Of a stretch of 64,000 bases of DNA, positions 1 through 64,000 are shown piece by piece. Origin of the DNA: Methylopila jiangsuensis. GTDB taxonomy: Bacteria > Pseudomonadota > Alphaproteobacteria > Rhizobiales > Methylopilaceae. The notes under the pieces are model-generated. The model saw nothing but the letters and a program-made list of their open reading frames with translations. It was not told where the DNA came from and searched no databases. The stretch spans positions 554,565-618,564 of the forward strand of contig NZ_BSFK01000016.1 in NCBI RefSeq assembly GCF_027922305.1, written 5' to 3'. Both the position numbers and the translations under genes were made by a program. Positions within the stretch are counted from its first letter, which is position 1, and each line of letters begins with the position of its first letter.

Positions 1-1
1 G

Positions 2-469
2 GACGATCTCGTCGCCGCCGGCCGCGCCTTCGCCGCCACGCGCGCGGCCTTCGCGCTGCCCGAGCTGGAGGTGACGCGCCTCGGCGCCTATGTGGCGCTG
101 CAGCCTTCCGGGCGTTCCGCGGAACTCGACGCGCTCGCGGGCGCCTGCGTGGAGGCGTTCGAGCCCTTCCGCGCCGCTCCCGACGCGGAGGAGCTGGCCC
201 GCCGCCAGCAGGCGCCGCTGACCGAACGTCAGAAGGCGGCGCTGGAGCGCTGGGGCTACCCTTACGTGTTCGAGGACTTCCACTTCCACATGACGCTGGC
301 CGGGCCGGTGGCGGACGGGCTGGCGCCGCGGGTGGTCAAGGGTCTGTCCCGGCTCTACGCCGACCATGTGGCCTTCGCCACCATCCGGGTCGAGGCCGTC
401 GCCTTGTTCGTGGAGGACCTGCCCGGCCACGGCTTCCGCATCGTCGACCGCTTCGTGTTCGCAGGGTGA
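2..469 (+). CDS. DUF1045 family protein, C-terminal part (2H phosphoesterase-like)
   Basis: The reading frame is open from base 2, so the start lies outside the window and only about 155 C-terminal residues are seen. The motif FHFHMTLAGP, with its H-x-T/L-like signature, is the second half of a 2H-phosphoesterase fold, and the segment before it (QKAALERWGYPYVFEDF) is typical of the DUF1045 proteins found beside phosphonate-degradation genes. The family is assumed to act on a phosphorylated nucleotide or sugar intermediate, but its reaction is not visible here. The upstream neighbour, which would show whether this belongs to a phn operon, is missing. Confidence 0.7.
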   Translation, partial: DDLVAAGRAFAATRAAFALPELEVTRLGAYVALQPSGRSAELDALAGACVEAFEPFRAAPDAEELARRQQAPLTERQKAALERWGYPYVFEDFHFHMTLAGPVADGLAPRVVKGLSRLYADHVAFATIRVEAVALFVEDLPGHGFRIVDRFVFAG

Positions 470-537
470 GCGCGCCGGCCCTGTTTCGGCCGCATCGCCG
501 GGCGACAAGCCGGCCGGTTTCGCAGAGGATGGCCGCC

Positions 538-1194
538 ATGACCCGACGCCTCCTGTCCGCCGGCCTCGCGGCCGGCCTCGCCGCCGCCGCGCTGGCCCCC
601 GCGCCGGCCTCGGCCCATCCCCATGTGTGGGTCACGGCCCGCAGCGAGATCGTCTACGGGCCCGACGGCCGCATGAGCGCCATCCGCCACGCCTGGACCT
701 TCGACGAGATGTTCGCCTCCTTCGCGACGCAGGGGCTCGACGCCGACGGCGACGGCAAGCTGAGCCGGGAGGAGCTGGCGCCGCTGGCGGAGGTCAACGT
801 CACCTCGCTGAAGGAGTTCGGCTTCTTCACCTTCTCGAAGAACGGCGAGAAGAAGGTCACGTTCGCCGAACCGGTGGACTACTGGCTCGAGATGAACGGC
901 AAGGACCTGACGCTGCGCTTCACCCTGCCGGTGAAGGCCGACGCGCCGGACAAGGGGGCGGCCCTGAAGGTCGAGGTCTACGATCCGACCTATTTCGTGG
1001 CGTTCGAGTTCGCCCAGGAGCAGCCGGCGAAGCTCATCGACGCGCCGGCGGGCTGCGCGCTGGACTTCGAGCGGCCGAAGCCGCCGAGCGAGGCGGCCGG
1101 CAAGACGCTGTCCGAGAGCTTCTTCACCGGCCTGTCGCCGGGCTCCAACTTCGGCGCCCAGTTCTCCAACGCCATCTCCGTCTCCTGCCGCTGA
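538..1194 (+). CDS. DUF1007 family periplasmic protein
   Basis: A 218-residue secreted protein. I chose ATG 538 because AGAGG lies 9 bases upstream and it gives a clean signal peptide ending ASA, just before HPHVWV, the hallmark N-terminus of the mature DUF1007 family. Longer in-frame starts (GTG 466, ATG 529) lack a well-placed ribosome site. A stretch near residue 65 (LDADGDGKLSREEL) has the spacing of an EF-hand calcium loop. DUF1007 proteins are usually encoded next to NicO-type nickel/cobalt transporters, as here, where the next gene starts 2 bases after this stop. A periplasmic metal-handling partner of that transporter is inferred. Confidence 0.85.
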   Translation: MTRRLLSAGLAAGLAAAALAPAPASAHPHVWVTARSEIVYGPDGRMSAIRHAWTFDEMFASFATQGLDADGDGKLSREELAPLAEVNVTSLKEFGFFTFSKNGEKKVTFAEPVDYWLEMNGKDLTLRFTLPVKADAPDKGAALKVEVYDPTYFVAFEFAQEQPAKLIDAPAGCALDFERPKPPSEAAGKTLSESFFTGLSPGSNFGAQFSNAISVSCR

Positions 1195-1196
1195 CC

Positions 1197-2192
1197 GTGC
1201 TCGGGATCGCATTCCGCCGGCGGGCGTCGGCGCTCGCCCTCATGCTCGGCCTGTGCGCGCTCGCGCTCGCGCTCGCCGCCGGCGACGCGGCGGCGCAGGG
1301 GGCGGCGGGGCCGTTCGGCGTCGGCCGCCCAGATGGGCCCGGCGGCGCGCCCGAGGCCGGCACGGTCCTCGGCTGGATCGGCGCGTGGCAGTCGTCGTTC
1401 TACCGTTCGCTGTCGGAGGCGATCCGGGCGGTGAAGACCGACCGTTCGGCCTTCCTGGCGCTGGCCGGGCTCTCTTTCGCTTACGGGGTGTTCCACGCCG
1501 CGGGGCCGGGCCACGGCAAGGCGGTGATCTCGTCCTATCTGGTCGCGACCGGCGAGGGGCTGCGCCGGGGCGTCGCGCTCTCCACGCTGGCGGCGCTGGC
1601 GCAGGCGGCGACCGCAATCGGCGCGATCGGACTGCTGGCGGTGGTCATCGGCGCCACCAGCATGGCGATCGGCGCGGCGACCTGGTGGCTGGAGGCGGCG
1701 AGCTACGCCGCCATTCTCGCCGTGGGGCTGGTTCTCACGTTCCGCAAGGGCGCGGGCTTTCTCCGTGCGCTCAGGGGCCTCCCCGCCCATGTGCACGGGC
1801 CGGACTGCGCCCATGAGCATGGCGTCGACCCGAAGCTGGTGCAGGGCGACAGGCCCGACTGGCGGCGGGGCGTCGCGGCGGCGCTCGCCATCGGCCTGCG
1901 CCCCTGCACCGGCGCGCTGGTGGTGCTGGCCTTCGCCATGGCTCAGGGCGTCGCCTGGGCGGGGATCGCGGCCACCTTCGCCATGGCGGCGGGCACGGCG
2001 CTCACAGTGGCCGCCATCGCCGCCTTCGCAGTGGGGGCCAAGGCGGCGGCGCTCCGGCTCGCCGCCGCGCGGCCGGGGCCGGGGGCGGCGATCGTCGCCG
2101 GCTTCGAGGCGCTGGCGGCGCTTGTGGTGCTCGCTTTCGGCGCGCTCATGCTGGCGGGGCTGCTCGCCACGGGGGCGAGCGGCGCGGGTTGA
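1197..2192 (+). CDS. NicO/RcnA-type nickel-cobalt transporter
   Basis: A 331-residue polytopic inner-membrane protein. GTG 1197 is taken as start: it is 2 bases after the DUF1007 stop and yields a basic N-terminus followed by a hydrophobic segment. Family motifs are FHAAGPGHGKAVISSYL in an early helix and GLRPCTGALVVLAFA in a later one, both near-canonical for NicO proteins. Between them is a histidine-containing cytoplasmic loop (HVHGPDCAHEHG) expected to bind metal. Tight coupling to the DUF1007 gene indicates one two-gene operon. Direction (efflux as in RcnA or uptake) cannot be read from sequence. No RcnR-type repressor is seen nearby. Confidence 0.85.
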   Translation: MLGIAFRRRASALALMLGLCALALALAAGDAAAQGAAGPFGVGRPDGPGGAPEAGTVLGWIGAWQSSFYRSLSEAIRAVKTDRSAFLALAGLSFAYGVFHAAGPGHGKAVISSYLVATGEGLRRGVALSTLAALAQAATAIGAIGLLAVVIGATSMAIGAATWWLEAASYAAILAVGLVLTFRKGAGFLRALRGLPAHVHGPDCAHEHGVDPKLVQGDRPDWRRGVAAALAIGLRPCTGALVVLAFAMAQGVAWAGIAATFAMAAGTALTVAAIAAFAVGAKAAALRLAAARPGPGAAIVAGFEALAALVVLAFGALMLAGLLATGASGAG

Positions 2193-2258
2193 CGCGGGGC
2201 GCCCGACCGGCGCTTTCTGCGGAACGTTCCCGCATTCCGCGCCTTTGAGGCTTCCGTC

Positions 2259-3335
2259 ATGGCCGATCGTTTCGAGGGCGCGCGCATCGTCGTCGCCGGC
2301 GGCTCGGGCTTCATCGGCTCGGCCCTGATCCTGCACCTGCTGAACGCCACGGCGGCGGAGGTGATCAACCTCGACGCCCTGACCTACGCCGCCAATCCGC
2401 GCTCGCTCCTCGCGGCCGAGGCCTCGCCCCGCTACGCCTTCGAGCGGGTCGACGTCCGCGACGCGGAGGCGGTCCGCGCGGCGCTCGAACGTCACGGGCC
2501 GACCGCGATCGTCAATCTGGCGGCGGAGAGCCATGTGGACCGCTCCATCGACGCGCCGGGCGCCTTCGTGGCGACCAACCTCGTGGGCGCCTTCACCCTG
2601 CTGCAGGAGGCGCTGCGGTTCTGGCGCGGGCTCGGAGCCGCGGAGCAGGCGGGGTTCCGCCTGCTGCAGGTCTCCACCGACGAGGTGTTCGGCTCGCTCG
2701 ACGGCGCCGAGGTCTGCGACGAGACCGCGCCCTACCGGCCGAACTCGCCCTACGCCGCCACCAAGGCCGGCGCGGACCATCTGGCGCGGGCTTGGGGCGT
2801 CACCTACGGCCTGCCGGTCCTCGTGACCCACGGCGCCAACACCTACGGCCCCCGGCAGTTTCCCGAGAAGCTGGTTCCTATGATGATCCTGCGCGGCCTC
2901 GAAGGCCGCGAACTGCCGGTCTACGGCCAGGGCGACAACGTGCGCGACTGGCTCCATGTGGAGGACCACGCCCGGGCGCTCGCGCTGGCGCTCGAACGGG
3001 GCACGCCCGGCGCGACCTATGGCGTGGGCGGCGCGGGCCTGAGGCGCAACATCGAGGTGGTGCGCGCCGTCTGCGCCGCGCTGGACCGGCTGGCGCCGGC
3101 CGCCGCGCCCCGGGAGAGCCTGATCCGCTTCGTGGCGGACCGGCCGGGCCACGACCGCCGCTACGCGCTCGATTCGTCCCGCATCGTCCGCGAGCTGGGC
3201 TGGCGGCCGCGGGAGGATTTCGAGGCCGGGCTGGAGCGGACCGTGCGCTGGTATCTCGACAACCGCGGCTGGTGGGAGCCGCTGCTCGACGGCGACGCCC
3301 TGCGGCGGCGGGGGCTCGGGAACGGCGGGGCCTGA
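2259..3335 (+). CDS. dTDP-glucose 4,6-dehydratase-like NAD-dependent epimerase/dehydratase
   Basis: A 358-residue extended short-chain dehydrogenase. The nucleotide-binding motif GGSGFIGS is at the N-terminus, STDEVFG follows near residue 140, and the catalytic Y165-x3-K169 pair lies in YAATKAG. LNLDALTYAAN-like sequence near residue 38 and the RYALDSSRI segment near the C-terminus both match RmlB/RfbB dTDP-D-glucose 4,6-dehydratases, which make the 4-keto-6-deoxy intermediate for rhamnose and related sugars. No rmlA, rmlC or rmlD neighbour is present, so a related nucleotide-sugar dehydratase is also possible. It may serve the glycan genes at 39.5-44 kb, but that is inference. Confidence 0.85.
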   Translation: MADRFEGARIVVAGGSGFIGSALILHLLNATAAEVINLDALTYAANPRSLLAAEASPRYAFERVDVRDAEAVRAALERHGPTAIVNLAAESHVDRSIDAPGAFVATNLVGAFTLLQEALRFWRGLGAAEQAGFRLLQVSTDEVFGSLDGAEVCDETAPYRPNSPYAATKAGADHLARAWGVTYGLPVLVTHGANTYGPRQFPEKLVPMMILRGLEGRELPVYGQGDNVRDWLHVEDHARALALALERGTPGATYGVGGAGLRRNIEVVRAVCAALDRLAPAAAPRESLIRFVADRPGHDRRYALDSSRIVRELGWRPREDFEAGLERTVRWYLDNRGWWEPLLDGDALRRRGLGNGGA

Positions 3336-3412
3336 GCCGCCTCCTGACGTCTGTACACTTGCGCGCGGAAGACTATGTTCCGGCCGTCTTTTCGTGGAGT
3401 CCGCCCCGTCCG

Positions 3413-4471
3413 ATGAACGCCCCCGCGCCTGCGAGCGACCCGCGCGCCGTCCGCCTGCCCGCCGACCATCCGCCCGTGAAGAGCGGGCGCATCGGCGTCC
3501 TGCTGGTCAATCTCGGCACGCCCGACGCGACCGACTACTGGTCCATGCGGCGCTACCTCAAGGAGTTCCTGTCCGACCGCCGGGTGATCGAGACCCCGCG
3601 CCTGATCTGGTGGCCGCTGCTGAACGGGATCATCCTCACCACCCGGCCAGGCCGGAAGGGCAAGGACTACGACACCATCTGGAACAGGGAGCGCAACGAG
3701 AGCCCGCTGCGCACCATCACCCGCTCCCAGTCCGAAAAGCTCGCGGCCGCGCTCGCCGACGCCGCGCCGAAGCTCGTGATCGACTGGGCCATGCGCTATG
3801 GCAACCCGTCCATGGCCTCGCGCATCGAGGCGCTGCAGAAGCAGGGTTGCGACCGCTTGCTGCTGGTGCCGCTCTATCCGCAATACGCCGCCGCCACCTC
3901 GGCCACCGTGTGCGACAAGGCGTTCGACGCGCTGAAGACCATGCGCTGGCAGCCGGTGCTGCGGGTGGCGCCGCCTTGGGCGGACGATCCGGTCTACATC
4001 GAGGCGGCGACGGCCTCGCTGAAGGCGGAGCTAGCCAAGCTCGCCTTCGAGCCCGAGGTGATCCTGGCCTCGTTCCATGGCGTGCCCCAGTCCTACCTCG
4101 CCAAGGGCGACCCCTACCACTGCCAGTGCCAGAAGACCGCGCGGCTGATGCGCGAGGCGCTGGGGCTCGACGAGCAGCGGTTCCGCATCACCTTCCAGTC
4201 CCGCTTCGGGCCGGAGGAGTGGCTCCAGCCCTACACCGACAAGACGGTGGAGGCGCTGGCGAAGCAGGGCGTCAAGAACCTCGCCGTCTGCATGCCGGGC
4301 TTCACCGCCGACTGCCTGGAGACGCTGGAGGAGATCGCCGGCGAGAACGCTGAAATCTTCACGCACAACGGCGGCGAGAACTTCGCCGCCATCCCGTGCC
4401 TGAACGACAGCCCCGAGGGCATGCGCGTGATCGAGCACGTGGTGCGGCGGGAGTTGATGGGCTGGCTGTGA
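3413..4471 (+). CDS. hemH: ferrochelatase HemH
   Basis: A 352-residue protein of normal length that inserts Fe2+ into protoporphyrin IX, the last step of haem b synthesis. Recognition motifs are LLVNLGTPDA near residue 30, the active-site ASFHGVPQSYLAKGDPY near residue 220 with the catalytic histidine, the SRFGPEEWLQPYTD segment and the acidic MPGFTADCLETLEEI helix near the C-terminus. ATG 3413 is used, with GGAG about 14 bases upstream. The gene stands alone and is closed by a strong intrinsic terminator. Haem demand in this organism is plausible given the bo-type quinol oxidase encoded further on. Confidence 0.95.
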   Translation: MNAPAPASDPRAVRLPADHPPVKSGRIGVLLVNLGTPDATDYWSMRRYLKEFLSDRRVIETPRLIWWPLLNGIILTTRPGRKGKDYDTIWNRERNESPLRTITRSQSEKLAAALADAAPKLVIDWAMRYGNPSMASRIEALQKQGCDRLLLVPLYPQYAAATSATVCDKAFDALKTMRWQPVLRVAPPWADDPVYIEAATASLKAELAKLAFEPEVILASFHGVPQSYLAKGDPYHCQCQKTARLMREALGLDEQRFRITFQSRFGPEEWLQPYTDKTVEALAKQGVKNLAVCMPGFTADCLETLEEIAGENAEIFTHNGGENFAAIPCLNDSPEGMRVIEHVVRRELMGWL

Positions 4472-4540
4472 GCCGCGCTGTCGGGCAGGCCGTCCGGCGG
4501 GAAGCCTGACGGGATTTACCGGAAGATTGTCTTCGCTGTG

Positions 4541-4578
4541 ACGCCGCCCCGGCGAGAGATCCTCGGGGCGGCGTTTTT
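4541..4578 (+). terminator. intrinsic terminator after hemH
   Basis: An 11-base perfect stem (ACGCCGCCCCG, paired with CGGGGCGGCGT) encloses a 12-base loop and runs into TTTTT. It ends 3 bases before the convergent M16 peptidase stop codon, so it separates two convergent transcripts. The uridine run is only on the hemH side. Confidence 0.85.
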
Positions 4579-4580
4579 CG

Positions 4581-5984
4581 TCAGCGCAGGGCTTCGGGCT
4601 GGGGCGCGGGGCGGGTCTCGGCGCCGTCGAGGCCGGCGGGCTTGCCCACCGCGACCACCAGCAGCGAGCCGTCGCCCAGCAGCTTCCGCGCCGCCGCCTT
4701 CACCTGATCGAGCGTCACGGCCGACACCAGATCGTTGCGGCGGGTGATGTAGTCGATGCCGAGGTGGTCGAGCTGCAGCTGCACGAGCTGGTTCGCCACC
4801 TTGGACGAGGTGTCGAACCGCAGCGCGTAGGAGCCGATCAGATAGCGCTTGGCGCTGTCCAGCTCCTCCTGGGTCGGGCCGTCCTTGGCCATGCGGGCGA
4901 ACTCGGCCCGGATCAGGTCGATGGACTGGCCGGCGCGGTCGTTGCGGGTGGCGACGCCGCCCAGCAGCAGGCCGCCGTGGTCGAAGGGCTGCAGGTAGCT
5001 GTAGACCGAATAGGCGAGGCCGCGCTTCTCCCGCACCTCGTTGAACAGCCGCGACGAGAACGTGCCGCCGCCGAGGATGTGGTTCACCACATAGGCCGCG
5101 ATGAAGTCGTCGTCGTCCCGCAGCGGGCCGGGGCGGCCGAAGATGATCGAGGTCTGGGGCACGTCGAGCTCGGTCACCTCGGCGCGGCCGGCGCCGGCGG
5201 GGGCGACGGTCGGCACCTGCTTCAGACCGGCCTTCTCCGGCAGACCGGCCAGCGCGCCGTCCACCAGACCCTTGAGCCGCTCGGGCGTGATGGCGCCCAC
5301 CACGCCGATCACCACATTGTCCCGCGCCATCAGCCGCTTGTGGGCCGCGACCAGATCGTCGCGGGTGACGGCGGCGAGGCTGGTCACGGTCCCGCGCGAC
5401 GGCCGGCTGTAGGGGTGGCCGGGGAAGGCGGCGGCGAAGAACGAGCGCCCGGCGAGGTCGTCCGGATCGAGCGCGTTGCGGCGGATCTGGGCGGAGAGCT
5501 GGCCCCGCATGCGGTTGACCGCGTCGTCGTCGAAGCGCGGCTTCGACAGGGCGAGGCCGAGCAGCCGGAACGCCTCGTCGATGTTCTCGGGCAGCGTGCG
5601 CAGGCTCGCGGTGAGGCCGTCGCGGTTGGAGCTGAAGGACAGCTCGATCGCGGTCTCCTCCAGCCGCTGCTGGAAGGCGGAGGCGCTCATCTCGCCCGCG
5701 CCCTCGTCGAACAGCGTCGACATCAGGCTGGCGAGGCCCTCCTTGCCGTCCGGGTCCTGGGCCGAGCCGCCGCGGAAGGCGATCTCCACCGCCACCAGCG
5801 GCACCGCGTTCTCCTGCACCAGCCAGGCCTCCGCGCCGGCGGGCGTGACGACGCGCTGGATGTCGGCGCCTCGGGCGGGGGCGGAGACGGCGAGGGTGGC
5901 GGCGGTGACCATGATGGCGGCGATCGTGTCCTTGGCGGCGGAGAAGGGGGAGCGGCGGAAGAGCGAAGCGATGCGGGCGATCAC
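4581..5984 (-). CDS. M16 family peptidase-like protein, non-catalytic partner
   Basis: A 467-residue secreted protein of the M16 (pitrilysin/insulinase-like) family. GTG 5984 is chosen because it overlaps the upstream M16 stop in a GTGA unit and gives a signal peptide ending in ARGAD. The region that should hold the zinc motif HxxEH reads GKEGLASLMSTLFDEGAG, so both histidines are absent. The C-terminal half keeps the substrate-closing motif SSRLFNEVREKRGLAYSVYS. In two-subunit M16 enzymes one subunit holds zinc and the other the R/Y pair; this protein looks like the latter, with the neighbouring gene supplying the active site. A periplasmic heterodimer is inferred. Confidence 0.88.
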   Translation of the reverse strand: MIARIASLFRRSPFSAAKDTIAAIMVTAATLAVSAPARGADIQRVVTPAGAEAWLVQENAVPLVAVEIAFRGGSAQDPDGKEGLASLMSTLFDEGAGEMSASAFQQRLEETAIELSFSSNRDGLTASLRTLPENIDEAFRLLGLALSKPRFDDDAVNRMRGQLSAQIRRNALDPDDLAGRSFFAAAFPGHPYSRPSRGTVTSLAAVTRDDLVAAHKRLMARDNVVIGVVGAITPERLKGLVDGALAGLPEKAGLKQVPTVAPAGAGRAEVTELDVPQTSIIFGRPGPLRDDDDFIAAYVVNHILGGGTFSSRLFNEVREKRGLAYSVYSYLQPFDHGGLLLGGVATRNDRAGQSIDLIRAEFARMAKDGPTQEELDSAKRYLIGSYALRFDTSSKVANQLVQLQLDHLGIDYITRRNDLVSAVTLDQVKAAARKLLGDGSLLVVAVGKPAGLDGAETRPAPQPEALR

Positions 5985-7393
5985 GGACGCGCCTCGGCGG
6001 CGGGGGCGGCGGGCGCCGCCTTGGCGCTCAGAAGCTCGCCGGTGACCGAGCGGCGCGCCACCAGCACCGCGCGGGCGGCGTCGCGCACCTCGTTCGCGGT
6101 GACGGCGCGGACGCGATCCGGCCACTCCAGCACGTCCTTGATGGCGCCGCCGGTGGCGAGCGAGGCGCCGTAGATGCGCGCGAGCGTGGCCTGGCTGTCC
6201 TGGGCGTAGATGGTGTCTGCGATCAGCCGGGTCTTGGCGCGGGCGAGCTCGGCCTCGGACGGGCCTTCGGCGGCGAAGCGGGCCACGGTCTCGTCGAGCG
6301 CGGCCTCCACCTCCTTCAGGCCGGCGTCGCCGCGCGGGCTGGCGTAGACTGCGAAGCGGCCGTCGTCGAGCGCGTCGCCCTGATACCAGGCGCCGGCGCT
6401 GGCCGCGACGCCCTTCTCCACCACCAGCGCCTGATAGATGCGGCTGGTGACGCCGCCGCCGAGGATCTGCGCCGCGAGATCGAGCGCATAGGCCTCGTGG
6501 CCGGCGGCGGTCTCGTAGGACGGCGCCAGGAACTGCTTGGAGATGGAAGGCTGCGTCACGCGCGGATCGGACAGCGTCACCCGGCGCGCGGCGCGGGGCT
6601 CGGGCTCGGTCGGGCGCTGGCGCGGGCCGGCGTCGGCCCGGCGGGCGATCCTGCCATAGGTGTCGTCGGCGAGGCGGCGCACCTCGTCGGCCTCCACGTC
6701 GCCGGCCACCACCAGGATGGCGTTGTTCGGCGTGTAGAAGCGCTCGTAGAACGCGATGGCGTCGGCGCGGGAGAGCTTCTCCATCTCGTGCTCCCAGCCG
6801 ATGATCGGCGTGCCGTAGGGGTGATTCACGAACAGCGAGGCAGCCACCGCCTCGGACAGCTGCGAGCCCGGATCGCCGTCGATGCGCGAGCGGCGCTCCT
6901 CCAGGATCACGTCGCGCTCCGGGTTCACCACCTCGTCGGTGAGCTGCAGCCCGGTCATGCGGTCGGCCTCGAAGCCCATGACGGTCTTCAGGTGCTCCTT
7001 CGCCACCCGCTGGAAATAGGCGGTGTAGTCGTAGGAGGTGAAGGCGTTCTCCTGCCCGCCGAGCTCGGCCACGGTCTTGGAGAACTGGCCGGCCGGATGC
7101 TTCGCGGTGCCCTTGAACATCAGGTGTTCGAGGAAATGCGCGATGCCGGAGACGCCGCGCGGCTCGTCGGCGGAGCCCGCCTTGTACCAGATCATGTGCG
7201 TCACCACCGGCGTCCGGTGATCGGGGATCACGACCACCTCGAGCCCGTTCTCCAGCGTGAAGGACGCGACCTCCGGGCCCGAGACGCGGGCGGGATCGGC
7301 CTGGGCGGGCGCGGGGGTGAGGCCGGCGAGCGATCCGGCGAAGGTGGCGGCGGCCATGGTTGCGGCGAAACCTCCGAGCAAGCGTCTGAACAT
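5981..7393 (-). CDS. M16 family zinc metallopeptidase, catalytic subunit
   Basis: A 470-residue protein with signal peptide (cleavage near AQA, residue 32) and an intact zinc motif H86-F-L-E89-H90, followed by the downstream glutamate region expected in M16 peptidases (NPERDVILEER). ATG 7393 is preferred to ATG 7465 because it starts the signal peptide directly and AGG lies a few bases upstream. It overlaps the following M16 gene by 4 bases and is almost certainly translated with it. The pair resembles processing-peptidase-like two-gene operons common in alphaproteobacteria. Substrate unknown; a role in degrading or processing exported peptides is inferred. Confidence 0.9.
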   Translation of the reverse strand: MFRRLLGGFAATMAAATFAGSLAGLTPAPAQADPARVSGPEVASFTLENGLEVVVIPDHRTPVVTHMIWYKAGSADEPRGVSGIAHFLEHLMFKGTAKHPAGQFSKTVAELGGQENAFTSYDYTAYFQRVAKEHLKTVMGFEADRMTGLQLTDEVVNPERDVILEERRSRIDGDPGSQLSEAVAASLFVNHPYGTPIIGWEHEMEKLSRADAIAFYERFYTPNNAILVVAGDVEADEVRRLADDTYGRIARRADAGPRQRPTEPEPRAARRVTLSDPRVTQPSISKQFLAPSYETAAGHEAYALDLAAQILGGGVTSRIYQALVVEKGVAASAGAWYQGDALDDGRFAVYASPRGDAGLKEVEAALDETVARFAAEGPSEAELARAKTRLIADTIYAQDSQATLARIYGASLATGGAIKDVLEWPDRVRAVTANEVRDAARAVLVARRSVTGELLSAKAAPAAPAAEARP

Positions 7394-7529
7394 GAGACCT
7401 GCGAGTCTGGCGTGAAAATGCGCGGGCCGAAAAAGCCCGGATAAGGTCCTCATATAGCCGTGCACGCCGCCGGCTTCGAGCGCAAGGGCGCGTCACGAGC
7501 GGGTGAGAGCCGTTAAATCGCGGCAAGGT

Positions 7530-7991
7530 TCAGTCGGGCGCGAGCAGTCGTGCGCCGGGCCCTTCCGCGCCGAGCCGGTCGTCCGGGTTGCGCAAGGGGC
7601 AGACCGAGGCCGACAGGCAGCCGCAGCCGATGCAGCCGTCGAGATCGTCCCGGAGCCCCGTCAGCCGGGCGATCCGGGCGTCGAGGTCCGCGCGCCAGCG
7701 GGCGGAGAGCGCGGCCCAGTCGGCGGCGCTCGGGGCGCGGGCCTCCGGCAGTTCGGCGAGCGCAGCCCCGATGGTGGCGAGCGGCAGGCCGAGCTTCTGC
7801 GCCACCCGGATCACCGCCACCCGGCGCAGGGTCTCGCGCGGGTAGCGCCGCTGGTTGCCGGCGTTGCGGCGGGAGAAGATCAGCCCCCTGGCCTCGTAGA
7901 AGTGCAGCGCCGAGACCGCGACACCGCTGCGGCGGGCGAGTTCGCCTACGGTGAGCTCCGGTTTCGGCGCGCGGGCGCGAGCGGTCGTCAT
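7530..7991 (-). CDS. soxR: redox-sensitive transcriptional activator SoxR
   Basis: A 153-residue MerR-family regulator. The N-terminal winged helix begins [21 protein letters not shown], where the [10 protein letters not shown] element is characteristic of SoxR. The C-terminal iron-sulfur motif has four cysteines at 120, 123, 125 and 131 ([12 protein letters not shown]), exactly the spacing that holds the [2Fe-2S] cluster whose oxidation by redox-cycling compounds switches the protein on. It is divergent from a flavin reductase gene with a SoxR box between them (8015-8032). There is no soxS, consistent with non-enteric SoxR proteins, which control their targets directly. Confidence 0.95.
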
Positions 7992-8010
7992 GGGGCGTGC
8001 CCTTTGGCGC

Positions 8011-8041
8011 TTGACCTCAACCTAACTTGAGGTTTTATGAC
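8011..8041 (+). promoter_or_regulatory. SoxR box within a long-spacer promoter
   Basis: The element CCTCAACCTAACTTGAGG (8015-8032) is a near-perfect copy of the known SoxR operator CCTCAAGTTAACTTGAGG: both arms are intact and only the centre of the left half differs. It sits between a -35-like TTGACC (8011-8016) and a -10-like TATGAC (8036-8041) with a 19-base spacer, the over-long spacing that MerR-family activators correct by twisting DNA. The promoter faces the flavin reductase gene at 8078; soxR itself starts 20 bases to the left on the other strand. Confidence 0.92.
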
Positions 8042-8077
8042 GTGACGCTCCAGCGGACGCAAGCACGGAGCGCGCCT

Positions 8078-8623
8078 ATGAGAACGCCCCTTCATCTCGC
8101 CCTGATCTACGGCAGCGCCCGGCCCGGGCGGCTGTGCGACGCCGTCGGCTCCTGGGCCGAGGCGGAGATCCGCCGCGCCGGAGGCTTCACCACCGAAGTG
8201 ACCGACCCGCGCACGGCGCTCGACGACGAGCCGGCGCTTCGGGAGGCCCTCACGCGGGCCGACGGCTTCGTGGTGGTGACGCCCGAATACAACCACTCCT
8301 TCGCCGCGCCGCTTAAGGCGCTGATCGACGCCGCCGACGTGGAATGGGGCGCGAAGCCCGCCGCGTTCGTCTCCTATGGCGGGCTGTCCGGCGGCCTGCG
8401 CGCGGTGGAGCAGCTGCGGCTGGTGTTCGCGGAGCTGCATGTGGTGGGCGTCGCGGAAAGCGTCGCGCTGCCGGACGCCTGGAACCGCTTCGACGGCGCC
8501 GGCCGGATGCTGGAGCCGGAGCGGCCGCGTCGCGCCATGGGGCGCATGCTGGGGCGGCTGCGCTGGTGGGGCGAGGCGCTCAAGGCCGCGCGCTCGGCCG
8601 AGATCTTCACGGAGGCCGCGTGA
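8078..8623 (+). CDS. NAD(P)H-dependent FMN reductase (flavodoxin-like)
   Basis: A 181-residue flavoprotein. ATG 8078 has GGAG 7 bases upstream; the longer frame starting inside the SoxR box is rejected. Motifs are LIYGSARPGR for phosphate binding near the N-terminus, VVVTPEYNHSFAAPLKALID around residues 65-85 for the flavin, and FVSYGGLSGGLRAVEQLR. These place it in the NADPH-dependent FMN reductase/quinone reductase family. Two-electron reduction of quinones or flavins fits control by SoxR, because it would limit redox cycling. The stop overlaps the next start (TGATG), so the acetyltransferase is co-expressed. Confidence 0.9.
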   Translation: MRTPLHLALIYGSARPGRLCDAVGSWAEAEIRRAGGFTTEVTDPRTALDDEPALREALTRADGFVVVTPEYNHSFAAPLKALIDAADVEWGAKPAAFVSYGGLSGGLRAVEQLRLVFAELHVVGVAESVALPDAWNRFDGAGRMLEPERPRRAMGRMLGRLRWWGEALKAARSAEIFTEAA

Positions 8624-9438
8624 TGGCCGCGCTCGACCTCGACGCCTACTTCGCCCGCATCGGCTATGACGGCCCTCGCGCGCCGACCCTCGCGGTTCTG
8701 ACCGAGACGCACCGCCGCCATCTGGCCGCGATCCCGTTCGAGGCCATCGAGGCCCGGCTTGGCCGGGTGGTGGACGTCTCGCCGCAAGGCGTGGACGCCA
8801 AGCTGATCAATGCGCGCCGGGGCGGCTACTGCTACGAGCAGAACGGCCTGCTGAAGCGCGCGCTGGAGGCGCTGGGCTTCCGCGTCGACGCCCTGCTGGC
8901 CCGCGTCACCATGCATGGCGGGCCGGATACGCCCCGGCCGGGACGCACCCACATGACGCTCTCGGTGGAGGCGGAAGGCGGGCGCTATCTGGTGGACGCG
9001 GGCTTCGGCGCGCTGGTCCCCGCCGCGCCGCTGCGCCTCGACGCGCGCGGCCCGCAACAGACGCGGCTCGGGACGTTCCGTCTGGCGCCGGACGGGCGCG
9101 AGATCGCGCTGTCGATCGCCGAGGGCGACGGCTGGGCGCCGCTCTATTCGGCGTCGCTGGAGCCGCAGGCGCAAGCCGATGTGGAGATCGCCAACTGGTT
9201 CACCTCCACCCACCCGCAGTCGTTCTTCCGCCGCGCCTTCGCGGTGGCGCGGGTGGCGGAGACCGAGCGCTACGCCCTGTTCGACGATCGCCTCACGGTG
9301 CGGAGGGCGGACGGGAGCGAGGAGCGTCGGCGGCTGACCGCGCCCGAGATCGAGGCCGCGCTGCCGGAGCTGTTTCGCCTCGCGCCGCAGCCGGAATGGC
9401 GCGACCTGTTCGCGCAGGCGACGGCGGCCGCGGCGTGA
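8623..9438 (+). CDS. nat: arylamine N-acetyltransferase
   Basis: A 271-residue enzyme that transfers acetyl from acetyl-CoA to arylamines and hydrazines. The catalytic triad is visible: C70 in RGGYCYEQN, H110 in RTHMTLSVE and D125 in LVDAGFGALVP, with the usual spacing. N-terminal PFEAIEARLGR matches the family consensus PFENL. It is translationally coupled to the SoxR-controlled flavin reductase by a TGATG overlap, so it probably belongs to a response to redox-active or aromatic xenobiotics. Being in the SoxR transcript is inferred from spacing; no promoter of its own is seen. Confidence 0.93.
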   Translation: MAALDLDAYFARIGYDGPRAPTLAVLTETHRRHLAAIPFEAIEARLGRVVDVSPQGVDAKLINARRGGYCYEQNGLLKRALEALGFRVDALLARVTMHGGPDTPRPGRTHMTLSVEAEGGRYLVDAGFGALVPAAPLRLDARGPQQTRLGTFRLAPDGREIALSIAEGDGWAPLYSASLEPQAQADVEIANWFTSTHPQSFFRRAFAVARVAETERYALFDDRLTVRRADGSEERRRLTAPEIEAALPELFRLAPQPEWRDLFAQATAAAA

Positions 9439-9454
9439 CGGCCGGGACGAAGAC

Positions 9455-9485
9455 GATCACGGCGCGGCGGGGGAGCGCCGTGATC
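9455..9485. terminator. hairpin between convergent nat and mucR
   Basis: GATCACGGCGC and GCGCCGTGATC form a perfect 11-base stem with a 9-base loop, lying 16 bases after the nat stop and 24 bases after the mucR stop on the other strand. No clear uridine run follows on either side, so it is a probable bidirectional 3-prime end structure and not a textbook intrinsic terminator. Confidence 0.55.
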
Positions 9486-9509
9486 GGGGGCGGGGGCCCG
9501 GCTTCGACG

Positions 9510-9965
9510 TCAGGCGGCGGCGGGCTTGCGGCCGCGCTTGGCGGGAGTCGGCGCGGGGGCCGCGGCCTTGCTGCGCTGCTGTCCGAGACCGGCCTTCTTG
9601 GCGAGTTCGGAGCGGGCGGCGGCATAGTTCGGCGCCACCATGGGATAGTCGGCGGGCAGGCCCCACTTGGCGCGGTAATCGGCCGGCGTCATGTCGTAGG
9701 CGGTGCGCAGATGACGCTTCAACGACTTGAACTTCTTGCCGTCCTCAAGACAGATGATGAAATCGGGGCCGACCGATTTCTTGATCGGCACCGCCGGAGT
9801 GAGCTCCACCACCGGCTCCTTCGTCGCGCCGGTGGCGGCGGAGGTCAGCGCGCCATGGACGGTCTGGATCAGCGTCGGCAGATCGGCCGCGGCGACCGAA
9901 TTGTTGCTCACATAGGCGCTGACCACATCGGCGGTCAGCGTCACGAAATCGGTCTCATCAGTCAT
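9510..9965 (-). CDS. mucR: MucR/Ros family transcriptional regulator
   Basis: A 151-residue DNA-binding protein. The core is the Ros/MucR zinc-finger region: a cysteine in FIICLEDGKKFKSLKRHL, then HLRTAYDMTPADYRAKW and the conserved GLPADYPMVAPNYAAARSEL. The C-terminal tail is alanine, proline and lysine rich. MucR proteins bind AT-rich sites, repress exopolysaccharide, motility and cell-cycle genes in rhizobia, and usually repress their own promoter. GAGGAG about 11 bases upstream supports the start. The AT-rich upstream region (9966-10262) contrasts with the local GC content and could be its own target. Confidence 0.93.
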   Translation of the reverse strand: MTDETDFVTLTADVVSAYVSNNSVAAADLPTLIQTVHGALTSAATGATKEPVVELTPAVPIKKSVGPDFIICLEDGKKFKSLKRHLRTAYDMTPADYRAKWGLPADYPMVAPNYAAARSELAKKAGLGQQRSKAAAPAPTPAKRGRKPAAA

Positions 9966-10262
9966 ATTGATTGAGTCTCCTCTTCACTCTCGAAAGAACT
10001 GATCCTGTTCGGCGTCTTTGGCAAGACGAAACAGTAATCATACGTAAACAAAATAACCACAAACGCTCTATAGGGCCTCCCGGAGGCAGCACAGCGGGCG
10101 CCCGTGGACGGCGCATCGGCGGCCGATCGCCTCCTATGGGCGAGGTGAGGCGTAAAAACCCGCTCCCCAGGCTGTTCTTTTGGCTCGCGTCACGGCGAAC
10201 AAATCGTCCATACTCGTGGCGTCCCAGCTCTGATCGCCGATATATCCTCAGGAGTACGCCGC
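9966..10262. promoter_or_regulatory. divergent control region between mucR and the CPA2 antiporter
   Basis: About 300 bases without a gene. The mucR-proximal 110 bases are clearly AT-richer than the surroundings and include AACAAAATAACCACAAACG and CAGTAATCATACGTAAAC, the kind of T-A-step-rich DNA bound by MucR/Ros proteins. The right end carries CAGGAG as the ribosome site for the antiporter at 10263. No firm -35/-10 pair can be named. Confidence 0.45.
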
Positions 10263-12395
10263 ATGCCGCATGAGACGCCGCTGATTTCCACGATCGTCGC
10301 GGGTTTCGTGCTTGCATTCGTCCTCGGCGCCGTCGCCAACCGGTTCAAGCTCCCGCCGCTCGTGGGTTACCTGCTGGCCGGCGTGCTCGTCGGTCCGCAC
10401 ACGCCGGGCTACGTGGCGGACCAGAAGCTCGCGCCGGAGCTGGCGGAGATCGGCGTCATCCTGCTGATGTTCGGCGTGGGTCTGCACTTCTCGCTGAAGG
10501 ACCTGCTGTCGGTGCGCGGCGTGGCGGTGCCGGGCGCGGTGGCGCAGATGGCCTTCGCCACGCTGCTCGGCTGGGGCCTCGCCATGGGCCTCGGCTGGTC
10601 CCATGGCGGAGGACTGGTTTTCGGCCTCGCGCTCTCGGTCGCCTCCACCGTGGTGCTGCTGAAGGCGCTGCAGGAGCGCCGCCTCGTGGAGAGCGAACGC
10701 GGCCGCATCGCGGTCGGCTGGCTCATCGTCGAGGACCTGGCGATGGTGCTGGCGCTGGTGCTGATCCCGGCGGTGTCCAGCATCGCGAGCGGCGACGGCG
10801 CCGCCGCCGCGGTCTATGGCGATCCGTTCGCGGCGCTGCTCGCCCGCGGCTTCGGGATCGAGCTCAACATCTGGGGCGTGATCGGGCTGACGCTCGCCAA
10901 GGTCGCGGCCTTCGTGGCGCTGATGCTGATCGTGGGCCGGCGCGTCATCCCCTGGGTGCTGCACCGCATCGCCCACACCGGCTCGCGCGAGCTGTTCCGG
11001 CTCGGCGTGCTGGCCATCGCGCTGGGCGTCGCCTTTGGAGCGGCCAAGCTGTTCGGCGTGTCGCTGGCGCTCGGCGCCTTCTTCGCCGGCATGATCCTGT
11101 CCGAGAGCGAACTCAGCCACAGCGCGGCGCAGGAGAGCCTGCCGCTGCGCGACGCCTTCTCGGTGCTGTTCTTCGTCTCCGTGGGCATGCTGTTCGACCC
11201 GGGGATCCTGGTGCGCGATCCGCTGCCGGTGCTCGCCACCTTCGCCATCATCGTGGTGGGCAAGTCCATCGCGGCCTTCCTGATCGTCATCGCCTTCAAG
11301 CGCACCACCGGCACCGCGCTCACCATCTCGGCGAGCCTCGCCCAGATCGGCGAGTTCTCCTTCATCCTGGCGGAGCTCGGCGTCGGCCTGAAGCTGCTGC
11401 CGGAGGAAGGGCGCGACCTGATCCTGGCCGGCGCGCTGATGTCGATCGTGTTCAACCCGATCATGTTCATGCTGATGGACCGGTTGAAGCCGCGGCTGGA
11501 GGGCCGCATCGGCCGCGCCGCGCCCAAGCCGGCGGCCGCCGCTGCGGCGAAGCCCGCCGCCAGGGATGCGGCCGAGCCCGTGGCCGCGGCGCCGGCCGCG
11601 CCGGACGTGGCGAAGCCGGCGGAAGCGGCGCCCGCGCCGGTGGCGGAGCCTGCTCCCGCGGCCGTCGCTGCGGAGGCCGCGCCGGAGGAGCCGCAGGCGG
11701 ACGAGGCGGTCGAGATTTCGGACGACGACGTGACCGCCACCCCGACGGAGCTGTCCGGCCATGTGGTCCTGGTCGGCTACGGCCGGGTCGGCGCGCTGGT
11801 GGGCGAGCGGCTGCGCGCCACCGAAACGCCGTTCCTCGTGATCGAGGACACGGAAAAGGCCATCGCCGCGCTGAAGGACATGGGCGTGGAGGTCATCGCC
11901 GGCAACGCCGCGTCCTCCGACGTGCTGGCGCTCGCGGGCCTCGACCGCGCCGCGACGCTGGTGGTCGCCATTCCCAACGCGTTCGAGGCGGGGCAGGTGA
12001 TCGAGAAGGCCCGCAAGCTCAATTCGACGCTCGCCATCGTGGCCCGCGCCCACGCCCAGGCGGAGATCGAGCACTTCACCAAGCTCGGCGCGAACCAGGT
12101 CATCATGGGCGAGCGCGAGATCGCCCGCGGCATGACCCGCTCGCTCGGGATCGGCGACCATCTGGCGGGCGACATGCCGACCGAACGGCCGGAGACGCCT
12201 CTGGTCGCGGCGGCCGAAGCCTCCTCCGCCGAGGTCGAAGCGACGCCTGAGCCAGCCGTGGAGCGTCCGGCGGCCGAAGAGGCGGCGAAGGGCGACGATG
12301 CGCCGGCGCCGGCGGAGGCGCCGCCGTCCGCCGCCGGACCCGGGACGCCTGAGCCCGCCGCCGCGCCGGCAAGCCCGGAGCCCGCCAAGGGCTGA
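10263..12395 (+). CDS. CPA2 family monovalent cation/proton antiporter (KefB/YbaL-like)
   Basis: A 710-residue inner-membrane protein. Residues 1-405 are a Na+/H+ exchanger domain with about 12 helices, including VGPHTPGY, MLMFGVGLHFSLKDL and SLAQIGEFSFILAELG. A long alanine/proline-rich linker (about 415-490) follows. A cytoplasmic RCK/TrkA-N Rossmann domain starts near residue 499 with HVVLVGYGRVGALVGERL, so nucleotide binding probably gates transport. The last 70 residues are a low-complexity acidic, proline-rich tail, unusual for KefB. CAGGAG precedes ATG 10263. No KefG-type ancillary gene is adjacent. Potassium efflux is the usual role, but the ion is not determined by sequence. Confidence 0.88.
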   Translation: MPHETPLISTIVAGFVLAFVLGAVANRFKLPPLVGYLLAGVLVGPHTPGYVADQKLAPELAEIGVILLMFGVGLHFSLKDLLSVRGVAVPGAVAQMAFATLLGWGLAMGLGWSHGGGLVFGLALSVASTVVLLKALQERRLVESERGRIAVGWLIVEDLAMVLALVLIPAVSSIASGDGAAAAVYGDPFAALLARGFGIELNIWGVIGLTLAKVAAFVALMLIVGRRVIPWVLHRIAHTGSRELFRLGVLAIALGVAFGAAKLFGVSLALGAFFAGMILSESELSHSAAQESLPLRDAFSVLFFVSVGMLFDPGILVRDPLPVLATFAIIVVGKSIAAFLIVIAFKRTTGTALTISASLAQIGEFSFILAELGVGLKLLPEEGRDLILAGALMSIVFNPIMFMLMDRLKPRLEGRIGRAAPKPAAAAAAKPAARDAAEPVAAAPAAPDVAKPAEAAPAPVAEPAPAAVAAEAAPEEPQADEAVEISDDDVTATPTELSGHVVLVGYGRVGALVGERLRATETPFLVIEDTEKAIAALKDMGVEVIAGNAASSDVLALAGLDRAATLVVAIPNAFEAGQVIEKARKLNSTLAIVARAHAQAEIEHFTKLGANQVIMGEREIARGMTRSLGIGDHLAGDMPTERPETPLVAAAEASSAEVEATPEPAVERPAAEEAAKGDDAPAPAEAPPSAAGPGTPEPAAAPASPEPAKG

Positions 12396-12432
12396 CGGAC
12401 GCCGCCGGCTCCGCGCTGGACAGGCGGGGCGT

Positions 12433-12852
12433 TCAGCCGGGGACGAGCACCATCCACGGCACTCCGAAGCGGTCTTTCAGCATGCCGAAGGCCGGCGAGA
12501 AGAAGGTCGGCCCGAGCGGCGTCTGGACCTCGCCGCCGTCGGAAAGCGCGTCGAACAGCCGCCGCGCGTCGCCGGCGTCCGTCGCGGCGAGGGACAGGCT
12601 GAAACCCTCATGGCCCCTGAGCGGAGCGCCGCAGCCGCCGCCGTCGGACATCAGCAGCTCCGCGCCGCGGATGCGAATCGCGGCATGCAGCACGGCCCGG
12701 CCGCCGATCGCGGGCAGCATCTCCGGCGGAACCGGGTCGGGCGCCTCGTCGTAGCGCATCAGCGTCAGGCGCTCGGCGCCGGCGGCCTGTTCGTAGAACA
12801 GGATCGCCTCCTCGCAGCGGCCGTCGAAGAACAGATAGGGACGGATCGACAT
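12433..12852 (-). CDS. VOC family protein (PhnB/YjdN-like glyoxalase fold)
   Basis: A 139-residue protein with the paired beta-alpha-beta-beta-beta units of the vicinal oxygen chelate fold. Start ATG 12852 has GAGGAG 6 bases upstream and begins IRPYLFFDGRCEEAILFYE, a standard VOC opening. The end DRFGVPWMVLV matches PhnB/3-demethylubiquinone-methyltransferase-like members, whose function is mostly unknown and which often lack a full metal site. The gene is alone between the convergent antiporter and a divergent region leading to a transporter transcribed on the same strand. No specific reaction is proposed. Confidence 0.8.
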   Translation of the reverse strand: MSIRPYLFFDGRCEEAILFYEQAAGAERLTLMRYDEAPDPVPPEMLPAIGGRAVLHAAIRIRGAELLMSDGGGCGAPLRGHEGFSLSLAATDAGDARRLFDALSDGGEVQTPLGPTFFSPAFGMLKDRFGVPWMVLVPG

Positions 12853-12960
12853 GGGCGTCTCCTCAGGGTGCGCTCCCTCTGGGAGGTCACCTGTGGGACG
12901 CGCGACGTCGGACAAGGGCGAGGCCGAGCGCACGCCTTGCGACCATGGTCCCAAACGACG

Positions 12961-12985
12961 AACGCCCGCGCGAGGCGCGGGCGTT
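12961..12985 (-). terminator. hairpin downstream of the MFS transporter
   Basis: AACGCCCGCGC and GCGCGGGCGTT form a perfect 11-base stem with a 3-base loop, 26 bases after the MFS stop codon at 13012. On the minus strand it ends in TT and is followed by CGTCG, so it lacks a long uridine run, but stability and position suggest a transcript end. Confidence 0.6.
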
Positions 12986-13011
12986 CCAGGCCGCCGTCCG
13001 GAGCGGGACGA

Positions 13012-14343
13012 TCAGTCGTTGACCACCAGCTGGCGGTTGATGGCGAGCGAGGCCAGCGAGCACACCGCGCCGGAGAGCAGGTAGGCGCCGACCAGCGCCG
13101 GGCCGAACTGGGCCGACAGGCCGAGCGCCACCAGCGGCGCGAAGGCGGCGCCGATCAGCCAGGCGAAATCGGCGGTGAAGGCCGCGCCGGTGTAGCGGTA
13201 GCGGCTGGAGAAGTTGGAGGTCAGCGCGCCCGAGGACTGGCCGAAGGTGAGGCCGAGCAGGGCGAAGCCGATCAGGATGAAGGCGGTCTGGCCGGGCACG
13301 CCGCCGTCCAGCAGGAAGGGAGTCGCGATCGAGAACACCGCGATCAGCGAGGCGCAGACGCCGAGCAGGGTGCGGCGGCCGATGCGGTCGGCGATCAGGC
13401 CCGAGGCCACGATGCCGACCACGCCGACCACGGCGCCGATCATCTCGATCAGCAGGAACTGCAGCGCGTCGCCGTCGGTGAGCAGGGTCGCCCAGGACAG
13501 CGGGAAGATGGTGACGAGGTGGAACAGCGCGAAGCTCGCCAGCGGCGCGAAGGCGCCGATCAGCACGTTGCGGCCTTCCTCCATGAACAGGCCGAACACC
13601 GGCGCGGGCTCAAGCTCGCGGGTGGCGAGCAGCTGGCTGTAGGCCTCGCTCAGCACCAGGCGCAGGCGGGCGAACAGCGCCACCACGTTGACCGCGAAGG
13701 CCACGAAGAACGGGTAGCGCCAGCCCCAGGACAGGAAGTCCTCGGGCGACAGCGTGTTGAGGAAGAACACGAACAGGCCGGCCGCCAGCAGGAAGCCGAG
13801 CGGCGCGCCGAGCTGCGGCATCATGGCGAACCAGCCGCGCCGGCCGGCGGGCGCGTTCAGCGACAGCAGCGAGGCCAGTCCGTCCCAGGCGCCGGCGAGC
13901 GCCAGGCCCTGGCCGATGCGCGCGGCCGCCAGCAGCCACACCGCGCCCACGCCGATCTGGGCGTGGCTCGGCAGGAAGGCGATGGAGGCGGTGGAGCCGC
14001 CCAGCAGGAACAGCGCGATGGTGAGCTTCACGCCGCGGCCGTACAGGCGGCCCACGTTCATGAAGATGAAGGAGCCGATCGGCCGCGCCACGAAGGCGAG
14101 CGAGAAGATCGCGAACGAGTACAGCGTCGCGGTCAGCCGGTCGGTCTCGGGGAACAGCAGCGCCGGGAACACCACCACCGAGGCTATGCCGTAGACGAAG
14201 AAGTCGAAGAACTCCGACGTGCGGCCGATGACGACGGCGAGGGCGATCTCGCCCGGCGTGACCGTGTGATGGTCGCCCTGGGTGCTCTGACGGGCGTGGC
14301 GTTCCAGTTCGGCGGTCGAGGACAGGGCGTGGTCTTGGCTCAT
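13012..14343 (-). CDS. MFS transporter, metabolite:H+ symporter-like
   Basis: A 443-residue, roughly 12-helix inner-membrane transporter. ATG 14343 (MSQDHALSSTAEL) is preferred over an upstream extension that lacks membrane character. EFFDFFVYGIASVVVFPALLF at the first helix and FVARPIGSFIFMNVGRLYGR with the loop 2-3 motif are typical of the metabolite:H+ symporter (ShiA/ProP-like) branch, though the usual D-x-x-G-R-K element is altered to GRLYGRGVK. Substrates in that branch are organic acids, osmolytes or aromatic compounds; none can be assigned. No catabolic gene is adjacent. Confidence 0.82.
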   Translation of the reverse strand: MSQDHALSSTAELERHARQSTQGDHHTVTPGEIALAVVIGRTSEFFDFFVYGIASVVVFPALLFPETDRLTATLYSFAIFSLAFVARPIGSFIFMNVGRLYGRGVKLTIALFLLGGSTASIAFLPSHAQIGVGAVWLLAAARIGQGLALAGAWDGLASLLSLNAPAGRRGWFAMMPQLGAPLGFLLAAGLFVFFLNTLSPEDFLSWGWRYPFFVAFAVNVVALFARLRLVLSEAYSQLLATRELEPAPVFGLFMEEGRNVLIGAFAPLASFALFHLVTIFPLSWATLLTDGDALQFLLIEMIGAVVGVVGIVASGLIADRIGRRTLLGVCASLIAVFSIATPFLLDGGVPGQTAFILIGFALLGLTFGQSSGALTSNFSSRYRYTGAAFTADFAWLIGAAFAPLVALGLSAQFGPALVGAYLLSGAVCSLASLAINRQLVVND

Positions 14344-14630
14344 CGATCCCAACGCTGCTTTGTGCGGGCGCGCCCGCCGCGGGACATATCCCGGACAGGC
14401 AAGATGGCGCGGCGAACCGCAGTCCTCAACGCCAAAAGACGCATGAATTCGGAACGGCGATGTCCAAAACGCATGGGTCCGGACGGAGACGTCCGCAGGC
14501 TGAGGCGTCATTGTCTCTATGCGGACGGCCGTCATGCGCCGATAGGACAAAGCGTCCAATGTCGAAGCCGGCGGTGGGGGCGTAACGCACCCTGAACCTG
14601 CCCCGCTCCGCCAACACGGACAGCCGGCCC

Positions 14631-15785
14631 TTGAGCACTCTTCTCCGCCGTTTCGCCATCCTTCCGCTGGTCCTGCTTCTCGCAGGCTGCGAGATGGTCG
14701 TGATGTCTCCCTCCGGCGACATCGCCGCCCAGCAGCGCGATCTGATCGTGATCTCCACGGTCCTGATGCTGCTGATCATCGTTCCCGTCATCGCCCTGAC
14801 CCTTCTGTTCGCCTGGCGCTACCGCGAGTCGAACAAGGAGGCGACCTACGACCCCGACTGGCACCACTCGACCCAGCTCGAGGTGGTGATCTGGGCGGCG
14901 CCGCTGGTCATCATCATCGCGCTCGGCGCGGTGACGTGGAGCAGCACCCACCTGCTGGACCCGTACCGCCCGCTGTCGCGCGTCGCCGAAGGGCGGCCGC
15001 TGCCGGAAGGCGTGAAGCCGCTGCAGGTGCAGGCGGTGGCGCTCGACTGGAAGTGGCTGTTCATCTACCCGGAGCTCGGCGTCGCGACCGTCAACGAGCT
15101 GGCGGCGCCGGTGGACCGGCCGATCAACTTCCAGATCACCTCCTCCACGGTGATGAACTCGTTCTTCATCCCGGCGCTGGCGGGGCAGATCTACGCCATG
15201 GCCGGCATGGAGACGAAGCTGCACGCGGTCATCAACACGGCCGGCGTCTATGACGGCTTCTCCGCCAACTACAGCGGCGCCGGCTTCTCCGACATGCGCT
15301 TCAAGTTCCACGGCGTGTCGGAGGAGGAGTTCGGAGCCTGGGTCGCGAAGGCCAAGGCCTCCGGCGCGACGCTCGACCGGGCGACCTACACGGCGCTCGA
15401 GAAGCCGAGCGTGCGCGAGCCGGTGAAGCTGTTCGCCTCGGTGGACGGCGGGCTCTACGACGCCATCCTCAACATGTGCGTCGACACGGCCAAGATGTGC
15501 ATGAAGGACATGATGCGCATCGACGCCCAGGGCGGCCTCGGCAAGGAGGGCATCCGCAACGTCTTCGCGCTGCAGTACGACGCGCCGCGCTCCCGGGGCG
15601 GCCATCACGCCCCGCCGAAGCGCTTCGTCGCCGCCGCCTGCACCCCCGAGGCCCCGCGCGACGGCCTGACCGTCGAGCGCGCGGCCCCGAAGCCCGCTTA
15701 CGAGCGGCGCGCCGACGCCGTCCGCGTCGCCCCGCTCCAGACCGCCGCGGCCGACGCCGCGGCGTCCGCCGCCCTTTCGGAATGA
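14631..15785 (+). CDS. cyoA: cytochrome bo-type ubiquinol oxidase subunit II
   Basis: A 384-residue lipoprotein subunit. A lipobox LLLAGC places the modified cysteine at residue 20, followed by two helices and a periplasmic cupredoxin-like domain. The region WKWLFIYPELGVATVNE is diagnostic of quinol oxidases, and the CuA cysteine/histidine ligands of cytochrome c oxidases are missing. The start is a TTG at 14631, the only in-frame codon that gives a complete lipoprotein signal; its ribosome site is weak. The last 45 residues are an alanine/arginine-rich extension. First gene of cyoABCD-surf1-regBA. Confidence 0.92.
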   Translation: MSTLLRRFAILPLVLLLAGCEMVVMSPSGDIAAQQRDLIVISTVLMLLIIVPVIALTLLFAWRYRESNKEATYDPDWHHSTQLEVVIWAAPLVIIIALGAVTWSSTHLLDPYRPLSRVAEGRPLPEGVKPLQVQAVALDWKWLFIYPELGVATVNELAAPVDRPINFQITSSTVMNSFFIPALAGQIYAMAGMETKLHAVINTAGVYDGFSANYSGAGFSDMRFKFHGVSEEEFGAWVAKAKASGATLDRATYTALEKPSVREPVKLFASVDGGLYDAILNMCVDTAKMCMKDMMRIDAQGGLGKEGIRNVFALQYDAPRSRGGHHAPPKRFVAAACTPEAPRDGLTVERAAPKPAYERRADAVRVAPLQTAAADAAASAALSE

Positions 15786-15799
15786 CAGAGTAGGCCGAG

Positions 15800-17803
15800 A
15801 TGACACCGAGCCCGGTTGAAGAGAGCGTCCTGTTCGGGCGCCTTTCGCTGAACGCGCTGCCGCTGCACGAGCCGATTCTGGTCGTCACCTTCGCGGCGGT
15901 CGTTCTCGGGGGCGTCGCCGTCCTTGGCGCGCTCACCTATTTCCGCCTCTGGGGCTACCTGTGGCGGGAGTGGCTGACCTCCATCGACCACAAGAAGATC
16001 GGGATCATGTACGTGATCCTCGGGCTCGTCATGCTGCTGCGCGGCTTCGCCGACGCGCTGATGATGCGCCTGCAGCAGGCCATGGCCTTCGGCGGCTCCG
16101 AGGGCTACCTGCCGCCGCACCACTACGACCAGATCTTCACCGCCCACGGCGTGATCATGATCTTCTTCGTGGCGATGCCGCTGGTCACGGGCTTCATGAA
16201 CTACCTCGTGCCGCTGCAGATCGGCGCGCGCGACGTGGCGTTCCCGTTCCTCAACAACTTCAGCTTCTGGATGACCGCCTCCGGCGCGGCGCTGGTGATG
16301 GCCTCGCTGTTCGTCGGCGAGTTCGCGGCCACCGGCTGGCTGGCCTATCCGCCGCTGTCGGGCATCGCCTATTCGCCGGGCGTCGGCGTGGACTATTACA
16401 TCTGGGCGCTGCAGATCGCGGGCGTGGGCACGCTGCTCTCGGGCGTGAACCTGATCGTGACCATCGTGAAGATGCGCGCGCCCGGCATGTCGATGATGCG
16501 CATGCCGGTGTTCACCTGGACGGCGCTGTGCTCGAACGTGCTCATCGTCGCCTCCTTCCCGGTGCTGACCGCCGCGCTCGCGCTGCTGTCGCTCGACCGC
16601 TACGTCGGAACCGCGTTCTTCACGAACGACTTCGGCGGCAGCGCCATGATGTACGTGAACCTGATCTGGATCTGGGGCCACCCGGAGGTTTACATCCTGA
16701 TCCTGCCGGCCTTCGGCATCTTCTCGGAGGTGGTCGCGACCTTCTGCGGCAAGCGCCTGTTCGGCTACGCCTCCATGGTCTACGCCACGGTGGTCATCAC
16801 CATCCTGTCCTACCTGGTGTGGCTGCACCACTTCTTCACCATGGGGTCGGGCGCGTCCGTGAACTCGTTCTTCGGGATCACGACCATGATCATCTCGATC
16901 CCGACCGGCGCGAAAATCTTCAACTGGCTGTTCACCATGTACCGCGGCCGGATCAAGTTCGAGCTGCCCATGCTGTGGACGGTCTCCTTCATGGTGACCT
17001 TCGTCATCGGCGGCATGACCGGCGTCCTGCTCGCCGTGCCCCCGGCCGACTTCGTGCTGCACAACTCGCTGTTCCTGATCGCCCACTTCCACAATGTGAT
17101 CATCGGCGGCGTGCTGTTCGGCCTGTTCGCCGGCATCGCCTACTGGTTCCCGAAGGTCACGGGCTTCAGGCTCGATCCGTTCTGGGGCAAGGTTTCGTTC
17201 TGGTCCTGGACCATCGGCTTCTACATGGCCTTCATGCCGGTCTACGTGCTCGGCCTGATGGGCGTGACCCGCCGCATGTCCAAGTTCGACGACCCGTCGC
17301 TGCAGATCTGGTTCGTGATCGCCGCGCTCGGCGCGGTCCTGATCGCGGTGGGCATCGGCTCGTTCCTGCTGCAGATCGTCGTCAGCTTCATCAAGCGCGA
17401 GACGCTCAAGGACGTGACCGGCGATCCGTGGAACGGCCGCACGCTGGAGTGGTCCACCTCCTCGCCTCCGCCGGACTACAACTTCGCCTTCACGCCGGTG
17501 GTGCACGATCTCGACGCCTGGCACGACATGAAGAAGCGCGGCTACGTGCGGCCCGCGGGCGGCTTCCTGCCGATCCACATGCCCAAGAACACCTGGGCGG
17601 GCATCGTTCTGGCCGGCATCAGCACCGTCTGCGGCTTCGCCCTGATCTGGCACATCTGGTGGCTGGCGGGCGCGAGCTTCCTGGCGCTGGTGGTCACCGC
17701 GATCACGCACACCTTCAACTACGACCGCGACTTCCACATCCCGGCCGCGACCGTCACCGAGACGGAAGCCGAGCGGTCGCGCTACCTCGCCGCGGGAGTC
17801 TGA
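15800..17803 (+). CDS. cyoB: cytochrome bo-type ubiquinol oxidase subunit I
   Basis: A 667-residue haem-copper oxidase catalytic subunit of normal length with about 15 helices. Visible ligands are the low-spin haem histidine in [12 protein letters not shown], the H-x3-Y active-site pair in [15 protein letters not shown], the CuB histidines in [11 protein letters not shown] and the haem histidines in [10 protein letters not shown]. The enzyme oxidises ubiquinol, reduces O2 to water and pumps protons. It begins 14 bases after cyoA. Confidence 0.96.
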
Positions 17804-17807
17804 CAGC

Positions 17808-18425
17808 ATGAGCGCGCACGCGTCCGCCGCGATCGACGACAAGACCTTCTATCTCCGGGAGGAGCACCACCCGGAGAACGGCACCCTGCTGGGGTTCTGG
17901 ACCTACCTGATGAGCGACTGCCTCATCTTCGCGGTCCTGTTCGCCTGCTACGGCGTGCTCGGGCGCAACTACGCCGCCGGTCCCTCGGGCGCGGACCTGT
18001 TCGACCTGAAGCTGGTCGCCATCAACACGGCCTTCCTGCTGCTCTCCTCCATCACCTACGGTCTGGCGATGCTGGAGATGGAGAAGAACCGCAAGGGCAC
18101 CACGCTGTTCTGGCTCGGCGTCACCGGCGTGTTCGGCGCGTGCTTCCTGGGGCTGGAGCTCTATGAGTTCTGGCACCTGATCCACGAGGGCGCGACGCCC
18201 CAGCGCTCGGCCTTCCTGTCGTCGTTCTTCGCGCTGGTCGGCACCCACGGCCTGCACGTGTTCTTCGGCTGCGTCTGGCTGATCACGCTGATGGTGCAGG
18301 TGGGCCAGCGCGGCCTGATCCTCGAGAACCGCCGCCGCCTGATGTGCCTCAGCATGTTCTGGCACTTCCTCGACGTCGTCTGGATCGGCGTCTTCACCTT
18401 CGTCTATCTGATGGGGACGCTGTGA
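17808..18425 (+). CDS. cyoC: cytochrome bo-type ubiquinol oxidase subunit III
   Basis: A 205-residue, five-helix subunit. LGFWTYLMSDCLIFAVLFACYGVL at the first helix is the normal start of CyoC, and THGLHVFFGCVWLITLMVQV plus WHFLDVVWIGVFTFVYLMG complete the subunit III signature. It starts 4 bases after the cyoB stop and overlaps cyoD by one base (TGATG), so the four subunits are translated as a unit. Confidence 0.95.
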   Translation: MSAHASAAIDDKTFYLREEHHPENGTLLGFWTYLMSDCLIFAVLFACYGVLGRNYAAGPSGADLFDLKLVAINTAFLLLSSITYGLAMLEMEKNRKGTTLFWLGVTGVFGACFLGLELYEFWHLIHEGATPQRSAFLSSFFALVGTHGLHVFFGCVWLITLMVQVGQRGLILENRRRLMCLSMFWHFLDVVWIGVFTFVYLMGTL

Positions 18426-18862
18426 TGGCCGGAACCCACGCCGAGAACGCCCACGGGGCGCACGGGCACGACGACCACGGGCATGGCCAGAGCGGGGCGG
18501 GCCACGCCACCCTCGGCGGCTACCTGACCGGCTTCTTCCTCTCGATCATCCTGACGGCGATCCCGTTCTGGATCGTGATGGGGGACGTGTTCCGCTCCAC
18601 CTCCACCGCCGCCGTGGTGCTGCTGGTGTTCGCCGCGGTGCAGATCGTGGTGCACATGGTCTACTTCCTGCACATGAACTCCAAGTCGGAGGGCGGCTGG
18701 AACATGCTGGCCATGATCTTCACCGCGGTGCTGGTGGTGATCACGCTGGCGGGCTCGTTCTGGGTCATGCACCACCTGAACACCAACATGATGCCCGGCG
18801 GCGCCCACGACATGCAGAACATGGAAGGCATGCGGCCGGCGGAGACGCCCGAGCCGCGGTGA
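18425..18862 (+). CDS. cyoD: cytochrome bo-type ubiquinol oxidase subunit IV
   Basis: A 145-residue, three-helix subunit. The N-terminus is histidine-rich (HGHDDHGHGQSG), which is common in alphaproteobacterial CyoD and may bind metal. TLGGYLTGFFLSIILTAIPFW and VHMVYFLHMNSKSEGGWN are family signatures. The C-terminal tail has several methionines and two further histidines. It overlaps surf1 by 4 bases. No cyoE (haem O synthase) follows, so the farnesyltransferase must be encoded elsewhere. Confidence 0.94.
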   Translation: MAGTHAENAHGAHGHDDHGHGQSGAGHATLGGYLTGFFLSIILTAIPFWIVMGDVFRSTSTAAVVLLVFAAVQIVVHMVYFLHMNSKSEGGWNMLAMIFTAVLVVITLAGSFWVMHHLNTNMMPGGAHDMQNMEGMRPAETPEPR

Positions 18863-19644
18863 CCGCGGACGGGCCTCGATCCGGCGTGAGTTCCGACGAG
18901 AGCGCGAAGGGAGAGCGGCGGCGCCGCTCTCCCTTTTTTCATGCGGCTCTGGGCGCGCTGACGCTGGCGCTGTTCTCCGGCTTCGTGGCGCTCGGGGTCT
19001 GGCAGGTGGAACGCCGGGCCTGGAAGCTTGATCTGATCGCCCGGGTCGAGGCCCGCATCCACGCGGCGCCGGTCGCGGCCCCCGGCCCCGACCGCTGGGC
19101 GGAGCTCTCCGCCTCCGACGAATACCGCCGGGTGCGGCTCGTCGGCCGCTTCGACCATGCGCGCGAGACCTTCACCCAGGCGACCACCGCCTATGGCGCC
19201 GGCTACTGGACGCTGACGCCGCTCCGCACGCACGAGGGCTTCGACGTGCTGGTCAACCGCGGCTTCGTCACCTCCGAGCGGCGCGATCCGGCCTCGCGCG
19301 GCGCGGCCGCGCCCGAGGGCGAGACCGAAGTGGTCGGCCTGATGCGGCTGAGCGAGCCCCATGGCGGCTTCCTGCGCGCGAACGATCCTGCGGCGGACCT
19401 GTGGCGTTCCCGCGACGTGGCCGCCATCGCCGCCGCCCGCGGGCTGACGCGGCCCGCGCCCTATTTCGTCGACGCGGAAGCCGGCCCGGACCGGGCCGGC
19501 TGGCCGAAGGCGGGGCTGACCGTGGTCGCCTTCCGCAACGACCATCTGGTCTACGCCTTGACCTGGTTCGGGCTGGCGGCGATGACGCTGGCGGGCGCCG
19601 CCATCGTCATCCTGCGCGGCCGGTCGGGAGCGCGCGACGCATGA
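18859..19644 (+). CDS. SURF1 family oxidase assembly protein
   Basis: Up to 261 residues. An N-terminal helix containing FSGFVALGVWQVERRAWKLDLI, a periplasmic domain with YRRVRLVGRFDH and VNRGFV, and a C-terminal helix YALTWFGLAAMTLAG are the canonical SURF1 layout. SURF1 proteins help insert haem into haem-copper oxidases. GTG 18859 overlaps the cyoD stop; GTG 18886 is an alternative that also leaves a complete protein. Either way the first codons run through a terminator-like hairpin (18907-18939). The stop overlaps the next ATG (ATGA), linking it to the histidine kinase. Confidence 0.9.
   Translation: MTADGPRSGVSSDESAKGERRRRSPFFHAALGALTLALFSGFVALGVWQVERRAWKLDLIARVEARIHAAPVAAPGPDRWAELSASDEYRRVRLVGRFDHARETFTQATTAYGAGYWTLTPLRTHEGFDVLVNRGFVTSERRDPASRGAAAPEGETEVVGLMRLSEPHGGFLRANDPAADLWRSRDVAAIAAARGLTRPAPYFVDAEAGPDRAGWPKAGLTVVAFRNDHLVYALTWFGLAAMTLAGAAIVILRGRSGARDA
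18907..18939 (+). terminator. terminator-like hairpin inside the 5-prime end of surf1
   Basis: GGGAGAGCGGC and GCCGCTCTCCC form an 11-base perfect stem with a 3-base loop. Two flanking A-T pairs can extend it, and TTTTTT follows directly. This is a textbook intrinsic terminator, but it lies 45 bases after the cyoD stop, within the surf1 reading frame. It could end most cyo transcripts and let surf1-regBA be read at a lower level. Confidence 0.75.
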
Positions 19645-20978
19645 GCATGGGGCGGCTGGGACGGGCGCTGACGCTGCTGGACCGCGCCGCGCCCGACGTC
19701 ACCACCGCCCGCAAGAACATGCTGCTGCTGATCCAGCTGCGCTGGATCGCGGTCGGCGGACAGATCGCCACCATCGCCGGCGTGCATCTGGGCTTCGGGG
19801 TCGAGCTGCCGCTCGCCCACATGGGGCTGACGCTGGCCGGGCTGCTGGCGCTCAACGTGCTGACGCTGCTCCGGCTGCAGAGCCTCGCGCCGGTGACCGA
19901 GGCGGAGCTGTTCGTGGCGCTGGCGCTCGACATGTTCGGCCTCGCGGTCCAGCTCCACCTGAGCGGCGGCGCCACCAACCCCTTCGCCTTCCTGTTCCTG
20001 CTGCAGGTGACTCTCGGCGTCGTGCTGCTGCCGGCCGGCTTCGCGGTGGGGATCGTCGTGTTCGCCGTGCTCGCCTTCGGGGTGCTGACGCGGTTCTACG
20101 AGCCGCTGAACCTGCCGTCCCAGCACGGCCACGATCTGTTCGCGCTGCACATCGACGGCATGTTCGCCTGTTTCGCCATGGTGGCGGCGCTGCTCGCCAC
20201 CTTCGTCGCCCGGATCGCGCGCAACCTGAGCCAGCGGGACGTGCGGCTGGCGGAGCTGCGGCAGCAGGCGGCGGAGGAGGACCACATCGTCCGCATGGGC
20301 CTGCTCGCCTCCGGCGCCGCCCATGAGCTCGGCACGCCGCTCGCGACGCTGGACGTGATCCTCACCGACTGGCGGCGCATGCCGACCTTCGCCGACGATC
20401 CGGCGCTCGCGGGCGAGCTCGACGACATGCGGGCCGAGGTGCGGCGCTGCAAGGCCATCGTCACCGGCATCCTGCTGTCCGCCGGCGAAGCGCGGGGCGA
20501 GGCGCCGACGGTCACCTCCGTCGGCGCCTTCTTCGGCGACATCGTCGACGACCGGCGCGAGGCTCGCGCCGTGGGCCGGATCGATTACGAGGACAGTTTC
20601 GGCGACGACCTGCCGATCGTGGCGGACCCCGCCCTGAAGCAGGTGCTGAGCGCGGTGATCGACAACGCCGTGGACGCCTCGCCCCGCTGGGTGGGGGTTT
20701 CGGTGGAGCGCGAGGGCGGCGACCTGGTCCTCACCGTGCACGACGACGGCCCCGGCTTCACCGAGGCGACGCTCGCGGAGTTCGGCAAACCCTACAATTC
20801 CAGCAAGGGCAAGCCGGGGAGAGGACTGGGGCTGTTTCTGGTGGTAAACGTCGTGCGCAAGCTCGGCGGCGCGGTGACCGCCGGCAACCGGCCGGGAGGC
20901 GGCGCCGTCGTCACGCTGACGCTGCCGCTCGCGGCGCTCGCGATCGGGAAGGCGCATGGAGACGGAGACGACGGCTGA
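19641..20978 (+). CDS. regB: redox-sensing histidine kinase RegB/ActS/PrrB
   Basis: A 445-residue membrane kinase with six predicted helices. The quinone-binding motif GGATNPFAFLFLLQV sits between helices 3 and 4. The H-box is SGAAHELGTPLATLDV with H228, and the redox-active cytosolic cysteine of this family is C270 in RRCKAIVTGIL. The ATP-binding half has DNAVDASP, DDGPGF and GRGLGLFLV. RegB responds to quinone pool redox state and phosphorylates RegA to control respiration, carbon and nitrogen fixation. Placement after the quinol oxidase operon with an ATGA overlap to surf1 is functionally sensible: the kinase senses the pool that the oxidase drains. Confidence 0.95.
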   Translation: MSMGRLGRALTLLDRAAPDVTTARKNMLLLIQLRWIAVGGQIATIAGVHLGFGVELPLAHMGLTLAGLLALNVLTLLRLQSLAPVTEAELFVALALDMFGLAVQLHLSGGATNPFAFLFLLQVTLGVVLLPAGFAVGIVVFAVLAFGVLTRFYEPLNLPSQHGHDLFALHIDGMFACFAMVAALLATFVARIARNLSQRDVRLAELRQQAAEEDHIVRMGLLASGAAHELGTPLATLDVILTDWRRMPTFADDPALAGELDDMRAEVRRCKAIVTGILLSAGEARGEAPTVTSVGAFFGDIVDDRREARAVGRIDYEDSFGDDLPIVADPALKQVLSAVIDNAVDASPRWVGVSVEREGGDLVLTVHDDGPGFTEATLAEFGKPYNSSKGKPGRGLGLFLVVNVVRKLGGAVTAGNRPGGGAVVTLTLPLAALAIGKAHGDGDDG

Positions 20979-21504
20979 CCGCCTGCTGGTGATCGTCGAG
21001 GACGATCCAAAGTTCTCGCAGACGCTCGCGCGCTCGTTCGAGCGCCGGGGCTACGAGGCGCTCCGGGCCGCGAGCCTCGAGGAGCTGCAGGATCTGTTGA
21101 AGACGCGCTCGCCGGCCTTCGCGGTGGTGGACCTCAAGCTCGCCAACGGCTCGTCCGGCCTCGCCTGCGTGCAGGCGCTGCACGCCCACGATCCGGAGAC
21201 CAACATCGTGGTGCTGACCGGCTTCGCCAGCATCGCCACCGCCGTGGAGGCGATCAAGCTCGGCGCCCGGCACTACCTCGCCAAGCCCTCCAACACCGAC
21301 GACATCGAGGCCGCCTTCGCCCGCGCCGAGGGCGACGTCGCGGCCCCGCTGACCGAGCGCGCCACCTCCATCAAGACGCTGGAGTGGGAGCGCATCCACG
21401 AGACCCTGATCGAGACCGGCTTCAACATCTCCGAGACCGCGCGGCGGCTCGGCATGCACAGGCGCACGCTGGCCCGCAAGCTGGAGAAGCAGCAGATCAA
21501 GTGA
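20956..21504 (+). CDS. regA: response regulator RegA/ActR/PrrA
   Basis: A 182-residue regulator of the usual size. An N-terminal receiver holds the acidic pair in VIVEDDPKF, phospho-acceptor D59 in VVDLKLANGSSG and the lysine in YLAKPSNTDD. A proline-containing linker leads to a Fis-type helix-turn-helix NISETARRLGMHRRTLARKL, nearly invariant in RegA proteins. The gene begins 23 bases before the regB stop, so the two are translationally coupled. Likely targets include cyoABCD itself. Confidence 0.95.
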   Translation: METETTADRLLVIVEDDPKFSQTLARSFERRGYEALRAASLEELQDLLKTRSPAFAVVDLKLANGSSGLACVQALHAHDPETNIVVLTGFASIATAVEAIKLGARHYLAKPSNTDDIEAAFARAEGDVAAPLTERATSIKTLEWERIHETLIETGFNISETARRLGMHRRTLARKLEKQQIK

Positions 21505-21718
21505 TAAGCCGATCCGGCTCACCCGTCGCCGGGCCGGCGCGGGGGCCTGATTTTTTGAGCGGACGGCCCGTTCCGGCCGTTCTCCTAAGCGGAAGGCGGG
21601 TCCGGATCACGGGCGCGCCCTTATCCGCTCGCGCGGCCTTCGGGCGCGCGTCGTGGTTCGATTACGTTCGCGGGGCGAGGCCGTTCAGGAGCCGTCCCGC
21701 CGCAAGGGCTTTGGCGTC

Positions 21719-23452
21719 ATGGATCTGTTGAAGCGCTTCTTCGCCTATTACCGGCCGCACCGGGGCCTGTTCCTGCTGGACTTCTCGGCGGCGGTGGTTT
21801 CGGGCGTGCTGGAGCTGGGCTTCCCCATGGCGGTGAAGCTGTTCGTGGACGAACTGCTGCCCCGGCAGGACTGGACGCTGGTGGTGCTGGCGGCGCTCGC
21901 GCTGTTCACGATCTATCTCGCCAACACCGGCCTGATGGTGATCGTCACCTACTGGGGCCACAAGCTCGGCATCAACATCGAGACCGAGATGCGCCGCCGG
22001 GCCTTCGACCACCTGCAGAAGCTGTCCTTCGGCTATTTCGACAACCAGAAGACCGGCCATCTCATCGGCCGCCTGACCAAGGATCTGGAGGAGATCGGCG
22101 AGGTCGCCCATCACGGCCCGGAAGACCTGTTCATCGCGGTGATGACGCTGATCGGCGCCTTCGCGCTGATGTTCGCGGTGAATGTGGAGCTTGCGCTGAT
22201 CACCATCGTCGTCGCCCCCGTGACGGCCTGGGTCACGGGCCGCTACGGCGGACGCATGACGCGCAACTGGCGGGAGCTTTACGGCCGGGTCGGCTCGTTC
22301 AACGCCCGCATCGAGGAGAACGTGGGCGGCATCCGGGTGGTGCAGGCCTTCGCCAACGAGGACCACGAGCGCCGCCTGTTCGAGCGCGACAACGACGGCT
22401 ACCGCGCCACCAAGCTCGAGGCCTACCGCATCATCGCGGCCAGCACCTCGCTCAGCTATCTCAGCATGCGCTTCACCCAGGTGGTGGTGATGCTGGCGGG
22501 CAGCTATTTCGTCATCCAGGGGTCGCTCACCCATGGCGGCTTCATCGGCTTCCTGCTGCTGCTGGGCGCGTTCTTCCGGCCGCTCGAGAAGATCAATTCG
22601 GTGATCGAGACCTACCCGAAGGGCGTCGCCGGCTTCCGCCGCTACTGCGAGTTCATGGACACACGCCCAGACATCGTGGACCGCCCCGGCGCCGTCGATC
22701 CCGGCCCGCTGCGCGGCGACATCGCGTTCGAGAACGTCAGCTTCGGCTACGCCGCGGGCAAGACGCCGGTGCTGTCGAACATCGACCTCGCCATCCGCGC
22801 CGGAGAGACCGTGGCCTTCGTCGGTCCCTCGGGCGCGGGCAAGACCACGCTGTGCTCTCTGCTGCCGCGGTTCTACGAGGTCAGCGGCGGCCGCGTGACC
22901 ATCGACGGGATCGACGTGCGCGACATGACGCTGTCGAGCCTGCGCAGCCGCATCGGCGTGGTGCAGCAGGACGTGTTCCTGTTCGCCGGCACCATCCGCG
23001 AGAACGTGGCCTACGGGCGCCTCGACGCCGCCGAGGAGGAGATCCGCGAGGCGACCCGCCGGGCGCGGCTCGAGGAGATGATCGAGCGCCTGCCCGACGG
23101 CCTCGACACCGTGATCGGCGAGCGCGGCGTGAAGCTCTCCGGCGGCCAGAAGCAGCGCCTCGCCATCGCGCGCATGTTCCTGAAGAACCCGCCGATCCTG
23201 ATCCTCGACGAGGCCACCTCCGCGCTCGACGCCGAGACCGAGCGGGCGATCCAGCAGTCGCTGTCGGAGCTGGCCAAGGGCCGCACTACGCTCGTCATCG
23301 CCCACCGGCTCACCACCATCCGCGACGCCGACCGCATCGTGGTGGTGGACCGCGCCGGCGTGGTGGAGCAGGGCCGGCATCAGGATCTGGTGGTGGGCGA
23401 CGGCGTCTACCGCCGCCTGCACGACGCCCAGTTCGCCGACGCCATGCGCTGA
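21719..23452 (+). CDS. ABC transporter, fused permease-ATPase (exporter type)
   Basis: A 577-residue half-transporter with six helices (about 1-310) followed by one ATPase domain. Walker A GPSGAGKTTL, signature LSGGQKQRLAIARM, Walker B ILILDEATSALD and the H-loop IAHRL are all intact, so it is expected to be active as a homodimer. The coupling-helix region NARIEENVGGIRVVQAFANE is typical of lipid/drug/peptide exporters (MsbA-like or BmrA-like). It stands alone; the convergent bufferin operon ends 4 bases beyond its stop. A role in exporting a bufferin is tempting only because of position, but bufferins are thought to use the Sec route, so I do not propose it. Confidence 0.9.
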   Translation: MDLLKRFFAYYRPHRGLFLLDFSAAVVSGVLELGFPMAVKLFVDELLPRQDWTLVVLAALALFTIYLANTGLMVIVTYWGHKLGINIETEMRRRAFDHLQKLSFGYFDNQKTGHLIGRLTKDLEEIGEVAHHGPEDLFIAVMTLIGAFALMFAVNVELALITIVVAPVTAWVTGRYGGRMTRNWRELYGRVGSFNARIEENVGGIRVVQAFANEDHERRLFERDNDGYRATKLEAYRIIAASTSLSYLSMRFTQVVVMLAGSYFVIQGSLTHGGFIGFLLLLGAFFRPLEKINSVIETYPKGVAGFRRYCEFMDTRPDIVDRPGAVDPGPLRGDIAFENVSFGYAAGKTPVLSNIDLAIRAGETVAFVGPSGAGKTTLCSLLPRFYEVSGGRVTIDGIDVRDMTLSSLRSRIGVVQQDVFLFAGTIRENVAYGRLDAAEEEIREATRRARLEEMIERLPDGLDTVIGERGVKLSGGQKQRLAIARMFLKNPPILILDEATSALDAETERAIQQSLSELAKGRTTLVIAHRLTTIRDADRIVVVDRAGVVEQGRHQDLVVGDGVYRRLHDAQFADAMR

Positions 23453-23456
23453 AGCC

Positions 23457-23915
23457 TCAGCCGCCGTCGCCCCAGCGGCGGCGGATCAGGGCGTCGAGCG
23501 AAAGCGCGCCCGGCCCGCGGGTGACGATCAGCAGGAAACACGTCGCCCACAGCCCGTGCTCCGGCCAGGCGTCGGGATAGACGAAGATCTCGATCACCGC
23601 GGTCATGCCGAGCAGCGCGAGCGCCGAGAGCCGGCTGGCGAGACCGACGACCAGCAGCGCGGGAAACAGGTGCTCCGCCACAGCCGCCGCCGTGGCCGCG
23701 GTCGCGGGATCGACCAGCGGCAGCCGGTACTCATCCTGAAACAGGAACGCCGCGCTGTCGGACAGGCCGAAGCCCTCCACCTTGGTCTGGCCCGAGCGCC
23801 AGAACACCGCCGCCGGGAACAGCCGGGCGCAGAGTCCGAGGGCCGCGTAGGGGAAGCTTTCCGCCCAGGCGAAAGCGCCGAGCAGGGCGCGGGAGACGGA
23901 CCTCGCGGCGCTCAT
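23457..23915 (-). CDS. bufD: DoxX family membrane protein of the bufferin operon (BufD)
   Basis: A 152-residue, four-helix membrane protein of the DoxX/DUF4260-like type: FPAAVFWRSGQTKVEGF near the N-terminus, LFPALLVVGLASRLSALALLGMTAVIEIFVYP in the middle. DoxX proteins are the usual last gene of bufferin operons. ATG 23915 overlaps the bufC stop in an ATGA unit. Role in the pathway is not established; a redox or membrane function is assumed for the family. Confidence 0.87.
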   Translation of the reverse strand: MSAARSVSRALLGAFAWAESFPYAALGLCARLFPAAVFWRSGQTKVEGFGLSDSAAFLFQDEYRLPLVDPATAATAAAVAEHLFPALLVVGLASRLSALALLGMTAVIEIFVYPDAWPEHGLWATCFLLIVTRGPGALSLDALIRRRWGDGG

Positions 23916-24703
23916 GGCGTCACCCCCTGCGTGAGCCCGACCACGAGGCCCGCCTGAACGAGCCTCGCAAGGCCCACAAGCGCGTCGTGGGGGACAGGAC
24001 CGCCGGTGGCCTCGACGCCCTCGACCGCGGCGTCCGCGAACGCGACGCCCCGGTCGAGGGCGTCGAGGAAGGTCGCGGCGCCCGGCGACAGCGGCAGAAC
24101 CTCCACCTCCAGCCGCGGCCGGACGACCGCGACGTCCTCGCCGCGCCAGTCGCCGATCGGCTCAAGCGGGATCGCGCCCGCGTTCATGGCCCAGATGGTC
24201 GCGACCGGATGGTGCGAGCGGACCAGCGTCAGCGAGGGATGCAGGCTGAGGCGGAGATCACCGAGAACGCCGGGATCGAGCGCCGCGAAGGCGGAGACGT
24301 CCAGCGGCGTGGCGTCTGCGGCGTGGTAGGCGTGGACGCGGGCGGATTCCAGCCGCGACACGTCGGGCAGGTAGTCCAGTTCCTCCAGCCCGACCGCTTC
24401 GGCGAGAAACGTGGGAAACGACGCGCCATAAAGATGCATCAGCGGCGACCGCGGCGGGTTCGCTCGCGCATAGCCCCGCGCCAGCCCCGTGAAGCAGGCT
24501 TCGCCCACGATGGCGCGGACCACGGGAAAGCGCGTCGCCAGCGCATCGATCAGGCCGACGGTCACGTTGTTGCGGTAGACGGCGAAGCGGCGGACGGGCG
24601 CAGCGCCGTCCCGGCCGATCAGGCCCTCAGGCGTCGCGGCCGCAGCATCGAGCAGCGCGTGGGCGAAGCCGCGCTCCCGCGCGACGCCTCCTGCGGGGCT
24701 CAC
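23912..24703 (-). CDS. bufC: DUF2063 protein of the bufferin operon (BufC)
   Basis: A 263-residue protein. GTG 24703 is chosen because it overlaps the bufB stop in a GTGA unit; the longer ATG frame would overlap bufB by about 100 bases with unstructured arginine-rich sequence. The N-terminal [30 protein letters not shown] and [24 protein letters not shown] are typical of DUF2063, the putative DNA-binding/RiPP-associated family that partners DUF692 proteins. It is thought to help BufB bind the precursor peptide. Confidence 0.9.
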
Positions 24704-25554
24704 GCCGCCCTCCGGGACCGGCTGGCGCGGTCGAGCGCCTGTTGCGCCCGATGGGCCTCGGCGGCGAGGGTCGGCCATTCGGGCACGTCGTTGTCCCATT
24801 CGATCAGCGTCGGCAGCGGCCCGGTCCGGTCGAGAAGCCGCTCGTAGAGCGCCCAGACCTCGCTCGCGACGGCCGCGCCATGGGCGTCCACCAGCAGCGG
24901 CCGGCCGGCGTCGTCCTCGTCCTGCGCATGGCCCGCGAGATGAATCTCGCCCACATGGGCGACGGGGAAGTCCGCCAGATAGGCCTCGGCGGACCAGCCG
25001 TGGTTGGTGGCGGAGACGAACACGTTGTTCACGTCCAGCAGCAGGCCGCAGCCGGTTCTCCGGGCGATCTCGGCGAGGAACGCGGTCTCGGGCACGTCGC
25101 TCTCCGCAAAGGTGACGTAGGTCGCCGGATTCTCCAGCAGCAGACGCCGCTGAAGCGCGGTCTGGGTCTCGTCCACATGCTCGGCCACCCGGGCGAGGGT
25201 CTCGGCGGTGTAGGGCAGCGGCAGGAGGTCGTTCAGGAACGCGCCCTCATGGGTGGACCAGGCCAGATGCTCGGAGAAGCTCTCCGGCTGATAGCGGTCG
25301 CAGAGGACGCGCAGCCGCTGGAGATGATCCCGGTCCAGAGGGCCGGCTCCCCCGATCGACAGGCCGACGCCGTGAACGGACAGCGCATGGTCCCGGCGCA
25401 GCGCCGTCAGCATGGCGTGCGGCGGACCGCCTGCGCCCATGTAGTTCTCGGCGTGAACCTCCAGAAAGCCGGGAAAGCGGTCGGCGCGCAGGGCGTCGAA
25501 ATGCTCCGGCTTGAAGCCGACGCCGGCGGTCGCGGGCAGGGTGGTGCGGATCAT
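24700..25554 (-). CDS. bufB: DUF692 (MNIO) iron-dependent RiPP-modifying oxygenase, BufB
   Basis: A 284-residue TIM-barrel enzyme of the multinuclear non-haem iron oxygenase family (DUF692). Characteristic segments in order: [95 protein letters not shown] and [14 protein letters not shown]. The His, Asp and Glu residues in these strands are the expected iron ligands. Known family members oxidise cysteines of a precursor peptide, making thiooxazole rings in bufferins. The substrate here is the cysteine-containing BufA encoded 66 bases upstream. Confidence 0.95.
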
Positions 25555-25582
25555 GATCGGCTCATGGCGGCGTGAACGGCGG

Positions 25583-25613
25583 GCGCCGCCCCGGCGGATG
25601 CGCGGGGCGGCGC
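25583..25613 (-). promoter_or_regulatory. hairpin in the bufA-bufB spacer
   Basis: GCGCCGCCCC and GGGGCGGCGC form a perfect 10-base stem with an 11-base loop, starting 7 bases after the bufA stop on the minus strand. No uridine run follows, so it is not a complete intrinsic terminator. It may protect the bufA message or reduce read-through, so that precursor is made in excess over the modifying enzymes. Confidence 0.55.
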
Positions 25614-25620
25614 GGGCGGA

Positions 25621-25896
25621 TCAGGACTTGATTGGGGTGAGCGAGCCCATGCCCTTCGGGGTCTTCATGGTCACGCAGGTGCCGGCCGGCACGGCCTTCC
25701 AGGCGTTGCCCTGGTGATCCATCTTGGCGGTGCCGGCGCAGGTGGTGCCCGGGCCGGCGGCGCAGTCGTTCTGGCCCTTCAGGGCGACGCCGAAGCACTT
25801 CTCCTTGCCCTTCATGGCGTCGTCGGCCTGGGCGGCGGCGGCGAAGGCGGCCACGAGCGAGGTGGCGAAGGCGGCGGCGGCGATGCTGCGGTTCAT
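25621..25896 (-). CDS. bufA: bufferin precursor BufA (DUF2282), copper-binding RiPP
   Basis: A 91-residue precursor. Residues 1-24 are a Sec signal peptide (ending AAAQA), and the mature part carries exactly four cysteines, C34, C45, C53 and C74, in the family pattern [23 protein letters not shown] and PAGTC. This is the DUF2282/BufA1 layout: modified cysteines form copper-chelating thiooxazoles, and the exported peptide sequesters copper in the periplasm. It leads the operon bufABCD under a SigF-type promoter (25944-25969), and AGGTCTCC gives a ribosome site. The assignment relies on family pattern plus perfect operon context. Confidence 0.93.
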
Positions 25897-25943
25897 GGGA
25901 GGTCTCCTTGGTCGGCGCGGCCGTGTCGGCCCGCGTTGAGGGT

Positions 25944-25969
25944 TTCGCCGCGGGCGTGGCCGACGTTAC
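25944..25969 (-). promoter_or_regulatory. SigF-type ECF promoter of bufABCD
   Basis: On the minus strand: GTAACG (25969-25964), exactly 16 bases, then CGAAA (25947-25943). The Caulobacter SigF consensus as I recall it is GTAACC-N16-CGAA. Expected transcription start is near 25936, about 40 bases before the bufA ATG. Confidence 0.88.
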
Positions 25970-26005
25970 GTCGTTCACGAAGTCGTGATATCCGGCGATG
26001 GGGAC

Positions 26006-26031
26006 GTAACGCGCCGCAGGCTGCGGTCGTA
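26006..26031 (+). promoter_or_regulatory. SigF-type ECF promoter of the sigF-nrsF operon
   Basis: On the plus strand: GTAACG (26006-26011), 16 bases, then CGTAA (26028-26032). Same -35 box and spacing as the bufA promoter, with one -10 change. It lies about 20 bases before the GTG start of the sigma factor, so the sigma factor probably activates its own gene. Confidence 0.8.
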
Positions 26032-26050
26032 AGGTCCATCGAGGCGGCCG

Positions 26051-26602
26051 GTGATCGAACGGACGAACGACTGGAACGAGCTGATGCAGGCGGCGGGCGG
26101 CGGCGACGAAGCCGCCTATCGCCGGCTGCTGTCCGAGCTCGCCGGTTTCCTTCGGGCGGTGCTGCGGCGGCGGGCGGCGGGCCTCGGCCTTGCGGCGGCG
26201 GAGCTTGAGGACGTGCTGCAGGAGACGCTGCTGGCGATCCACCTCAAGCGCGGCACCTGGGCGCCCGACCAGCCGGTGGCGCCCTGGGTCGCCGCCATCG
26301 CCCGCAACAAGATGGTGGACGCGCTCCGGCGGCGCGGACGCCGCGTGACGGCTCCGATCGAGGATTTCGCCGACACGCTGGCGGCTCCCGAGCCGGCGGA
26401 GGAGCTGTCGTCGCGCGAGGCCGCGCGGCTGCTGGCCGTGCTCAGCGGCCGGCAGCGGCAGGTGGTGGAGGCGTTGACCGTGGAGGGCGAGGACGTGAAG
26501 GCGGTGGCGGGGCGGCTCAACATCAGCGAAGGCGCGGTGCGTGTCGCCCTGCACCGGGGGCTCGCTGCGCTGTCCGCGGCCTACCGGAGCATCAGGGAAT
26601 GA
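26051..26602 (+). CDS. sigF: ECF sigma factor, SigF (ECF16-like)
   Basis: A 183-residue sigma-70 family protein with region 2 (DEAAYRRLLSELAGFL to PWVAAIARNKMVDALRRRGRR) and region 4 (LLAVLSGRQRQVVEAL, VAGRLNISEGAVRVALHRGL). Start is GTG 26051, with promoter just upstream. It overlaps the NrsF-type anti-sigma gene by ATGA, the arrangement of the Caulobacter SigF-NrsF module that controls bufferin genes under copper or oxidative stress. Gene order plus the two matching promoters make the assignment strong. Confidence 0.92.
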   Translation: MIERTNDWNELMQAAGGGDEAAYRRLLSELAGFLRAVLRRRAAGLGLAAAELEDVLQETLLAIHLKRGTWAPDQPVAPWVAAIARNKMVDALRRRGRRVTAPIEDFADTLAAPEPAEELSSREAARLLAVLSGRQRQVVEALTVEGEDVKAVAGRLNISEGAVRVALHRGLAALSAAYRSIRE

Positions 26603-27237
26603 AGACCTCGGACCTCATCTCCGCTTTGGCGGCGGACGCCGGAACGCCGCCCGCCCGGCCGGGTCCGGCGCTGGCGGCCGGCCTCGTCTTGTCCGCGGCG
26701 GCCGCGGCGGCCGCGTTCTTCCTCTGGCTGCATCCCCGGCCCGACGTAGCGCAGGCGGCGGGCACGGCGCGCTTTCTGTTCAAGTTCGCGGAGACGCTGC
26801 TGATCGCAGGCGCGGCGGGCCTTGCGGCGGTGGCGATCGGCCGCCCCGGCGCGTCCTCCGCCGCGGCGATCCGCGCCGCCTTTGTCGCGGGCGGCGTGCT
26901 TCTGGTCGCGGTCGCGGCGGAGCTTGTCACGACCGCGCCTGGGCAATGGCTCTCCCGGCTGGTGGGCCACAACGCGCTGTTCTGTCTGGTGATGACGCCC
27001 GCGCTTTCGGCCGCGCCCCTCGCCATCCTGCTGACGGCGCTCCGGCGGATGGCGCCGGCCTCGCCCGCCCGTCTGGGCTTCGCGGCGGGGGTGCTGGCGG
27101 GGGCGATCGGCGCGACGTTCTACGCGCTGCACTGCCCGGACGACTCGCCGCTGTTCCTGGCGGTCTGGTACGTCGCCGCCATTCTGGGCGTCGGCGGCGC
27201 GGGCGCCGCGATCGGGACGCGCGTTCTGAGGTGGTGA
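26599..27237 (+). CDS. nrsF: NrsF-type membrane anti-sigma factor (DUF1109)
   Basis: A 212-residue inner-membrane protein with six predicted helices and a short cytoplasmic N-terminus (MKTSDLISALAADAGTP) that would hold the sigma factor. Two cysteines, C129 in NALFCLVMTP and C179 in ALHCPDDSP, lie in or near periplasmic loops, at the spacing reported for the two signal-sensing cysteines of NrsF. Release of SigF when these are oxidised or bind metal is the known model; here it is inferred by homology. Confidence 0.92.
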   Translation: MKTSDLISALAADAGTPPARPGPALAAGLVLSAAAAAAAFFLWLHPRPDVAQAAGTARFLFKFAETLLIAGAAGLAAVAIGRPGASSAAAIRAAFVAGGVLLVAVAAELVTTAPGQWLSRLVGHNALFCLVMTPALSAAPLAILLTALRRMAPASPARLGFAAGVLAGAIGATFYALHCPDDSPLFLAVWYVAAILGVGGAGAAIGTRVLRW

Positions 27238-27273
27238 GGAAGGCGGGCGCCGCAGCGCCCGCGCAAGTTCGGT

Positions 27274-28233
27274 TCAGGCGGCCTGGCAGCGGCCGAGCGC
27301 CCAGCGGATCAGCTTGCGCACGTCCGGGTCGGGGTCGTCCATGGCGCGCTCCAGCGCCGGGATCGCCGCCGGCGACGAGATTTCGCCGAGCGCCGCGGCC
27401 GCCTCCTTGCGCAGGTTCGGGATCTCGCTGTCGAGCAGGCCGCCGAGCCTCTCCACCGCGCTTTCGGCCTTCAGACGGCCGAGCGCGTTGGCGGCCTTGA
27501 TCCGCACCTGCCACACCTCGTCGTCCAGCGCGCCGATCAGCGCCATGGTCGCTTCCGGCAGGCGGATCTTGGCGGAGGAGACCGCGGCCTCCTCGCGCAC
27601 CTGCCAGTGCGGATCGGCGAGCCCGGCCACCAGCGTCGAGGCGCCGGGGCCGCCCGGACGCACGAACACCAGCGCCGACATGGTGGCGCGGCGGACGGAA
27701 GGGTCGGCGTCGGAGGCGGTGGCGATCAGCGCCGGCATGGCCTCCTCGGCCTTCAGCCAGCCGATGACGCCGAGACCTTCGCGCCGGACCTCCGGGGCGG
27801 GATTGCGCAGGGCCTTCAGCGCCGCGGCGAGGGCGTCGGGCAGGGTCATCTCCCGCAGCGCCCGGAGAGCGGCCGCCTGCACGAAGGGATCGGAATGCTC
27901 CGCGCGCTCGATCAGCAGCGGCCCGCAGGCCGGCTCCTTCTTGTCGGCGAGCGATTCCGCCGCGGTGAGGCGCACCGCCTCGTCCGGGTCCTCCAGCGAG
28001 GACACCAGCCCCTCCACCACGTCCGGGCCGTCATGCTCGTCGAGGGCCTTGGCGGCGGCGGCGCGCACCTGCGCGTCCGGATCGCCGAGGCCCTTCAGCA
28101 GCAGCACCTTGGCCTCGGGGCCCACCTCCTCGGCGAGCTCCATCATGGCGACCCGGCGGACGCCGGCGTCGGCGTCGGCGGCGCGCTCCTTCAGGTCCGA
28201 GAGATCGTCGTCGAAAGCGTCGAAAACGGGCAT
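27274..28233 (-). CDS. HEAT/PBS-lyase repeat protein
   Basis: A 319-residue soluble protein built of about nine 30-residue alpha-helical HEAT repeats (for example DPDAQVRAAAAKALDEHDGP, DPDEAVRLTAAESLADKKEP, DPSVRRATMSALVF, DDEVWQVRIKAANALGRL, DPDPDVRKLIRWALG). ATG 28233 has TGGAG upstream; longer frames run through the palindromic repeat at 28269. No catalytic residues are seen. HEAT proteins beside iron-sulfur or tetrapyrrole enzymes often act as scaffolds or maturation factors. It follows the AprAB-like genes on the same strand, so a scaffold for that complex is inferred. Confidence 0.87.
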   Translation of the reverse strand: MPVFDAFDDDLSDLKERAADADAGVRRVAMMELAEEVGPEAKVLLLKGLGDPDAQVRAAAAKALDEHDGPDVVEGLVSSLEDPDEAVRLTAAESLADKKEPACGPLLIERAEHSDPFVQAAALRALREMTLPDALAAALKALRNPAPEVRREGLGVIGWLKAEEAMPALIATASDADPSVRRATMSALVFVRPGGPGASTLVAGLADPHWQVREEAAVSSAKIRLPEATMALIGALDDEVWQVRIKAANALGRLKAESAVERLGGLLDSEIPNLRKEAAAALGEISSPAAIPALERAMDDPDPDVRKLIRWALGRCQAA

Positions 28234-28268
28234 GGTGCGAACTCCAAAGGTTCGGCGCAGCGCTCCGC

Positions 28269-28360
28269 CGTCATGCCCGGCCTGTGTTGGGCGTCCACGA
28301 TTTCGGCGTCGGGCGGGCGTCCGCCAAGTCGTGGACGCCCGCCTGTGGGCGGGCATGACG
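28269..28360. repeat. dispersed palindromic element
   Basis: A 92-base imperfect palindrome. The outer arms CGTCATGCCCG and CGGGCATGACG match 11 of 11, and the inner arms GGGCGTCCACGA and TCGTGGACGCCC match 12 of 12. Sequences of this type (GTCATGCCCG...GTCCACGACTT) are scattered between genes in many Hyphomicrobiales. It lies between the ferredoxin gene and the HEAT gene and may form a strong RNA hairpin there. Confidence 0.88.
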
Positions 28361-28367
28361 TGGAGGT

Positions 28368-28601
28368 TCAGCGCAGCAGATAGGGGATGTTGACCTTGAC
28401 GGCGCCGGTCGGGCAGTCCGCCTCGCAGGGCATGCAGTACCAGCACTCGTCGTACTTCATGTAAGCCTTCTTGCGGCCCTCATCGATCGCGAGGATGTCG
28501 AGCGGGCAGACGTCGACGCAGACGGTGCAGCCCTTCTCCGCGATGCACTTGGCCTCGTCCACGACGACGGCGGCGCTTTTCGCCTGGGTGATGATCGGCA
28601 T
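28368..28601 (-). CDS. AprB-like 2[4Fe-4S] ferredoxin
   Basis: A 77-residue ferredoxin with eight cysteines in two sets: C19, C25, C28, C32 (KCIAEKGCTVCVDVCP) and C53, C56, C59, C63 (CWYCMPCEADCP). The longer first spacing and the tyrosine/tryptophan-rich second motif resemble the beta subunit of adenylylsulfate reductase more than generic bacterial ferredoxins, although the long C-terminal tail of AprB is missing. It begins 12 bases after the flavoprotein gene, so the two should form a flavoprotein-ferredoxin complex. Confidence 0.9.
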   Translation of the reverse strand: MPIITQAKSAAVVVDEAKCIAEKGCTVCVDVCPLDILAIDEGRKKAYMKYDECWYCMPCEADCPTGAVKVNIPYLLR

Positions 28602-28613
28602 GGTCGTCTGTCC

Positions 28614-30359
28614 TCACTCGGCCGCGACGGGCGTCTTGACGCGGAGCTGGTGGTAGGCGGCCATCTCCTCTTCCTCGACAGGGACGACGTAGGGGTCGAT
28701 CTCGCGCTTGCGGTGCGACATGCGGCCCTGCTCGTCCTTGTAGAGCATGGTGTGGCAGTACCAGTTCTCGTTGTCGGTCTCGGGGTGGTCGACGCGCAGG
28801 TGGTAGAAGCCCCAGCGGCTCTCCGTGCGGTAGAGCGAGGCGGCCGCCGCCATGTCGGCGCAGTCGAGGATGGTCTGCATTTCGAGCGCGCGCAGCAGCT
28901 CATGCGGGTCGCGGGCGCACAGCTCGGACAGGTCGTCGCGGATCTCCGCGAAGCGGCGCTGGGCGATCTCCATCTTGGCCGTCACCTTCGGCGGCTCCAG
29001 ATAGTCGTTCACCAGGCGGCGGGTCTTGAACTCCATCTCGAACGGGGTCAGCCCGTCCCCGCGGCGGGTCGGGGCCAGCACGCGCTCCTGCTCGGCCTTG
29101 AGGAAGCCCTCGTCGTAAGCCGGCAGATCAACGCCGGCGCAGTATTCGGCGGCGTCCGCTCCGGCGATGCCGCCGTTCACGAAGGCGCCCAGCATGTAGT
29201 TGTGCGGCACGCTCGCCATGTCGCCGACGGCGTAGAGGCCGGGAATGGTGGTGCGGGCGGTCTCGTCGACCCACACGCCCGAGGCCGAATGGCCCGAGCA
29301 GAAACCGATCTCGGAGATGTGCATCTCCACGGGGCGCTTGCGGTAGTCGTTGCCGCGGCGCTCGTGGAAGCGGCCGCGGGACGGGCGCTCGTTGGTGTGC
29401 AGGATGGTCTCGATCTCGGAGATGGTCTCCTCGGCGAGGTGGTCCATCTTGAGGTAGACCGGGCCGTTGCCCGACTGCAGCTCGCGCCAGAACTCCAGCA
29501 TCATCTGGCCCGACCAGTAGTCGCACTCGATGAAGCGGTCGCCCTTGTTGTTGGCCGTGAAGCCGCCGAACGGGCCGGTGACGTAGGCGCAGGACGGGCC
29601 GTTGTAGTCCTTGATCAGCGGGTTGATCTGGTAGCACTCGAGGTTCGCGAGCTCGGCGCCGGCGTGATAGGCCATGGCGTAGCCGTCGCCGCAGTTGGCC
29701 GCGTTCTCGTAGGTGCCGAACATGTAGCCTGAGGCCGGCAGGCCGAGGCGGCCGGCCGCGCCGCAGGCGAGCACCACGGCCTTGGCGCGCACCACCAGGA
29801 ACTCGCCGGTGCGGGTGTTGACGCCGACCGCGCCGGCGATCGCGCCGTCCGGACCCTTCAGCAGCCGGGTGGCCATGTAGCGGTTGGTCACCGCCACCTG
29901 CAGGCGGCGGAGCTGGCGGTAGAGCACCTTCTTGACGTTGTGCCCTTCCGGCATCGGCAGCACGTAGGTCCCCATGTGGTGGACCTTGCGCATGTTGTAC
30001 TCGCCGGAGCCGTCCTTCTCGAACTTCACGCCGAGCTTGTCGAGATACTGGATCATGGGGAAGGAGCCGGTGGCGTAGGCCATCACCGCCTTCTGGTGGA
30101 CGATGCCGTCGTTGGCGACGGTGATCTCCTTCACATACTGCTCGGGCGTGGCGTAGCCCGGCACGACGGCGTTGTTCAGACCGTCCATGCCCATGGAGAT
30201 GGCGCCGGAGCGCTTGACGTTGGCCTTCTCCATCACGAGGACGCGGAGCTTCGGGTTCGCCTCCTTGGCCTTGATGGCGGCCATGGGGCCGCCGGTGCCG
30301 CCGCCGATGACGAGCAGGTCGGTTTCGATGATTTCGGTCTTGGGGTCGCTGCCGCTCAT
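28614..30359 (-). CDS. AprA-like FAD-dependent oxidoreductase (fumarate reductase/succinate dehydrogenase flavoprotein family)
   Basis: A 581-residue flavoprotein. The FAD dinucleotide motif is GGGTGG at 19-24, LACGAAGR and LYAVGDMAS close the FAD domain, and the capping domain lies between. The segment EKANVKRSGAISMGMDGLNN strongly recalls the AprA subunit of adenylylsulfate reductase, and VPHNYMLGAFVNG near residue 386 aligns with the AprA active-site histidine segment. No sat, qmoABC or dsr gene is present, so dissimilatory sulfate reduction is unlikely. It is co-transcribed with DUF971, AprB-like ferredoxin and probably the HEAT gene. Substrate unknown; sulfur or sulfonate chemistry is one option. 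Confidence 0.82.
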   Translation of the reverse strand: MSGSDPKTEIIETDLLVIGGGTGGPMAAIKAKEANPKLRVLVMEKANVKRSGAISMGMDGLNNAVVPGYATPEQYVKEITVANDGIVHQKAVMAYATGSFPMIQYLDKLGVKFEKDGSGEYNMRKVHHMGTYVLPMPEGHNVKKVLYRQLRRLQVAVTNRYMATRLLKGPDGAIAGAVGVNTRTGEFLVVRAKAVVLACGAAGRLGLPASGYMFGTYENAANCGDGYAMAYHAGAELANLECYQINPLIKDYNGPSCAYVTGPFGGFTANNKGDRFIECDYWSGQMMLEFWRELQSGNGPVYLKMDHLAEETISEIETILHTNERPSRGRFHERRGNDYRKRPVEMHISEIGFCSGHSASGVWVDETARTTIPGLYAVGDMASVPHNYMLGAFVNGGIAGADAAEYCAGVDLPAYDEGFLKAEQERVLAPTRRGDGLTPFEMEFKTRRLVNDYLEPPKVTAKMEIAQRRFAEIRDDLSELCARDPHELLRALEMQTILDCADMAAAASLYRTESRWGFYHLRVDHPETDNENWYCHTMLYKDEQGRMSHRKREIDPYVVPVEEEEMAAYHQLRVKTPVAAE

Positions 30360-30393
30360 GGGCCGGATCTCGCTGTCGGAGGGGAGGGCGGCG

Positions 30394-30756
30394 TCAGGCC
30401 GCGCGGGCGGGGGCGGCGGTCTCGGTCGCCAGCCGGCGCAGATAGGTCCAGGGGAAAATCCCCCGGTCGTGCCCGTCGGAGAAGGTCAGATGGACCGCGT
30501 AGCCGCCGAGCGGCTCGACGCCGGTCACCGCCACCGCCTCGAAGGCGGACGGGAAACGGTCCTCGACGCGGGCCCGCGTGCACCAGGCGCAGCGGCAGGC
30601 GAGCCGCATGGCCTCGGCGCCCACGACGCCGGAGCCGCCGTCGCGCCAGGTAAGGGCGAGTTCGCGACCGCCTTTGCGCAGCGTCGCCTCGTCCGGCGTG
30701 TCGGCCGGATCGAACGGCGGCGTCTGGGCGGCCAGAGCGGCGAGGGGATGGTCCAT
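30394..30756 (-). CDS. DUF971 family protein
   Basis: A 120-residue protein with the DUF971 (GBBH-like N-terminal) fold: ELALTWRDGGSGVVGAEAM, the cysteine cluster LACRCAWCTRAR, and GGYAVHLTFSDGHDRGIFPW-like sequence near the end. In most family members the cluster is LRxxCxCAxC, so the metal-binding cysteines are kept. Free-standing DUF971 proteins often accompany iron-sulfur assembly genes. It is the first gene of the AprAB-like operon, 34 bases upstream of the flavoprotein, and may help load its partner ferredoxin with clusters. Confidence 0.85.
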   Translation of the reverse strand: MDHPLAALAAQTPPFDPADTPDEATLRKGGRELALTWRDGGSGVVGAEAMRLACRCAWCTRARVEDRFPSAFEAVAVTGVEPLGGYAVHLTFSDGHDRGIFPWTYLRRLATETAAPARAA

Positions 30757-30816
30757 CGCGCTGTCTCCCGTGTCGTTTGGATGAATTCAAAGTCGCGGGA
30801 GACAGGTCCGGGGGAC

Positions 30817-30830
30817 AGCAATTAGTTGCT
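30817..30830. promoter_or_regulatory. dyad element upstream of the DUF971-AprAB operon
   Basis: AGCAATTAGTTGCT is a 14-base near-perfect palindrome 61 bases before the DUF971 start. Its reverse complement AGCAACTAATTGCT shares GCAACTAAT with the element in front of the ABC importer at 34523. It is a candidate binding site for the Crp/Fnr-type regulator encoded at 33680. Confidence 0.5.
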
Positions 30831-30865
30831 CACCGGGCCGCGTCGCCGCGGAGCCGGGCCCGACG

Positions 30866-30881
30866 GGGCAACTTGTTTCCT
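30866..30881. promoter_or_regulatory. second dyad element, upstream of the hybrid kinase
   Basis: GGCAACTTGTTTCC (30867-30880) is an imperfect dyad with the same GCAACT half as the elements at 30817 and 34523. It lies about 95 bases before the hybrid kinase start in the divergent control region. Weak by itself; reported because the half-site recurs. Confidence 0.35.
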
Positions 30882-30975
30882 CGCCCGGAACCGGTAAACC
30901 TGAGGGTCCGCGTGACTTTTGCGGGCGCGCGCCTAGTTCCGCACCGATCGCTCCGCCGCGGGTTCAGCCATTTCC

Positions 30976-33582
30976 ATGCCCTCATCCGACGACCACAGGT
31001 CGCGCACGCCCCTCCCGCAGACCGCGGCCGAACTGCTGGCGCGCGAGACGGCGCGGGGCGATTCGCTGCTGGGTCCGGCCGCGGACTGGCCGCCGGCGCT
31101 GCGCGCGGCGCTCGACCTTCTGATGTCGGCTGAGGCGCAGATCGTCATGTTCTGGGGGCCGGACTATGTGGCGCTCTACAACGACGCCTACGCTCCCAGC
31201 ATCGGCTCCAAGCACCCCGGCGCCTTCGGCCGGCCGGCGCGGGAGAACTGGTCGGAGCTGTGGGACGATCTCGAGCCGCTGCTGCGCTCCGTGCGCGAAA
31301 CGGGACAGACGATTTCGGCCAGGGACCGGCCGTTCCGGCTGGCGCGGTTCGGCAGGGAGGAGACGGTCTATTTCGACATCTCCTACCAGGCGCTGCACCA
31401 CGAGGACGGCGCGGTCGCCGGCGTGCTCTGCATCGTCAGCGAGACCACCGAACGGGTGCTGACCGAGCGGCGGCTCAACTTCGCCATCGAGCTCGGCGAC
31501 CGGCTGCGCATGCTGTCCGAACCCTCCCGGATCAAGGCGGCCGCCGCCGAAACGGTGGGCAAGCGGCTCAACGCCGACCGGGCGGGCTATGCGGAGTTCT
31601 CCGACGACGAGGCGACGTTCGAGGTCGTGCGCGTCTGGACGCGCGACGGGGTGCCGGCCTTCGGCGGCGCGCACGCCCTGTCGCGCTTCGGCCCGGATCT
31701 GCACGTGCGGCTGAAGTCCGGCGAGCCGCTCGTCATCGCCGATGTGGACAACGAGCCCGAGGAGGGGCGCGAGGCGTTCCGCGCCATCTCCGTGGGCGCG
31801 CTCGTCGCCGCGCCGCTGGTCAAGGCCGGGCGGCTCCGGGCGGTGTTCTTCGCGCACTCCTGCGCCCCGCGATCGTGGGAGGCGACCGAGATCGGCATGG
31901 TCGCCGAAGCCGCCGAACGCACCTGGGCCGCGGTGGAGCAGGCCCGCGCCGAACGCCGGCTGAGCGAAAGCGAGGCCCGCTACGAGGCGATCGCCAATTC
32001 GGTGGACCAGATGATCTGGTCCACCCTGCCGGACGGCTTCCACGACTACTACAACGACCGCTGGTACGAGTTCACCGGCGTGCCCTACGGGTCGACCGAC
32101 GGCGAGGCGTGGAACGGCATGTTCCATCCGGACGACCAGGAGCGCGCCTGGACGCGCTGGCGTCACAGCCTCGAGACCGGAGAGCCGTACTACATCGAGT
32201 ATCGGCTGCGGCACCGTTCCGGCGGATACCGCTGGGTGGTGGGCCGGGCGCAATGCGTGCGCGACGCCGCCGGCGCGATCACCCGCTGGTACGGCACCTG
32301 CACCGACGTCCACGACCTGAAGATGGCCGAGGCCCGGCTCCGGGAGCTGAACGAGACCCTGGAGGCGCGGGTCGCCGCCGAGGTGGCGGAGCGTCAGCAG
32401 GCGGAGGAGGCGCTGCGCCAGGCCCAGAAGATGGAGTCGCTCGGCCAGCTCACCGGCGGCGTGGCGCACGACTTCAACAACCTGCTGCAGGTGGTGGTCG
32501 GCAATCTCGACATCCTGAAGCGCAACCTGCCGCCGGAGGCGCCCCGCCTGATCCGCGCCGCCGACAACGCCATGACCGGCGCCCAGCGCGCCGCGACGCT
32601 GACCCAGCGCCTGCTGGCCTTTTCCAGGCGGCAGCCGCTGGCGCCCCAGCCGACCGACCCGAACCGGCTGGTGGCCGGCATGGTCGACATGCTGTCGCGC
32701 ACGCTCGGCGAGACGGTGGAGCTCACCACGGCGCTCTGGGCCGACGCGTGGCGGGTGGAGGTCGACCCGAACCAGCTCGAGGCGGCGCTGATCAATCTCG
32801 CGGTCAACTCCCGCGACGCCATGCCGGGCGGCGGCAAGCTCACCATCGAGACCGCCAATGTGGATCTCGACAGCCGTTACGCCGCCGAACACGCCGAGGT
32901 CCGGCCGGGCCAGTATGTGGCGCTCAGCGTGTCCGACACCGGCGCCGGCATGGACCGCGCCACGGTGGAGCGCGCCTTCGAGCCGTTCTTCACCACCAAG
33001 GAGGTGGGCAAGGGCACCGGGCTCGGGCTCTCCATGGTCTATGGCTTCGTCAAGCAGTCCGGCGGCCATGTGAAGATTTATTCGGAGGCGGGCCACGGCA
33101 CCACGGTGCGCGTCTACCTGCCGCGCTTCACGGGCGCGGACGCGCCGGGCGACGATCCGGTCCCGTCCGCGACGCCGGCGCCCGTGGGATCGAGCGCCGA
33201 AACCATCCTGGTGGTGGAGGACGACGACGACGTGCGCGCCTATTCCGCCGGCGCGCTGCGCGATCTCGGCTACCGCGTGCTGGAGGCCCGGGACGGCGCC
33301 TCGGCGCTCGCCGTTCTCGGGCGCGCCGACGAGCCGATCGCCCTGCTGTTTTCGGACGTGGTGCTGCCGGGCGGCATGAACGGCGAGCAGCTCGCCCGCG
33401 AAGCCCGGACGCTCAGGCCCCGGCTGAAGGTGCTGTTCACCACCGGCTACGCCCGCAACGCCATCGTCCATCACGGACGGCTCGACAGCGGGGTGGAGCT
33501 GATCACCAAGCCCTTCGCCTTCTCCGACCTCGCGGCGCGGGTGCGGGACATCCTGGATGCGGCGGAGCGCGGCCTGCGCTGA
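30976..33582 (+). CDS. hybrid sensor histidine kinase (PAS-GAF-PAS-HisKA-HATPase-receiver)
   Basis: An 868-residue cytosolic protein without membrane helices. Order: PAS (about 35-155, IVMFWGPDYVALYNDAY), GAF (about 165-325), PAS_3 (about 330-450, MFHPDDQERAWTRW), coiled coil, HisKA with H498 in GGVAHDFNNLLQ, ATPase (DTGAGMD, GTGLGLSMVYGFVKQSGG) and a C-terminal receiver with D794 in LLFSDVVLPGG. The VAHDFNNLLQ box puts it in the HWE-adjacent/hybrid HisKA family common in rhizobia. Ligand unknown. It stands between the AprAB-like operon and the Crp regulator; no separate DNA-binding response regulator is adjacent. Confidence 0.88.
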   Translation: MPSSDDHRSRTPLPQTAAELLARETARGDSLLGPAADWPPALRAALDLLMSAEAQIVMFWGPDYVALYNDAYAPSIGSKHPGAFGRPARENWSELWDDLEPLLRSVRETGQTISARDRPFRLARFGREETVYFDISYQALHHEDGAVAGVLCIVSETTERVLTERRLNFAIELGDRLRMLSEPSRIKAAAAETVGKRLNADRAGYAEFSDDEATFEVVRVWTRDGVPAFGGAHALSRFGPDLHVRLKSGEPLVIADVDNEPEEGREAFRAISVGALVAAPLVKAGRLRAVFFAHSCAPRSWEATEIGMVAEAAERTWAAVEQARAERRLSESEARYEAIANSVDQMIWSTLPDGFHDYYNDRWYEFTGVPYGSTDGEAWNGMFHPDDQERAWTRWRHSLETGEPYYIEYRLRHRSGGYRWVVGRAQCVRDAAGAITRWYGTCTDVHDLKMAEARLRELNETLEARVAAEVAERQQAEEALRQAQKMESLGQLTGGVAHDFNNLLQVVVGNLDILKRNLPPEAPRLIRAADNAMTGAQRAATLTQRLLAFSRRQPLAPQPTDPNRLVAGMVDMLSRTLGETVELTTALWADAWRVEVDPNQLEAALINLAVNSRDAMPGGGKLTIETANVDLDSRYAAEHAEVRPGQYVALSVSDTGAGMDRATVERAFEPFFTTKEVGKGTGLGLSMVYGFVKQSGGHVKIYSEAGHGTTVRVYLPRFTGADAPGDDPVPSATPAPVGSSAETILVVEDDDDVRAYSAGALRDLGYRVLEARDGASALAVLGRADEPIALLFSDVVLPGGMNGEQLAREARTLRPRLKVLFTTGYARNAIVHHGRLDSGVELITKPFAFSDLAARVRDILDAAERGLR

Positions 33583-33679
33583 ACGGGCATCACCGCCGCG
33601 TGACGCGCCATTCCCGTGACGAACTTTAGAATGATGCTATGCTTTGTTGCAGCGCAGCGCCCGTTGCGAGGAAGCCGGC

Positions 33680-34468
33680 ATGCAGTCATCACCCTCTTCG
33701 TCGTCCTCCGCCTGGCCGCCCCGGCTGAACGGCGGCGTTCCGGACGCGGACGCGGCGGGCGCGCTGCTGCTGGCGGACGCGGAGACCGGCGGGCGCGGCA
33801 TGCGGCCGCTGCTGGCGGACCTGACAGAGGCCGAGAAGGCCATGGTCTACGCCCGCGGAACCCGCAAGGTGCTCTATCGCGGCGCCACACTGTTCGCGCA
33901 GGAGACCGCCCATGACGGCATCTATCTGATCGAGACCGGCCGCATCCGGGTGTTCTACGCCGCCGCGTCGGGCCGCGAGATCACGCTGGCCTACTGGTAT
34001 CCGGGCAATTTCGTGGGCGGGCCGGAGGTGTTCGGCGCCGGCGTTCATGTGTGGTCGGGCATGGCGGCCAGCAACAGCTCGGTGCTGCATCTGCCCGGCC
34101 GGGCGGTGAAGGACCTCGCCCGGCAGATCCCTTCGCTCGCCATCGGCCTGATCGAGGGCGTGGCTTTCAAGGGCAAATGCTATTCGGCGCTGGCGCAGAT
34201 GCTCGGCACCCGCTCCATCACCGAGCGGCTCGCCCATCTGCTGCTGCACCTCGCCGATCTCTACGGCGTGCCGGACGAGGAGGGGGGCGTGGCCATTGCG
34301 GCCGCCTTCACCCATGCGGACCTGGCGCACATGGTGGGCGCCACCCGGCAGTGGATCACCATCAGCCTGAAACGGCTGGGGGAGCAGGGCGTGGTGCGCA
34401 GCCATCGCTCCCAGATCGTGCTGCTTCGCCCGGACGTTCTGGCGCAGATCCGCAGCGAAGGCGCTTAA
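33680..34468 (+). CDS. Crp/Fnr family transcriptional regulator
   Basis: A 262-residue regulator. ATG 33680 has GAGGAA 6 bases upstream. After a disordered N-terminus of about 40 residues comes a cyclic-nucleotide-binding beta-roll (GATLFAQETAHDGIYLIETGRIRVFYAA, REITLAYWYPGNFVGG). The Fnr iron-sulfur cysteines are missing. The helix-turn-helix FTHADLAHMVGATRQWITISLKRL has a non-standard recognition helix (TRQWITISL instead of the usual TRETVSR), suggesting a target unlike TTGAT-N4-ATCAA. It directly precedes the ABC importer operon and is the best candidate for binding the dyads there. Confidence 0.88.
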   Translation: MQSSPSSSSSAWPPRLNGGVPDADAAGALLLADAETGGRGMRPLLADLTEAEKAMVYARGTRKVLYRGATLFAQETAHDGIYLIETGRIRVFYAAASGREITLAYWYPGNFVGGPEVFGAGVHVWSGMAASNSSVLHLPGRAVKDLARQIPSLAIGLIEGVAFKGKCYSALAQMLGTRSITERLAHLLLHLADLYGVPDEEGGVAIAAAFTHADLAHMVGATRQWITISLKRLGEQGVVRSHRSQIVLLRPDVLAQIRSEGA

Positions 34469-34470
34469 CA

Positions 34471-34504
34471 GGCGGGCGACGGCCGGTCGCGGCGCCGCCT
34501 TTTT
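34471..34504 (+). terminator. probable terminator after the Crp-type gene
   Basis: A two-part stem (GGCGG with CCGCC outside, GCGAC with GTCGC inside) followed directly by TTTTT. There is a four-base bulge on the 3-prime side, so strength is uncertain. Confidence 0.5.
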
Positions 34505-34522
34505 CACCAGGCCGGTTTTCTC

Positions 34523-34567
34523 GGCAACTAATCAACCCGGAACCGCGATCTGGATTTGCTCCAAATC
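34523..34567 (+). promoter_or_regulatory. operator-like dyads upstream of the ABC importer
   Basis: GGCAACTAATCAAC (34523-34536) carries the GCAACTAAT core of the element at 30817. Seventeen bases further on, GATTTGCTCCAAATC (34553-34567) is a perfect 6+6 dyad with a 3-base centre. Both lie 70-120 bases before the start of the substrate-binding protein gene, the right place for operator sites. Assignment to the neighbouring Crp-type regulator is inference. Confidence 0.5.
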
Positions 34568-34639
34568 AAACCTCGAAGGGATCATCCCCTTGCCGGCCAG
34601 ACGGGCCGTCCCGGATGCCCCTGACAAGCGAGGTGAGCC

Positions 34640-36061
34640 ATGCCGCCACTCCGCATCTTGCGCGCCGCCGTTTCCGCCGTCGCCCTGGCCGCCGCCAGCG
34701 CCGCGGTCGCGCCGCCCGCCGTAGCCGAAACGCTGACCATCGGCATCGGCACGCAGGACACCACCACCAACACCGTCACCACCGGCGTGGTGATCCGCCA
34801 GCTCGGCCTGCTGGAGAAGCGTCTGCCCAAGGACGGCAAGTACGCCGGCCTCGACATCAAGCTCGACTGGCAGAACTTCACCTCCGGCCCGCCGGTCACC
34901 AACGGCATGATGGCCGACAAGCTGCAGTTCGGCGGCATGGGGGACTATCCGCTGGTGGTGAACGGCTACACCTTCCAGAACAACAACGAGAGCAAGTCCG
35001 CGCTGATCGCCGTCGCCGGCTACAACATCTACGGGTCCGGCAACGGCGTCGTGGTGCATTCGGATTCGCCTTACTTCGCGCTTGAGGACCTGAAGGGGAA
35101 GGTCGTCAGCGTTCCCTTCGGCTCCGCCGCCCACGGCATGCTGCTGAAGGCGATGCAGGACGCCAAGATGCCGAGGGACTTCTTCCAGCTCGTCAGCCAG
35201 AGCCCCGAGGTCGGCACGACGAACCTGAAGGAGAAGAAGATCGACGCCCACGCCGACTTCGTGCCCTTCGCGGAGCTGCTGCCGTTCCGCGGCTTCGCCC
35301 GCAAGATCTTCGACGGCGTGCAGACCAACCTGCCCACCTGGCACGGCGTGGTGGTGCGCACCGATTTCGCGGAGAAGTATCCGGAGATCGTCGAGGCCTA
35401 CGTGCAGGCCGTCATGGACGCCAACGAGTGGGTCAGGGCCGATCCGAAGCGCGCCGCCGAGAAGATCTCGGAATGGACCGGCACCGACAAGGAGGTGGTC
35501 TACATCTTCCTCGGGCCGGGCGGGATCATGACCCTCGACCCCACCATCAAGGCGCCCCTGATCGACGCCGCCAAGGAGGACGTGAAGGTTCTCCAGAACC
35601 TCGACCGCATCAAGGGGGCGTTCGACGTGGACGGCTGGGTCAGGGACGGTTTCGTCCGCGCGGCCTACAAGGCTCGCGGCCTCGACTACGACGCGGCGAA
35701 GGCCGCGACCGACAATTACGAAGTCAAGGGCCAGGATCCGTTCTGCAAGAAGCCGATCACCGAACCGCGCAAGGCCGGCGAGATCTGGGTCAAGGACGGA
35801 GACATCACCCCTTACGCCAGCGCCTCCTGCGCGCTCGCCGCCCTGCGCGACCTGAAGGCCAAAGGCGCCGCCGTCAACGTGGCCTACGTCTTCGACGCCG
35901 CCCGCGGCATCAAGCTGTTCGCCGACAAGGCGTTCTACGTGACCGGCGCGGCCGAGCTCGCGCCCTTCATGCTGAAGCAGGACGCCGAGGCCTACGCCGC
36001 CAAATCCGGCGGCAAGGTGGTTCCGTTCGAGGAGGCGCTCGCCTCCGCGACCGCAGGGTGA
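34640..36061 (+). CDS. ABC importer substrate-binding protein (SsuA/TauA-like) fused to a NosL-like domain
   Basis: A 473-residue exported protein. Residues 1-29 are a signal peptide. Residues 30-350 form a NMT1/SsuA-like binding protein (TLTIGIGTQDTTT, YAGLDIKLDWQNF, DLKGKVVSVPFGSAAHGML, HGVVVRTDFAEKYPEIVEAYV), the family for nitrate, sulfonates, taurine and thiamine precursors. Residues 365-468 look like NosL: KAGEIWVKDGDITPYASASC, then AYVFDAARGIKLFADKAFYV and KQDAEAYAAKSGGKVVPFEE. NosL is a copper chaperone of nitrous oxide reductase; here C369 stands where its metal-binding cysteine is expected, but the adjacent methionine is absent. The fusion suggests a metal or metal-complex ligand, or a sulfonate carrier with an added metal function. 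Confidence 0.82.
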   Translation: MPPLRILRAAVSAVALAAASAAVAPPAVAETLTIGIGTQDTTTNTVTTGVVIRQLGLLEKRLPKDGKYAGLDIKLDWQNFTSGPPVTNGMMADKLQFGGMGDYPLVVNGYTFQNNNESKSALIAVAGYNIYGSGNGVVVHSDSPYFALEDLKGKVVSVPFGSAAHGMLLKAMQDAKMPRDFFQLVSQSPEVGTTNLKEKKIDAHADFVPFAELLPFRGFARKIFDGVQTNLPTWHGVVVRTDFAEKYPEIVEAYVQAVMDANEWVRADPKRAAEKISEWTGTDKEVVYIFLGPGGIMTLDPTIKAPLIDAAKEDVKVLQNLDRIKGAFDVDGWVRDGFVRAAYKARGLDYDAAKAATDNYEVKGQDPFCKKPITEPRKAGEIWVKDGDITPYASASCALAALRDLKAKGAAVNVAYVFDAARGIKLFADKAFYVTGAAELAPFMLKQDAEAYAAKSGGKVVPFEEALASATAG

Positions 36062-36066
36062 GCCCG

Positions 36067-36969
36067 ATGAGCCGCGCGATCCTTTCCGCCGCGCCGCCGC
36101 CCGACCTTGGGCCGGCCGCGCCCCCTCCGGCCGCGCCCGGCGGCGGCGCGGCGGCTCCCGAGGCGCAGCCGTCGGCGTGGACCCGCCGGCTGCGCCGCCA
36201 TGGCGGCGCGATCCGCGCCGGCCTCGTGGGCGCGGCCTCCATCGCGCTGTTCGTGCTGGCCTGGCATGTGGTGACCGAGAACCGGATGAACCTCTATGTC
36301 CGGTTCGGCAACGTGCCGTCGCCCTCGGACGTGCTGGCGAGCGCGGACGCCGCGCTCGGAAGCTCCCAGTTCCTGACGCACATCCTCACCAGCTGCCGAC
36401 GCATCCTCTACGGCTTCGCCCTCGCCGCGGCGCTCGCCATCCCGCTCGGCCTGCTGATGGGGCGGTTCAAGCTGCTCCGGGAGATGATCTTCCCTGTCTC
36501 CGAAGTGCTGCGCCCGATCCCGGCGATCGCCTGGGTGCCCATGGCGATCATGCTGTGGCCCTCGAACGAGGAGTCGATCGTGTTCATCACCTTCCTCGGC
36601 TCGTTCTTCCCGATCCTGCTGAACACGCTGCACGGCATGGCGACGGTCGATCCCGTGCTCGGCCGCGCCGCCCGCTGCCTCGGCGCGAGCGAGGCGGCGG
36701 TGTTCCGGGAGGTCTACCTGCCCGCCACCCTGCCGCAGATCTTCACCGGGCTGACGGTCGGCATGGGCGTGGCCTGGGTGTCGCTGATCGCCGCCGAGAT
36801 GATCTCCGGCCAGTTTGGCATCGGCTACTTCACCTGGGAGGCCTACAGTCTGGTGCAGTATCCCGACATCGTGCTGGGCATGATCACCATCGGCCTGCTG
36901 GGGCTCGCCTCCAGCTTCGCGATCCGACTGCTCGGCCGCGTGCTCATGCCGTGGAGCGCCGCCCGATGA
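36067..36969 (+). CDS. ABC importer permease (SsuC/TauC-like)
   Basis: A 300-residue membrane protein. The first 45 residues are a proline/alanine-rich cytoplasmic extension; about six helices follow. The cytoplasmic coupling loop EAAVFREVYLPATLPQIFTGLTVG, preceded by AARCLGAS, is the EAA motif of binding-protein-dependent importers of the nitrate/sulfonate/taurine class. Start 5 bases after the binding-protein stop; overlaps the ATPase gene by 4 bases. Confidence 0.92.
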   Translation: MSRAILSAAPPPDLGPAAPPPAAPGGGAAAPEAQPSAWTRRLRRHGGAIRAGLVGAASIALFVLAWHVVTENRMNLYVRFGNVPSPSDVLASADAALGSSQFLTHILTSCRRILYGFALAAALAIPLGLLMGRFKLLREMIFPVSEVLRPIPAIAWVPMAIMLWPSNEESIVFITFLGSFFPILLNTLHGMATVDPVLGRAARCLGASEAAVFREVYLPATLPQIFTGLTVGMGVAWVSLIAAEMISGQFGIGYFTWEAYSLVQYPDIVLGMITIGLLGLASSFAIRLLGRVLMPWSAAR

Positions 36970-37886
36970 GCGCGATCCCCCTCTTCCGCCGTGACGAAGC
37001 CAAGGCTCCGGCGGCCGCCGCGTCCGCGCCGAAGCCCAAGGGCGGCCTGGTGGAGGTGACGGACTTCCGCCTGCGCTACGACAGCGCCGAAGGCGCGGTC
37101 GACGCCGTGACCGACGTGTCGCTCACCATCCGGCCGGGCGAGTTCGTCTCCATCATCGGGCCGTCCGGCTGCGGCAAATCCACTCTGCTGAACGCGCTGG
37201 CGGGCTTCCTCAAGCCCACCAGCGGCACGGTGACGGTGGATGGCGAGCCGGTGAAGGGGCCCGGCGCCGACCGCGGCGTCATCTTCCAGCAGTATTCGCT
37301 GTTCCCCTGGAAAACCGTGCGGGAGAACGTGGAGTTCGGGCTGAAGATGAGGGGCGTGGGCCGGGCGGAGCGCGCCCGCGCCGCCCGCACCCTGCTCGGC
37401 CTCGCCGGATTGTCGGCCTTCGAGAACCATTATCCGGACCGTCTGTCCGGCGGCATGAAGCAGCGCGTCGGCATCGTGCGGGCGCTCGCCACCGGGCCGC
37501 GCATCCTGCTGCTGGACGAGCCGTTCGGGGCGCTCGACGCCCAGACCCGGCTGATCATGCAGCAGATCCTCACCAACATGTGGCAGAGGCTCAAGATCTC
37601 GGTGCTGTTCATCACCCATGATCTGGACGAAGCGATCTTTCTTTCCGACAGAATTTATGTAATGACCTCCCGCCCCGGGACCGTGAAGGCGGAGATCGCC
37701 GTGCCGCTGCCGCGGCCCCGCGAACCGGCGATGACCATGTCGTCGGAATTTCTCGCCCTGCGACGCGGGCTGATGTCGCTGATCCGCGAGGAAAGCCTTA
37801 AAGCCATGGGCGGCGAGATCAGCGAGGAGGCCCTGCAGGGCCTCGCCATCAATCTCGACGGGCAGGACATTCCGCGCGTGCTGTGA
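36966..37886 (+). CDS. ABC importer ATP-binding protein (SsuB/TauB-like)
   Basis: A 306-residue ATPase. Walker A GPSGCGKSTL, Q-loop FQQYSLFPWKTV, signature LSGGMKQRVGIVRAL, Walker B ILLLDEPFGALD and H-loop ITHDLDEAIFLSDRI are all complete. The FPWKTVRENVEFGL segment is typical of the nitrate/sulfonate/taurine subfamily. A 50-residue C-terminal extension follows the core. With the fused binding protein and permease it makes a full importer. Confidence 0.95.
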   Translation: MSAIPLFRRDEAKAPAAAASAPKPKGGLVEVTDFRLRYDSAEGAVDAVTDVSLTIRPGEFVSIIGPSGCGKSTLLNALAGFLKPTSGTVTVDGEPVKGPGADRGVIFQQYSLFPWKTVRENVEFGLKMRGVGRAERARAARTLLGLAGLSAFENHYPDRLSGGMKQRVGIVRALATGPRILLLDEPFGALDAQTRLIMQQILTNMWQRLKISVLFITHDLDEAIFLSDRIYVMTSRPGTVKAEIAVPLPRPREPAMTMSSEFLALRRGLMSLIREESLKAMGGEISEEALQGLAINLDGQDIPRVL

Positions 37887-37922
37887 CGCCGGCGGATCGC
37901 ATCTACTGGGAAAGCGCGTTCG

Positions 37923-38261
37923 ATGACGTATGTGGTCACGGAAAACTGCATCAAGTGCAAGTACATGGACTGCGTCGAAGTGTGTCCGGTGGACTGCTTC
38001 TACCTGGGCGACGAGACGCTGGTCATCAATCCGGACGAGTGCATCGACTGCGGCGTCTGCGAGCCCGAATGCCCCGCGGAAGCCATCAAGCCGGACACCG
38101 AGCCCGGCATGGAGGGCTGGATCGCCTTCAACGCCAAATACGCCGCGGTGTGGCCCAATGTGACCGAGAAGGGCGACACGCCCGAGGACGCCAAGGACTG
38201 GGACGGCAAGCCGGGCAAGCTGGAGGCCGTGTTCGGCTCCGCCGACCCCGCCGCGGCCTGA
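37923..38261 (+). CDS. fdxA: 7Fe ferredoxin FdxA
   Basis: A 112-residue ferredoxin. [20 protein letters not shown] followed by [16 protein letters not shown] is the [3Fe-4S][4Fe-4S] pattern of Azotobacter-type FdxA, and the tail [21 protein letters not shown] is standard for alphaproteobacterial FdxA. It starts 36 bases after the importer ATPase gene, close enough for read-through. A low-potential electron carrier; its nearest likely reductase is the Fpr encoded 160 bases downstream. Confidence 0.95.
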
Positions 38262-38280
38262 GCCGTACGTCCGACCGTCA

Positions 38281-38294
38281 GGGCGCATGCGCCC
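38281..38294. repeat. perfect 14-base palindrome between fdxA and fpr
   Basis: GGGCGCATGCGCCC is a perfect palindrome, nested inside a wider inverted pair GTCCGA (38269-38274) and TCGGAC (38303-38308). It lies 19 bases after the fdxA stop. It may be a weak transcript end (no uridine run) or a protein site. Confidence 0.45.
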
Positions 38295-38388
38295 ATGCGC
38301 TATCGGACATGGCGTTTCGCGTCGGATCGCGCCATATGACGGCGCGGGAACGGAATGGCCCTTTCAACACGTTTTCGGAACGTAAATT

Positions 38389-38399
38389 AGAACGGTTCT
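38389..38399 (+). promoter_or_regulatory. short dyad just upstream of fpr
   Basis: AGAACGGTTCT is an 11-base palindrome centred about 30 bases before the fpr ATG, in an AT-richer stretch (ACGTAAATTAGAACGG). It could be an operator for a redox regulator of fpr. No known consensus was matched. Confidence 0.3.
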
Positions 38400-38423
38400 G
38401 AGCACGAAGTCGGACGAGAAGCG

Positions 38424-39197
38424 ATGAGCAAATATCTCGAAGAGCGGGTGACGAGCGTCAGGCACTGGACGGACACGCTGTTCAGCTTCCGCACCACGCG
38501 CGATCCGTCGTTCCGGTTCCGCAACGGCGAGTTCACCATGATCGGCATCGAGGTCGAGGGCCGGCCGCTGGTGCGCGCCTATTCGGTGGCCACCGCCAAT
38601 TACGACGAGGAACTGGAGTTCTTCTCCATCAAGGTGCCGGACGGCCCGCTTACCTCGCGGCTGCAGCACCTCAAGGTGGGCGATCCCATCCTGGTCGGCC
38701 GCAAGCCCACCGGCACCCTCGTCATCGACAACCTGATCGCCGGCAGGCACCTGTATCTGCTCGGCACCGGCACCGGCCTTGCGCCGTTCCTGTCGATCAT
38801 CAAGGACCCCGAGGCCTATGACCGCTTCGACAAGGTGATCCTGGTCCACGGCTGCCGCCATGTGAACGAGCTCGCCTATGGCGAGATGATCACCGAGGAC
38901 CTGCCCAAGGACGAGCTGATCGGCGAGCTGATCCGCGAGAAGCTGATCTACTACCCGACCGTGACCCGCGAGCCGTTCCGCAACCGCGGCCGCATCACCG
39001 ACCTGATGGCTTCGGGCAAGCTGTTCGAGGACATCGGCCTGCCGAACATGTCGATCGAGAACGACCGCTTCATGCTGTGCGGCAGCCCGGACATGATCCG
39101 CGACACCCGCCAGCTGCTGGTGGACGGCGGATACGAGGAAGGCAACCACGGCGAGGCCGGCCATTTCGTGATCGAGAAGGCCTTCGTCGAGAAGTGA
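38424..39197 (+). CDS. fpr: ferredoxin-NADP+ reductase Fpr
   Basis: A 257-residue FAD enzyme of the bacterial subclass I. FAD-binding RAYSVATANYDEE near residue 52, NADP-binding GTGTGLAPFLSIIKDPE near residue 113, VHGCRHVNELAYGEMI, LCGSPDMIRD and the C-terminal aromatic-free end FVIEKAFVEK are the hallmarks. It moves electrons between NADPH and ferredoxin or flavodoxin. It is closed by a strong terminator. Neighbouring fdxA is a plausible partner. Confidence 0.96.
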   Translation: MSKYLEERVTSVRHWTDTLFSFRTTRDPSFRFRNGEFTMIGIEVEGRPLVRAYSVATANYDEELEFFSIKVPDGPLTSRLQHLKVGDPILVGRKPTGTLVIDNLIAGRHLYLLGTGTGLAPFLSIIKDPEAYDRFDKVILVHGCRHVNELAYGEMITEDLPKDELIGELIREKLIYYPTVTREPFRNRGRITDLMASGKLFEDIGLPNMSIENDRFMLCGSPDMIRDTRQLLVDGGYEEGNHGEAGHFVIEKAFVEK

Positions 39198-39231
39198 CGC
39201 CCGACCCGGCCCGGCCGTCTGGAGGGTTTGC

Positions 39232-39259
39232 GAGGGGCGCTGCGGCGCCCCTCTTTTTT
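39232..39259 (+). terminator. intrinsic terminator after fpr
   Basis: GAGGGGCGC and GCGCCCCTC form a perfect 9-base stem with a TGCG loop, followed directly by TTTTTT. It lies 34 bases after the fpr stop. Confidence 0.92.
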
Positions 39260-39545
39260 GTCTCCGCGGTTCCGCCGCGGCGCAGCAGGCTCTTGCCGGT
39301 TCGGCCCGGACTGGCCACGGGCTGGGCATGCCGCGCTGCGGAAAGAGGCGCGCCTCAACCTTGCGCGTCCGGGCGGCCACCGTGTATCAGCGAAGCGAGA
39401 CAGCTCCGGGCGCCGGGCGTCCGCGGCGGGGCCGAAGCGTTCCGCCGGACAGCCGGCCCCGAACGAGCGAGGGACGCGAACGGTTGACGGCCGATCTCCT
39501 GGTCGCCAGGGGGGCCGCTTCGATCCTGGACCGATGCGGGGACGT
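39260..39545 (+). other. non-coding region before the glycan genes
   Basis: About 285 bases with no supported gene, promoter motif or repeat. Small reading frames here lack ribosome sites and family features. It must contain the promoter of the glycosyltransferase gene at 39546, but I cannot point to it. Confidence 0.4.
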
Positions 39546-40736
39546 ATGAAAATTCTGCTGGCGAACTCCCTGTTTCCCGACCTCGGGATCGGCGGATCGG
39601 AGCAATCGACCTACTATCTCGCGCGGGGTCTGCGGCAGCTCGGGCACGACGTCTGGGTGTTCAGCCAGAACGTGCATGACGCCACCGTCACCGAAGACAA
39701 GGACGGCATTCACGTCATCCGCTACGCCGCCCGTCCGGGCAGCGAGCCCAACATCTACGCCGAGCCCTATTACCAGCGCCTCGCCGCCGCTTCGCAGAAG
39801 GCCTATCCGCTCGACAAGCAGCTCGCGGAGACGATCAAGGCGTTCAAGCCGGACATCGTGAACACCGCCGTGGTCGGGCGCCTCACCTCGCTGTGGCAGA
39901 TGACCAAGAGCCTCGGCGTGCCCTGCGTCCACACGCTGCGCAGCTACACCTCGCTCTGCAACCGGCGCATGATCGTGGACCAGAAGCCGTGCCTGCGGCA
40001 GTGCCGGGACTGCAACCTCGCCCGCGTCGCCGGCCGCGAGCGCTCCAACGTGGTCGACGGCGTCATCGGCATCAGCTCCCACATCCTCAAGACCCATCTG
40101 CGCTCGGGCTGGTTCCGGGAGACGCCGCAGCGGACCGTGATCGCCAACTCCTACGAAATGGACGCGCCCATCGCCGCCGCGACCGGGGCGGAGCGGCCCT
40201 ACGAGTTCGGCTACATCGGCCGCCTGCATCACACCAAGGGCGTGGAGCTGTTCCTGGAGGCGCTGACGGCGCTGCGCGCCCAGACCGGGCGCAAGCATCC
40301 GACGCTGATCGCCGGCGCCGGCGATCCGGGCTTCGAATGGAAGCTGCGCAAGCGCTTCGAGGACGAGAACACCCGCTTCGCGGGCTACATCTCCCCGAAC
40401 GATTTCTTCGCGCAGATCCGCTACTGCGTGGTGCCCTCGATCTGGTTCGAGCCGTTCGGCCGCATCTTCATCGAGAGCCTGCACCATGGCGTGCCGGTGG
40501 TGGGCTCCAGCCGCGGCGGCGGCGCGGAAATCCTGAAGGAGGGCGAGACCGGCTGGCTGTTCGAGCCGGAGGTCGCGACGCTGAAGGAGGCGCTGCGCAA
40601 GGCGAGCCAGGTGGACGACGCCGGCTACGACCGCCTGCGGCAGGCGGCGCTGTCCAGCGCCGAGGACTACGGGGTGCTCGCCATCGCCCGCCGGTATGAG
40701 AGCTTCTACGCCGCCGTGCGGGAGACCGCGCGATGA
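39546..40736 (+). CDS. glycosyltransferase family 4 protein
   Basis: A 396-residue GT-B enzyme. ATG 39546 opens with MKILLANSLFPDLGIGGSEQ, the normal donor-side start of this family. The C-terminal half has FGYIGRLHHTKGVELFLEAL, the EX7E element in PSIWFEPFGRIFIESLHHGVPVVGS and EGETGWLFEPE. A cysteine cluster CLRQCRDCNLAR near residue 155 is often seen in GT4 enzymes of exopolysaccharide loci. The gene overlaps the next by 4 bases (ATGA), so the two act together in a surface polysaccharide or glycan pathway. The sugar cannot be predicted. Confidence 0.9.
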   Translation: MKILLANSLFPDLGIGGSEQSTYYLARGLRQLGHDVWVFSQNVHDATVTEDKDGIHVIRYAARPGSEPNIYAEPYYQRLAAASQKAYPLDKQLAETIKAFKPDIVNTAVVGRLTSLWQMTKSLGVPCVHTLRSYTSLCNRRMIVDQKPCLRQCRDCNLARVAGRERSNVVDGVIGISSHILKTHLRSGWFRETPQRTVIANSYEMDAPIAAATGAERPYEFGYIGRLHHTKGVELFLEALTALRAQTGRKHPTLIAGAGDPGFEWKLRKRFEDENTRFAGYISPNDFFAQIRYCVVPSIWFEPFGRIFIESLHHGVPVVGSSRGGGAEILKEGETGWLFEPEVATLKEALRKASQVDDAGYDRLRQAALSSAEDYGVLAIARRYESFYAAVRETAR

Positions 40737-42817
40737 GCCGCACGCTGTTCATTCTCACGTCGCCGCTGCAGGCGAACCACGCCCGGCAGTACGCCGACCA
40801 CGCCGCGCTCGACCGCGACGCCTGCTGGGTGGCGCTGGTGAAGAGCCGCCTCGAGACCGACAACGAGCGCACGCGGCAGGCGCTGGCCGCGGCCGGCTTC
40901 CGCCATGTGCGCGAGTTCGAGCCGCTGGTGAAGTCCGGCTCCGCGCCCATGTCGAAGGAGGGCAAGGCCCACACGACGGCGATCAAGGAGTACGACGACT
41001 TCGTCAGCCGCCGCGCTTTCGTGCAGCGGGTGAGCGACTTCTACAGCGTGGTGGACCCGAACTTCGACCGGGTGGTGCTGGGCGACTACCGGCCGGTGTC
41101 CTACCGCCAGTTCCTGGCGCCTCTCGACCTGGGCAAGACCGAATGCGTCCTGCTGGACGACGGCTCGGTGTCGCAGGCGGTGATGGCGTTCCGCGAGAGC
41201 AAGAAGAACGTCAAGGAGATCTTCCGGGCGACGCCGTTCAAGGGCGCCTCGGTCAAGGGACCGGACCCGCTCAAATATCCCGATCCGTCGCACCTCTCCT
41301 ATTTCACGATCTATCGCGGCCGCCTCGCCGACGGCGACGCGATCATCCCGAACACCTATTACGACCGCTTCCTGGAGGGCGGCGAGCCGACGGTCCTGAA
41401 CGAGATCTGGATCGCCGGCTGCAGCCACGTGGAGAACGCCATCACCAGCGAGGCGAGCTATCTCGCCGCCTGTCAGGCCGCTCGAAGGCTCGCGCCGGAG
41501 AAGAAGTGCGTGTACCTGCCGCACCGCCGGGAGGACCCGGCCAAGGTGCGCAAGATGGCCTTCATCATCGGCGCCGAGGTGCGCGCCTCCGAGGGCATCG
41601 AGGCGCTGGTGGCGGGCCGCCGCGAGACGCCGGTCATCCTGGCCTCCTTCGGCTCCACGGTGCTGGACACGCTGTCCCGCATGGTGGGCAAGGTGACGTC
41701 CTGCGTGCTGATCGCGCCGCCGGCGTCCTACTTCCTCGGGGCCCGGCAGGAGCACATCGAGACCATCGTGCAGGCCAACCTGCGCGACAACGATCACGTG
41801 ATCGGCGTGCTCACCGACGACCCCAACGCCGTCACCCGCTGGCGGGCGGTGGCGGTGGAGCGGCCCGGCCGCGCCGTCGAGGCGGAGGAGGTCCCGGCCG
41901 CCTCCACCAGCGCCATGCGCGCCATCGCCCTGTCGCGGCTCGAGAACATCGTCGAGGAGCCCCAGCCCGACGGCTCCCGCCTGCTGCTCGAAGTGCCTGT
42001 CAACGGCCTTCATCGCTATCAGATCGCGGACCTGACCATCGGGCGCAGCCAGCCGAGTTTCCTTGCGTTCCGCATCTGCGGCGAGGGACGGTTCGAGGTA
42101 CGGTTGCGCGTGGCCTTGGCGAGCGATCGAAACATTTTCGCCGAATGCGACGTCAATCTGGACGGCTCCAATTCGACGGAGCGGTTCAAGGACGGTATCC
42201 GACTTGTGGCCGCGTCGTATGTCGACTCGGAGCGCAAGGCGACCATCAGTCTGCTGGTGTCTACCGACAAGCCCGGCGCGTATGTGGTTCAGGTCATCCA
42301 TCGGATCGACCCGATCGTCCGGTCGTCGTTCATGGTTGGAAATCCGGACATCGGCACATCGCTGCCGCCGCAGACTGAACGCAAAAGCAGCGCTGTCGCG
42401 CTTGCGGACGGTGACACGTTGCTGCAGATCGCTCCTGGCGACAATCTGATCTCCGTGCTCAGGCTGACCATTGGCTCGAAGGCGTTCGATGTCGTCTTAA
42501 CGAGCGCTGTCAAAACCTATGACGACGATCTTGAGGATCATGTCGCGCTCGCGGCGGGCTGGGGTAAGCTGCACTACGTCAGGCCAGCGGCGAGCCATGT
42601 GCTTAATCGCGCTCTGCGAGTCCTTGTGAAGCGGACTGATAACACGATTGTGATTGAAACGACCGTCGACCGGCTCACAATAGCTCAGGTCGGTTCCAAT
42701 GAACCCAAGATTGGCGCCGCTGTGCTTAATCCCTATACGGGCGAAAGAATTCTTGTGGAGGTGGCGAATTCAGTCGGGCTCTCGTCTGTCGGCGAAGGGT
42801 ATTCGGCGGCGTATTAA
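40733..42817 (+). CDS. polysialyltransferase-like glycosyltransferase with unknown C-terminal domain
   Basis: A 694-residue protein. Residues 1-400 resemble the GT52/polysialyltransferase-like fold: RTLFILTSPLQANHARQY at the N-terminus, CVLLDDGSVSQAV near 145, YLPHRREDPAKV near 262 and PVILASFGSTVLDTLSRM near 305, matching donor-site motifs of that group. Residues 425-694 are beta-rich, with no recognised domain; a carbohydrate-binding or lectin-like role is only a guess. Base composition falls visibly from about 42,020, inside the gene, near the domain boundary. Chimera or lateral acquisition of the C-terminal part is inferred. Confidence 0.7.
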   Translation: MSRTLFILTSPLQANHARQYADHAALDRDACWVALVKSRLETDNERTRQALAAAGFRHVREFEPLVKSGSAPMSKEGKAHTTAIKEYDDFVSRRAFVQRVSDFYSVVDPNFDRVVLGDYRPVSYRQFLAPLDLGKTECVLLDDGSVSQAVMAFRESKKNVKEIFRATPFKGASVKGPDPLKYPDPSHLSYFTIYRGRLADGDAIIPNTYYDRFLEGGEPTVLNEIWIAGCSHVENAITSEASYLAACQAARRLAPEKKCVYLPHRREDPAKVRKMAFIIGAEVRASEGIEALVAGRRETPVILASFGSTVLDTLSRMVGKVTSCVLIAPPASYFLGARQEHIETIVQANLRDNDHVIGVLTDDPNAVTRWRAVAVERPGRAVEAEEVPAASTSAMRAIALSRLENIVEEPQPDGSRLLLEVPVNGLHRYQIADLTIGRSQPSFLAFRICGEGRFEVRLRVALASDRNIFAECDVNLDGSNSTERFKDGIRLVAASYVDSERKATISLLVSTDKPGAYVVQVIHRIDPIVRSSFMVGNPDIGTSLPPQTERKSSAVALADGDTLLQIAPGDNLISVLRLTIGSKAFDVVLTSAVKTYDDDLEDHVALAAGWGKLHYVRPAASHVLNRALRVLVKRTDNTIVIETTVDRLTIAQVGSNEPKIGAAVLNPYTGERILVEVANSVGLSSVGEGYSAAY

Positions 42818-43031
42818 GGCCCTTATGGAATTTTGAGTGCTGATTTTTGTCTTTCACGTGAAAAAATAAAGCGATCATTTTTAATTATACTTTATATGAG
42901 GCCTTTCGGCATTGAGGACGTGCGTGGCTTTACGAGTTGCGGAGAAAATCCGAGGCCATTTCCTGTTTGTATGTCAGCCATCATTCAACTTATAAGTTTG
43001 CCAGTTGGTTTTGCCCTTATGTGAGGCCTGA
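42818..43031 (+). promoter_or_regulatory. AT-rich spacer with a 12-base palindrome
   Basis: About 210 bases of much lower GC than the genome, including AAAAAATAAAGCGATCATTTTTAATTATAC. TTTCACGTGAAA (42852-42863) is a perfect 12-base palindrome. A 63-codon frame beginning at a TTG here has no features of a gene. The spacer probably holds a promoter for the glycosyltransferase at 43032. Confidence 0.4.
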
Positions 43032-43982
43032 ATGGCTGGCGCGGATGCTCGTGGTTCAAAGGTCGCCGTTATTGCGATCGTTAAGAACGAAGTAAAGTAT
43101 ATTGTTGAATGGGTTGCTCATTATAGGCGGCTTGGCGCATCTGAAATCATCATTTTTGATAATGAAAGCTCGGATGGGACGCTCGATCTTCTGACGAAAC
43201 TCGCGCAAAAGGGTTTCATACGGAAGGGTGTGGTGCGAGACGCGGACTGCGCCGACATCGCGCCGCAGGTTGAAGCGTATCGCCAAGGTGTCGTCCTGAG
43301 CCAGTCCGAATGGATGCTGTTCTGTGACATCGACGAATTTCTGCATCTGGAAGACGGTATTAGCCTGGACGAGTATGTCTCCAGGCTTGAGGCCGATGTC
43401 GGAGTTGTTGTTCTAAATTGGCGGGCGTTCGGTTCCGGCGGCCAGATGGACTACATTGACGCGCCAGTGACCGAGCGGTTCACAAAGGGCGCCGTCTCAC
43501 AGAGTGAGGCGAACAAGTGGGTTAAATCACTGGCGCGGCGGAGCATGTTTGGCCGGCCAGCGATCCACATAACCTATTCGAAGGGGCGCTACGTCAACGC
43601 GGACGGCACCCAGTTCGTTTCTGCTCTCCGCCCGGATGGAAAAGAGGAAAAGAGCAAAAGCGCTCGTGTGGTGCACTCTCCGGCGGCGATGGCTCACTTC
43701 GGCACAAAATCCCGGACGGAGTTCGCGGAAAAGATCGCCCGAGGCAACGCCGGCGTTAAGCCATCCAGCCAGCGCCGCAGGACGCCTATCGGCGACGCGG
43801 ACATCAAGTGGCGGACGTACAATATTAATGACGAAGAGATCGACTACTTCACGCGGTCAGCGAAGGAGCTTCGTAAGGAGATGGCTTTGATAAACAAGGC
43901 CATAGGCGCTGCGCGGGCGGATGAGCAGGACGAAGCGCCCGGCTTCGGTCGCCGGTTGAAGCGCATGTTCGGCTTGGGCTGA
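43032..43982 (+). CDS. GT92/GT2-like glycosyltransferase
   Basis: A 316-residue protein with a GT-A fold. IAIVKNEVKYIVEWVAHYRRLG, FDNESSDGTLDLL and a D-x-D in LFCDIDEFLHLEDG (near residue 97) are typical of the GT92/DUF23-like family that transfers sugars using a metal. The C-terminal HFGTKSRTEFAEKIARGN region also recurs in the family. Codon and base use are AT-richer than the neighbours, including many ATT, AAT and TTT codons in the first 60. It is likely part of the glycan group at 39.5-44 kb and probably acquired by transfer. Confidence 0.82.
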   Translation: MAGADARGSKVAVIAIVKNEVKYIVEWVAHYRRLGASEIIIFDNESSDGTLDLLTKLAQKGFIRKGVVRDADCADIAPQVEAYRQGVVLSQSEWMLFCDIDEFLHLEDGISLDEYVSRLEADVGVVVLNWRAFGSGGQMDYIDAPVTERFTKGAVSQSEANKWVKSLARRSMFGRPAIHITYSKGRYVNADGTQFVSALRPDGKEEKSKSARVVHSPAAMAHFGTKSRTEFAEKIARGNAGVKPSSQRRRTPIGDADIKWRTYNINDEEIDYFTRSAKELRKEMALINKAIGAARADEQDEAPGFGRRLKRMFGLG

Positions 43983-44059
43983 CCGGCGAAGTTCGCTTGC
44001 CGCGACATTGAAAAGGATTGGAGCGCGGACGTTTTTGTTTCGGCGCATTCAGTCCAGCA

Positions 44060-44097
44060 AGAACGAGAGGCGAGGATATTCCCTTGCCTCTCGTGCT
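44060..44097 (-). terminator. hairpin between convergent glycosyltransferase and transaldolase genes
   Basis: ACGAGAGGC (44063-44071) pairs with GCCTCTCGT (44086-44094), and a further AGG/CCT pairs inside after one mismatch. On the minus strand it is followed by TCTTGCTGG, a weak T-rich end. It lies 20 bases after the transaldolase stop. Confidence 0.6.
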
Positions 44098-44115
44098 TGC
44101 GTTTAACCGTCTTGT

Positions 44116-44772
44116 TCAGTCGATGCTCTGGCCGGTCTTGGCCCAGTCGGCCACGAACTGCTCCAGCCCCTTGTCGGTCAGCGGGTGCTTGACCAGGCTC
44201 TTGATCACCGACGGCGGGATGGTGGCCACGTCCGCGCCGGCGAGCGCCGAGGCCTTGACGTGGTTGGCGTTGCGGATCGAGGCGGCGAGGATTTCGGTCG
44301 GGAGTTCCGGGTAGTTGTCGTAGATGGTCCGGATGTCCTGGATCAGCTCCATGCCGTCGATGCCGGTGTCGTCCAGACGGCCGATGAAGGGCGAGATGAA
44401 GCTGGCGCCGGCCTTGGCGGCCAGCAGCGCCTGGGCGGCGCTGAAGCACAGCGTCACGTTCACCATGGTGCCCTCGTCCGAGAGCGTCTTGCACACCCGC
44501 AGGCCGTCCCAGGTCAGCGGCACCTTGACCGTGACGTTCGGGGCGATCTTGGCGAGGCTGCGGCCCTCGCGCAGCATGTCGTCGTAGTCGGTGGAGGCGA
44601 CCTCCGCCGAGACAGGGCCGTCCACGACTTCGCAGATTTCGGCGATGATCTCCTTGAACGGCCGGTTGGCCTTCAGGATCAGCGACGGGTTGGTGGTGAC
44701 GCCGTCGAGCAGGCCGGTCGCCGCCAGCTCGCGGATTTCGGTCACGTCGGCGGTGTCGACGAAGAACTTCAT
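44116..44772 (-). CDS. tal: transaldolase (fructose-6-phosphate aldolase-like, TalC type)
   Basis: A 218-residue enzyme of the short transaldolase subfamily. [24 protein letters not shown] and [11 protein letters not shown] are diagnostic, and the Schiff-base lysine is K83 in NVTVKVPLT. Short forms of this type in alphaproteobacteria act as transaldolase in the pentose phosphate pathway, although fructose-6-phosphate aldolase activity cannot be excluded by reading. It is divergent from priA, a common order in Hyphomicrobiales. Confidence 0.94.
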
Positions 44773-44981
44773 GGGTTTGGCCTTTCGCGGAGCCTTGAAG
44801 GGGAGCGTTCCGCCCTCAAGTGGCGGAGGCCCGCGCGGGACGCAAGGCGAAACCGCCGGTTTGGTTCACGCGCATGCGCCCCATGCCGTGAGAAGGACGG
44901 GGGCGGCTTGACGTGCGCCGCCCTTCGCGCCGAAGAGGGCTCCTGATCCCGCAAACCTTCCCACAAGGACGCCCTGCGCCC

Positions 44982-47162
44982 ATGCCGTCGCCCTCAGCCG
45001 TCGAGGTCCTGCTGCCGGTCGGCCTCGACCGGGCGCTGACCTATGCGGTTCCGGCCGGCCTCGACGCCGCGCCCGCGCCCGGAACCTTCGTGCTCGCGCC
45101 GCTGGGCGCCCGCGTCGAGGTGGGAGTGGTGTGGGACGGCGCTCCGGCCGACGTCGATCCGGCGAAGCTCAAGCCGCTGCGCGCGCGTCTGGACATCGCC
45201 CCCATGGCCGGGCCCATGCGGCGCTTCCTCGACCGGGTGGCCGCCTACACGCTCGCGCCCCGGGGGCAGGTGCTGCGCATGGCGCTGCGGGGCCTGACCC
45301 TGGGCGAGGAGCCGCGAAAGCCCAAAGTCGGCGTGCGGGCGACCGGCTCCCATCCGGCGCGGATGACGCCGGCGCGGGAGCGGGCTCTGGCCGTCGCCGC
45401 CGACGGGCGGGCGCGGCCGAAGCGGGAGCTTGCGGAGCTGGCGGGCGTCTCGGCCGGGGTCGTGGACGGCCTCGTGAAGGAGGGCGCCCTGGCCGAGGCC
45501 GAGCTGCCGCCGCCCCCGCCGCTCCCCTCGCCCGATCCCTTCCGGTCCGGTCCCGCGCTGTCGCCCGCCCAGGCTGAGGCCGCGAACATGCTGGCGGCTC
45601 TGGCCGCGGGAGAGCGTTTCGGGGTGGCGCTGCTCGACGGCGTCACCGGCTCCGGCAAGACCGAGGTCTATCTGGAGGCGGTGGCCGCCGCCCTCAAAGC
45701 TGGCCGGCAGGCGCTGGTCATGGCGCCCGAGATCGCGCTCACCGCCGCCTTCATCGACCGCTTCGCCGACCGCTTCGGGGCGCGTCCTGCGGTGTGGCAC
45801 GCGAGCGTGGGCGAAAAGGCCCGCGCGGCGGTGCGCCGGGGCGTGGCCTCCGGCGAGGTCCGGGCGGTGGTGGCGGCCCGTTCGGGCCTGTTCCTGCCGT
45901 TCCGGGAGCTCGGGATCATCGTCGTCGACGAGGAGCACGACCCCGCCTACAAGCAGGAGGACGGCGTGCTCTACAACGCCCGCGACATGGCGGTGCTGCG
46001 CGGGCGCTACGAGAACGCGCCGGTGGTGCTCGCCTCCGCCACGCCGTCGCTGGAGAGCCGCGTCAACGCCGAGCGCGGCCGCTACGCCCGGCTGATTCTG
46101 CCCGACCGCTTCGGCGGCCGGTCGCTGCCGGCGATCTCGGCGGTGGACCTGCGCACGGCTGGGCCGGCGAAGGGCGCCTGGCTCAGCCCCCGCCTCGTCG
46201 CCGCGATGACCGAGACGCTCGAGGCCGGCGATCAGACGCTGCTGTTCCTGAACCGGCGCGGTTACGCGCCGCTCACCCTGTGCCGGGCCTGCGGCCACCG
46301 GCTGCAATGCCCCAACTGCTCCGCCTGGCTGGTGGAGCACCGCTTCCGCGCGCGGCTCGTCTGCCACCATTGCGGCCACACGCAAGCGACGCCCGAAGCC
46401 TGCCCCTCCTGCGGGACGGCGGGCCAGCTCGTGGCCTGCGGCCCCGGCGTGGAGCGCATCCGCGACGAGGCCAGGGCGCTGTTCCCGCAGGCGCGGGTCA
46501 GCCTGCTGTCCAGCGATCTCGCCGGCGGCGGCGAGGCGCTGCTGGCCGAACTCGACGCCATCGAGCGGGGCGAGGCCGACATCATTGTCGGCACCCAGAT
46601 GGTGACCAAGGGCCACAACTTCCCCAAACTCACCCTGGTCGGCGTGGTGGACGCCGATTTCGCGCTCGGCGGGGCCGATCCCCGCGCCAGCGAGCGCACC
46701 TTCCAGATGCTGGAGCAGGTGGCGGGGCGCGCGGGACGCGGCGAGAGGCCGGGCCGGGCGCTGCTCCAGACCCACGAGCCCGATCACCCTGTCGTGAAGG
46801 CGCTGATCTCCGGCGACCGGGAAGGCTTCTACCGGCTGGAGACGAACCAGCGCCGCGCGGCGGCCATGCCGCCCTTCGGCCGACTCGCCGCGCTGATCGT
46901 CTCGGCCCCGGAGCGGGAGGCGGCGGAGGCCCACGCCAGGGCGCTCGCCCGCGCCGCGCCGCGCTCCAACGGGGTGCGGGTGCTCGGGCCGGCGGAGGCG
47001 CCGCTCGCGGTGCTGCGGGGCCGCCATCGCATGCGCCTCTTGGCCCAGGCTCCGAGGGAGATCGATCTGCCGGCCTATCTGCGCGCCTGGCTCGCCGCGG
47101 CGCCGGGCCCGCGCGGCGGGGTGCGCGTGGCGGTTGACGTGGACCCCCAGAGCTTCGTCTGA
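44982..47162 (+). CDS. priA: primosomal protein N' (replication restart helicase PriA)
   Basis: A 726-residue helicase of normal length. ATG 44982 begins the DNA-binding domain (PSPSAVEVLLPVGLDRALTY), with AAGGA upstream. Walker A is GVTGSGKT at 220-227, Walker B/DEEH is D316-EEH, and eight zinc cysteines occur in CRACGHRLQCPNC and CHHCGHTQATPEACPSC. Helicase motifs GTQMVTKGHNFP and QVAGRAGRG follow. PriA reloads the replisome at stalled forks. It lies upstream of the ATP synthase operon with a 305-base gap. Confidence 0.96.
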   Translation: MPSPSAVEVLLPVGLDRALTYAVPAGLDAAPAPGTFVLAPLGARVEVGVVWDGAPADVDPAKLKPLRARLDIAPMAGPMRRFLDRVAAYTLAPRGQVLRMALRGLTLGEEPRKPKVGVRATGSHPARMTPARERALAVAADGRARPKRELAELAGVSAGVVDGLVKEGALAEAELPPPPPLPSPDPFRSGPALSPAQAEAANMLAALAAGERFGVALLDGVTGSGKTEVYLEAVAAALKAGRQALVMAPEIALTAAFIDRFADRFGARPAVWHASVGEKARAAVRRGVASGEVRAVVAARSGLFLPFRELGIIVVDEEHDPAYKQEDGVLYNARDMAVLRGRYENAPVVLASATPSLESRVNAERGRYARLILPDRFGGRSLPAISAVDLRTAGPAKGAWLSPRLVAAMTETLEAGDQTLLFLNRRGYAPLTLCRACGHRLQCPNCSAWLVEHRFRARLVCHHCGHTQATPEACPSCGTAGQLVACGPGVERIRDEARALFPQARVSLLSSDLAGGGEALLAELDAIERGEADIIVGTQMVTKGHNFPKLTLVGVVDADFALGGADPRASERTFQMLEQVAGRAGRGERPGRALLQTHEPDHPVVKALISGDREGFYRLETNQRRAAAMPPFGRLAALIVSAPEREAAEAHARALARAAPRSNGVRVLGPAEAPLAVLRGRHRMRLLAQAPREIDLPAYLRAWLAAAPGPRGGVRVAVDVDPQSFV

Positions 47163-47467
47163 CGCGCGAGGCTCGCGCCGGCCATCGCCCCGGTGTGACA
47201 TCGTGTCGGATCAGGTCCTTCGGACGATCCGCCGGGGGAGGTGGGGCGTCCACGCCGTAAGCCCATGATTACCACCGGTTTTCGAGGCTTCGCCACAGAG
47301 GCGCCATGATGTTGCGCGGGTTGGATAGCCGTGTTAGTCAACCGCCGTTTCGTGGGGGGCTCCCTTGCGGACAGGCCGCGCCGGCTGGGGGACAGTCGGC
47401 ATTTCCGGGAGGGTTCGGGGCGTTCGCTCCGGTTCGGCCCCAGCTCCAACCAGCGAGAGAACGCTCG
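47163..47467 (+). other. non-coding region before atpH
   Basis: About 305 bases without a supported gene. It must carry the atp operon promoter, but no convincing -35/-10 pair was found. The only clear signal is GAGAGA about 11 bases before the atpH GTG. The frame running through it from 47306 is a start-codon extension of atpH and is not used. Confidence 0.4.
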
Positions 47468-48027
47468 GTGGCAGGTAAAGACACCATCGTGTCCGGAATG
47501 GCGGGACGCTACGCTTCCGCTCTCTTCGATCTCGCCCGCGAGGCGAACCAGATCGACGCGATCGCGGGCGATCTGGACAAGGTGACGGCGCTGCTCGCCG
47601 AGAGCGAGGACCTGCGGCGTCTGGTCCGCAGCCCGGTGTTCTCGTCGGAAGAGCAGGAGAAGGCCATCGGCGCCGTGCTCGACCGCGCCGGCGTCGCCGG
47701 CCTCGCCTCGAACTTCGTCCGCCTCGTGGCGCGCAACCGCCGCCTGTTTGCGATCGAAGGCATCATCAAGGCGTTCCGCGCTCTGGTCGCGGCCCACAAC
47801 GGCGTCGTCGCCGCCGAGGTCACCGTGGCCGAGCCGCTGACGGACGCGCGCCGCGAGGCCCTTTCGCAGGCGCTCGCCGGCATCACCGGCAAGACGGTCG
47901 ACTTCGACGTGAAGGTCGACCCGCAGATTCTCGGCGGACTCATCGTGCGGCTCGGCAGCCGCATGGTCGACGCCTCGCTCAAGACCAAGCTCAACGCCAT
48001 CAAACTTGCAATGAAAGAGGTCGGCTG

Positions 48028-48028
<1 letters not shown>
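47468..48028 (+). CDS. atpH: ATP synthase F1 delta subunit
   Basis: A 186-residue subunit. GTG 47468 ([20 protein letters not shown]) is the canonical start region; upstream extension is unrelated sequence. [26 protein letters not shown] and the C-terminal [25 protein letters not shown] are family signatures. Delta links the F1 alpha subunits to the peripheral stalk. Stop overlaps the atpA ATG by one base. Confidence 0.95.
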
Positions 48029-49557
<1,529 letters not shown>

Positions 49558-49595
49558 CGCCCGCCGCGCGCACCAAGGGAGCCTAAGGCGACGTT

Positions 49596-51919
<2,324 letters not shown>

Positions 51920-52025
51920 GCTTCCCTGCGGCTTGAGCCTTCCGCCGGCCTGCCCGGCGGAAGGACGGGCCCTATAACATGAAGCGCGCGGTCTGATCGG
52001 CCGCACTTTGTGAGATAGGTGTCCC

Positions 52026-52274
52026 ATGAACGGCAAGGTTGTGTTTCTTCTGATCGGTCTCGTGGTCGGCGGTCTCGCCGGCTGGATCACACGGCCTGAA
52101 GCGGCCGAGGTGAGCTTCCTCGGCCTCAAGGTCGAGGTGCAGGGCGATCAGGCGGCCGCGCCCGGCGACCGGACCCTGACGTCCGGCCAGGCGCAGCATG
52201 TGGGCATCTGCGCCGCGATCGGCGCGCTGCTCGGTTTCGGCGTGGGCTTCATGGCCGACCGCCGCCGCGGGTGA
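52026..52274 (+). CDS. small membrane protein between atpD and atpC
   Basis: An 82-residue protein with a start at ATG 52026. Two hydrophobic segments, VVFLLIGLVVGGLAGWI (5-21) and GICAAIGALLGFGVGFMA (60-77), flank a polar loop, and the C-terminus is DRRRG, so a two-helix hairpin is predicted. No family is recognised. It lies 106 bases after atpD and 26 before atpC on the same strand, within the ATP synthase operon. Its position suggests expression with F1 and a possible accessory or regulatory role, but nothing in the sequence proves that. Confidence 0.75.
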   Translation: MNGKVVFLLIGLVVGGLAGWITRPEAAEVSFLGLKVEVQGDQAAAPGDRTLTSGQAQHVGICAAIGALLGFGVGFMADRRRG

Positions 52275-52300
52275 CCGCCAGAGCTTGAGAGAACGGAACG

Positions 52301-52702
52301 ATGGACAGCTTCCCCTTCGAACTGGTGTCGCCGGAAAAGCTCCTCATCTCCGAGGATGTCCAGCACGTGGTGGTGCCGGGCGTTGAGGGCGAGTTCGGCG
52401 TGCTGGCGCATCATGCGCCGTTCATGTCGGTGCTGAAGCCGGGCGTGGTGAAGGTCTACAAGACCGAAGGCGGCGAGCCGCAGAAGCTGTTCGTGCGCGG
52501 CGGCTTCGCCGACGTGAACCCGAAGGGCCTCACCATCCTCGCCGACGAGGCGACGCCGCTCGACCAGCTCGACGCCTCCCGCATCGACGTGCTGATCGCC
52601 GACGCCCAGGAGGATGTGGTCGAGGCCAAGACCGACGACGAGCGTCTCAAGGCCGAGATCCGGCTGTCCCACTTCCGCCAGCTCAAGGCCGTGCACGGCT
52701 GA
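52301..52702 (+). CDS. atpC: ATP synthase F1 epsilon subunit
   Basis: A 133-residue subunit: N-terminal beta-sandwich (FELVSPEKLLISEDVQHVVV, EGEFGVLAHHAPFMSVLKPG, FVRGGFADVNPKGLTILADE) with a C-terminal helical part that is short. It regulates F1 rotation. AGAGAACGGA before the ATG provides a ribosome site. Last gene of the atp operon. Confidence 0.96.
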   Translation: MDSFPFELVSPEKLLISEDVQHVVVPGVEGEFGVLAHHAPFMSVLKPGVVKVYKTEGGEPQKLFVRGGFADVNPKGLTILADEATPLDQLDASRIDVLIADAQEDVVEAKTDDERLKAEIRLSHFRQLKAVHG

Positions 52703-52731
52703 CGCCGCAGGCTTCAGGGCTGACGACGACC

Positions 52732-52828
52732 GAGGCCGGGAGCGATCCCGGCCTTCGCCGTTTTTCGGCCTCGGTTTCAGGCCAAAGGCCGGGCGCCGCC
52801 GTCCTTGCGGGACGGCGGCGCCCGGCCT
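52732..52828 (+). terminator. tandem hairpins ending the atp operon
   Basis: First hairpin: GGCCGGG (52734-52740) with CCCGGCC (52747-52753), then TTCGCCG and TTTTT at 52761. Second hairpin: 52786-52804 pairs perfectly with 52810-52828, 19 of 19 bases, with a 5-base loop, followed by AATTTGG. The second is one of the most stable structures in the window. Together they separate atpC from thrC. Confidence 0.85.
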
Positions 52829-52876
52829 AATTTGGCCGCTCGCTCAACGACACGGTTTTCCGGAGACGCTCCGAAC

Positions 52877-54295
52877 ATGGCGCCTGCCTATGTCTCGACC
52901 CGCGGCGACGCGCCCCGGCTCGGCTTCGTCGACGCCATGCTGGCGGGCCTCGCCCGCGATGGCGGCCTCTACGTGCCCGAGACCTGGCCCACGCTCTCCC
53001 GCGACGAGATCGCCGATCTCGCCGGACGGCCCTACGCCGCGATCGCCTACCGGGTGATTGCGCCGTTCGTGGGCGACGCCATCCCTGCGGACGCGCTGAA
53101 GCGCATGATCGACGAGGCTTACGGCGCCTTCCGCCACGAGGCGGTGACGCCGCTGGTCCAGACCGGCGCGAACCGGTTCGTGCTGGAGCTGTTCCACGGG
53201 CCGACGCTCGCCTTCAAGGACGTGGCGATGCAGCTGCTCGCCCGGCTGATGGACCATGCGCTCGCCGAGCGCGGCCTGCGCGCCACCATCGTCGGCGCCA
53301 CCTCCGGCGACACCGGCGGCGCGGCGATCGAGGCGTTCCGGGGCCGGTCGCGGCTCGACGTGTTCATCCTGATGCCGGACGGCAAGGTGAGCGAGGTCCA
53401 GCGCCGGCAGATGACCACCGTGCCGGACGATAACGTCCACGCCATCGCCATCGACGGCTCGTTCGACGACGCCCAGGCCCATGTGAAGGCCATGTTCAAC
53501 CACCACGCCTTCCGGGACCGGCTGGCGCTGGCGGGCGTGAACTCCATCAACTGGGCGCGGGTGCTGGCGCAGGCGGTGTATTACTTCGCCGCCGCCACCG
53601 CGCTCGGCGCGCCGGCGCGCGAGATCGACTTCGTGGTGCCCACCGGCAACTTCGGCGACGTGTTCGCGGGCTATGTGGCCAAGCGCATGGGCCTGCCGAT
53701 CCGCCGGCTGGTGATCGCCACCAACGTCAACGACATCCTGGCCCGCACGCTGGAGACCGGGCGTTACGAGGTGCGCGGCGTCGCCCCCACCACGTCGCCT
53801 TCCATGGACATCCAGGTGTCGTCCAACTTCGAGCGGCTGCTGTTCGACGCGCTCGGCCGCGATTCGGCGGCGGTGCGGGCGGCCATGGCGTCGCTCGGCC
53901 AGTCGGGCGCCTTTACCCTGCCGGCCGCGGCGCTGGACGCGATCCGGGGCGAATTCGACGCTGGCCGCGCCGACGAGGACGAGGTCAAGGCCACCATCCG
54001 CCGCGTGCTGGAGACCTCCGGCTACCTGCTCGACACCCACACGGCGGTCGCCTACGCCGTGGCGGAGAAGGCGGAGCGCGATCCCGCCGTCCCGCAGGTG
54101 GTGCTGTCCACCGCCCATCCGGCCAAGTTCCCGGACGCGGTCGAGGCGGCGTCGGGCGTGCGGCCCGGCCTGCCGGTCCATCTCGCGGACCTGCTGGAGC
54201 GGCCCGAGCGGTTGACCCGCCTGCCCAACGACGTCTCGGCGATCGAAGCCTTCGTGGCGGAGCGCGCCCGCGTGGCCAAGACCGCCGCGGCATGA
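52877..54295 (+). CDS. thrC: threonine synthase
   Basis: A 472-residue PLP enzyme converting O-phosphohomoserine to threonine. MAPAYVSTRGDAPRLGFVDAML is the typical N-terminus of the bacterial ThrC type. The PLP lysine is K114 in TLAFKDVAMQ, the phosphate loop is GATSGDTGGAA, and FVVPTGNFGDVFAGYVAKRMGLP matches the family. Start ATG 52877 with GGAGA upstream. Confidence 0.97.
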   Translation: MAPAYVSTRGDAPRLGFVDAMLAGLARDGGLYVPETWPTLSRDEIADLAGRPYAAIAYRVIAPFVGDAIPADALKRMIDEAYGAFRHEAVTPLVQTGANRFVLELFHGPTLAFKDVAMQLLARLMDHALAERGLRATIVGATSGDTGGAAIEAFRGRSRLDVFILMPDGKVSEVQRRQMTTVPDDNVHAIAIDGSFDDAQAHVKAMFNHHAFRDRLALAGVNSINWARVLAQAVYYFAAATALGAPAREIDFVVPTGNFGDVFAGYVAKRMGLPIRRLVIATNVNDILARTLETGRYEVRGVAPTTSPSMDIQVSSNFERLLFDALGRDSAAVRAAMASLGQSGAFTLPAAALDAIRGEFDAGRADEDEVKATIRRVLETSGYLLDTHTAVAYAVAEKAERDPAVPQVVLSTAHPAKFPDAVEAASGVRPGLPVHLADLLERPERLTRLPNDVSAIEAFVAERARVAKTAAA

Positions 54296-54339
54296 GCGCC
54301 CTGGCGACGCCGTTCCTGTTGAACCAGGCTCCGGTCTTC

Positions 54340-54470
54340 ACCCCTTCTCCCCGGCGGGGAGAGGTCGGCCCGCAGGGCCGGGTGAGGGGGCGCCATCTCC
54401 TGCCGATGAGGCTGCTCCCCCTCACCCGCGAGGCTGCGCCTCGCGACCTCTCCCAGCCGGGGAGAGGTGA
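54340..54470. repeat. inverted pair of dispersed palindromic elements
   Basis: Two related copies in inverted order. Copy 1, 54340-54390, contains CTTCTCCCCGGCGGGGAGAGG and ends GGGTGAGGGGG. Copy 2, 54415-54469, reads CCCCCTCACCC... and ends CCGGGGAGAGGTG; its reverse complement aligns with copy 1. This CTCTCCCC...GGGTGAGGGG type is abundant between genes in Hyphomicrobiales and related groups. It lies between thrC and an M16 peptidase gene. Confidence 0.9.
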
Positions 54471-54491
54471 GAGCGCGCGCGGAGTCCGGCC

Positions 54492-55772
54492 ATGAGCGCC
54501 CGCGTCACGACGCTGCCGTCGGGCCTCGCGGTCGTCACCGACGCCATGCCGGAGCTCGGCACCGCGGCGGTGGGCGTCACCTTCGGCGCCGGCGCGCGGG
54601 CGGAGCGGGAGGACGAGCATGGCCTCGCCCATCTGCTGGAGCACATGGCGTTCAAGGGCACGGCCCGGCGCTCGGCGCTCGCCATCGCGGAGGAGATCGA
54701 GCAGGTGGGCGGCGACCTCAACGCCGCCACCGGCGTGGAGCAGACGTCCTACTCCGCCCGCGCGCTCGCGGCCGACGTGGGCCTCGCGCTCGACATCCTG
54801 GCCGACATCGTCACCGAGCCCGCCTTCGACCCCGAGGAGCTGAAGCGGGAGCAGGGCGTCATCGTGCAGGAGATCGGCGCGGTGGAGGACACGCCCGACG
54901 ATCTGGTGTTCGACCTGCTGCAGGAGACCGCCTTCCCGGACCAGCCGCTCGGCCGCTCCATCCTCGGCACGCCGAAGACGGTGCGCGGGCTCGACCGGGA
55001 CAAGCTCTCAGGGTTTCTCGCCCGCGGCTACCGCGCCGGCGCCGGCGTGGTGACGGCGGCCGGGGCGGTCGAGCACGATCGGGTGGTGGAGGACGTCGCC
55101 CGCCTGTTCGCGCGCCTGCCCGAAGGCGCCGGCGAGACGCCCGCGCCGGCCGTCTATCGCGGCGGCGACCTGCGGCGCGACAAGCGCGACCTCGAGCAGA
55201 TCCATGTGGCCATCGCCTTCGAGGGCCGGCCCTACGACGCGCCGGACGCCTACGCCGCCCAGGTGTTCGCCAATCTCGCGGGCGGCGGCATGTCGTCCCG
55301 CCTGTTCCAGGAGGTGCGCGAGCGCCGGGGCCTCGCCTATTCGGTGCACGCCTTCCACTGGGGCTACGCCGACGCCGGCCTGTTCGGGGCCTATGCGGCG
55401 CTCGGGCCGCAGGACGCGGCGGAGATCCTGCCGGTGCTGCTCGATGTGCTCGTCGGCGCGGCGGAGGACGCCACCGAGCGCGAGGTCGCCCGCGCCAAGG
55501 CGCAGATGAAGGCGGGGCTGCTGATGTCGCTGGAGCAGCCGACGGCCCGCGCCGACCACCACGCCCGGCACCAGCTCGCCCATGGCCGCCCGCTCGACCC
55601 GGACGAGATCGTGGCGAAGATCGAGGCGGTGGACGTGGACGCCGCCCGCGCCGCCGGCGCCCGCATGCTGGCGACGCCCTACACGCTGTCGGCGCTCGGC
55701 CCCACGCGAAAGCTGCTGTCGGCGGAGCGGCTGGCGGAGCGGCTCGGCCCGCGCCGGCGGCCGGCGGCCTGA
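54492..55772 (+). CDS. M16 family zinc metallopeptidase (processing-peptidase-like)
   Basis: A 426-residue protein without a signal peptide, so probably cytosolic. The zinc motif is complete: H47-LL-E50-H51 in GLAHLLEHMAFKGTARRS, with the second-shell glutamate region EEIEQVGGDLNAATGVEQTSY and the downstream REQGVIVQEIGAVEDTPDD. The C-terminal half has MSSRLFQEVRERRGLAYSVHAF. This single-chain type follows thrC in many alphaproteobacteria and is related to the mitochondrial processing peptidase beta subunit. Its substrate is not known. Confidence 0.93.
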   Translation: MSARVTTLPSGLAVVTDAMPELGTAAVGVTFGAGARAEREDEHGLAHLLEHMAFKGTARRSALAIAEEIEQVGGDLNAATGVEQTSYSARALAADVGLALDILADIVTEPAFDPEELKREQGVIVQEIGAVEDTPDDLVFDLLQETAFPDQPLGRSILGTPKTVRGLDRDKLSGFLARGYRAGAGVVTAAGAVEHDRVVEDVARLFARLPEGAGETPAPAVYRGGDLRRDKRDLEQIHVAIAFEGRPYDAPDAYAAQVFANLAGGGMSSRLFQEVRERRGLAYSVHAFHWGYADAGLFGAYAALGPQDAAEILPVLLDVLVGAAEDATEREVARAKAQMKAGLLMSLEQPTARADHHARHQLAHGRPLDPDEIVAKIEAVDVDAARAAGARMLATPYTLSALGPTRKLLSAERLAERLGPRRRPAA

Positions 55773-55792
55773 AGAGGGGGGCGGCGGGAAGG

Positions 55793-56377
55793 ATGGCGTT
55801 CTTCCGGACGCTCTCGGTCGCCGACTCCGTGCCGACGCTGGTCGGCGACGGGGTGACGCTGCGCACGCCCCAGATGGGCGACCATCAGGCCTGGTCGGAT
55901 CTGCGCACGCTCAGCCGGGACTTCCTGCGGCCGTGGGAGCCGATCTGGCCGACGGACGACCTGACCCGCAACGCCTTCCGCCGCCGGCTCAAGCGCTACG
56001 CCCGGGAGATGGAGCAGGATCAGGCCTATCCGTTCTTCGTGTTCGGCCCGGACGGCGCGCTGGTGGGCGGGGTGACGCTCAGCCAGGTGCGGCGCGGGGT
56101 GGCGCAGGCCTGCTCGGTCGGCTACTGGATGGGGCAGCCCTATGCGGGCCGCGGCCTGATGACCGCGGCCATGCGGGCGCTGACGCCGTTCGTGTTCGAC
56201 GGGCTGAAGCTCAGGCGGCTGGAGGCCGCCTGCCTGCCCCGCAACGCCGCCTCGATCCGGCTGCTGGAGAAGATCGGATTCGAGCGCGAAGGCTGCGCCC
56301 GGCAGTATCTCTGCATCGACGGAATCTGGCAGGATCATCTGCTCTACGCGCTTCTGCGCGGGCCGCGGCTGGTCTAA
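55793..56377 (+). CDS. GNAT family N-acetyltransferase (RimJ/RimL-like)
   Basis: A 194-residue acetyltransferase. GGGAAGG directly before ATG 55793. DGVTLRTPQMGDHQAWSDLR, YWMGQPYAGRGLMTAAM (acetyl-CoA pyrophosphate loop) and LPRNAASIRLLEKIGFEREG are the RimJ-type signatures. RimJ/RimL enzymes acetylate ribosomal protein N-termini; related ones act on other amines. It follows the M16 gene by 20 bases and is probably co-expressed. Confidence 0.9.
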   Translation: MAFFRTLSVADSVPTLVGDGVTLRTPQMGDHQAWSDLRTLSRDFLRPWEPIWPTDDLTRNAFRRRLKRYAREMEQDQAYPFFVFGPDGALVGGVTLSQVRRGVAQACSVGYWMGQPYAGRGLMTAAMRALTPFVFDGLKLRRLEAACLPRNAASIRLLEKIGFEREGCARQYLCIDGIWQDHLLYALLRGPRLV

Positions 56378-56495
56378 CGTGTCGCCGCCGCGCGGTCCCT
56401 TCCGGGGCGGCGCGGCAAGGAACAACGCCGCCCCTCCGGCTTTGGCCGTGGGCGGGCCGGCGCGGCCGGCGTTCGGGAGATCCCAAGCGTTGCGT

Positions 56496-59408
56496 ATGGT
56501 CCGCGCCCTCCTTCAGGCGCTTCTCCTCGTCGTTCTCGGTCTGGCCTGGGCGTCGCCCGCGGCGGCGCTGCAGCCGCTGTCGGTGACGGAGGATCAGGAC
56601 GCCGTCGACCTGCTGGGCGCGATCGAGCGCCCCATGGGGCAGGCCGACCGCATCCAGGTCGCCACCTTCCCCGGCGCGGACGGCATCGTCCGCCGCATCG
56701 AGGTGCGGTCCGAGCGGACGGGCGACGGCCGGCAATGGGCGGTGTTCGCGCTCCGGAACGACGGCGACCAGCAGCTCGACCGCCTGCTGGTGGCGCCGCA
56801 TTTCCGGCTGGTGGGCTCCGGCGTGTTCTGGCCGGACCTGGGCGAGGACCGCATCCAGAACGTCACCGCGAGCCAGGGCGTGCGGCCGGAGCGCCAGCAC
56901 GCCGACGCCGACGACGTGTTCGCGCTGACGATCGATCCCGGCGCCACCGTGACCTACGTGGTCGAGCTGTCCTCCCCTAAGCTGCTGCAGCTCACCCTGT
57001 GGGAGCCGGACGCCTACAAGGACAAGGTCAACTCCTACACGCTCTATCGCGGCATCATGCTCGGCATCGCCGGCCTGCTGGCGCTGATCCTGACCATCCT
57101 GTTCGTGGTCAAGGGGTCGGTGATGTTCCCGGCCGCCGCCGCGCTCGCCTGGGCGGTGCTGGCGCATCTCGGGGTCGATTTCGGCTTCTGGCGCAAGGTG
57201 TTCGAGCTTGGCCCCGACTCCGACCGGGTGCTGCGGGCGGCGAGCGAGGCGGGGCTCGCGGCCACCATGCTGGTGTTCCTGTTCGCCTATCTCAACCTCA
57301 ACCGCTGGCATGTGCGCTACAGCCACGTCATGGGGGCGTGGTTCGCCTTCCTGCTGGCGCTGGTGTGGCTCGCCACCTACGACGCGCCGGTCGCGGCCGG
57401 CATCGCCCGCATGTCGCTGGGCGCGGTCGCCTTCATCGGCTTCGGCATCGTGGTCTGGTTCGCGGCGCAGGGCTACGACCGCGCGGTGATGCTGGCCCCC
57501 ACCTGGGCGCTGTTCGTGGCCTGGTCGGTGGCGGCGGCGGCGGCCATCGGCGGCGGGCTCGCCACCGATCTCGCGCCGGCCTCGCTGCTCGGCGGGCTGG
57601 TGCTGATCGTGCTGCTGATCGGGTTCACGGTGATGCAGCACGCCTTTTCGGGCGGGGCGGTCGCGCCGGGGCAGGCCTCCGACGTGGAGCGCCGAGCGCT
57701 CGCCATCACCGGCTCGGGCGACGTGGTGTGGGACTGGGACGTGGACGCGGACCGCATCCATGTGGGCCACGATCTCGAACACCTGCTCGGCCTGAAGCGC
57801 GGCGCGCTGGAGGCGCCGGCGGCGCACTGGCTCGACGTGGTGCATGTGGCCGACCGGGACCGCTTCCGCGCCGGGCTCGACGCGCTGGTGGAGGAGCGCC
57901 GCGGCCGTCTGGTGGAGACCTTCCGTCTGCGCAGCCAGGACGGCCACTACCTCTGGTTCACGCTGCGCGCCCGGCCGGTGGTGGGCGCCGACGGCGAGGT
58001 GATCCGCTGCGTCGGCACGCTGCTGGACGTCACCGACGCCAAGACCACCGAAGAGCGCCTGCTGCAGAACGCGGTCCACGACAACCTGACCGGGCTGCCC
58101 AACCGCGAGCTGTTCGTGGACCGGCTTGATGCAGCGCTGGCCTACGCGCAGGGCGACGCCTCGCTCAAGCCCACGGTCATGGTGCTGGACATCGACCGCT
58201 ACAAGAAGATCAACGAGAGCGTCGGCGTCGCCACCGGCGACACCATCCTCATCACCGTGGTGCGGCGCCTGTCCCGGCTGCTGAAGCCGCAGGACACGCT
58301 GGCGCGCCTCGGCGGCGACCAGTTCGGCGTGCTGCTGGTGTCCGAGCGCGAGGTGGAGGCCATCACCGCCTTCGCCGACGCGCTGAAGCGCACGCTGCGC
58401 TCGCCCATCAGCTTCGGCGGGCGGGAGCTGTTCCTCACCGCCTCCATCGGGCTGGTGCTGGCCGACGCCCGCGCCGGCGGCAACGGCGAGGAGCTGCTGA
58501 AGAACGCCGAGGTGGCCATGTACCACGCCAAGCGTTTCGGCGGCGACCACATCGAGGTGTTCAAGCCCACCATGCGGGCGGCGGCCTCCGACCGGGTGCT
58601 GATCGCGGGCGAGCTGAACCGGGCGCTGGAGCGGGGCGAGATGCGGGTGCACTACCAGCCCATCGTGCGGCTGGAGGATCGCTCGATCGCGGGCTTCGAG
58701 GCGCTGCTGCGCTGGGAGCATCCCCGCTACGGCCGCCGGCCGCCGGACGAGTTCATCGCCATCGCCGAGGAGACCGGGCTGATCGTCGATCTCGGCCTGT
58801 TCGCGCTGGACGAGGCCGCCCGCCAGCTCGCCCGCTGGCAGGAGCGGGTGCCGGGCGAGCCGCCGCTGTTCATGTCGGTCAACGTGTCGAGCCGGCAGTT
58901 CCTGCGGCAGGATCTGGCGCAGGACATCCAGAACGTGCTCGGCCGACACGCGCTGCCTTACGGCTCGCTCAAGATCGAGCTGACCGAGAGCCTGGTGATG
59001 GAGAACCCGGAGCATGCGGCCCAGATGCTGCTGCGCCTGCGGGAGCTGGGCGCCGGCCTGTCGCTGGACGATTTCGGCACCGGCCATTCCAGCCTCGCCT
59101 ATCTGCAGCGCTTCCCGTTCGACGTGCTGAAGATCGACAAGTCGCTGGTGCGGCCCACGTCCAACGGACAGCGGCCTGTGATCCTGCGCTCCATCGTCCA
59201 CCTCGCCCACGATCTCGGCATGGAGGTGGTGGCGGAGGGCGTGGAGACCGACAGCGACGCGGTGGAGCTGTTCCATCTCGGCTGCGCCTTCGCGCAGGGC
59301 TACGCCTTCGGTCCGGCCCGCAGCGCCGAGGACTGCGATCGCATGCTGGGCCTCGCGCCCGAAGGCGTCGCGCGGCGGGTGATGCAGGGCGCGCTGGGGC
59401 GGCGGTGA
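56496..59408 (+). CDS. membrane-bound GGDEF-EAL protein, probable c-di-GMP phosphodiesterase
   Basis: About 970 residues. Signal peptide (ending AAA), a periplasmic domain of about 160 residues, seven predicted helices (7TM-DISM-like), then PAS (about 400-520), GGDEF and EAL domains. The cyclase site reads GGDQF (606-610) instead of GG(D/E)EF, so synthesis is probably lost. The EAL site is intact: EALLRWEH (E735), VNVSSRQF, IELTES, DDFGTGHSSL, LKIDKS, VVAEGVET and AQGY. It should degrade c-di-GMP, with the degenerate GGDEF perhaps binding GTP as an allosteric site. TTG 56490 is an alternative start with a better-spaced GGGAGA. Confidence 0.9.
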   Translation: MVRALLQALLLVVLGLAWASPAAALQPLSVTEDQDAVDLLGAIERPMGQADRIQVATFPGADGIVRRIEVRSERTGDGRQWAVFALRNDGDQQLDRLLVAPHFRLVGSGVFWPDLGEDRIQNVTASQGVRPERQHADADDVFALTIDPGATVTYVVELSSPKLLQLTLWEPDAYKDKVNSYTLYRGIMLGIAGLLALILTILFVVKGSVMFPAAAALAWAVLAHLGVDFGFWRKVFELGPDSDRVLRAASEAGLAATMLVFLFAYLNLNRWHVRYSHVMGAWFAFLLALVWLATYDAPVAAGIARMSLGAVAFIGFGIVVWFAAQGYDRAVMLAPTWALFVAWSVAAAAAIGGGLATDLAPASLLGGLVLIVLLIGFTVMQHAFSGGAVAPGQASDVERRALAITGSGDVVWDWDVDADRIHVGHDLEHLLGLKRGALEAPAAHWLDVVHVADRDRFRAGLDALVEERRGRLVETFRLRSQDGHYLWFTLRARPVVGADGEVIRCVGTLLDVTDAKTTEERLLQNAVHDNLTGLPNRELFVDRLDAALAYAQGDASLKPTVMVLDIDRYKKINESVGVATGDTILITVVRRLSRLLKPQDTLARLGGDQFGVLLVSEREVEAITAFADALKRTLRSPISFGGRELFLTASIGLVLADARAGGNGEELLKNAEVAMYHAKRFGGDHIEVFKPTMRAAASDRVLIAGELNRALERGEMRVHYQPIVRLEDRSIAGFEALLRWEHPRYGRRPPDEFIAIAEETGLIVDLGLFALDEAARQLARWQERVPGEPPLFMSVNVSSRQFLRQDLAQDIQNVLGRHALPYGSLKIELTESLVMENPEHAAQMLLRLRELGAGLSLDDFGTGHSSLAYLQRFPFDVLKIDKSLVRPTSNGQRPVILRSIVHLAHDLGMEVVAEGVETDSDAVELFHLGCAFAQGYAFGPARSAEDCDRMLGLAPEGVARRVMQGALGRR

Positions 59409-59420
59409 GCGCCCGGCCGC

Positions 59421-60044
59421 TCAGGCGTGGCCGGCGTCCGCCGACAGCTTGCCGAGGTCGATGCCGATCTTGGCCAGCGCACGCTCGTATTTGGTGTCCA
59501 CCGAGAGGTCGAACACCAGATCGCTGTCGGCCGGGCAGTTGAGCCAGCCGTTGGCCTGGATCTCGTTCTCCAGCTGGCCCGGCGCCCAGCCGGCGTAGCC
59601 GAGCGCCAGCAGCGCGTTGCTCGGCCCGTCGCCGCGGGCGATGGCCTTCAGGATGTCGAGCGTCGCCGTCAGGCAGATGCCGTCGTCGATCGACAGCGTC
59701 GAATCCTCGATCATGAAGTCGGCCGAGTGCAGCACGAAGCCGCGGCCGGACTCCACCGGACCGCCGCGCATCACCGGCACGTCGCCGGCCCGCTCGGGCA
59801 GGCGGATCTCGTCGCCGTCCGGGATGATGTCGAGCTGCACCAGCAGGTCCGGGAAGGTGATGTGCGGGGCCGGCTTGTTCACCACGATGCCCATGGCGCC
59901 CTCCGGCGAATGGGCGCAGACGTAGATGACGGTGCGCGAGAAGCGGTCGTCCTCCATGCCCGGCATCGCCACCAGAACCTGCCCGTCGAGATAACCCGAC
60001 TTGGCGCTTCGATCCGGTTTCGGCTGGCGAAGAATGTGCGGCAT
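59421..60044 (-). CDS. YqgE/AlgH family protein
   Basis: A 207-residue DUF179 protein. ATG 60044 starts [66 protein letters not shown] and [18 protein letters not shown] are the family signatures. The function is not firmly known; AlgH has been linked to alginate regulation in Pseudomonas. It is transcribed alone, divergent from the DsbD-like gene and convergent to the EAL gene. Confidence 0.95.
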
Positions 60045-60183
60045 GACAAAAGAGTAGGGCCGGCGCCCTGATTTTGAAAGCGGGCGCCGCGCTGGAATTT
60101 CGCCGCAGGCGGACGACCGGCGGGACGCGTCACGGCGAGTTGCGTTTGGCGTGCGCAGGCGGGGGGAGTAGGGTCCGCCGGCC

Positions 60184-61014
60184 ATGCCGCGTCTTTGTTT
60201 CTCCGTTCTCTTCGCCGTCGCGCTCCTGCTCGCCCCGTCCGCCGGGGCCGAGCCCGCGAGCCCGTGGATCGAGGACGGCGCCTCCGCGCTGCGTCTGGTC
60301 GACGCCGGCGAAGGGGAGGGCGGCGCGCGGATCGTCGGCCTCGCCATCCGGCTCGAGGCGGGGTGGAAGACCTACTGGCGCCAGCCCGGCGACAGCGGCG
60401 TGCCGCCCCAGTTCGATTTCTCCCGCTCCGAGAACGTGGGCGAGGTGACCGTGGTGTTTCCGGCGCCCGAACGCATGACCGACGAGGCCGGCGTCGCCAA
60501 TGTCTACCACGGCGAGGTGCTGCTGCCGCTGAAGGTGCGGCCGAAGACGCCCGGCGCGCCCGTGCGGCTGGCGGTGACCGCGGATTACGGCGTGTGCGAG
60601 AAGGTGTGCGTGCCGGCCCAGGCGCAGGCCGCGCTGGAGCTGGCGCCCGACGGATTTTTCCCCGGCCCCGCGGCCGCCGCGGTGCATCGGGCGCTGGCGA
60701 GCGCGCCGAAGCGCGTCGCCTTCGGCGCCGAGGCGGACGGCCTCGCCATCGCCGCCATCCGCCGCCGGGCGAACGATGAGATCGAGGTGACGGCGAAGGC
60801 CCCCGCGCCCGGGGCGAACCTGTTCGCGGAGACCGGAGACGGCGGCTTCGCGCCCTCGCCGCAGCCGGTGCCGGACGCGCCCGCCGGCGAAGCGCGGTTC
60901 CGCATTCCGTTCACGGGGGCGCTGCCGCAATCGGGCCTGCGGCTCACGCTCGCCGTGAAGGGGCGGGCGATCGAGGTGGCGGCGCCCCTCGACGCTCTCG
61001 TGCGGACGCCTTAA
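60184..61014 (+). CDS. exported DsbD N-terminal-like (thiol-disulfide interchange) protein
   Basis: A 276-residue secreted protein. Signal peptide 1-23 (ending SAGA). [27 protein letters not shown] and [21 protein letters not shown], with a C-x3-C pair near residue 140, are the features of the DsbD-alpha-like/DsbC-DsbD N-terminal domain, here without the membrane and thioredoxin domains. Such free-standing copies probably pass electrons or bind a periplasmic partner; copper-related roles have been suggested for relatives. It is 46 bases upstream of a peroxiredoxin gene. Confidence 0.83.
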
Positions 61015-61059
61015 GTCTCCGGCCGCGCCCGCTTGGGGCCGCCCAGAGGAGACACGCCC

Positions 61060-61545
61060 ATGGCCATCGAGGTCGGTTCCCGCCTGCCCAACACCACCTT
61101 CCGCACCTACGGCGCCGACGGCCCCGGCACGGTGATGGCGGACGAGATCTTCGCGGGCAAGAAGGCGGTGCTGTTCGCGGTGCCCGGCGCCTTCACGCCC
61201 ACCTGCCACAAGAACCATCTGCCCGGCTATCTGGCCCGGCTCGACGAGCTGAAGGCCAAGGGCGTGGACGTGGTGGCGGTGACCGCCGTGAACGACGTGT
61301 TCGTCATGAACGCCTGGGCCGAGGCCACCGGCGCCAAGGACAGAATCGTCTTCCTCTCCGACGGCGGCGCCGATTTCGCCAAGGCGATCGGGCTGGAGCT
61401 GGACGCCACCGCCGGCGGCCTCGGCATCCGCTCCAAGCGCTACGCCATGGTGCTGGACGACATGGTCGTCACCTATCTCGCGGTTGAGGACCAGCCGGGC
61501 AAGGCCGACATGTCCAGCGCCGAGCGCCTGCTCGAAAGCCTCTGA
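61060..61545 (+). CDS. Prx5-type peroxiredoxin
   Basis: A 161-residue thiol peroxidase. AGAGGAGA before ATG 61060. VPGAFTPTCHKNHLPGYLARLDE places the peroxidatic cysteine at C49, and TAVNDVFVMNAWAE is typical of the Prx5/AhpE-like 'glutaredoxin-dependent' class. No second cysteine is present, so a 1-Cys mechanism with an external thiol is expected. It reduces hydrogen and alkyl peroxides. Confidence 0.95.
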   Translation: MAIEVGSRLPNTTFRTYGADGPGTVMADEIFAGKKAVLFAVPGAFTPTCHKNHLPGYLARLDELKAKGVDVVAVTAVNDVFVMNAWAEATGAKDRIVFLSDGGADFAKAIGLELDATAGGLGIRSKRYAMVLDDMVVTYLAVEDQPGKADMSSAERLLESL

Positions 61546-61548
61546 GCC

Positions 61549-63141
61549 TCAGGGCGCGACGACCAGCTCGCCGTCGAGGCGCGTCAGGGTGAAGTCGTCG
61601 ATCAGCAGGTCGAGGCGCAGCCGCCAGCGGCCGGCGACGGCGAGCGGCGCCTCGGCCACCTCCCAGGCGCCGTCGCCCGTGCGGGCGGCGTCGCGCCGGA
61701 TCGGCTCCAGCCCGGCGTCCGCGCGCGACAGGACGAGCGTCACCGCCTTCGGATCGAGCGGCGCCCCGCCCGCCTTGCGCAAGGCGATCGTCATGGGCGA
61801 ACCGCCGACGCGCGGCCGCGCCACCGTGACCAGGGCCTCCAGCCCTGAGGCCGCCAGCGTGACCTGCGCCGGAGCGGCTTCGACGGCCGCGAAGGTGCGG
61901 GGCGGCGGGGTGAAGCGCCAGCCCGCCGCGACGCCGAGGATGGCGGCGACCAGCGCCGCCTCGGCGAGCGCGATCCGGCCGAGGCGCCGTTGCGCGGCCG
62001 GCTCGCCGGCGAGCGCAGGTTCCGTCAGCCGGAAGCGGTTCCAGCCCGCGAGCGCCAGCAGCACCCCCACGAGGCCGAGCTTGGCGAGCAGCAGCCGGCC
62101 GTAATCCGAGCCCCACAGCGCCGCCATGCTCCCCAGCTGGATCACGGCGAGCGGCGTCCCGGCGAGCACCAGCGCCGCCACCGTCGCCGGGGCCGCGCGG
62201 GAGAACCGCGCCAGCGCGGGCCTGGAGAACCGCGTCGCCAGCACGAGCAGCGCGCCCGCCCAGACCGCGGCGGCGACGCCATGCGCCGCCACGGCGGGCA
62301 GGGTGGCCCAGCGGGGCGCGGCGGTGGCCGCATGGCCGCTGGCGGCGAGCGCCGCGCCGACGCCGAGAAGGCCGAGCGTGGCGAGACCGGCGGCGGACCC
62401 GCCGCGGACCACGAGCGAGCCGGCGGCGGCCAGCAGCGCCAGCCCGGCGAGGAGCGCGGTGCGGACGTAAGTCGTGGCGCCGCCGGCGGCCCAGACCTCC
62501 GGCCGGAGCAGCGCGTCGAGCGGAAGCCCCAGCGCGTCGAGCCCCTGAAGCCCGAGCGACAGCGGCGCGGCGACGAGGCCGAGCGCCGCGAGGCCGAAGA
62601 CCATGCGGTCCGCGCCTTGGCCGTCGGCCAGCCAGACGCGGGCGAAGGCGGCGCCGGCGCCGAACAGCAGCGCCAGCCACAGCGCGGCGCGGGCGGCCCA
62701 GATGGCGCCGGCGAGCGCGGCGTCGCCGGTCTTCGCGGTGGGGGAGGCCTGCGGCGACGCCGCGCCGGCGCCGATGGCGAACGACGTGGTCCCGCCGATC
62801 GGATGGCCGTCCTCGGACGCCACGCGCCAGCTCAGAAGATGCGCGCCCGCGGCGAGCGGAGCCGGCAGGCCGATGGTCACCTTGGCGCCGTCCGCCTGCG
62901 CCTGAAGCGCCTGCGCCGCGCCGTCCGGCCCCACCAGCCTGAGCGCGAGCGGGGCCACCGGTTCGTTGAAGGTCAGCGTCAGCCGGGCCGGCGCCTGCGC
63001 CAGCACGGCGCCGTCGGCGGGGTCGGCCCGGATCAGCGCCGCATGGGCGTGGGCCGCGCCGATCATCCCCGCCAGCAGGCCGAACGCCGCCGCGGCGCGA
63101 ACCGCGACGGCGATGAGCGTCAGGCGCCGGCGTCCGGTCAC
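61549..63141 (-). CDS. CopC-CopD fusion, copper resistance/uptake protein
   Basis: A 530-residue protein. GTG 63141 overlaps the YcnI stop in a GTGA unit and gives a signal peptide ending AAHA. The mature N-terminus HAALIRADPADGAVL starts a CopC domain (about 30-130), with a second histidine in SWRVASEDGHPIGG; these are the expected Cu(II) ligands. Eight or nine helices follow (CopD, about 150-430), then a C-terminal soluble domain of about 100 residues. CopCD fusions move copper into or across the inner membrane. It is the last gene of a PCuAC-YcnI-CopCD operon. Confidence 0.9.
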   Translation of the reverse strand: MTGRRRLTLIAVAVRAAAAFGLLAGMIGAAHAHAALIRADPADGAVLAQAPARLTLTFNEPVAPLALRLVGPDGAAQALQAQADGAKVTIGLPAPLAAGAHLLSWRVASEDGHPIGGTTSFAIGAGAASPQASPTAKTGDAALAGAIWAARAALWLALLFGAGAAFARVWLADGQGADRMVFGLAALGLVAAPLSLGLQGLDALGLPLDALLRPEVWAAGGATTYVRTALLAGLALLAAAGSLVVRGGSAAGLATLGLLGVGAALAASGHAATAAPRWATLPAVAAHGVAAAVWAGALLVLATRFSRPALARFSRAAPATVAALVLAGTPLAVIQLGSMAALWGSDYGRLLLAKLGLVGVLLALAGWNRFRLTEPALAGEPAAQRRLGRIALAEAALVAAILGVAAGWRFTPPPRTFAAVEAAPAQVTLAASGLEALVTVARPRVGGSPMTIALRKAGGAPLDPKAVTLVLSRADAGLEPIRRDAARTGDGAWEVAEAPLAVAGRWRLRLDLLIDDFTLTRLDGELVVAP

Positions 63142-63668
63142 CGCTTGGGCAGCAGCGTCACGCCGGGAGCCGGCTTGTCCAGCTCCGCGCCGGACTGGCC
63201 GGCCTGCGGGATCTCGATCCAGCGCTCGGCCGCGCCGCCGGGACACTCCTGCACCACAGGGAAGTACAGCTTCTCGCCGGCCGGCAGGTCGGGCGCCAGG
63301 AAGCCGGAGACCACGAACTCGTCGTAGAACTCGTCCGGCAGCTCGCCGCCGCTCCAGATCACCTCGACCACGCCTTCGCTGAGTTTGGCGCCGTGGTAGA
63401 AGTCGTAGGTCCTGGCGTAAGGCCCCTTCACGGTCTTCAGCGTCCAGCCGGGCTTGGGCATCGGCTTCACGGCGATCACGCCCTCAGGGATCTTCACCCG
63501 GAGCGTGGTGGTGGGCGCGCCCTTGCAGCCGTGGGGCGTCTTGAACACCGCCTTGTAGCCGGCGCCCACCGGCGCCTCGCGGGTCTCCAGCGTCACATGG
63601 GCGCTGGCGCCGGCGGCGGGGACCAGCAGGGCCGCCACGGCGGCGGCGCGGATGAGGGCGCGGGTCAT
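63138..63668 (-). CDS. ycnI: YcnI family (DUF1775) copper-binding protein
   Basis: A 176-residue secreted protein. ATG 63668 with AGGA upstream; the longer frame adds arginine-rich sequence that is not a signal peptide. After cleavage at ASA the mature chain starts HVTLETREAPVG, so histidine is residue 1 as in the histidine-brace copper site of YcnI, with the conserved tryptophan in VIWSGGELP and the glutamate of the family. EFYDEFVVSGFLAPDLPAG is diagnostic. The N-terminal domain is present; the C-terminal PCuAC-like domain of Bacillus YcnI is encoded separately by the upstream gene. Confidence 0.93.
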   Translation of the reverse strand: MTRALIRAAAVAALLVPAAGASAHVTLETREAPVGAGYKAVFKTPHGCKGAPTTTLRVKIPEGVIAVKPMPKPGWTLKTVKGPYARTYDFYHGAKLSEGVVEVIWSGGELPDEFYDEFVVSGFLAPDLPAGEKLYFPVVQECPGGAAERWIEIPQAGQSGAELDKPAPGVTLLPKR

Positions 63669-63690
63669 GCTCGTAATGTCCTGTCTGCGG

Positions 63691-64000
63691 TCAGTGGTCA
63701 TGGCCGTCCTTCGCCCCCGCGTTCGCGGGCGCATCCTTGCCCGGCGCCGTGGCGCCGATGGCCTCCACGGCGAACTCCACGTCCACCGATCCGGCCTTCT
63801 CGAAGGTGAGGCGGCCGGCGAAGCGCTCGCCCTTCGCGAGCGGGCGCTTCAGGTCGAAGAACATGACGTGATAGCCGCCGGGCTTGAACGCCACCTCGCC
63901 ATGGGCCGGCGCGTCCACGCCGTCGGGCAGGGGCCGCATGGTCATGGTCCCGTTGGCGACGGACATCTGGTGGATCTCCGTGCGGCCGGCGATGTCGGAG
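63691..64000 (-). CDS. PCuAC family copper chaperone, C-terminal part
   Basis: The frame is open to the window end, so the start is outside and about 103 residues are seen. [20 protein letters not shown] followed by [20 protein letters not shown] has the H-x(n)-M-x(n)-H-x-M copper(I) ligands of PCuAC (DUF461). A short histidine tail GHDH ends the protein. PCuAC proteins deliver copper to haem-copper oxidases. It heads the visible copper operon, 22 bases before ycnI. Confidence 0.9.

What the first reader, a model, noticed from the sequence alone, without database searches (positions are those of the whole stretch)
27274..39197. Candidate undescribed redox/uptake system: AprAB-like enzyme, DUF971, HEAT protein, NosL-fused ABC importer and regulators
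On one side lies an operon of DUF971, an AprA-like flavoprotein, an AprB-like ferredoxin and a HEAT-repeat protein. On the other side lie a hybrid kinase, a Crp-type regulator and a complete importer, then FdxA and Fpr. No sulfate-reduction genes (sat, qmo, dsr) are seen, so the AprAB-like pair must do something else in what looks like an aerobe. The set reads as import of an unusual small anion or metal complex, a ferredoxin-linked redox step, cluster loading (DUF971) and a scaffold (HEAT). The functional link is inferred from proximity, divergent orientation and shared upstream motifs.
Basis: partly seen in the sequence, partly recalled or inferred. Interest (0 to 1): 0.85.

Follow-up and report, generated by a model that had tools for sequence, protein, structure and literature searches.

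The report
Sulfonate-type importer with AprAB-like reductase
A widespread, apparently undescribed bacterial gene set joins a sulfonate-type nutrient importer to a flavin and iron-sulfur enzyme related to, but distinct from, known sulfur reductases; it probably takes up an organic sulfur compound and frees its sulfur by reduction.

Summary
The gene set is real and is one module. In 299 Pseudomonadota genomes the flavoprotein occurs in 18 and the importer's binding protein in 17, all among those 18. In 17 of 17 other carriers AprB-like, HEAT and DUF971 genes lie within about 10 kb, the binding protein in 15. A Tsukamurella plasmid fuses flavoprotein to HEAT. A palindrome, GCAANTANTTGC, precedes system genes in 27 of 30 Crp-bearing loci. 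FdxA and Fpr belong in a subset; the hybrid kinase does not.

The enzyme keeps AprAB/PAPS-reductase fold, cluster cysteines and relay tryptophan, but lacks their substrate arginine and nucleotide loop, and the fumarate-reductase histidine. The binding protein matches sulfonate binders TauA/SsuA best. Its NosL-like domain has cysteines in only 33 of 91 homologues. Sulfur-type neighbours (YeiH, TauE/SafE, TauD, FMN monooxygenase, SsuA) occur in 7 of 17 and 30 of 80 loci, against 0 of 40 control stretches; probe choice was partly circular.

Best reading: a sulfonate-like compound is imported, and NADPH-Fpr-FdxA-AprAB reductively releases sulfite. Substrate and reaction are inferred. Eight searches of an open-access library showed no description.

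The parts
27274..28233 (-). HEAT-repeat protein, 319 aa
   Evidence: PF13646 170.2 bits; its residues 49-313 match positions 631-895 of the flavoprotein-HEAT fusion model PRK13800; in 80/80 and 17/17 loci
28368..28601 (-). AprB-like ferredoxin with two [4Fe-4S] sites, 77 aa
   Evidence: Fer4_7; C19 C25 C28 C32 C53 C56 C59 C63 and W54 in 105/105 homologues; CWxC aligned with AprB of 3gyx
28614..30359 (-). AprA-like FAD flavoprotein, 581 aa (PRK08275 family)
   Evidence: NF006131 1064.7 bits, cut-off 587; best PDB match 8a8o PAPS reductase by sequence and fold; AprA R265 aligns with L248
30394..30756 (-). DUF971 (GBBH-like N) protein; C54, C56, C59 conserved
   Evidence: PF06155 72 bits; cysteines 72/80; in 61/80 and 17/17 loci
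30818..30829 (.). perfect palindrome GCAATTAGTTGC, probable site of the Crp-type regulator before the DUF971-flavoprotein operon
   Evidence: 42 of 50 such sites (at most 1 mismatch) in 30 loci, 605 kb, lie at a system gene start
33644..34468 (+). Crp/FNR-type regulator (start codon uncertain)
   Evidence: cNMP_binding and HTH_Crp_2; Crp in 20/80 and 8/17 loci; a GntR-UTRA gene instead directly upstream of the flavoprotein in 8/17
34523..34536 (.). half-site GGCAACTAATCAAC before the binding-protein gene, degenerate copy of the palindrome
   Evidence: exact sites at this place in L006, L008, L073, L119
34640..36061 (+). substrate-binding protein: TauA/SsuA-type domain plus NosL-like C-terminal domain
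   Evidence: NMT1 and NosL; TauA 6ssy E 1.2e-24; top 8 fold hits are TauA/SsuA chains, target TM 0.68-0.87
36067..36969 (+). ABC permease of nitrate/taurine/sulfonate type
   Evidence: BPD_transp_1; ntrB, SaoP, TauC, SsuC models, all below cut-off
36966..37886 (+). ABC ATPase of taurine/nitrate type
   Evidence: SaoA, TauB and ntrCD models, below cut-off
37923..38261 (+). FdxA ferredoxin, probable electron carrier
   Evidence: NF045490 160 bits, cut-off 135; in 35/80 and 4/17 loci
38424..39197 (+). Fpr-type ferredoxin-NADP reductase, probable electron entry
   Evidence: PRK10926 171.7 bits, below cut-off 390; in 29/80 and 7/17 loci

Best explanation
One uptake-and-reduction module for an organic sulfur oxyanion, most likely a sulfonate. 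The TauA/SsuA-like binding protein (with an extra NosL-like domain), permease and ATPase import the compound. Inside, NADPH reduces Fpr, Fpr reduces FdxA, FdxA reduces the two clusters of the AprB-like subunit, and these reduce FAD in the AprA-like subunit, which attacks the substrate's sulfur (FAD N5-sulfite chemistry as proposed for APS/PAPS reductase) and releases sulfite. Sulfite goes to cysteine synthesis; surplus may leave through YeiH or TauE/SafE exporters found beside the set in some lineages. HEAT is a fixed partner of the enzyme; DUF971 (Mrp/NBP35 in cyanobacteria) serves its clusters. A Crp- or GntR-UTRA-type regulator controls the set. Shown: gene content, co-occurrence, synteny, regulatory sites, cofactor residues, family placement. 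Inferred: substrate class, direction of electron flow, reaction, and the roles of HEAT, DUF971 and the NosL-like domain.
For: Module: flavoprotein in 18/299 genomes, binding protein in 17/299, 17 shared; synteny in 17 evenly drawn and 80 best loci and on annotated plasmids of eight genera in three phyla, with gaps listed in the report; fusion with HEAT; shared palindrome. Enzyme: nearest to PAPS and APS reductases; cluster cysteines and relay Trp invariant; N62 and H357 invariant. Electron path: FdxA and Fpr in one run with the other genes in many loci. Substrate: TauA/SsuA are top sequence and fold matches; two cyanobacterial plasmids carry YeiH and TauE/SafE after HEAT and Mrp; YeiH in 18/80 and 4/17; any sulfur-type probe in 30/80 and 7/17 against 0/40 control stretches. 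Precedent for reductive sulfonate desulfonation by another enzyme type: isethionate reductase, PMC11423573 (passages).
Against: No substrate is shown. The probes were picked from neighbourhoods that include the 17 test loci, so that comparison is partly circular; the 7 positive loci fall in 4 genera, 10 of 17 show no such gene, and no FMN-monooxygenase probe hit occurred in the 17. YeiH scores below TIGR00698's cut-off (137 vs 232.6 bits), and its role is an annotation. FdxA and Fpr are absent from more than half of the loci. Many carriers belong to aerobic groups with oxygenases for common sulfonates (recalled), so the need for a reductive route is unclear. The Arg that holds the substrate in AprA is Leu here, so the chemistry may differ. 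G270 has the flavoprotein without the binding protein; in G028 it lies 2.9 Mb away; in G012 it has an internal TGA.
Confidence: 0.5

Rival explanations
1. Same module, but the substrate is not sulfur-based: the importer takes up another small anion (nitrate-, carboxylate- or phosphonate-like) and the flavoprotein reduces that; the sulfur neighbours are incidental.
For: The permease scores best with a nitrate-permease model and the ATPase with SaoA; the GntR-UTRA regulator resembles HutC and PhnF, below cut-off; an amidase probe hits 6/80 and 2/17 loci; 10/17 evenly drawn loci show no sulfur gene of the probe set.
Against: Binding protein nearest TauA/SsuA by sequence and fold; YeiH or TauE/SafE beside the system in unrelated lineages including cyanobacteria; enzyme nearest to sulfur enzymes.
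Confidence: 0.25
2. The AprAB-like pair works in the oxidative direction, turning sulfite set free from sulfonates into sulfate, with YeiH exporting it.
For: AprAB can run in reverse in sulfur oxidisers (recalled); exporter-type genes nearby; some carriers are sulfur oxidisers such as Thiobacillus and Acidithiobacillus.
Against: R265 and the APS loop of AprA are absent in the homologues examined; no sat in this genome; Fpr and FdxA fit electron delivery better than removal.
Confidence: 0.1
3. A copper or metal-complex uptake and redox system, as the NosL domain suggests.
For: NosL Pfam match 25.8 bits, cut-off 24; the pair C369/C397 in 33 of 91 homologues.
Against: Both cysteines missing in the other 58; binding domain of TauA/SsuA type; none of the recurrent neighbour clusters that I annotated was a metal gene.
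Confidence: 0.05
4. A succinate dehydrogenase/fumarate reductase-type enzyme, as the database name says.
For: NF006131 is named fumarate reductase/succinate dehydrogenase flavoprotein subunit; same superfamily.
Against: The His of the SdhA/FrdA QxHP motif is Asn246, and the loop that holds FrdA's catalytic Arg is an insertion relative to the family (residue roles recalled); 155.5 bits against cut-off 567.3 for sdhA_frdA_Gneg.
Confidence: 0.03

Closest known systems
PAPS reductase of Methanothermococcus thermolithotrophicus (PDB 8a8o; PMC10322725, abstract and passages seen)
   Same: Best sequence and fold match of the alpha subunit (264.6 bits with the profile, TM 0.85/0.89); FAD plus a small two-cluster subunit; assimilatory setting
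   Different: Lys120-Arg121-Ser122 align with Val126-His127-His128, and the Arg at the R265 position is Leu248; 28% identity in the fold alignment; here an importer and HEAT go with the enzyme
Dissimilatory APS reductase AprAB
   Same: Fold, cluster cysteines and relay Trp
   Different: aprA 140 bits vs cut-off 641.75, aprB 37.2 vs 135.65; R265 and the Gln145 loop lost; 77-aa beta subunit; no sat in the genome
TauABC and SsuABC sulfonate importers
   Same: Binding-protein core, permease and ATPase types
   Different: Extra NosL-like domain; scores below curated cut-offs; tied to an AprAB-like enzyme rather than to an oxygenase
Isethionate reductase IsrBHDK of Rhodobacter capsulatus (PMC11423573, passages seen)
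   Same: Sulfonate ABC importer beside a reductive, sulfite-releasing enzyme
   Different: Nitrogenase-like enzyme plus radical SAM protein, anaerobic
SAO organometallic transporter SaoXPA (PMC13188914, passages seen)
   Same: SaoA and SaoP models are among the best for ATPase and permease
   Different: All below cut-off; SaoX only 23.9 bits vs 300

Membership tests
Dissimilatory APS reductase (AprAB) | alpha subunit over the curated aprA cut-off | tested here: not met
   140 bits vs 641.75; none over cut-off genome-wide
Dissimilatory APS reductase (AprAB) | substrate residues Arg265 (role recalled) and the loop with Gln145 (from PMC10322725) | tested here: not met
   R265 aligns with L248, invariant in 30 homologues and in 9 of 9 sequences of three phyla; the loop reads KVHHxGxYVLPMP in Proteobacteria, QVHR or RVHR in the two cyanobacteria and Tsukamurella
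Dissimilatory APS reductase (AprAB) | Asn74 and His398 near FAD N5 (recalled) | tested here: met
   Asn74 aligns with N62; His taken from the PAPS-reductase alignment only, H357; both invariant
Dissimilatory APS reductase (AprAB) | beta subunit with eight cluster Cys and relay Trp | tested here: met
   105/105; CWxC aligned with 3gyx chain B
Dissimilatory APS reductase (AprAB) | sat ATP sulfurylase in the genome | tested here: not met
   PF01747 without match; qmo and dsr not searched
MtPAPSR-type PAPS reductase | Lys120, Arg121, Ser122 for the 3'-phosphate (PMC10322725, passages) | tested here: not met
   align with V126, H127, H128
Succinate dehydrogenase/fumarate reductase | His of the QxHP substrate motif (role recalled) | tested here: not met
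   Asn246
PRK08275 (NF006131) flavoprotein, function not established | score over the curated cut-off | tested here: met
   1064.7 vs 587
TauA/SsuA sulfonate-binding proteins | nearest solved structures are sulfonate binders | tested here: met
   top 8 fold hits; best four sequence hits TauA, SsuA, SsuA and Xanthomonas SsuA (deposited as nitrate transport protein)
TauA/SsuA sulfonate-binding proteins | curated SsuA_fam or TauA cut-off | tested here: not met
   126.6 vs 163.5 and 64.8 vs 304.25
TauA/SsuA sulfonate-binding proteins | binds a sulfonate | not testable with these tools
   needs a binding assay
NosL copper chaperone | conserved metal-binding cysteines | tested here: not met
   33 of 91 homologues
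SAO organometallic transporter | SaoX, SaoP and SaoA cut-offs | tested here: not met
   23.9/300, 145.3/295, 258.7/360
Isethionate reductase | nitrogenase-like IsrHDK and radical SAM IsrB in the cluster | not tested
   no model searched; none named among the features listed, whose gene tables are incomplete

The most novel reading that the evidence does not exclude
The set encodes the first flavin-based reductive desulfonase: an AprAB-derived enzyme, fed by NADPH-Fpr-FdxA and tied to a HEAT partner, that cleaves the C-S (or another S-X) bond of an imported sulfonate without oxygen, found in Proteobacteria, Cyanobacteria and Actinobacteria.
Probability: 0.3. Interest if true: 0.9.

Novelty: new variant of a known kind. 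Interest (0 to 1): 0.66.

Why it matters
Sulfonates are a large part of soil organic sulfur, and the oxygen-independent ways to take sulfur from them are few (PMC11423573 lists them, passages seen). If this module does it with a flavin enzyme, a whole family now named 'fumarate reductase/succinate dehydrogenase flavoprotein subunit' would get a function, and a compact, mobile gene set (found on plasmids in 51 PLSDB records) could be tested directly by deletion and growth. Even if the substrate is something else, the tight coupling of an AprAB-type enzyme, a HEAT protein and one importer is a clear, unassigned metabolic system.

Tried and rejected
APS/PAPS reductase: rejected on the substrate residues and score. 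Fumarate reductase: rejected on Asn246 and score. Copper/NosL function: not supported, cysteines in 33 of 91. SAO system: below all cut-offs. Hybrid kinase as a part: rejected. Bradyrhizobium sulfonate operons bll6449-6455 and bll7007-7011 (recalled) as earlier sightings: the two papers found gave no link to this gene set. Viral carriers: 61 pattern matches, none a relative. Repeat outside: CCGGGCATGACGG occurs once in the window. The AlphaFold model of the flavoprotein (mean pLDDT 77.2) is poor at 46-60, 209-221, 253-260 and 324-334, so it was used for the fold only, not for the pocket. Fold match of the NosL-like domain on its own and a family tree were not attempted. Papers: ten searches, of which bear on whether the system is described; the hits were seen as listings except the five papers of which passages were read (PMC13188914, PMC10322725, PMC11423573, PMC11941057, PMC6515984). 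The library is open-access PMC only.
Full report
What is there. The window lies in a 3.7-Mb alphaproteobacterial genome close to Methylopila and Hansschlegelia (93 and 92% identity of the flavoprotein). One operon runs leftwards: DUF971, AprA-like flavoprotein, AprB-like ferredoxin, HEAT protein. Rightwards lie a hybrid kinase, a Crp-type regulator, a binding protein with a C-terminal NosL-like domain, permease, ATPase, FdxA and Fpr.

Is it one system? The flavoprotein belongs to NF006131/PRK08275 (1064.7 bits, cut-off 587), a family without an established function despite its name. Among 299 Pseudomonadota genomes drawn evenly, 18 carry it, this genome included. With a profile of the binding protein, 17 of the same 299 carry that protein (E <= 4.5e-192, no other genome at E <= 1e-30), and all 17 are among the 18 (Fisher p about 8e-27, relatedness ignored). 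In the 20-kb neighbourhoods of the 17 other carriers, AprB-like, HEAT and DUF971 are present in 17 of 17, ATPase hits in 16, permease and binding protein in 15. Exceptions: G270 has no binding protein in the genome; in G028 it lies 2.9 Mb away; in G012 the binding-protein frame holds a TGA. In the 80 best relatives of the flavoprotein (of 596 or more, capped): AprB 80, HEAT 80, ATPase 72, binding protein 70, permease 69, DUF971 61, GntR 54, FdxA 35, Fpr 29, Crp 20, YeiH-type 18 (some of these loci are cut short by contig ends). In Burkholderiales the genes often form one run, such as flavoprotein, AprB, HEAT, FdxA, binding protein, permease, ATPase, DUF971, Fpr.

Wider spread. Annotated plasmids show the set in Cupriavidus, Methylobacterium and Acinetobacter; in Acidithiobacillus caldus with the importer genes some 5 kb away and no DUF971 listed; in Mesorhizobium japonicum without the system's importer within 11 kb; in the cyanobacteria Pseudanabaena and Leptolyngbya with Mrp/NBP35 in place of DUF971, then YeiH and TauE/SafE genes; and in Tsukamurella with flavoprotein and HEAT fused in 893 residues (PRK13800 1568 bits, cut-off 1196). 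No DUF971 is listed for the Cupriavidus and Tsukamurella stretches; the plasmid gene tables are incomplete. The fusion is good evidence for a fixed enzyme-HEAT partnership.

Regulation. A palindrome GCAATTAGTTGC (30818-30829) precedes DUF971. In 30 loci that carry a Crp hit, 605 kb, 50 sites fit GCAANTANTTGC with at most one mismatch; 42 lie at the start of a system gene and 27 of the 30 loci have one there (no shuffle control was made for this pattern, and it was found in the same loci). In the window alone the 14-base form with one mismatch is not above chance (2 found, 0.65 expected). In L006, L017, L068, L073 and L119 a site precedes both the enzyme side and the binding protein; in the window the second is only a half-site (34523-34536). 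Of the 17 evenly drawn loci, 8 have Crp and 8 others a GntR-UTRA gene directly upstream of the flavoprotein. Two cyanobacterial plasmids carry a LysR gene in the set; in Pseudanabaena it has a weak NMT1-type domain added (21.1 bits, below cut-off 24.7). The hybrid kinase is not part: only L003 and L120 show one above 50% identity.

What the enzyme is. Nearest solved relatives are the PAPS reductase 8a8o and then APS reductase, also by fold (TM 0.85/0.89 and 0.83/0.76). The AprB-like protein keeps eight cysteines and Trp54 in 105 of 105 homologues, and Trp54 aligns with the CWxC Trp of AprB, so the route of electrons to FAD looks intact. The pocket is different: Arg265 of AprA, kept in the PAPS reductase, is Leu248; Lys120-Arg121-Ser122 of the PAPS reductase align with Val126-His127-His128; both hold in 30 homologues. 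L248, N62, Y217, Q244, N246, K250, D251, N253, H357, H386 and Y388 are the same in nine sequences of three phyla, while K125, H128 and H347 vary there. SdhA/FrdA's substrate His is Asn246. So it is neither an APS/PAPS reductase nor a fumarate reductase by the residues tested. Residue roles in AprA and FrdA are recalled, except Gln145 and Lys120-Arg121-Ser122, which PMC10322725 gives (abstract and passages read).

What is imported. The binding protein's best sequence matches are TauA and SsuA, and its model (mean pLDDT 91.5) matches TauA/SsuA chains in the top eight places. It stays below the curated SsuA and TauA cut-offs. The NosL-like domain is shared, but its two cysteines occur together in only 33 of 91 homologues, against a general copper role.

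Sulfur setting. Probes for YeiH, TauE/SafE, NtaA/DmoA-type monooxygenase, TauD and SsuA-like genes hit 30 of 80 and 7 of 17 loci outside the system genes, and 0 of 40 control stretches from 11 of the same genomes (Fisher p 5e-7 and 7e-5). Limits: the probes came from neighbour clusters that included the 17; the 7 positives fall in 4 genera (4 YeiH, 3 of them in one genus; 2 TauD; 1 SsuA); 10 of 17 show none; the monooxygenase probe hit none of the 17. In some loci YeiH stands inside the gene run, as in Stutzerimonas L047 between DUF971 and Fpr. The genome of the window has a YeiH gene on another contig, two PAPS_reduct genes and no sat.

Mechanism. I commit to reductive release of sulfite from an imported sulfonate-like compound, electrons coming from NADPH through Fpr and FdxA. 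Steps shown are the gene set, its co-inheritance and the cofactor residues; substrate, direction and chemistry are inferred. Where FdxA and Fpr are missing, a general cellular ferredoxin would have to serve; in six loci, mostly of sulfur oxidisers, a protein of about 1200 residues related to glutamate-synthase-type oxidoreductases stands in the set. The idea of reductive desulfonation has a precedent in isethionate reductase, which is nitrogenase-like (PMC11423573, passages read).

Known or new? Eight searches of the open-access library listed no paper that describes the set; subscription papers are not held, so this is not proof. I file it as a new variant: a distinct branch of the APS/PAPS-reductase superfamily tied to a sulfonate-type importer.

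Noticed in passing
window 24700-27237: MbnB/TglH-type RiPP enzyme (PF05114), DUF2282 precursor, ECF sigma factor and NrsF anti-sigma gene: looks like a bufferin-type cluster (name recalled), separate from this finding.
   Followed up: partly
window 28269-28360: Gap between AprB-like and HEAT genes holds an inverted repeat with 35-base arms, 80% complementary, 22 bases apart; its core occurs once in the window.
   Followed up: partly
L043 16742-20332 and five other loci (L052, L054, L057, L070, L087): Protein of about 1200 residues with glutamate-synthase-type oxidoreductase similarity beside the set, perhaps an alternative electron donor.
   Followed up: partly
L088 7670-9670, L089 7394-9430: LysR regulators of 666 and about 680 residues in the cyanobacterial sets; the one in L088 has a weak NMT1-type binding domain added, so it may sense the imported compound itself.
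   Followed up: partly
window 40733-42817: 694-aa protein without any Pfam match at E 0.001, next to a glycosyltransferase gene.
   Followed up: no
binding proteins of 91 loci: The cysteine pair of the NosL-like domain (C369/C397) is present or absent as a unit: both in 33, neither in 58; two subtypes of importer may exist.
   Followed up: partly
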